A stretch of DNA of 44,420 nt from Spirogloea muscicola (Eukaryota; Streptophyta; Zygnematophyceae; Spirogloeales; Spirogloeaceae): positions 117,940 to 162,359 of the forward strand of contig WELB01000270.1 of the NCBI GenBank assembly GCA_009602725.1. Direction: 5' to 3'. Positions 1 through 44,420 of the stretch are shown piece by piece. The notes below the pieces were generated by a model, which was given only the letters and a program-made list of their open reading frames with translations, did not search any database and was not told the origin of the DNA. Both the position numbers and the translations under genes were made by a program. Every line of letters begins with the position of its first letter. Within the stretch, counting starts at the first letter, position 1.

Positions 1-2190
1 GCCGTCGGCGGCGGGGCCGGTGGGGCCCCTGCGCCGGGTGCTCCGGGACGCGGGCCGCGACGGCTGGCAGCCGGCGCCGCTGGCGAAGCCCGGCGAGGAG
101 GACCCGGAGCCGGTGGAGCAGCTTGGCCGGGACGGCAACCGGCTGCCCTACCAGTGGGCGCCCGTCTTCCAGCTCGAGCACTCGCCGCACGTGCACAAGC
201 TTAACTGGCACTTGCCCGACGGCGTGCCTGGCAAGTACGTCTTCGTCAAGCCGGACGGCGGCCGCGTCTTCGACGCCGCCGACGCTGCCAGGGTCTCAGC
301 TCGCGCTCCATGCCTCCTCCACCATAGCAATGTACCTGTGGCAGCTGCCACCACCACTTTCTTCGCCGCCGGTGCTGCCCATCCTGCAAGCTGGCTCCCC
401 AATGAGAACGGCCTCCGAGTGACGGCATTCTCATCAGGCGCCGCCGGCTCTGGCTTCGGCGCGCCTGGTGCAGCTGCTGGCGGGCAAGCGGCTTGCCTTC
501 TTGGGCGACTCCATGATGCACCAGTTCTCGGACATGTTCATTGTGTCCTTGCAGAAGTACGGGTACGAGAGGTTCGTCACCAGGGACGACCGTAGGTAAG
601 CTGCTCGGACCCTGTCCTCGGTTTTCTCTCTCTCTTCTATTGACCCTCATAAACCTGGACGGACCTCTGATAAGATCGCAAGCAAGGCGCGGAATGCAAA
701 GTTAAACGCCTCGATCGGAAAGCAAGGCCCATGTCGCAAATGGGGTGAAGGTGGGGGTTTTGGTCCTTCCTGCACCACACAGCCGAGAGATCATCTTGAG
801 AGAGATCCGCACGATAGCCTAGGCAGTAAGTTGAGCAGACCTCAACTGTGGTTGACGCTCTTCTGACCGTGCGGCAGATACCACTGTAATGGAACGTTCG
901 AGGAGAGCATGGAGGAAGCTGTGAGAAGGCTCGTGGCAATCGACTACTATGATAGGGAGCCTCGCCAGCTACTGGACGCCTATTGCGACTCGTGGATTGA
1001 TTCCTTCGTGCTGGGAGGCCCCTTCAGAAACCTGACGTTGAGCTACTACAAGAGTGAGTGGCCTGAGCGAAAACCCTTCTTTGAGTGCGTGCTGGCAATG
1101 CTGATGCATCGAGGGCATGGCGTGATGTTGGCCCATCGTTATACTTGGCGCCGGGCATCAGACTCTTCCGCCGGTCACTTGTCAGGAGTATCTCTGCCAC
1201 TTCCGAGAGACCCGCTGAGTGTCCGGGTGCTCAATGCGCATGGCATCTGTGTGCAGCATATCGACTTCCCAATTCAAAGATGAAGGAGATGAAGGGGAGC
1301 CCCTTTTTCCTGTGGCCCTCCATCGTCGACTATGTCTTCAATGACTCTGATGTGGTGTGTTCATCTGCCCTGTCTGACGAGCAAGAAGAGAGGCTGCTCA
1401 CGGTTGCAGCTCAGTGCACTCTGGTCCTGACCATGTGGCTGCCATGCGCGCAGGTTGTTTTAAATCTTGGTCTCCACTATACAAAGCACAATCTGGAGTG
1501 GTACAAGACCGATCTCACAGACCTCGGCAATCGGCCGGAAGCAATAAACAAGGTGCCCGGGAAGATGGGAATCTTCAAGGAGACCTCTCCACAGCACTTC
1601 TACAGCCCCACTGGCAACGGGGAGTATAACCCCAAGAATGAATACACAGAGAAGCTCAGCACATGTTACCCAGCCCCCAACATTCATCAGCAGGTAAGCT
1701 CGAGTTTCCAGCCCCTGGGGGAGATAGAAGGTCTTCAGCAGTGCCAAACAGGGGGCTCTTGGCTGCAACTACCCAGTATTGTCTATAATGCGCATGCATC
1801 CAACCATTAGGATTTGCACAGCCTTGCCCGGCACAAGGGGACCCTTGTATTCGACACACCATCAGGTAAGCGTACAAATGGCTAGCTCGCTGATGACTGT
1901 GGACTGAGCTTCTTTGATCTCGTCATTGCTGCGTGCAGCTTTGGAGGCATCACGTCATGGAGTCGATTGCTGGGCCCAGGGAAATACCCATCATGGAGGG
2001 CTTCTGGTTGCAGAACATGCACGACTTCCACTTTGGCAATGATGATCCAAAGAGAAAGCGTGATTGCACGCACTTCGCTCATGTTGTAGAGTGGTGGGTG
2101 CCGCTGTATGACTCCTTGTTCAGGACCCTTAGGGACTTGGGATGCACCCGGCACTTAGTTACAGAGGCATATTGCCAGCCCTTCATTTGA
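1..2190 (+). CDS. PC-esterase domain protein (TBL/acyl-esterase type), 5' end outside window
   Basis: Proposed exons: 1-292, 474-595, 878-1053, 1257-1354, 1454-1693, 1811-1865 and 1939-2190. The frame is open to the left edge, so the N-terminus is missing. Exon 2 carries the nucleophile block LAFLGDSMMHQ (GDS motif), and the last exon carries the catalytic DxxH as DCTHF followed by a WW(V)P segment. This GDS...DxxH pairing is known from the PC-esterase family (plant TBL O-acetyltransferases, NXPE proteins), which act on glycans in the secretory pathway; that substrate is inference here. Exon 3 ends at a strong GTGAGT donor, and exons 1 to 6 join in phase. The join of exon 6 to exon 7 is off by one base with the obvious GT-AG sites, so either a site is misread or there is an indel. 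The stop codon is at 2188-2190. Confidence 0.75.
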
Positions 2191-3380
2191 CGAGCACTGC
2201 AAGTGCCCTTAATCATTGTGTGGCTTTAGCCAGCCATCCAAGCCTAGTGAGTGGAGCCTCTCAGGTGCGCTGAGTAGGCATCCTCCCCCATTGTACAATC
2301 TTGAGAACCCTTTTCCAATAGAGCTGATTGTGACTGAGGGGCTGGCCTGAGGACTGGCCTCTCACATACGCCGCCATCCTCCCACTTGCGAGATCTGCAC
2401 CTTGACCACTGATGAAGCATGCCATGCAGGAAAGTCCCACGTAGCTAGCAGCACTTTTTTAAAGTTGCTCTTCAGAGGCATTGGTGGTCTGCCACAGCCC
2501 TAGCCTTGCTCGCTGCATGAGTGTTGGTCTTAATATCATGGAGGTACTTGTATTTCGAAGCTGGACACGAGGACGATTGCAAACAGGAAGCGCCTCGTAA
2601 GCACAGGCGTGACCTCAAACAGGGAGTAGCTTAGGAGTAAGATGAGTTCCTTTGCTAGGACAAAGACAGCACCACATAGGTCAGTGAGATTTGTTATGGT
2701 TAGATAGTACACAGCGTGTCCATGCATTGCAGCATTCTCGCCTCTATTGATCTGGCTACCTCTACTGGGATGGTCATACAGTCGCTGCTGGCATGCAATA
2801 TCTACTTCACTGGTTGAAGCTGTGAGCTTCAGGATACCCTGTGCCAATTCACGTAAGAGTCGTGGTATAGAGGCGGGTCACCACTGGGCCCGCTGGGTAT
2901 CACCCACGGAACGCGTGGAGACCAACGTGAGAAGGGCCACGTGTGACCGCGCCAAGGATAATGTGAACTACTGATGACTGGCCACCTGGAAGCATCACGG
3001 CTCCTGAAGATACCATTCCGCCTTCAGGACATTTCACAGCGATAGACCATGCCGGACCCGCCCTTCAGCCGGCTTGGGTCTCGCCAAGCGCCACCACATG
3101 TACGCTAAGATGGGCCTTGATGCTGACCCAATAGCATGACGAGGTTGACAGCCTCGAGCGCGGGAGTAGTCACACGAACTGCCTCCGCCATGGATCGCGG
3201 TATTATGACAAACAAGTGCATCCGAGAGACAGACAGCAGCAGGGTAGACAAGGTGACCGAACCCTGCCCAAAGAGCAATCGCAAGTGTTTATCAAAGTAA
3301 GGGAGGTCAGCGATCGTCGGTCAGCGATCATTCGAACGCGTGCGAAAGCTCGCGATTCGAGGTTAGAGATCATTCGAACG
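2191..3380. other. Intergenic, no gene recognised
   Basis: I see no conserved coding frame, RNA gene or clear repeat array here. Near the right end a 16-base direct repeat containing ATTCGAACGCGT occurs at about 3326-3341 and 3368-3383, just before the LINE fragment. Confidence 0.5.
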
Positions 3381-4004
3381 CGTCGGTCGTCACCACGTCC
3401 ACAATGAGGGGCGATACACCAGCAGCAGTCATTATTAGTTCCGTGCTTCTCGAACAAAAGCAGAAGGGCGACGGCTTCCACGCCCGGCGAGTCGACCTGC
3501 TGGCCACTGGCTGGGGGACCGCGCCTCATTTGCGGACGTGCTGACGACCGACATTCGACCGGGCCGACCCCACTTCATCTCTGCCTCCCAAGGCTGGGCA
3601 TGCAGTGGCCCGTGCCGCTCGAGGCAAGGAGGCAATCTGCCTTTTATCCGCCGGAGGACTCCTCCTTGCCATCGTCGTCCACGGGGCGTTCGACGCTCGG
3701 TGGCTCGCGCTCCTGCACCGGGTAGCGCAGCGCTGTCTCCCGACGTTACCAAGGGGAGCAGGCCCATCTCAACGCAACGTTCGCAGCCCCTATCCTCTAT
3801 AGGCGAGCACTCCTCTCTTTCAATGCGGCAGGCTCTCTCGCTTAGGTGTATCGCATGCTCCTGGCAGCTGCGCTGCAGCGGTCCATGGCACACGCTTTGC
3901 ATCTGCGCGCCGGTCGCGCTTTGGCTACAGCCTCTGGCTTTAGGCAGGGAAACACTACCCCGCAAACTAGTGTCTTTGACCTGCGGCTGCTCAAAAGGGG
4001 ATGA
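3381..4004 (+). mobile_element. Degenerate LINE 3' ORF fragment
   Basis: Frame-shifted remains of the C-terminal part of the LINE polyprotein. In order one can read HARRVDLLAT, then DVLTTDI in another frame, then HGAFDARWLALL, then LHLRAGRAL, and the terminal FDLRLLKRG with a stop at 4002-4004. The same blocks recur in the fragments at 14.3-17.1 kb and 27.5-28.2 kb. At 3385-3420 a short stretch reads DVVTT on the opposite strand, so the 5' end of this copy is inverted or scrambled. No reverse transcriptase domain is present. The copy is 5'-truncated and dead. Confidence 0.7.
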
Positions 4005-4029
4005 GCGCCCAGTTTGAGCACCCAGTGGC

Positions 4030-4950
4030 CACTTGAGTCGTTGTGTGCTTCAGCGCTTTTCTGGCCCCTTTCGTACTTCATGCATAAGTTTGGGCTGGGG
4101 TTATCACAGCCATCGCCCTTCATTGAGAAAGTCTCTCTCTTTTTGCGCCTTCCAGCCCTTTCTGCCCTTGTACAATCCTTTGGGCTGGCCTCTCACAGCC
4201 ATTGCCTTCCATTGGAACAGCTCTTTTCTTCCTGAGACTGGTGGCTTCACCGCTCGGTCAAGCGCAGGCTCCACTGCCTGGCTGACGCGGTTCAATGCAA
4301 CTCACGCCGTTGCAGCAATCTTTCTGTGATCCCTAACATGGCTCTAGATGAGCTCTTTGTCTTCATGGTACTTGCTTAGTTGTGTGTTTCAGCGCCTTCC
4401 GGCCCCTTTGCACTTCGTCCATTCTTTCTGGGCTGGCTTTTCACAGCCCTCGCCCCCTTAAATAAGCGTACTCTCCTTGTCTCGGTTGCTTGCTGCTGCT
4501 ACTTTCGCCTTGCGGCTGCTAAGTAGGATCAGTAATATGAAACACTGAACGGCCATCCTAAGGAATGACTTCTCATTGAATGTGCAGTATCCTTGTCAGT
4601 CTTGTGTGGGCTGGCTCTTTGCAGCCCTCGACAGCTGCATCTTGAGCTTCTGTGTCTACTTTTGTGACTACATCCACTTTTGCAGCCTTGCCTCTACGCT
4701 GTTAGACTCAGGCTCAGGCTGCTATCTCCCTCAAGACTCTCGACGGAGCGACTTAGACTTCCTATTTGGCTGCCTGCTTTGCAATATCTGGCCCCTTTGG
4801 GCCATTCGTGTTGGGCTGTTGGGCCACTTAAGTCGCTGCCTTGCTGCATGCTTAACAAATTTCGTCCCCTCCTGGACCTTTTCATTCTTTTGGGCTGCCC
4901 TTTCACAGCCATCGCCTTCTATTGGAAGCGCGTATCTCTCATACTAGGCG
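4030..4950 (+). repeat. LINE 3' UTR array of hairpin units
   Basis: Several imperfect units of roughly 80-110 bases. Each contains a GGCCCCTTT-like block, then a hairpin of the type GGGCTGGCTTTCACAGCC, then a (T/C)CGCCC block. Hairpins lie at about 4092-4111, 4182-4200, 4430-4448, 4608-4626 and 4892-4910. Near 4500-4530 an LRLLSR-like end of the LINE ORF recurs, so this may be two tails in a row. The orientation matches the LINE fragment just upstream. Confidence 0.7.
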
Positions 4951-6224
4951 CTATGCTGCTGTGCTCAGAGTAGGGTCAAACAACTGTTGCTTAACAGTCT
5001 CACCTGTCATGTAGGATATATCTGGACTGGTATGCTCATTGGAAGTATTGTGCGATGGCTCGGCCTGGGCTGAAGGGCGGGACAGATGCCGATGTGCTCG
5101 CCTCAGCCCCAAGCAATAAGCCAATGATCATTTTGGTGATAAGATCAAATGTTGGCCTGCAAGCGCGGTAGAGTGGCCAAGAGAGAGCGAGACAAGAAGC
5201 TGTTGCGAAGAGGGCAAGAGAGGGACGCCAGTCCCCATGGCATAGACCGATTGTCGTCAGCAGCCAATGTAGCTGGCCATGTCAGGCTGCCTGGCTGATG
5301 CTCTCCTACAAGAGAAAGAAGCTTCGTGCAGAGGGGGCGATGGTTGAGAAAGGCCAGCCCATAGGTCCAGGGGGTTGTCACAGCCGCAAGAGCGTGGCTG
5401 GTGCCCAAGGAGCGAATGGACTGGCTTGCAGAAAGCTAATGTCACATATTGGGAGCAATTTGTGACGCACGGAGGAACCAGAAGTAGGATAGCTTTGCCC
5501 ACAGAGGAGTGTCTCCATGATGGATTTGCAGAAGCTGCGCACCAGCAAGGTACTGCAAACTTCTGCCAGGACGAGCTGCAGCGCAGGGGATGATAGCATG
5601 CACTTGAGGGGAGGAAGATGGGCACGAGTTCAAGGCCTGTCCCTGCTGATGGCCAGTCAATCGACCAAGAGGTCGCCCTGCTCAACTCAACCGTCAGAAG
5701 AGGTCTGCAAAGCTGACTGTGGATGAAGGGCCAACATGATACAGGGGCCCAGCAGGTCTGCGCACGAGGCAGGAGGCTGCCCTCTTGGCTCGCTCTGACT
5801 TCTCTGACGTCCCACAACAACCACTGATGCTCTCCCAGCAGGAGCGGGTCTTCTTTCTTGCCACGTGAAACATCATGCCAAGGCCGCCATGCGTGCCTGA
5901 CAGGACTGGTCTGGCAAGAGCTGAGACTGGCCTTGCTCATTATCTACGTTGCTGCTGCCAGGATGCCACTAGTAACTTCCACCTGCCTGCCCCACGGCGC
6001 TTTGACGACTACAGTGTGTCAAGGCATGTGCAGAGCTACAAGGGAGCCACATGTAAGTGCACGTGCTGCCTTAAGCAGCCAATGACTTGAGCAACCTAAA
6101 GCAGAAAGCTCCATGAGACTGACTTCTGACTCCCTTCTTGTGCAACTTGCCACCAAGCCTCCTTCATAAGTGCTCATTGCATTCAGCGATAGACTACCTC
6201 GTCAATGTGAAGAGAACTCAAATC
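4951..6224. other. 3' flank of helicase copy A, shared with copies B and C
   Basis: No gene is recognised. About 5700-6200 resembles (on the minus strand) the sequence following helicase copies B (23.95-24.4 kb) and C (24.7-24.94 kb): for example GTCTGGCAAGAGC followed by a GTTGCTGCTGCC block occurs here and at 24.79-24.85 kb. The duplicated block therefore reached several hundred bases past the stop codon. The leftmost part (4951-5700) holds nothing I can identify. Confidence 0.5.
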
Positions 6225-9200
6225 TCAAGTAACAAACTCCATGGCACTAAGGAGCTCTCCGTTGGCTTCAAAGTACTCAATCGTGTCCTTCAAGAACACA
6301 TCATGCTGCACTGTGTCGCTATCACAAACAATGCAGCACTGGCGCCTCGCTCGTGTCACTGCCACATTCATCCGGCGCTTTTCAGCAAGGAACCCAACCT
6401 GCAGCACAGACCTCAGTCAAGGTTTTTAAGCTTCCATTGCACGATGGAATAAATTAGACACATGTAGCACCGAAATCATGGCAATGTCTTTGCTATGTAT
6501 GCAGACACGAGCATGTGGCCTGCAATAGAAGCCACCCAAGTTCTCACCTCCCCTCTCTCATTTGATCGGACCATGCTGATAATGATGGCCTCTTTCTCGC
6601 GGCCCTGAAACCCGTCAACTGTTGATACTTCCACAGGAGCCAATGCCTGCTTACTGCCCCTCAGCTCCTTGAGGCATCCAACCTGTCAATGCAAGAGCAT
6701 TCAAAGCTGGTGTCAAAGACCACACAAGATTTTACATTGCTGTCTTTGCAATTGGTACAAGCCCTTTCATCTCAGCATGTAGAGCATGCTGAGATTTAGG
6801 GACGTTGGACGTGCTTGTTTGCGTGGGTTTCCTTCACAGCTTGCCAGGAAAATCTGACCAGCGCTGTCCAGCCTTTCTTGTCAGGCCTACACAAGGCCAA
6901 TGCCCTTCTCAAGGATCTCTCTGTACTTTTGGTGTTGACACTCACGAAATCCAAGTCCTGGAAGTTGTTGTATCAGTAACTCTGGAATTTGGACTTGAGC
7001 AGACCTGTGCACTGTAAGGTGTTATGATGCCAATGCTGGCTGCCGCAACCCCTGCGTCAATTAGCCTCTCAGCGTAGGCGATAACGACCTGAGCCTCGCC
7101 GTCATTCTTTGTGCTGTCCCCTTCCTCCTCCCTCGTCTCCTCCATGTCGCATCTGTCCAATGTCATATGCCGAACAGCATGTGCATGTGAGTACACTCAA
7201 TGACCAGAGCATAGTAAGAAGAAAAGAACTGCCGTATGCATGTTGTGACGATTCCATGTCGTCTGCATAATGACATCACAGATAGAGGTGTGCCAGTTGT
7301 GCAGCAATTTTAGCAAGTGCATTACCTTACCCAGCTGTGTCAACAAGGACAAGCGTAGCTTCACAGGTCGCCAACTGTGACACGCCTTCCAAGTCCAATA
7401 GCTTGTGCCCGGCAACAATGCTGTGAGTTTCACCTGCATGGTGGATTCACCGATTGCAAATCACCCGCTGAGATGATTGCTGAAAGTTGGCAATTGCGCA
7501 CACTTTCCCAGCTCACAAGGGTCCCTTTTGGTATGAGCTTATCGCTGATACGAGGATGACCATGTGACAGAGTTCAGCAGCTCACATGAAAATTTCATGT
7601 GACCAACAGTCAGCTCAGGCACATGGGTTGATTGAGCTCTCAGGTTGAATAAGTAGACTTCTAGTTTGATAAGCAGGCCCCAGACTTCGATATACAACTT
7701 GCCGCCGTAGAGCGCCTCCCATGACCACCGCATGATGCCCTCATTCATGCGATACTGCACGGTCAGGAGCGATGTAATGGTGTCCCCAAAAGAGGCGGAC
7801 AATCTCTCAAAGAGCGTCACCGCTAGGCCCTGCCGCTCGGCCTCGGCGCTCTTGACTGTTGGCGGCAGCTGCAGATGGTCACCAGCAAACACGCATCTCC
7901 TGCCCTTGAGCAACGCGATCCAGCTGGCCGCCTCGAGCGCTTGAGCGGCCTCGTCTATGATGACTACATCAAAGATCGTCTCCTGTCATGATGTGATTTG
8001 CAGAGTGTGACTGTAAAATTATGAGGATAGAATATGATCAGCAACACATGGGCTAATTTCCAAGCAATGATGGCACTAATGATTGCTTGAACACTGGGTG
8101 CCTTGGATTGTCAACTGCTGACCCAATGTTCACTGTCAAGACAATAATTGAAATGTTCTCTTGCTCCTGTGCATCCTTGTACGTCGCTGAGGCCAGTGTC
8201 CAAGTGAGCAACGCCAGTTACAAGTAGAGAGTAAATATGGGTACCACTTACATGCAGGCTGTGGGATAAAGCGCCAGTAAGAGTGGTAAGTACGACTGTA
8301 CTGTTCTTGATGAGTTCAGCAACGGCCTGCTGCTGGCGCTTGCGCTCCTCCTTGGCAAGCCGTCGCAGGTCCTGTCGCAGGCTCCCCTTTTCTCTGCGGT
8401 CCCTGGTTTTCAGAAGCTTGTCTCCAAGTTGCTGCAACTACCACAAGCCCTTGCTTAGTAACTGAGACTACCTCATCACAGTACTGAGACTATCTCATCG
8501 CAATCAGTCATCAAGGTGCAATGCCCTGGAGCTCCTGCAACCCATGCAAAGACAAGCATCTCTGCATCAGCCATGCTATAGTGTGTGCATCTGTGGTCAG
8601 AGCCATCAGCCGAGGGCCAACTTGTGCACCTTCATCTCCTTGCGGACATCGTTGGCGAGGGCACTGTTGTCGCTACGTAGGACTTGGGCATCGAGCGAGC
8701 ATTCGAGCACCTGGGGCAGCAGTCTGGCTGGGTGGCCCAGGCGGACGAGCTTCACTTTCTGCACGGCGAGTCGCTCGACCAGGTTGTCCACAGCGATGTT
8801 CGACGCCGCGCACGCGAGCACTTTGTGCCCCCTGCTCACTTCCTGACAATAGCATAATTGAGCATCTTCTAAGAGCAAACAACCTCTCCATGTATGAATC
8901 CTCATGCAGTTGCTATTGGCAGAGATTGAATATTGATCAAGTCGCTGAGAAAGACTTCACTACCTGCAGAATGATCTCAACAACGGCGGTGGTCTTTCCA
9001 GTTCCAGGCGGGCCATGCAGCAGAAAGACGTCGTTCGCCGACAGTGCCTTGGCCACAGCGGCCTGCTGTGAGTGGTCCAGCTGCTGGTTGAAGAACTTCA
9101 CATTGGCCGGCAATTTAGCAAAAGTTGGAAGCCTAGTACCAAAAAGCGTTGGCACAAGCTCCGCCGCGGGGCCTTGCCGGACCCCTCTGGAGAGCTCCGC

Positions 9201-11100
9201 CAGCGTGTCCTTCATCCTCTTGTATGTAACCTGCGGGACAAGGCTGTCACTAATTAGGCACTCCAGCTTTGGCAGATGCAAGTGATCTGGATCACGAGGC
9301 ACAGTTTCAAGTGTCATGCACGTCTTAGACACAGACCAGTAGCAGGAACAGAAAGACTAGAAATTGGGAAATTTCGATAGCACGTCACTGACAAGGACGA
9401 CTAGATGCCATGGAGCGGCTGAAGAAGGTTCAAGATGGTTTGTTGCTTTGCCTCACGTCGTTTGCCAGCTTCTCAAGGCGGATGGGGTGGTCCAGGCCTT
9501 CCTCAGGAATGTCGTCCATGGCAATTGTGATGCTGGCGTCCTTGAGGCGATACACAACACCCTGCCCCAGCGCCGGGCTTGACGCCTCTGCTTTGCTCGG
9601 CTTCAATGCCACAACGTCGTGAGGCGTGAACTGCGCATCAGAGGAGCAAAGCGACCGTGAGGCTGGACTACAACAGCTGCGCCAAGCACGGTTATGCTGA
9701 CCTCAAGCCTCCATGCCAGACATGATACTAAGCCTGAGCTCGTCATACCCCTCTAGCTCTGTACTATGTACCTTGACCCAGCACCTGGCAGTTGTAGCGA
9801 GTCACATGGCGGGCACCTTGTGGGGGGGAAGGATGTCACCCCGGTTGGGCTCGAGAACCAGCAAGGTCTTGCCAAATAGGCCAGGCGCCGAGTCGACGCA
9901 CTTGAGATTGAGCAGTGTGCGCCCTCGCCGCTGGGCTGTCTCGGGCTTCACCAGCTCCGCGGCCTCGGCCGACGCAGCCAGCTCCGCGTCCTGGAAAGAC
10001 GCCTTGCACATCAGTGGGCAGCGGTGTGAGCAGGAGTGCGAACGAAGCTGTTACACGTGAGATGCCTGTAGACCAAATGCGTCATTTTCAATGCTCTCAA
10101 TACATGCTGTGGGCTACCACTGGATTGAAAAATACGATATCGGAAACCTCAGGGGAGCACAGATACAACAGCACAAAGAAATTGCATTGGCACAATTTTG
10201 CCATAAGTTTGTGATGCCCAACAGGGTGTGAAGAGAAGCTTCTTCTAAGAGAATAAGCTTTGCTTGAAGAGCTTCATGGCCGCTTGAGGACCAGAGAGAT
10301 CCAGTGATGGCACAGGTCGAGACCTTCTCTAGAGCAAGTAGCTTGACCATGCTACGGACGAAGCTCTCAACGGTGAGCGGGTCCGCAGATGGCCCCCTGC
10401 CGATATTCCCAGCACCCTGCTCACTCCTGGAGTCCATGTCCATTGTGCCACTGCCAGGCTGCAGCTTCCCGTGCACGTTGAGCCCCAGGAGAGACTCGGC
10501 GAGCTCGCCCAAACGAGCATCGTTGAGCCCAGAGTCTTCCATTGGGACAATGACATGGCGCCCCTTTGCGGACGGTCGCATAATGGTGAGCATGCGTCGT
10601 CCCTGGCTGTCATCCGTGCTCCCATGCTGCAAGCCGTGATCCTCCGCTGCCTCTGCAGCATCCGGCCGGCGTTTGCATGAGAAGGGACATTGCAATCGCT
10701 GCCATGTAGCCTCTCCATAGCATAGCAAGACAGCACCAGCCAGCGAGTAGTTTGGGTCAGAATCTCGATCGGACAGTCGGACTTGGTCTCAAGTTGAGCG
10801 AGTGATGGGTTGTCAGCGAGCTGCCAATGGCGTGTGCCTTTGCTTTGAGTCACCTATGGAGCCACTTATGCGCAATTCCTGAAGCTGGCTAATTCAAGAG
10901 GCAGGCACGGAATGAGGACAGGCCATCACCGTGGAGGGCGGCGAGCTGCCGCGCCGTTAGCGATGGGGGAAAGGAGACGCTGGCCACAGTCGTGGGGTCC
11001 TCCTCCAATGAGGTACTGGCGCCGTCGGCCTGCAGCTGGGCAGGCTTGCCGGCTGTTTGCGAGGAGGAGGTCCGCCGAGGCTGGTGAGGCCGGCTCTGAG
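6225..11100 (-). CDS. IGHMBP2/SMUBP-2-like SF1 helicase, copy A (apparently intact)
   Basis: Proposed exons, 5' to 3': about 11100-10930 (start unresolved), 10652-10324, 9990-9817, 9630-9457, 9230-8964, 8842-8630, 8431-8252, 7982-7696, 7420-7331, 7152-7005, 6682-6548 and 6398-6225. All joins keep phase, giving about 723 residues from exon 2 on. UPF1-like SF1B motifs are complete: Walker [11 protein letters not shown] (about 8991-9017), Ia [19 protein letters not shown] (7944-7955), [36 protein letters not shown] and VTRARR. The N-terminal block resembles the IGHMBP2 1B/stalk region (LANDVTYKRMK, TLFGTR). No R3H or AN1 domain is seen. IGHMBP2 is a 5'-3' RNA/DNA helicase linked to ribosomes and tRNA; the role in this organism is inferred. 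No ATG is evident in frame with exon 1, so a small first exon is likely. Donor and acceptor around 7696/7420 are shifted relative to copies B and C. Confidence 0.88.
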
Positions 11101-11330
11101 GGCTATAATGACTTCTATTATGACTAGCCGGACTGGGTGCATAATGCAGAGATCCAAAGCCACACCCCGGACTCTGACAAGTCGAGAAGCAGCACTTGGC
11201 TAAGACTCCAAAGCTGGGGACCGAGCGAACGTGAGGTGGGAGGCGCAGAACAGGACGGCACGCAGCGAGGGCCGCCGGAGCGCGTACACCAATTGCCGGT
11301 GGAGGGTCCTACCGTGTAGGATTCAGGGTT
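11101..11330. other. Upstream region of helicase copy A
   Basis: The frame of exon 1 stays open into this stretch without a visible ATG. It probably holds the 5' UTR or a further short exon of copy A. I see no promoter motif I would defend. Confidence 0.3.
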
Positions 11331-11510
11331 TAGGGGGTTTAGGGTTTAGGTACTCAAGGGCCCAGAGCATGCGCCGGTGCCGCGCTTCCTGGCCGTCGCC
11401 GCGGCCTTCTTGGCGGCCGCGGCCTTCTTCGCCGCCTCGGATACCATGCGGCCTGGACACGGGCGGCGGCCCCTAAACCCTCAATCCCCTAACCCCTGAC
11501 TCCTGAACCT
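11331..11510. repeat. Inverted telomere-like repeats flanking a GC-rich core
   Basis: About 11331-11350 holds degenerate TTTAGGG units (GGGTTTAGGGGGTTTAGGG). About 11471-11510 holds the complement (CCCTAAACCC, CCCCTAACCCC). They face each other across about 120 bases of GC-rich sequence with a duplicated GGCCGCGGCCTTCTT motif. TTTAGGG is the usual telomere repeat of plants and many algae, so these are interstitial telomeric tracts. Confidence 0.6.
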
Positions 11511-11639
11511 CTTCCATCCGGGGGCCGCCGCGAGCCCGCCGCCCCGCCGGAGGCAAGCGGCCGAGGCGGTCGCCGGTCCCGCGGCAGGCCGCCACCGCGG
11601 AGCCCACGTTGGCGCGGTCGGCCGTCCGGCGGCGGCGCC

Positions 11640-11800
11640 GGGCGGCGGCGAGACACGGAAAAGAGACGACAAGAATACGGCAGCGGTGTGGCTTGGCCTG
11701 GGTTGCCCACATTCTTGTCACAGTTTCTCTGACCTGCGGCTGCTCAACAGGGGTTGCTGAGTGAAGGAAGTGCTGAAAGCTGGAAATGGCCAGCCCAAAG
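11640..11800 (+). mobile_element. LINE 3' terminus remnant
   Basis: The window reads FSDLRLLNRGC and a stop at 11758-11760, matching the terminal peptide of the other LINE copies. An inverted hairpin unit (AGCTGGAAATGGCCAGCCC, about 11778-11797) follows in minus orientation. Only a few tens of bases of ORF can be recognised. Confidence 0.55.
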
Positions 11801-12099
11801 AAACCGAATGGACAAGGTCCAAAGGCGCCTAAAACCAACACAGCTAGACACGAGACTACTGCAGATGGAAGCTTTAGGGCCTCTGCCTGCGTGATACCTC
11901 TGACAGACTAAGGTCGGGAGCAGCACTACTAGAGCAGGGCTAAGTCCACATCAATGGCTATGAGATATGCTTGTGTCATTCTGACGAGATATCGTTGACT
12001 AGCAAAGCAAAGGGAGCGAGTGGCTGTTCACGTTGTGGACACCGTAGAGACATGTGCCACTCGCTTCCTGCCAGTAGCTTTCAACAAGAATAGAATACG
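11800..12099. other. Spacer between LINE tail and F-box gene 3' end
   Basis: No gene or repeat is recognised. It presumably includes the 3' UTR of the F-box gene on the minus strand. Confidence 0.3.
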
Positions 12100-14068
12100 T
12101 TAAATGGCAGTCTCATGATGAATGCGAAACTTGGAAAAGTAATCATGAGCTAGACCATGGCCGGCCTCCCATCGCTCTTCCACCCTCTCCAGCCGAGCTG
12201 CTCTTGCACAGTGCAGTGTGATGTTTGCAACATCTTGCGGCAGCCCTTTGACCTTGGTGTAAGAGAGGCCGGCCACATGCACATATGCTAGTCGGCTGCA
12301 AGTGGCTAGGAGGTCGGCTATCATCTGGATGAAATTATTCTCGGGGCAACACCAGCGACAGCATAAGCGCACAACTTGCAGGCTTGTGCATGCGCTCACC
12401 AAGCAAGAGATACTCTGATACGTCCCCTCACGTCCACATATGTTTGAGTTCATTGCCACCTCTGGAGGGCATGGAAGTGCCAGTAATCTGTGCTTAACGC
12501 ACAATCTATCCAAATCCTTGCGATACGGCACACCAAGCTCCAGGCTAAGAAGTCCACCGCGATCCGCAAGGACTGTTGCCCAGTCCTTGTTTGCTTGCAG
12601 GTGAGAGATGTCAGCAATTCGAAGTAATGAAAGGCCAGAGCACCAGCCGCCGAGCTTCCAGAAGCCATTCACACTTTCGTCAATGGCCCAACACTTGTCA
12701 AAGTTGACGAAACGGAACGATAAAAGACTGGTAGGTACGGTCAAGTCCGTCGTAAGGAAATGAAGGCCATGAAGACTAAGGGCCACCAAGTGGGGGCCTT
12801 GGCCAAGAAAGCACCCAAAGCCAAAGCTGTCACCGTCCACCAAGTCAACTTCAGCACCGAAAGGGATGAAAGCTCGTTGAAACCGACCAGCCACGGATCG
12901 AGGGCACCACCTGAGCCAAGAGATGTGAAGTTCTCGCAACTGCCAGCACGAGGCAGCTAGGTCCTTGATAGCATCAGTGATGTCATCATCTGCTGAGATG
13001 CATATCTCTACTACCTGCAATTTCGAGAAAATGGCTGTAGCTGCCTCTGGCGGCAGCCTGTGGCTAATCCAGGGCCTATCGATGAGCAACCGCATCAGCG
13101 AGCTGCATGATGACATCAGCTCTTTGAAGGAGACTACCGAAAGCCTTGAATAGGCTTGGAAGCCGACCTGCTGCAGCAGCTGGCAAGCGGAGGCTAGCCA
13201 ACAATCCCGGCGTCCATGATATTCCCACAGCCAGTCAAGTAGAGCGATTAGCTGCGGCAAACTCTTGGCAATGCACAGGAGTCCTACGTCTGTGAGAGGA
13301 CCAGAGGGCTGCTTGCATCTGCCAAGCTCCAGCTCCGTGAGACGCTTGCACGAGACAACGATAATTTGAATGTCCGCGTCTGCAGAGGCCGTTATCGATC
13401 ACACCAGCCCATCAATCGCCCACCTTCTTACAAGAAGGGAAGGCCAAATTGCACTGCAATGACAGGGTATTGTCCACCTATATCAGGAATCTAGGTCAGA
13501 GCACGTACTACATCACGGAGTAGCACTTACCAGAGAAGTCGCACTTAATTATGGAGAGGGTCTCAAGGGCCGTGAGCTGGGCAATGACGGGAACCAGAAC
13601 GGCCGGGGGGCACTGGAGAATTAGCACTCGCAGTATCCGTGCATGGGCAACAAGATCATCCAGACCCTTAATTGCTCTGGCGGTACGTTAATGTGTTCAT
13701 AGTGATGGCATTCAGACCGCAGGGTCACCCGCAGATCTGAGAGTGCAGTGGCGGCCGTCAGCGAGCGGAAGTCGGAGAGATTCGCGCAGAAGTGGACGGT
13801 AAGGCGGAGCCGTGCGAGGTTCGGGAAGGCTGTGGCCAGCGCCGGGCCGAGCTGCCGCTTCTTGAGCACGGATGGCCCCTGCCGTTTACTGAGCTGCCTG
13901 CGCTTGCGCAGCGCGAGCTTGGTGACGGAGGCCTTGACCAGGCGGCGCCAGCGGCGGCAGACGCGCGCGGGCGGGAGCCAGTCGGAGGCGCCGAGCGGGG
14001 CGTGGGCGGGCGGCGGCGGCGACGCGGGCGAGGATCGCCGCCAGGCACTCGTCCGGCAGGCCGTCCAT
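12100..14068 (-). CDS. F-box / leucine-rich-repeat protein (two exons, two apparent frameshifts)
   Basis: Exon 1 is 14068-13531 and exon 2 is 13379-12100. The intron GTAAGTGC...CTCTGCAG joins in phase 1. The start reads MDGLPDECLAAILARVA, a typical F-box opening, and the box continues as ARVCRRWRRLVKAS but in another frame. The shift lies in a GCC repeat near 14010. A second shift is needed near 13700 to reach the LRR stretch VLILQCPPAVLVPVIAQLT. Exon 2 is one clean frame with irregular leucine-rich repeats (KRLTELELGRC, LVALSLHGLHFL, LRIADISHL, LQVVRLCCRWC). F-box proteins are substrate receptors of SCF ubiquitin ligases; the substrate is unknown. Expected length is about 600 residues. The shifts may be assembly errors in GC-rich sequence or early decay. 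Confidence 0.75.
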
Positions 14069-14109
14069 GGCTGGCGGAGCGGCGTGAAGACTGCGGCTGA
14101 GGAGAAGGA

Positions 14110-14336
14110 AAGAGAGAAGAAAGTGCTCGCCCATTGAGGATAGGGGCTGGAAAAAGCCAGCCCAAAAAAGAATGAACAGAGTACGAGAAGGGCAGGGCCA
14201 GGGAAAAGAAATGAAGCAAGTGCTCGCCCATTGAGGATAGGGGCTGGAAAAGCCAGCCCAAAAAAGAATGAACAGATAATGAGAAGGGGGCCAGGGGAAG
14301 CGCTAAGAAAAACAAGCACACAAAGAAACAAAGCAG
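14110..14336 (-). repeat. LINE 3' UTR with two hairpin units, directly upstream of the F-box gene
   Basis: Two near-identical units contain GGGGCTGGAAAAAGCCAGCCC (about 14142-14163) and a close copy (about 14239-14260), each next to GTGCTCGCCCATTGAGGATA. They follow the LINE stop codon at 14337 in minus orientation and end about 40 bases before the F-box ATG at 14068. They may now supply its 5' UTR or promoter. Confidence 0.7.
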
Positions 14337-14663
14337 TCACAAATCACTCAGTACCCATGCTAAGCAGCCGCAGATCAGAGATGCTAGGCTCCTGGAAGTG
14401 GGTCCCCTGGCCAGAGCTAGAGGCAGCAGCGAGGGCTCTGCCAGCACGAAGGTGCAGCGCGCGGGCCATAGAAAGTGCTCGCCCATAGACCTCTGCAGCG
14501 AGACGGCCAGGCGCATACGATAAAGAAGCAAGCGCGGCCAGATTGACATACGATACACTTGCGCCAGCGACCCGGCTGCAGGAAAGTCTACCGGCTCCCC
14601 ATGGAAGCGACGGGCGACGGTGTGGCGGGCGAGCTGGGTGAGCAGCTCGAACCACCGAGCGCC

Positions 14664-14676
14664 CAGCGACCCATGG
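14664..14676. repeat. Target-site duplication, 3' side of nested LINE
   Basis: This is the partner of 15637-15649: 13 bases with one difference. It sits directly after the 3' terminal ACGCATTT of the nested element, as expected for target-primed reverse transcription. Confidence 0.75.
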
Positions 14677-15636
14677 AAATGCGTGTATATTAAGAGATGG
14701 GGAGGCCATGTGTGGCCAAGTACAAAGGCAAGCACATTGGACAAATGTACGTCACCTGCTGCTAAGCTGACCCGCTCAGTAACCACGAGTCAGCACATAG
14801 AGGTCGCTAGCTGACGCTCGAATACCGGACGGCAATTGACTAGCTCTTGTGCCAGCAGCTAAGGCTCGACCAGCTTTCTGATGCAGAGCATACGCCTGAG
14901 CTCGTTGCAGACAGGTTGACACTCGACGTCGCAGAAATGACAGATAGGCTGCCGGCATACCCATCTGGGCTGGGAGCATATCCTCGCGTCGTGCATATCC
15001 CAGACTCGCTATGTTCTCGAGTAGGGTATGGAAGCGAGGACCCAAGCAGCCGAAAGTGTCGATTGCGGCCGGGAGGAGGTGGTCACTGCGGGGGTAGTCT
15101 GAGTAGTGTCGGAGCTTTTTCTGCTCAGCACCTCCCACTGCGTGGCCAGCAATGTGTGTGGAAGCGGAACTCTTGTATGCCTCAGTCACCACCACATCAA
15201 CCAAAGCTCGTGGGCCTCCGCCAGGTTGTACACCCACAATGTCCAGGGTGCGACGGTGATGGCCTCCCTGGGAATCCGTGGTGATGGGCATTACATTGCT
15301 CACTTCAACGATGGCGCGGTAGCCGGCGTCGCGCATCAAGCCCGCCAGGGCGTCCCGTAGGAGATTGTGGACGCCCACCACCTCAGGGCCTGTGGGACAC
15401 CGCAGCATGTGGGTGGCTAGGTCTCTGCCCTCCGTACGGAAGCCACACTCACACTGAGTTACTCCAATCAGGCAGGTCGGGGGCAGGCCCAGGAACAGCT
15501 GGAGAAGCGTCCGGAATGCTTCAGGGCTGATTTTGAAAGCGTTGTGGATTGCGTGTGTGGTGAGCCAATCCGTTGCCCCAGGCGTTGCGAGCGATGTGAG
15601 ACGTGCCAGACTCCTTGGATTGGTCTTGATATCCGG
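14677..15636 (-). mobile_element. Nested 5'-truncated LINE with target-site duplication
   Basis: About 960 bases inserted into the older LINE. The ORF is clean from the 5' break at 15636 to the stop at 14776. It contains a CxC...H...C zinc-knuckle-like block (CECG...ATHMLRC), HNLLRDALAGLM, then a PD-(D/E)xK-like pattern (RRTLDIVG...ALVDVVVTEAY...KKLRHYSDY) and the terminal SDLYVLTRGY. A similar Cys/His plus restriction-like endonuclease layout is known at the C-terminus of R2-type LINEs; assignment here is by pattern only. The 3' UTR is about 99 bases and ends ATCTCTTAATATACACGCAT, without a poly-A run. Confidence 0.75.
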
Positions 15637-15649
15637 CAGCGCCCCATGG
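15637..15649. repeat. Target-site duplication, 5' side of nested LINE
   Basis: CCATGGGGCGCTG on the minus strand matches CCATGGGTCGCTG at 14664-14676 with one mismatch. Removing the sequence between them restores a continuous reading frame (IDTHGAL-GARWFELL) of the older element. Confidence 0.75.
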
Positions 15650-16744
15650 GTGTCAATTGCCAACTGGAAGAACCCAGTCTTCCCGCGGATGGTCGGCGTA
15701 CTTGAGCTCTTTAGCCCGAGCGGCGCAGGCGACCGCATACCCTACCTCGGTGGCACATTGGGCTGGGTGTGAGCGGTCGTATGCGTCGGTGGTCACCACG
15801 TCCAGGAGAAGACGTGGCCCGTCGGCCTGTGGGGTGGCCACCAGGTCTACGCGACGGGCGTGGAGACCGTCGGCCCTTCCCTGGAGCGGCATGACGCCGG
15901 AGTGCTCCGCTGCCACCGAGAAGCCAGCCTCCACCAGGATGCCATGCATCGCATCGCAGAGGCGGTCGTGGGCCGCTGTCCGCTCGCCGCCGTGGGCGCA
16001 GCGCAGAACATGAGCGGCCAGCTCCCCTGACTCGGCCCTTCGCTCGCTGCATACACACTAACGCACGCCCTGGAGACATGGAAGCGGCAGTCCCAGGAGC
16101 CGGTGGACGGCAGTGCGAAATACCTCATCGGGGACTCATCGGGGGAGAGTGAGGGCGTCATTGATGGGGAGGGCCTGAAGTCACGCCGCTGCCCTCGGGG
16201 AGCAGGCCGATTGAAGTCTCGCGCGCCCGCGCAAGTTGGCCTCGGGGAGCTGTAGCACGGCGGTGGTGTAGGCGGCCTTGTCGACCACGGCCGCGAAGCG
16301 CGCTTGGACGCGCAGGTCAGCGGTGTTCGCGAGGTGCGCAAAGGAGATGGGCTCTCCAAAGAGAGAAGGCGCGCGCGGTGCGCATGAAATTGAAAGGGAG
16401 GCCAATGCTAGCCTTACAGATGTCCTGGTAACAGGGTAATGAGTTGGCTAAGAGGGGCACTAACATCCTCGAGTAAGCACATACATATTTGACAAGCTAA
16501 GCTGAGGAGCCAGACCATCACACGGAAGCCATAAATATGGCCCAATGCGCGCTCAGCACGCTACTGTATCGTGAGTCCCTGGGAGCGCTGCAGACTCAAT
16601 ACTAGCCGGCTTCTATAGCAAGCAACGATTGCTTGTGGAGCTTGAATGCCCTAAGCTACCCGCCCGACTACGTCACGGGCATCGACAAGTTGTGGCTGGC
16701 CATGGAGGAGGGATGACCACTTCATTCCGTAATTGCCAAAATTC

Positions 16745-17150
16745 TTATGGCGCATGGGGAGAAATGATCGCCCCGGGGGTGGTCCTCATAATGTCGCTCC
16801 TTCCTCTTCTCCGTGTGATGCGTCGCCCACCTGGCACAGTCGGCGTGGGTGCCCCTGGTTGGAACGCATCAATAAGAACGACGTCAAGGAGGGGACGAAG
16901 CCCATCGCTCCGAGGGGTGGCAACCACATCCAGATGCCTGATGTAAGATCTGCGGCGCTTCTGGAGTACCGGCGTGATGCCCGGCACCTCCATGGTAGCC
17001 TGCCTCGCGCACAAAGCCATACAAAGCATCTCTTAGAAGGTTGTGGGAGGCGTTACATTCAAATCCCTCAGCACGTCGAAGCATGTGAGCCGCCAACTCG
17101 TCCTCCGGTCGATGGCCACATTCACACTGTCAGATGCCAGCCAAACAAAG
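16745..17150 (-). mobile_element. LINE ORF fragment
   Basis: In two frames one reads CGHRPEDELAAHMLRRAEG, ASHNLLRDALYGFVREAGYH, then RHLDVVATPRSDGLRPLL and LDVVLIDAF. These blocks match the HNLLRDAL and DVVTTDAY regions of the neighbouring copies. The fragment lacks both ends. The stretch 16406-16744 to its left holds no recognised feature. Confidence 0.65.
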
Positions 17151-17189
17151 TGGGGGGAAGAAGTGGCTCTCCCCACAAAATTTGCCTAT

Positions 17190-17510
17190 GGAAAAGCGTG
17201 TATGAAGAGATGAAGGGCCTGTGTGGCCAAGTACAAGATGCCCCCCATTGGGGCAAGGGCTGTGAAAGCCAGCCCGAAAAGTATTGACAAAGGGTCAAAG
17301 GGGCCACAATGACGGAGGGGCCTGGGGGAGAAGAAGATGTGGCACTCCCAGGCTTTCCTGGAGGAAGGTGAAGATGGTGGTGGACGGCCGTCCGTAAGAG
17401 GTCGTCGGAAAGGTCGTCGGAGGTAGTGGAATCAAAGTTGGTCAAACGGGAAGCGCGGCCAGATTGACTGGTGGCTAGGAAAGGCCAGCCCAAAGGAATG
17501 GACGGTCAAA
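17190..17510 (-). repeat. LINE 3' UTR hairpin units and terminal tail
   Basis: Two hairpins in minus orientation lie at about 17472-17491 (GGCTAGGAAAGGCCAGCCC) and 17257-17275 (GGGCTGTGAAAGCCAGCCC). They are followed on the minus strand by CTTGTACTTGGCCACACAGG and CATCTCTTCATACACGC, the same 3' terminus as the nested LINE. The block at 17440-17510 is an inverted near-copy of 18250-18320. Confidence 0.6.
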
Positions 17511-17729
17511 CCAGTCGGTGGGTGGTTGCCCCCCGTCGTATGTCGCTGAAGACATTGGAGCCTGAGCATGCGCCCCTCGACGCGCGACGGACGCGAAGGA
17601 CCAATCCCAGCCAAGCAGGGAGTAGCGTAGCGGACTGGGCTAATCGTCAATCAGTAGTTAGCGGTCAGCGGACGATGTCACCGTTGATGACCATAAAAAT
17701 CGGGAACCGGCCGGGTGTCACGCCCTTTC

Positions 17730-18063
17730 TAATAAATATGGCCCTCCATCTCTTAATACACGCATCTTTGTGGTACCCTTTCCGCCCCGGACGTCTTGCC
17801 CGTCAAAATAACGAGCCCAATCGTCTCTTAGCAGTAAGTAGCCGTAGAGACGAAGCCAGCGCATGGGTGTCACGTCTAAGCCCGGTCTCCAAGTGTCACG
17901 TCAAAGCCGCACTAGCGCCACGGGCGGCAAGGCCCTGCGGCGGGCCGGCCCGGCGGCATGCCATGCTCGGGCGTGCTAGCTAGCATGGGGCTTGGCGGGC
18001 CAGCCTCGGGATCTCCGCCCCTGCGGTTCCTCCGACCTGCGGTTGCTCCATAGAGGGTGCTGA
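17730..18063 (+). mobile_element. LINE 3' fragment
   Basis: Starts with a CCATCTCTTAATACACGCAT tail (terminus of one copy) and ends with SDLRLLHRGC and a stop at 18061-18063, the ORF terminus of another. Little coding frame is left between, so it is a compound of two degraded pieces. The stretch 17511-17729 holds nothing I recognise. Confidence 0.5.
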
Positions 18064-18079
18064 GTATTTCGTAGCTACT

Positions 18080-18530
18080 TAATCCCCTGTGTGCTTTAGC
18101 GCTTTCCCTGGCCCCGGACTGTGTCAATTCTTGTTTTTGGGCTGGCCTCCCTCTCCTGCAAGCGTCCTTCATCTTTTGCCCCGAGCTCGCCTCTCCAAGG
18201 ACCTTGACTTGGACCTCTCTCGGTGCTTCTGGGCCTTCGCACTCCGGCTCCATCAGACCTTGTCCATTCCTTTGGGCTGACCTTTCCCAGCCACCAGTCA
18301 ATCTGGCCGCGCTTTCTTCTGGGCTGGCCATTCACAGCCCCCGCCCCCTAGAGATTACTTCTTTTATTCTTCTTTCTGGGCTGGCCACTTACAGCCATTG
18401 CCCTCTACTGAAAGCGTCTTCCTTCTCTCGGGGCTGGCTTTCTACAGCCATCGCCCTCTACTGCAAGAGCCTTCTTCACTGTCCCTGTCAAAGCCCCCGC
18501 CCCTTTGGAAGAAGTCACTTTTTCTTTCAA
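18080..18530 (+). repeat. LINE 3' UTR array, at least four hairpin units
   Basis: Hairpins lie at about 18274-18292, 18321-18340, 18378-18396 and 18431-18449, all GGGCTG(G/A)C...CAGCC with 6-8 base loops. A half unit (GGGCTGGCC without its partner) lies near 18137. Between hairpins run pyrimidine-rich spacers and C(T/C)GCCC blocks. The array directly follows the LINE stop codon and ends close to the start of helicase copy B. Confidence 0.7.
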
Positions 18531-21500
18531 GCCCTGGGCCTTGAGGCCGAGCCAGACACACTGTCAGACGAGCTAAAACACTGTATACTGCTGACAGCAG
18601 CTCAGGGCGGCCATCAGCGCCCAGTCCCGCTGCATAGGGAAGCCATGACTGCTCGTACCACCATCCGTGTTGGCCTCATCGACCTGCGTTCCTCCTCGCA
18701 GGCGGCCGACAAGCCAGACCAGCTGCAGGCCGATGGCGATGGGATCACATCGGAAGAAGTGCCCACGTTTGTCTGCAGCATCGTCTTTCCGCCTTCGGTT
18801 ACGGCTCGGCAGCGGGCCGCCTTCCACGGTGACGCTCATCCTCCTTCAGTGCTGGCCTTCTAAGTCAGCCTGCCGAAATGGCGCACAACGTGCTCCTACA
18901 GCGATGTTATGTAAAGGCCCGCATCATGGGAAGCTTACTGAATTTCCATCACTCTTTTGATTTAGGACCAAGCCCCCATGTGGGACCCAATTGTAGCTTT
19001 CACTAGCTCACTGGCTGGGTTGCTTTGTTGGGTATGATTGGTCACGAGACAGCAGCTCTCACGTTCCTTCTCATGCCAACGCCAGCTGGATGCTGCAGAG
19101 GCGGCCAAGGAGCCCGGCCTGCAGCATGGGAGCAAGACCGACAGCCAGGGACGACTATCACGCGACCGTCTGCAAAGGGGCGCTATGTCGTTGTCCCCAT
19201 GGAAGAGGCTGGGCTCAGTGATGCTTGCTTGGGCGAGCTCACTGAGTCCCTCCTGGGGCTCAAGTTGGACGGGAAGCTGCAGCTTTGCAGAGGCACAGCA
19301 GCCATGGGCTTGAGGAGGGAGCAGGATCCTGGGAGCTCTGGAAGAGAGCAGTCAGCCGACGTGCTCACCGTGGAGAGCTTCGTCCGTAGCATGGACACGC
19401 TGCTTGACCTCGAGAAGGTTTTGCTTGACCTGCGCAAGTGCCCCAGCCCTGCCTCTGATCCTATGCGGCTGCCACACGATTCCATGTCTGACATGAGAAT
19501 GTTCTGTGTCACTTGTTACCTGACAAGCTTGACTTAGCAACCTGAAAGCTGTTGGGCCTAGCCAGATTCTGGCAACCTGTGCCAGTGCATTCATTAGATG
19601 TTGTATCTGCGCTGCCATAGGCACTTATTTATCTTTGAAAAAGTTAGAGTAGTGGACGTTCCAAGCAAGCTTAAGGCAATGAACATCTAGGTTGCAGCTG
19701 TGCTTTCTAGCATCCTCTTCTTAATCATTTTCTTAGCCTCCCTGCTCACAATCACTTCAACCATCGTACGAGGTGGCTTCCAGGACGCGGAGGTGGCGAG
19801 ATCGAACGAGCTTGCGACGCTGATGAAGCCCGAGACAGCCCAGCGGCGAGGGCTCGCGCTGCTTGACCTCAAGTGTGCAACGAGGCGCCTGGCCTATTTG
19901 GCAGGACGTTGCTGACATTTAAGCCCAACCAGGGTGACATCCTTTTTCCCCCTCACAAGGTACCCACCTGGCGCCTCGCTGCAGAGACCAGGCTTTAGGG
20001 TCACAGGGTATACAGAGCTGGGCTTCTCTGCTTATGAAGCTTAGGGTTAATATAATTACCGTCTTGAATGCTTGAGATCACCTATAGTCGTGCTTGATGA
20101 AGCTATTGAGTTTCAGTCTCACAATAGCTTGGCTTCTCTGTCCTGCTACGCAGTTCTGGCGGCCTCGTGATATTGTGGCGTTGAAGCGGAGTGACGCAGA
20201 GCCAACCAGCCCGGTGCTGGAGCAGGGCATCGTGTACGACCTCAGGGAGGACAGCATCACTGTCGTTGTGGATGACATTCCTGAGAAGGACCTGGACCAC
20301 CCTATCCGCCTTGAGACGCTGGTCAATGATGTGAGACATTCGCAATACCACATTTCTTGGTTGCTCCGTGGCGTCTAGGTGTCGTTTACGCGACATGCCA
20401 TTGAGCTTCTGCTGTGCATTGGTCGTCTTTGTGGCCTGCTACCGGTTCGTGACATGAATATTGCATGATTCTTTGGGCTGTGAGCAGATTGCTTCTCTGT
20501 GCCAAAGCTACAGTGCCTTAGAAGTGGCAGCCTTTCCTGCAGGCTGCAATCCAAGTGCTGAAGGACACGCTGATGAAATTGACCGAAGACGTCCTGCAAG
20601 GCCCTGCTGCGGATCTTGTGCCAACGCTTTTTGGTACCAGGCCTCCAACCTTTTCTGGGGTGCCGCCAATAGTAAAATTCTTCAAAAAAATCCTTCAACC
20701 AGAAGCTCGACGGCTCACAGCACGCCTCTGTGACCAAGGCACTGCCAGCTGATGACGTTTTTCTGCTGCATGGCCCGCCTGGCACTGGAAAGACACTGCT
20801 GTCGTTGTGATCATCCTGCAGGTACCAAAGTCTTTCACAGCGTCCTGCTCATGAATGTGCAGCTCTGCATGCATCAGCCTCTAAACAGAAAAAAAAAGGA
20901 AATATATGTGAGAAGGTGGTCGTTAGTTGAATGTCTGATGTTAATTTTGGCAGGAGGTGAGCAGGGGCCGCAAAGTGCTCGCGTGCGCAGCGTCAAGCAT
21001 TGCGGTGGACAACCTCATCGAGCGGCTCGCCATGCAGAAACTGAAGCTTGTCCGGCTGGGCCACCCGGCTAGGCTGCTACCCCAGGTGCTCGATTGCTCG
21101 CTGGATGCGCAAGTCCTACGGAGTGACAACAGTGCCCTCGCCAACGATGCCCGCGAGGAGATGAAGGTGTAAGTCAGCCCTTGGCTGATAGCCATGACCA
21201 GATTGCGCTTCTCAGATTGCTGTGGTTACTGAGGTAATGGTCGTCTGTGCATGGCTCGAAGACATGGCACCTTGATGACTTTGTCTGATGAATTATTGCT
21301 TGCTGGCAATTGCTCGTTTTGGTGCAGCAAGTTGAGGACGAGCTACTGAAAAGCAACGATCGCAGATAGAGGGCGAATCTGCGACAGAAATTGCGATGGT
21401 TGGCCAAGGAGGAGCGCCATCGCCAGCAGCCGCTTTGTGCTGCCATCATCAGGAACAGCAAAGTCATACTCACGACCCTTACTGGCGCTTTGTCCCGCCA

Positions 21501-23130
21501 CCTGCACGTAAGTGGTGCCCATGTATACGTCCCCCATGCCAATCACAGTCACTCACCAGCATTTAGTCTCCACAGATTCGCATGCTAAGCGAGCCACATG
21601 TGTCAAAGATCAATACGACTTGTCAAGCAGTCTGAGGCAGTCTACCAGAGGCTCATTGATCTATATTGAGAGTCTACCCCATAGCCACGCGAGTAGGTAC
21701 TTGATAAGATAGATCAGTCACAACTTGCAATTTATGTTGTTACAGGAAGTGACGTTTGATGTAATCATTATAGACGAGGCGGCTCAAGCGCTTGAGGCGG
21801 CCAGCTGGATCGCTTTGCTCAAGGGCAGGCGGTGCGTGCTTGCAGGCGACCATCTGCAGCTGCCGCCAACAGTTCTGAGCAAGGAGGCCGAGCGCCTGGG
21901 CCTAGGAGTGACGCTCTTTGAGAGGTTGTCAGACTTGTATGGGGATGCCGTCACATCGCTTCTGGACGTACAATATCGCATGCATGAAGATATCATGCGG
22001 TGGTCCTCCGAGGCCCTCTACAACGGCAAGGTTTGTTCTGGAGTCTGGGCTGACATTGGGGCTAGCAGGTCATCTTGACAGAATGAGAGCTTGATTTTCC
22101 CAAGTGCCTGAGAATGACTTGTTCACATGGAAGAATTTTGAGCCGCAAATGTGGTATACTGTCAGGCCAGTAGTACTTTGGCACATATTCGTTCAATCAG
22201 GTACAAAAAAGGACCGCTTTGAGCTGCAATTTTGTGCAACTGCTAAGTCCAGCACTTAATTGGCAACTCCTCTGGTACATATACCCATACAGGTGAGTGC
22301 TCACAGCCTCGTTGCTGGGCACAAGCTATTGGGCTTGGATGGCGTGTCACGGACGGCTACCTCTGAAGCAACACTGGTCATTGTTGACACAACTGGGTAT
22401 TGAGATGAAATCAAGACTGCATGGCTCGTACTCTTTTATCTGTAATTCGAGTGCCCAAGTAGACTACATGAAACTTATGATATGGCAGCTTTCTTGATCA
22501 TGTCAGAGTGATACAATGTGGCGCATGAGCAAACATTTCGTGACAAACCGTGATGCTGCACAGATGCGACATGGAGGAGGCAAGGGAGGAGGAAGGGTAC
22601 AGCATGCTGAATGACGGCGAGGCTCACGTCGCTATGGCTTACGCTGAGACGCTACTTAAGGCGTTGCAGCAGCCGACATTGGCATCATAACACCCTACAC
22701 TGCACAGGTCTGCTCAACGCAAATCCTCATTTCGATGACCGCTTCAGTCCCAAGATCTGGCTATTCTTGAGTGTCAAAAAGGACAGCTGTGGAGGCACAG
22801 CTCTCGATGTGGGCGGTGGCCTTGTGTAAGCCTGACCAAGAGAAGGCTGGACAGTTCTGGTCAAAATCTGATGGGCAAACTGTTGGAGAATTGAAGTCAC
22901 TAGAACATGCGTTTTTCGCCGTTTATGCAGTATCTTGCTGGCCGTTCGTTTAGATGCTGTGGTATAGGGCATGCACTTACTGCAGGACAGCAGTCTAGCT
23001 GCTAACTTCCAGCTTCAGATGCTCTTGCACTGACAGGTTACATGCCTTAATGAGCTGAGGGGCAGTAAGCAGGTGCTGGCTCCCGTGGAGATATTGACAG
23101 TTGACGGCTTTCAGGGCCGCGAAAAAGACA

Positions 23131-23196
23131 GGGGCAAGAGTACAGAGTGCTCGAGAGGTGAGCAGGCAGGATACAGATTGCTGGAGATGGGGGCCC
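23131..23196 (+). repeat. 66-base direct repeat, copy 1
   Basis: Identical base for base to 23305-23370. It begins GGGGCAAGAGTACAG and ends GAGATGGGGGCCC. The first two bases overlap the proposed target-site duplication. Confidence 0.85.
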
Positions 23197-23569
23197 TATG
23201 TAAGGCGGCGGGCGGAGGCCCGGGGCCTTAGGACGCGGAGCTGGACTGCAAGCGAGGATCAAGAGACTGGAAGCACGATGCACAAGGCGTCTTGGATTAC
23301 TGGAGGGGCAAGAGTACAGAGTGCTCGAGAGGTGAGCAGGCAGGATACAGATTGCTGGAGATGGGGGCCCAAGAGGGGCCCCCCTCCTTATATAGCCTAG
23401 CCTCACTAGAGCCTCTGTAAAGATCTAGAAGTTGCAGGAGGACGTTCCCATGCCCGGGGTCCCTCGGGAACCCTCTAGAGGAGCCCAGATTAGGGTTAGG
23501 GCTGACTAGGCTGGATTTAGGCTTAGGGCGCGGGGCGCCGGCTCGGGCTAGGGCGCAATTCATGACAGG
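23133..23569. mobile_element. 437-base insertion in helicase pseudogene exon 11
   Basis: It splits the motif V exon between [10 protein letters not shown] and ISMVRSN. GACAGG flanks it at 23127-23132 and 23564-23569, a probable 6-base target-site duplication. Inside are two identical 66-base direct repeats, a TATATAG box near 23391, and a degenerate telomere-like tract (GATTAGGGTTAGGG, 23488-23528). It has no coding capacity. It could be a small non-autonomous element or a solo LTR, but it lacks clear TG...CA ends. Confidence 0.6.
23305..23370 (+). repeat. 66-base direct repeat, copy 2
   Basis: Second copy of the repeat at 23131-23196, 108 bases after it ends. The perfect identity points to a recent duplication or gene conversion, in contrast to the decayed exon around it. 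Confidence 0.85.
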
Positions 23570-23943
23570 CTATGATAATCAGCATGGTCCGCTCAAATGG
23601 CAGAGGAAAGGTGAAGATGTAAAAGACTATCATTGCTACCTCAGCTCATGTAGCACAAAGAGCAAGGAATCTGCTAAGACATTTGCTGCTACAAGTATCT
23701 GATGAACACTGAAATGTTTGGTCCAAATGAAAGTCTGAGTAGTGCATTAGCTTTTGTGCTGCAGGTGGGTTTTCTGGCTGAAAGGCGCCGGATGAATGTG
23801 GCAGGACACGAGCGAGGCGCCAGTGCTGCGTCGTTTGTAATCGTGACACAGTGAAACATGACGTGTTCTTGAAAGACATGATTGACTACTTTGAGGCTCA
23901 TGGAGAGCTCCACAGTGCCAAGGGGATTTACCCCCAGCATTGA

Positions 23944-24941
23944 AGTTATTTGCCTGACAAGGCACGCAAAGCACTCATGAAGGGGACTTGATGGCGACAT
24001 GCAAAAGCCGAGAGCCAGGTGACAGCCAGTTGCATGGAGGTGCTCGGCGTTGCTACATCTCAAATCAGCACATACATCTCACGTTGCTCTCTTGTGGTTC
24101 TGCACTTCCCTTGACACACTTCTCTTGACAATGTTTATGTCATGTGCTGAGGGCAGGCAAGTGGAGAACACCAGCAGCAGCTTGGCAGCAGCAACTTGGA
24201 CAGATAAGCAGGGCAGTTTCAGCTCTTGCCAGACCAGTCATGGCAGGCACGTCTGGCTGCCTTTGCATGAGGTCTCAGGTGGCAAGCAAGCCCCTGCTAG
24301 AAGATGCTAGTGATAGTTGTGGCACATTGAAGGAGGCAGCGCGAGGTGAGCAAAGAGGTGTACAGGTTTTTGGCCTGCAATATTCTGCTGGCCCTTGTCG
24401 CCTCTGCAGCCCCCTTATTAAGCAAGAATGCAGCACTTCTTCGACTGACCCTGCCGCTATCACCTCCTACCAGCCGCAGTCGACATCTTTGGCTGCAGTG
24501 GTCCTCGTTTTGTAACCTTACTCTAGGGTGTTGCTGGCCCTATTCCGGCCCATTCGGACTTATTACCACTCTTTTGGGTTAGCTTTCACAGCCCTCGACC
24601 CATTTGTATGAGCTCACTCTCTTTGATTGGGCACCTCCTTTAAAGGCAAGAGCTGTGGCAAGACGGGCTGGCTGTTCACAGCCCTTGCCCCCTTTGAAAG
24701 AAAGTGTACTCCCAGAACCCCTGAACCCACGAGGAGCTTACTTGCCACCTGAGACCCCATGCAAAGGCAGCAGGACGTGCCTGCCATGAGTAGTCTGGCA
24801 AGAGCGGAGACTGGCCCTGCTCAATTTGTCCAAGTTGCTGCTGCCGAGCTGCTGCTGGTGTACTCCACTTGCCTGCCCCTCAGCACATTGACAGGCACAT
24901 TAGAAGAAATTGTGTAAGGGAAGTGCAGAACCACAAGGGAG
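23944..24941. other. Centre of the inverted helicase duplication (B/C flanks and spacer)
   Basis: About 23944-24330 (+) and 24941-24720 (-) are homologous 3' flanks of copies B and C: GCAAAAGCCGAGAGCCAGG, GGTTCTGCACTTCCC and GGCAGGCAAGTGGAG occur in both. The spacer between holds two LINE-type hairpin units in plus orientation (about 24575-24593 and 24665-24683). No gene is recognised. Confidence 0.65.
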
Positions 24942-27536
24942 TCACATGAATTGCATGTGCTGACTAGATGCAGCAAACTGAGCACCTCCATGCGACTGGC
25001 TGTCACCTGGCTCTCGGCTTTTGCATGTCGCTATCACGTCCCCTTCATAAGTGCTTTGCGCGCCTTGTAATGCGAAATTTTCATGCTGGGGGTGAAGTTC
25101 TACTGCACTGAGGAGCGCTTCGTGAACCTCAAAGTAATCAACCATGTCCTTTAAGAACTCGTCATGTGTCACTGTGTCGCGATCACAAATGACGCAGCAC
25201 TGGCGCCTAGCTCGTGTCACTGCCACATTCATCCGGCGCCTTTCGGCCAGGAAACCCACCTGCAGCACAAAATCAAATCCACTACTCGTGAGTTTCCATG
25301 TGGACTATGCAATTCAGTGTTCATCAGATACTTGTAGCAGCAAATGTCTTAGCAGAATCCTTGCTCTTTGTGCTACATGAGCTGAGGTAGCAATGATAGT
25401 CTTTTACATCTTCACCTCTCCTCTGCCATTTGAGCGGACCATGCTGATTGTAGTAGCCTCTTTCTTGCGGCCCTGAAAGCCGTCAACTGTGAATTTCTCC
25501 ACAGGAGCCAGCACCTGCTTACTGCCCCTCAGCTCCTTGAGGCATGTAACCTGTCAAAGCAAGAGCATCTGAAGCTGGAAGACAGCAGCTAGACTGCTGT
25601 CCTGCAGTAAGTGCATTGCCTATACCTCCGCATTGTGACTATACAGCCAGCAAGATACTGCATAAACAGCAAAAAGCGCAAGGTTAGTGAAGTCGCATGT
25701 TTCAGTGACTTCACTTCTGCCATAATTTTCATCAGATCTCGACCGCACTGTCCAGCCTTCTTTTATTCAGGCTTGCACAAGTCCATGCCCATATGGAGAG
25801 TACTGCCTCCACAGCTGTCCTTTGACAGTCAAGAAGAGCCAGATCTTGAGACTGAAGGGGTCATCAAAGTTTGAAAAATTTGCATTGAGCAGACCTGTGC
25901 ACTGTAGGGCGTTATGATGCCAATGTTGGCTGCCGCTATCCCTGAATCAAGTAGCCTCTCAGCGTAAGCAATAACGACGTGAGCCTCGCCGTCATTCTGC
26001 CAGCTGTCCCCTTCCTCCCCCCTAGCCTCCTCCATGTCACACCTGTCCAGCATCACGGTTTGTCACAAGATGAACGCTCATGCGCCACATGTGATCACTC
26101 TGACATGATCAAGAAAGCTGCCGTAGTCGTGAAGGAATTCCATTAATTTGCGCACTCACATCACAGATGAAGGAGTCTGAGCCTTGCAATTCTGAGTTCA
26201 TTGCAACACACCCAGTTGTATCAACAGGAACAAGTGTTGCTTCAGAGGTTGCCGTCCCTGACACGCCATCCAAGCCCAGTAGCTTGTGCCCAGCAACGAG
26301 GCTGTGAGCTTTCACCTATATGGGTACTTGTACCAGAGGAGTTGCCGAATTAGTGCTGGAGTGATTGTTGCACATTATTGCAGCTCAAAGGGGTCCTTGT
26401 TTGTACCTGATTGCACGTATATGTGTCATCGTACCACTAGGCTGAGAGTATAACATATTTGCGGCTCATTTCCATTTGAGCAAGTCACTTTCAGGCACTT
26501 GGGAAGATTCAGATTCAGCTCTCATTCTGTCAAGATAACCGTCTAGTTCCGATCTCAGCCCCAGACTCCAACACATACCTTGCCGCTGTAGAGGGCCTCC
26601 GACGACCACCGCATGATATTCTCATGCATGCGGTACTGTACGTCCAGGAGCGATGTGATGGCGTCCCCGTAAAAGTCGGACAACCTCTCAAAGAGCGTCA
26701 CTCTTAGGCCCAGTCGCTCGGCCTCCTTGCTCAGGACTGTCGGCGGCAGCTGCAGATGGTCGCCTGCAAACACGCATCGCCTGTCCTTGAGCAAAGCTAT
26801 CCAGCTGGCTGCCTCAAGCGCTTGAGCCGCCTCGTCTACGACGATCACATCAAACGTCACTTCCTGGAACAAGATGAACTGCACGTTGTGAATGATCTAT
26901 CTGTATCAAGAACATCTCATCTGCGTATGGGGTAGATTCTGAACAGAGATCAATGAGCCTCTGGTTGACTGCCTCAAGACTGCGCAGTAAGTCGTACTGA
27001 CTTTGACCAATGTGGCTTGCTTAGCATGCACATATGTGGAGGCTATATCCTGGTGAGTAATTGTGACAATGGCATGTGGGGACGCATACATGGGCAGCAC
27101 TTACGTGCAGAAGCTTGGATGAAGCGCCAGTAAGAGTTGCAAGTATGACTTTGCTGTTCTTGATGATGGCAGCAACAGCCGGCTCCTGGCGTCCGCGCTC
27201 CTCCATGGCCAGCCAGCGCAAATGCCGTCGCATGTTTGCCCTCTCTCTGCGGTCTTCGGTTTTCAGAAGCTTGTCCTCAAGGTGCTGGACAGAGAAAGAG
27301 CAATTGCTTGCAATCAACAACTCGTTAGACAAAGTCATCAAGGTGCCATGTCCTAGAAGCTCCTGCAACCATGCAAGGATGACACTAGCTAGCAACCACG
27401 GCAATCTGACAAATACAATTTGGTCAAGGAAATTGCCCAAGAGCTGCCTTGCACCTTCATCTGCTTGCGGGCATGTTGGGCGATGACGCTGTTGTCAGTC
27501 CGTAGGACTTGCGCATCCAGCGAGCAATCGTGGAGT
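24942..27536 (-). pseudogene. IGHMBP2/SMUBP-2-like helicase, copy C (5'-truncated)
   Basis: Exons: about 27536-27455 (partial exon 6, from CSLDAQVLR), 27284-27105, 26863-26579, 26315-26212, 26042-25895, 25550-25416 and 25259-24942. All retained exons have the same lengths as in B or A, join in phase and have no stop. Motifs II (DEAAQ), III ([10 protein letters not shown]), [21 protein letters not shown] and VTRARR are intact. Exons 1-5 and the start of exon 6 are missing, including Walker A and motif Ia, so no ATPase can be made. The last exon runs 48 residues beyond the stop position of copy A. The 5' break abuts a LINE at about 27540. It is called a pseudogene because the catalytic half is lost, but the remaining frame is open. 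Confidence 0.82.
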
Positions 27537-27540
27537 GGGC

Positions 27541-28205
27541 ACTGTCGAAGGCGTCACATTGTCACCACGTCCAGGATGAGGCGCGGTCCGCCAGCCAGTG
27601 GAGTGGCCAGGAGGTCGACCCGTCTGGGGTGGAGATCGTCCTCCTTTTGTTGTAGCGGCATTGGCGAGGAGTTCTCGGCGGCCACCGAGAAGCCTGCCTC
27701 ACGAGGATGCCATGGCGTCGCGGAGGCAATTGTGCGCAGCGGAAACTTCGACCCCCAAACTTGGTTGTTACCACGCCGGGCGGAGGCCTACGAGTCATCG
27801 CTGGCGTGGTCACCACAGACGTGGTTGCCGGCTCCATTCTGGGGCTTCCTGCTTCGAAGGCTGGGCATGCAGCAATGGACGCTCGTTGCGAAGAGGCTAA
27901 GTACGCGGACCACCAGGAAGGGGACGAGTTTCTTTCACCGGCCGTCGATGCACGGGGCTTATGGGCCCCAGTGGCTAGACCTGTTAGCCTGGCTTGCACG
28001 ACGGGCTGTGTCCTGCAGGCGGGGCTGGCGGACCGACTTCAACGCCGCAGGCTCGCTAGAGCAGGCTTTTCACATGTGCCTTCCCACATCCCTCCAGCCT
28101 TCCATGATCCACGCCTTGCATCTGCGTGCTGGCCGTGCTCTAGCTGCAACCTTTGGCTTTCGTCAAGGGGATTGCCAGGCTAGTCGTTTGACTTGCGCCT
28201 ACTAA
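27541..28205 (+). mobile_element. LINE 3' copy with inverted 5' part
   Basis: 27541-27720 reads on the minus strand: AGFSVAAENSSPMPLQQ, PRRVDLLATPLAGGPRL, LDVVT. 27720-28205 reads on the plus strand: GVVTTDVV, EEAKYADHQEGDEF, MHGAYGPQWLDLLAWLARR, LHLRAGRALAATFG, ending RLTCAY with a stop at 28203-28205. The upstream part of the ORF is thus flipped relative to the downstream part, with the switch near the DVVTT codons. This is the form made by twin priming in human L1. Confidence 0.7.
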
Positions 28206-28345
28206 GCAGAGGTTACCAAGTTATTATCCTACATGACCCTTGCTTAAACATGTCTTTCAGCGCTATTCAGCCCCTTCGGACCTTGACTATCTTCTGGCTG
28301 GCTGTTCGCAGCCCGCGCCCCCCTTGTAGAGAGCCACTTTCCCAA
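28206..28345 (+). repeat. LINE 3' UTR, single hairpin unit
   Basis: After the stop codon comes a TTTCAGCGCTATTCAGCCCC block and a hairpin GGCTGGCTGTTCGCAGCC at about 28295-28313, then CGCGCCCC. It has the same order and orientation as the other tails. Confidence 0.65.
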
Positions 28346-28360
28346 ACTTCAGCGTTTGTG

Positions 28361-28528
28361 TTAAGGTTTGAAGCCGTCTATCCTGGTAAACAGCCGAAAG
28401 GAGGGCGACTCTGAGGCCGATGGCCAGCGCAAGATGACGGCATGCAGCGCGGGCCGCCGGAGTTCGGATGCCAGTTTCTTGAGGTGGTGGACGGGCACCC
28501 ACGGGCCCAGGTCGTGCATCCGCAGCAG
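28361..28528 (-). CDS. Possible terminal exon of an unrecognised gene
   Basis: From an acceptor-like GCCGCAG the minus strand reads LLRMHDLGPWVPVHHLKKLA, then SELRRPALHAVILRWPSAS, and a TAA at 28361-28363. Composition and GC content look coding, but I recognise no family. The Lys/Ala-rich reading just upstream (MISEEAREAAAAEKAAA, 28590-28640) resembles a reading at 11.4 kb and may belong to an earlier exon. It could also be a chance frame in GC-rich repeat DNA. Confidence 0.25.
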   Translation of the reverse strand: MLRMHDLGPWVPVHHLKKLASELRRPALHAVILRWPSASESPSFRLFTRIDGFKP

Positions 28529-28890
28529 CTGCGGCGGCGGCGGCGGCCGCTCGGCAACTGCCTGCGCCGCCGCGCTTCCCGGCTGCCGCAGCCTTCTCGG
28601 CGGCTGCGGCCTCCCTCGCCTCCTCGGAGATCATGCGGCAGCCTCCTCAGCAAGGGCGGCTGCGTCCAAGGGAGGAGGGCTCTCAGCTCAGGGTTGTCAG
28701 GCCGTTCCGGCCGCCGCGGAAGCCGCCGAGATGTGCGGCGCCCGCGGCGCTCGCGGCGGGCGGTGGCGGCGGGGCAGCGGCGACCCGCGGGCCCCGCCCG
28801 TGGAGCCTGCCAAGTCAGCAGGCTGCCACGTGGCGCCCGCCGGATCCCGCAGGCATCAGCAGCGGGGAGATCCACGTGGACCACGGTCCA

Positions 28891-28981
28891 GGTCCGACGA
28901 CCTAGCCGCGCCCTAAAAGTGGCAAGCCTGGCCCCGGGTCCAACGACCTAAGCGCGCCCTAATTCGCAACAGCCCTGGCCC
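28891..28981 (+). repeat. Two-copy tandem repeat in the DUF599 promoter
   Basis: Units of about 45 bases (28891-28935 and 28936-28981) share GGTCC(G/A)ACGACCTA, GCGCCCTAA and CCTGGCCC. They end 40 bases before the ATG at 29021. They may be promoter elements, but function is not shown. Confidence 0.6.
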
Positions 28982-29020
28982 GAGGCCCGGCCGGAGCGCG
29001 CGGCGCGCGGCGGCGGGGTG

Positions 29021-30227
29021 ATGGCGTGGAGCGAGGCCCTGCTGGACGCCGTGCTGGTGCCGCCGGGCGTGGCGGCGCTGCTGGCGTACCACGTCTGGCT
29101 GGCCGCCGCGGTGCGCCGCCGCCCGCTCACCACCGTCGTCGGCGTCAACCACATGGTCCGCCGCGCCTGGGTGCACCACATCATGCGGGTCAGTGCTCGG
29201 CCCGCCCCCCAAAAACTCCAACAGAGCTGAGGTCCCGAACGTGCCTCCACCACGACTTCGTCTGCCTCTGGGAAGAGTCGAACCCCCGCCCTCTGCAGCA
29301 TGGGACCTCGCCCGGCAGCAGAGCCAGCTCCGGCTCCAGCTCCTTCATGCGCCGCCGCTATCGTTGCAGGAGAACGAGAAGCGCAGCATCCTGGCGGTGC
29401 AGACGCTGCGCAACTGGGTGATGGCCTCGTCGCTGCTGGCGTCCACCGCCATCGGCCTATCCACCGCCATGGCCGCGCTGCTGCGCTCCGCTCTGGACCC
29501 CGTCGTGCGGCAGGCGCTGCAGAGCTTCATCGTGGGCGCCGACTCCGACGCCGTCATCGCCGTCAAGTTCTTCTGCCTCCTCCTCTGTTTCCTCTGGGCC
29601 TTCCTCTGCTACATCCAGGTGCGCTGCGCCCTGGTCCTCGCTGCCCACACCACCACGTAAGTTGATGTGCTTCAGGACAGAGCTCCACATAGCCTGTTAT
29701 ACATCTAAGACTTGGGACTTGTATAAGTCGTGCGCTTGAGTATCTAGCTTGGCACACGCTGGCGGCCCCTTGGCCTGTTGGTGCCTCGGCCGGGCGGGCG
29801 CGCCCCAGCGCGTGCCGTTCCGTGTGGGGTGACGCCGCAGAGCATCCGCTACGTCAACCACGTCAGCTTCCTGGTGAACATCCCCATGGGGCCCGAGCTG
29901 CCGGGCTTGACGCCAGACTACGTCGCCAAGGTCCTGGAGAAGGGCTCCGACTTCTATACCGTCGGCACGCGCGGCTACCACGTCGCCTTCCCGCTCATCT
30001 GCTGGCTCTTCGGCCCCATACCCATGCTGGTCGTCTCCCTCCTCATGGTTGGTCTACTGTACAAGCTCGATACGCCCGGCGGCTACCACGCACCAACTGG
30101 CAGCAGCGGAGGCACTGCAGCGTTTGTTGGGCCTGCCTCCGAACACCGCAACAACGGCAACAGCGCTGATACTCTTGATAGCGTTCATGTAGTTGAGAAC
30201 AACCACCACCTCAAGCACGGGCTCTGA
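29021..30227 (+). CDS. DUF599 family membrane protein
   Basis: Exons 29021-29188, 29370-29618 and 29841-30227; all introns are GT-AG and phase 0, giving 267 residues. The ATG is the first in a frame that opens MAWSEALLDAV. It has the DUF599 signature GVNHMVRRAWVHHIM and KRSILAVQTLRNWVMASSLL. Four hydrophobic segments are visible: about residues 5-30, 70-95, 120-140 and 185-212. The C-terminus is hydrophilic, rich in Gly, Asn and His. DUF599 proteins occur in plants, algae and bacteria, and no biochemical role is established. The length is in the usual range. The gene lies between the LINE-rich island and the DPH4 gene and looks intact. Confidence 0.85.
29264..29325 (-). other. tRNA-like sequence in DUF599 intron 1
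   Basis: On the minus strand GGCTCTG (29325-29319) and CAGAGGC (29270-29264) can pair with one mismatch. A T-arm-like GGGGGTTCGACTCTTCC lies before the 3' side. The length of about 62 bases leaves no room for a normal D arm. It is probably a decayed tRNA or tRNA-derived repeat rather than a working gene. Confidence 0.3.
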
Positions 30228-31367
30228 TCAGCGGCATACTCGCCCTTCAATGCCTCCCTCCAGTAGGATGCAAACGCATCACATTCTTTGGCAAAGACAA
30301 TAGCTTTTCCAATATATATATTCTTTGGCCAGCAATCTGCAGCATGGCCTGCAAGGGGCAAGTAGGGCCAAGGAAAGTGCCAGGACCAACTCCATGGCAT
30401 CATGAGATGTTCATATGGTGTTACGAAGGACTGACGCAGAGGTGTACTCGGCCGGCCTGCCCTCGTGGTCAGAGCATGGAGCACGAGTCCTAAGGCCTGG
30501 GCCCTGATCCTTATAATCAAAGAATATGTGCGAGCCAGCGATTGGGCAGCACAGGAACCTTGAGTCATAGCACATTGGCAAAAAGCACATTGGCAGCATG
30601 CTGTGTGCTCAGACAAGTTGCTTGGAAAAATGTTCATGGTGGCACTCATGCGATGTACTAAAACATGGCAGCACAGAATAGATCCTCTTTTGTCCCACCT
30701 GCTGCTTGCTGTTTGTAACACAGTCAGTAACAAAGCTTTCTGCGGCGCGTGCACTTTGACATATTGGTCAAAGATAGCTAATGCTTAGCCGCTGCAGCAG
30801 AGCCTCTTGGAACTGTGGCCACGTTGCCAGACATGGAGACCCCTTACAAGGGCTCTTAACTTGACCAAAGAGCCCATTTTGCAGGAAGAACAGCTTCCTA
30901 GCAGTCTCAGCTCCACATCTCTTATTTCCTGGCAACCCAGCCGCCAAAAAGGTCGCCCTTGTGCGGCTTGACTGAGTGGGTCTGCGCGAATCTGCGACAC
31001 ACCAAGCGCGAAATAAGAAGAGACCTACCGAACCTGCCAAAATCCAAACAAGTGGGGCCTGCTTCATCCTTCCAACAATATCCTGTTTTAGCAATCTGGG
31101 GGGGCCATAATAATAGGACTTATGCACCTGCATGGCCGTCAATTGCTCTCGGTCTTTTGTACAACCGGTTGGAGCTCCCGGTCATCTTCATCCTGGCCCG
31201 GGGACGCCCGCTGTTGGCAATGGGCCATTTGCTGCCATTTGGCTGGCGTCATTGGAGGACGCGTGCACGCAAGGCAGTCCTCTGGCATGCCAGCCAAATA
31301 GCTGCAGGCTTATACAGGCAAAGTGCACACTGCATCGTGGGCTCTGCTGGGCGTCTGCAGCAGGGAG
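30228..31367. other. Intergenic, convergent 3' ends of DUF599 and DPH4
   Basis: No conserved frame or repeat is recognised. It contains the 3' UTRs of the two converging genes. Confidence 0.4.
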
Positions 31368-31967
31368 TCAGCGCGAGCCGACGGCTACGCAGATCTGGAG
31401 GGAGCAGGATCCGCAGGGGACGAGGATCTCCGCCTGCACCGCCTCCTCGGGGCCAGCACCGCCCTGCGCCTGACGTTGTCCCTGCCGCCGCTGCTGGTCG
31501 TCCTCCTCGTGCCCAGCTACTGTGGCGGCGACGTCCAAGCCTGCAGGGGGTCCATGAAGTTCGGTTTGACTGTGGAAAGACGTCTGGACTTGATGGCTTC
31601 GTGACCCTGAGACCGTCACACGAGCTGAGGCAGATGCTGCAGCAGGAACTTAAATAACGACGGCCCGCTGTTGCGCGCTATGAACGGGTTGCCAACTATG
31701 GACAAGGTCCGGGAGGCGGCAGGCAGGGCGCCGGCCGCCATGGCGGCTTTGCGGGGGCTCACCGGTGAGGCGGTAGGCGTCGCCGCAGCGGCAGGGGTGC
31801 TCGTACTCGGCCGCGCCGCCGCCGCCGTCGCCGCCGGCGCCGCCGGTAACGGCCATGTCCTCCAAGCGCACCACCTCGGAAACCGCGCCGCCGTCCTGCC
31901 GCGGCCGCCGCCGCCGCCGCCGGGCGCGCTCCAGCGCGTCGTCGTACGTGCGCCGCGCCGCCGGAGA
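31368..31967 (-). CDS. DPH4: DPH4/DNAJC24-like diphthamide biosynthesis protein, C-terminal part
   Basis: Exons: 31967-31763 (continues into the N gap) and 31540-31368, joined in phase 1 across GTGAGC...CTGCAG. The first piece opens with ARRTYDDAL, the usual end of a J domain, then SEVVRLEDMAV, and the first half of a CSL (DPH-type) zinc finger, YEHPCRCGDAYRLT. The second exon supplies the other half, EILVPCGSCSLQICV, and stops. The layout J domain + CSL finger (CxC...CxxC) is that of DPH4, which supports the first step of diphthamide synthesis on eEF2 by delivering iron/electrons and chaperone function. The linker between finger halves is longer and more Gln/Asp-rich than usual. The J domain proper must lie in the gap. 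The gene diverges from DHX29. Confidence 0.72.
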
Positions 31968-32413
31968 NNNNNNNNNNNNNNNNNNNNNNNNNNNNNNNNN
32001 NNNNNNNNNNNNNNNNNNNNNNNNNNNNNNNNNNNNNNNNNNNNNNNNNNNNNNNNNNNNNNNNNNNNNNNNNNNNNNNNNNNNNNNNNNNNNNNNNNNN
32101 NNNNNNNNNNNNNNNNNNNNNNNNNNNNNNNNNNNNNNNNNNNNNNNNNNNNNNNNNNNNNNNNNNNNNNNNNNNNNNNNNNNNNNNNNNNNNNNNNNNN
32201 NNNNNNNNNNNNNNNNNNNNNNNNNNNNNNNNNNNNNNNNNNNNNNNNNNNNNNNNNNNNNNNNNNNNNNNNNNNNNNNNNNNNNNNNNNNNNNNNNNNN
32301 NNNNNNNNNNNNNNNNNNNNNNNNNNNNNNNNNNNNNNNNNNNNNNNNNNNNNNNNNNNNNNNNNNNNNNNNNNNNNNNNNNNNNNNNNNNNNNNNNNNN
32401 NNNNNNNNNNNNN
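31968..32413. other. Assembly gap (446 N)
   Basis: Flanked on both sides by GCC/GGC-rich sequence. It must hold the DPH4 J-domain exon(s), the DHX29 start codon and the promoter region between them, so the true length may differ from the N count. Confidence 0.95.
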
Positions 32414-43392
<10,979 letters not shown>

Positions 43393-44064
43393 GCATTGCC
43401 ATCGCAATGTCGTAACATTGAGATTCACGAGTCCCACTATGAAGAGGCCGCTCACAAACCCCTACACCCGGCAATTTAACAGGCGATACATATTTGAAAT
43501 GCCTACGCAGTGGGCGGCAACAGAATAAATGACTGCATTGCCAAGTCCAGCGATGCGACTTCGAGCGAGAGAAGGTACTCTTTTATGGAGAGCAGTGGCC
43601 GAGAAGGGCCACGAGCCCAAAGAATGGAAATGGATGCATGAGAAACTGATCAAAGTCAGACTTCCGAATGGCCGCTTGAGAAAGCCTTCGAGTGCAGTCA
43701 CAGGCTCAAAACTTGGTACATACAGCATTGCTCACAGCTCAAGGTCGTGCCTACGATTCAGCAAATGTGGTGCTTGATCTTCAGCTTATGTTGCCAACTG
43801 ATCTAGCACTACATTGAGCTCCTGGCCATGCCCTTCTGTACAGAGCAGGCCGCAATGCTGGGGACTGAGTGGCTCCGCCGCAAGCTTATTGTACATGCTC
43901 TGCGCGGCTTGGCACCAGGGCAGTCACATTATTGGAATGCGATCAGCTGGTTGCATCACAGTAAGTGAGTAATGGAAAGCCTGACTGTGACTTGAGGGCC
44001 TGACGAGGCCAGGGAAAAAGCATGCCTCGCGGCCTAGTCACTGGCTCAGTACGGTGTGACGCTG
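43393..44064. other. Intergenic, 3' flank of DHX29
   Basis: It holds short open frames (one at 43529-43777, about 82 codons, Lys/Arg-rich) but no family I recognise and no repeat. It converges with the minus-strand gene at the right edge. Confidence 0.35.
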
Positions 44065-44420
44065 CTAGTAGAGGCGGCGGCGGCTGCGTGCCCCAGCGGC
44101 GGTGACCGGCGGCATTGGCTGGTAGTTGTGGTGGCCGACGCCCGGCGGGTGCTTGCCCTCGCCCGGCGGGTGCTTGCCCGTGCCGGGGGGGTGATGCCCA
44201 ACGCTGCTTGCGTGGTGCCCAACGCCGGCGGCGTGGTGGCCGCCACGTTGCAGCAATGGTGGCGGCGGTAGAGGGCGGCCGACTGCCCCGCCGAGCGGGG
44301 CGCCCGGCAGAGGCGGCGGTGGAGGTGGCGACTGTGTAGGCGAGTCGGATGCAGTGAAAGGCGTAGGAGCAGGAGAGGGAGGAGAGGGTGATGGGGGTGG
44401 TGGAGAGGGAGGCAAGGGGG
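44065..44420 (-). CDS. Proline-rich wall-type protein, C-terminal part (5' end outside window)
   Basis: The frame is open to the right edge and ends with ARSRRRLY and a stop at 44065-44067. The edge-proximal part is a Pro/Ser rod (PPSPPPPSPSPP, SPPPPPPLPG), the kind of segment found in hydroxyproline-rich glycoproteins of algal walls. It is followed by a short-period His/Gly repeat (GVGHH, SVGHHPPGTGKHPPGEGKHP). No globular domain is visible. A secreted wall or matrix role is inferred from composition only. Low-complexity GC-rich sequence makes the frame less certain than for the other genes. Confidence 0.5.
   Translation of the reverse strand, partial: PLPPSPPPPSPSPPSPAPTPFTASDSPTQSPPPPPPLPGAPLGGAVGRPLPPPPLLQRGGHHAAGVGHHASSVGHHPPGTGKHPPGEGKHPPGVGHHNYQPMPPVTAAGARSRRRLY

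What the first reader, a model, noticed from the sequence alone, without database searches (positions are those of the whole stretch)
4030..18530. LINE family whose 3' UTR is an array of short hairpin units
Around 17 copies of a GGCTG(G)...CAGCC hairpin occur in the window (examples near 4092, 4182, 4430, 14142, 14239, 17257, 18274-18449, 24575, 24665, 28295). Almost all lie just after a LINE stop codon and in its orientation, with unit number varying from none (nested copy) to four or more. Structured 3' UTRs are known to be recognised by the reverse transcriptase of R2-type LINEs, and a variable array of hairpin units would be an unusual form of such a signal. It could also be co-transcribed noise kept by template slippage.
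Basis: partly seen in the sequence, partly recalled or inferred. Interest (0 to 1): 0.75.

Follow-up and report, generated by a model that had tools for sequence, protein, structure and literature searches.

The report
LINE 3' hairpins that nest together
The repeated hairpin is the 3' end of a large group of R2-like jumping genes, and the apparent hairpin arrays look like many very short copies that landed in one another, often inside an older copy's hairpin loop.

Summary
The hairpins are real and hugely over-represented: 15,383 strict palindromes in the 153-Mb genome against 77 for the reversed pattern. They mark the 3' end of six sibling LINE families; three more siblings have another hairpin there. 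Of 21 loci picked by LINE protein alone, 20 have a unit within 350 nt downstream. The LINEs encode a reverse transcriptase and a C-terminus whose predicted fold matches R2 proteins. The 'array' is not one 3' UTR: neighbouring units differ in family (11 of 19 pairs) and orientation (7 of 19), and single units have empty sites and target-site duplications. A 24-nt and probably an 11-nt insert sit in the window's own LINE ORF. New here: the hairpin loop is an insertion hotspot. F2 tails abut the 3' half of an F1 hairpin 37 times per 5,430 such words, against 2 per 2,675 for a control word. In 17 of 37 an F1-type half-hairpin lies on the far side, six of them fused. Within the main families the stem core hardly varies, so covariation evidence is thin. 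RNA recognition is inferred.

The parts
3176..4001 (+). LINE C-terminal coding remnant (frames broken)
   Evidence: tblastn with six LINE C-termini
4089..4134 (+). hairpin unit, F3-like
4173..4217 (+). hairpin unit, F3-like
4418..4457 (+). hairpin unit, F1-like, preceded by the CAGCGCCTTCCGGCCCC block
4883..4930 (+). hairpin unit, F3
14121..14176 (-). F2 unit, second of two head-to-tail F2 units
14218..14272 (-). F2 unit behind the F2-type LINE remnant
14359..14690 (-). LINE C-terminal remnant holding two micro-insertions
14472..14482 (-). probable 11-nt micro-insertion matching the F2/F7 3' end, flanked by CTATGG (14466-14471, 14483-14488); the copies shown from four other loci lack it
14523..14546 (-). 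24-nt micro-insertion of the F5 3' end with 9-bp duplication TATCGTATG (14514-14522, 14547-14555); empty site in L023
14776..15741 (-). C-terminal ORF (CCHC + RLE-like) of sibling family F10, whose 3' end has a GGCC/GGCC hairpin
16362..16512 (-). 3' end of sibling family F8 (AGGCT...GGCCT hairpin)
17243..17287 (-). F1 unit, no ORF end found upstream
17451..17502 (-). F5 unit, no ORF end found upstream
18263..18319 (+). F5 unit; may split an older hairpin (TTTTTGGGCTGGCC at 18134, TTCTGGGCTGGCC at 18317)
18314..18363 (+). F3-like unit
18370..18421 (+). F3 unit
18431..18474 (+). F3 unit
24425..24568 (+). LINE C-terminal remnant
24664..24701 (+). F1-like unit
27746..28175 (+). LINE C-terminal remnant (query lies in this copy)
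28292..28339 (+). F1-like unit shortly after the stop codon at about 28,205

Best explanation
The unit is the 3'-terminal hairpin (arms GGGCTG/CAGCCC, then 25-29 nt and a CTTC-type tail) of several sibling RLE-type LINE families. Shown: its place at the element's 3' end; RT and R2-like C-terminal coding in the same contiguous DNA; strong 3' bias of copies; single-unit insertions with duplications and empty sites; mixed arrays; the hairpin loop as a recurrent target. Inferred: the RT binds the hairpin and starts target-primed reverse transcription in the tail; most copies stop after tens to a few hundred nucleotides; the nicked strand opposite CTTT-type sites can pair with the CUUC/CUUUC tail of the RNA.
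For: Unit within 350 nt downstream of the LINE C-terminus on the same strand in 20 of 21 protein-chosen loci (L018/L019 are one locus twice, L014/L015 nearly so). Identity stops after the tail in the listed F1 and F2 copies. Consensi of F1, F2, F3, F5, F7 (29, 25, 7, 10, 11 sequences) each hold an ORF ending DLRLL/DLMLL (read by eye); F6 read in one locus. F1 words, at most 2 mismatches, both strands: tail 5,376, ORF end 2,092, RLE region 454; RVT_1 first-look candidates 985, any RT family. Long matches across the insert: 11 of 97 short copies, shuffles mean 2.24, maximum 6 in 200. Filled/empty pairs with 5-12 bp duplications. Mixed neighbours. Loop hotspot 37/5,430 against 2/2,675, odds ratio 9.2, Fisher p 5e-5; reciprocal junction F1 tail to F2 hairpin half 20 times, one with an intact hairpin, not normalised. 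RT E 9e-11; R2 entries Z 9.6-11.2, next 7.4.
Against: No RNA, binding or enzyme data. The stem core hardly varies within the main families; the long-range outer stem is supported in F2 and F7 only (18 of 26 and 4 of 8 copies above 95% of shuffles), not in F1, F3, F5 (2 of 36, 2 of 14, 1 of 12). 86 of 97 short copies show no long match, and 4 of the 11 that do match with common element words (16-40 occurrences in the held DNA), leaving 7. 20 of 37 loop junctions show no F1 half-hairpin within 620 nt (longer insert, decay, or an F1 copy truncated in its loop and landed in the F2 tail); 6 of the 17 positives are fused hairpins with an F1 lead and an F2-like 3' side, which could also be hybrids. 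The T-run before hairpins also receives joins (29, 18 of them without a longer lead), so the loop is not unique. Extents partly reflect a variable consensus stretch 70-100 nt from the 3' end.
Confidence: 0.85

Rival explanations
1. One reading: a LINE family whose 3' UTR natively contains a variable tandem array of hairpin units used as a multi-copy RT signal.
For: In the window several arrays run in LINE orientation behind LINE remnants. The F3 consensus (7 sequences) has an extra hairpin upstream, and the F7 consensus a low-agreement one near its 5' end.
Against: Arrays mix families and orientations; single units have empty sites and duplications; the F1, F2 and F5 consensi hold one unit.
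Confidence: 0.07
2. The short units are a separate non-autonomous element (SINE-like) that borrows the LINE 3' end and is transcribed on its own.
For: Many copies begin near the T-run before the hairpin (extents 48-62 nt), as a fixed 5' end would.
Against: Extents run from 23 to 349 nt, the latter near the 360-nt limit of the test, without one fixed start; inserts of 24, 20 and probably 11 nt begin inside or after the hairpin; T-rich starts also fit microhomology at the 5' joint.
Confidence: 0.08
3. On the loop hotspot only (compatible with the best explanation): it reflects a short sequence preference (CTTT), not the hairpin's structure.
For: Duplications elsewhere often begin CTT or CT; the T-run also receives joins.
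Against: The hexamer CTTTTC stands in 22 of the 37 loop junctions. In the lead it stands in 3 of 29 matches, each time with further bases between it and the tail, so none is a join at that hexamer; about 5 would be expected from its frequency in 21 sampled F1 hairpins (lead 3, loop 13). Numbers are small.
Confidence: 0.6

Closest known systems
R2-group RLE LINEs
   Same: RVT_1 domain, then a CCHC + PD-(D/E)XK-like C-terminus with R2-like predicted fold.
   Different: Copies are dispersed; thousands of very short copies; the loop of its own hairpin is among the targets. Clade within the RLE group not determined; PMC4640811 (abstract and introduction read) says the HERO clade contains many non-specific members.
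Stringent-type LINEs with a 3' tail stem-loop (zebrafish ZfL2; eel UnaL2 recalled)
   Same: Stem-loop in the 3' tail; in ZfL2 the protein binds it (PMC4176376, abstract seen).
   Different: Those are L2-clade elements with an APE-type endonuclease (APE recalled); here the tail is CTTC-like and the endonuclease RLE-like.
Zepp clusters of Chlorella/Coccomyxa
   Same: Clusters of nested LINE copies (PMC3446292, passages seen).
   Different: In Coccomyxa about one Zepp cluster per chromosome (same passages); poly(A) tail and L1-like type are recalled. Here insertions are dispersed and the hairpin loop is hit.
R2 protein acting on branched DNA
   Same: [quoted passage not shown] the R2 EN domain resembles archaeal resolvases (PMC3636483, abstract seen).
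   Different: There the junction is an integration intermediate; here a palindrome in target DNA is hit. Extrusion is not shown.

Membership tests
RLE-encoding non-LTR retrotransposon | reverse transcriptase domain upstream in the same element | tested here: met
   RVT_1 E 9.1e-11 in L036; L036 overlaps L003, so RT, CCHC, RLE-like part and hairpin lie in one contiguous stretch, with frame breaks
RLE-encoding non-LTR retrotransposon | CCHC motif and PD-(D/E)XK-like endonuclease at the C-terminus | tested here: met
   invariant E78, R95, D98, D113, K143 among six sequences (which of them are catalytic is my reading); predicted fold Z 9.6-11.2 to seven R2 entries, next row 7.4. No sequence-level hit for the C-terminus in Pfam or PDB
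RLE-encoding non-LTR retrotransposon | 5' truncation and target-site duplications (target-primed reverse transcription) | tested here: met
RLE-encoding non-LTR retrotransposon | RT phylogeny placing it in a named clade | not tested
   no reference RT set was used
R2 proper | insertion at a fixed site in 28S rDNA | tested here: not met
   copies lie in random stretches, LINE ORFs and hairpin loops
Dualen/RandI | an additional APE endonuclease before the RT | tested here: inconclusive
   Pfam finds only RVT_1 in the one 541-aa frame scanned
Stringent-type LINE 3' tail | conserved stem-loop close to the 3' end shared by related elements | tested here: met
Stringent-type LINE 3' tail | own protein binds the stem-loop and needs it | not testable with these tools
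   needs biochemistry
Zepp | poly(A) 3' tail (recalled) | tested here: not met
   tails in the F1 and F2 listings are CTTC/CTTTC-like

The most novel reading that the evidence does not exclude
The hairpin works twice: as the RNA handle for reverse transcription and, once in DNA, as a preferred landing site, because the resolvase-like RLE recognises the extruded or unpaired hairpin and nicks at the stem-loop border (GGGCTGG^CTTTTC), where the exposed GAAAAG end primes on the CUUUC tail of the next RNA. The element thus manufactures its own target sites, and the arrays are the record of this feedback.
Probability: 0.25. Interest if true: 0.8.

Novelty: new variant of a known kind. Interest (0 to 1): 0.58.

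Why it matters
It explains how a compact genome fills with over fifteen thousand tiny palindromes: 3' ends of R2-like LINEs, some only 11-100 nt long, that land in one another. Micro-insertions this small can leave in-frame scars (the 24-nt insert plus its 9-bp repeat adds 33 nt) and would be easy to miss in repeat annotation. The loop hotspot gives a natural test of whether RLE enzymes, which act on four-way junctions in vitro, also choose structured DNA as targets in a genome.

Tried and rejected
Rfam: no hit at gathering scores in the window. Sequence searches of the LINE C-terminus in Pfam and PDB, and of the RT frame in PDB: none. Long-range outer stem as a general feature: rejected outside F2/F7. 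The alignment of short hairpins A3 shifted the arms between families, so I made no pair counts on it. Double-sided changes are read by eye, no test: fourth pair U-A in F1-F7, C-G in F9 (3 rows) and F10, U-G in F8 (5 rows); fifth pair G-C in F1-F7, A-U in 2 of 5 F8 and 2 of 4 F10 rows, unpaired or unclear in the rest and in F9; outer pair G-C in F1/F2/most F7, A-U in 2 of 5 F8 rows, U-G in F6, absent in F3, F5, F9, F10 and three F8 rows. The long open frames around C54 are runs of N. The organism is named by no call; an alga is only my guess, from a DUF599 gene and recall. Literature: a search for self-insertion with five terms listed no paper; the listings show no title or abstract start about loop-targeted LINE arrays. 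This does not show absence in print.

Dropped rows: L001 lies in the window and was left out of the counts; L018 duplicates L019 and was left out but counted; one search dropped 7 of 129 copies (unaligned or repeated) and used 97 of 122 for the match test. Of the 24 rows I use eight as clear insertions; the rest are alignments between similar units or lack a clear repeat. Two of the 37 loop junctions (L052, L054) are cases already seen in L030 and L009.

Full report
What is there. The window (G000:C270:117940-162359) lies in a 153-Mb genome in 471 contigs. The strict palindrome GGCTGG-N4-20-CCAGCC occurs 15,383 times, the reversed control 77 times. Twelve random 9-kb stretches drawn before reading (two all N, 72,121 readable bases) hold 84 units on both strands against 9 in the reversed control.

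What a unit is. The LINE C-terminus has 10,018 first-look candidates; 150 were scored and 22 fetched, one of them the window itself. Of the other 21, chosen by protein alone, 20 have a family unit within 350 nt downstream on the same strand (two pairs of loci are near-duplicates). blastn with six 3'-end words gave 167 places: F1 62, F2 36, F3 30, F5 18, F7 17, F6 4. In the F1 and F2 listings identity runs through the hairpin, a further 25-29 nt and a CTTC/CTTTC tail, then ends. The ten bases after the last conserved word, tail included, are 98% and 84% pyrimidine in blocks of five, later blocks 46-64% (75 ends). Consensi of 313-375 nt for F1, F2, F3, F5 and F7 each hold an ORF ending DLRLL or DLMLL plus four residues before the stop (read by eye; F3, F5, F7 rest on 7, 10 and 11 sequences). 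The F3 consensus has an extra hairpin upstream, and F7 a low-agreement one near its 5' end. Sibling families F8, F9 and F10 have hairpins of other sequence (AGGCT/GGCCT or TGGCT/GGCCT, GGCC/GGCC) at the corresponding place.

What the LINE is. RVT_1 at E 9.1e-11. The C-terminal 318-aa model has mean pLDDT 66; residues 161-290 lie mostly at 74-90, with a dip to 54-60 at 141-160. Its seven best PDB rows are all R2 retrotransposon entries, Z 9.6-11.2, the next row 7.4 (a second look at Foldseek's matches, and Z under 8 can mean only a common arrangement). RT, CCHC, RLE-like part and hairpin lie in one contiguous stretch of contig C2, with frame breaks. So this is an RLE-type LINE group; the clade was not tested.

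Why the arrays are not 3' UTRs. Of 19 neighbour pairs within 150 bp in the window and random stretches, 7 are in opposite orientation and 11 of different families; the 5 pairs of the window itself are all in the same orientation. Of 63 units, 23 follow a LINE ORF end, 40 do not. Word counts for F1 fall from 5,376 (tail) to 2,092 (ORF end) to 454 (RLE region), each with at most two mismatches on both strands; the words differ in conservation, so the slope is approximate. Eleven of 97 short copies match 8 or more bases across the insert (shuffled mean 2.24, maximum 6); four of these matches are common element words, seven are not. Of 24 filled/empty rows I take eight as clear: a 24-nt F5 end in the window's LINE ORF with TATCGTATG on both sides; a 53-nt F2 end in an F1 hairpin, 9 bp (L019); a 54-nt F7 end in an F1 UTR, 9 bp with one base different (L004); F2 copies in an F1 loop (L009, 86 nt) and in F1 UTR (L009, 203 nt, CCTTTG); an F2 copy in an F1 hairpin, 12 bp with one base different (L030); F8 copies with TTTTC (L008) and CTTCTAA (L026).

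The loop as a target. Several nested cases sat in the loop of an older hairpin, so I asked it genome-wide. An F2 tail followed within 20 nt by the 3' half of an F1 hairpin occurs 37 times, out of 5,430 copies of that half-word. The same tail before an F1 UTR word occurs 2 times out of 2,675: odds ratio 9.2, p 5e-5. One of the 37 holds an intact hairpin, and two were already in my sample (L030, L009). All 37 were fetched with 620 nt upstream. Seventeen show an F1-type half-hairpin on the far side: 11 separate halves and 6 fused hairpins with an F1 lead and F2-like 3' side (L048, L050, L061, L065, L069, L073). In 8 of the 11 the repeated bases begin right after GGGCTGG, some with private variants on both sides (CTATTCACAG in L059, CTTATC in L072, where about 20 nt were inserted); in 3 (L054, L064, L074) the repeat is short or unclear. 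The other 20 show no such half within 620 nt. The reciprocal junction (F1 tail, F2 hairpin half) occurs 20 times, one with an intact hairpin, without a normalising count. The T-run in front of hairpins also receives tails: 29 matches, 11 with a longer lead and so adjacent units, 18 without; the copy number of that word was not counted. Sequence preference and DNA structure cannot be separated with these data.

RNA structure. Folds of the nine short family words contain the inner hairpin in the best or a listed close structure; F1b and F2c fold best in another way. In 150-nt consensus context F1, F2, F5 and F7 keep it, F3 folds differently in part. Within F1-F7 the core stem hardly varies and gives no covariation. 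Against F8-F10 three pairs change on both sides in some rows, by eye only. An outer stem is supported only for F2 and F7. The claim that the RT binds the hairpin therefore rests on analogy with R2 and ZfL2 (PMC4176376, abstract), not on a test here.

Verdict.

Noticed in passing
window 12100-14069 (-): F-box/LRR-like frames whose putative start lies right after the two F2 units at 14121-14272, so LINE ends may form the gene's 5' region. The label is my reading; Pfam found nothing in the 12103-13398 frame.
   Followed up: no
window 29748-30227 (+): Frame with a DUF599 match, E 1.1e-25.
   Followed up: no
window 10114-10788 (-) and 19007-19537 (+): Two diverged frames sharing RPSAKGR...VPME...LGEL.ESLLGL, apparently a duplicated gene or element.
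   Followed up: no
window 8488-9285 (+) and 20375-20848 (-): Two related frames sharing [14 protein letters not shown]; possibly antisense of a conserved gene.
   Followed up: no
L018 and L019; L014 and L015: Very similar LINE loci on two contigs each (C39/C107, C3/C11): haplotigs or segmental duplication.
   Followed up: partly
G000, e.g. C235:98040, C267:76737, C412:18957: Ten RVT_1 loci at the top with nearly equal scores, nine of them in 1,237-aa open frames: perhaps a young retroelement, not compared with the LINEs here.
   Followed up: no
L017 about 2550-3000: Very long CT/GA microsatellite next to an F7 LINE 3' end; a pyrimidine tract like the tails.
   Followed up: no
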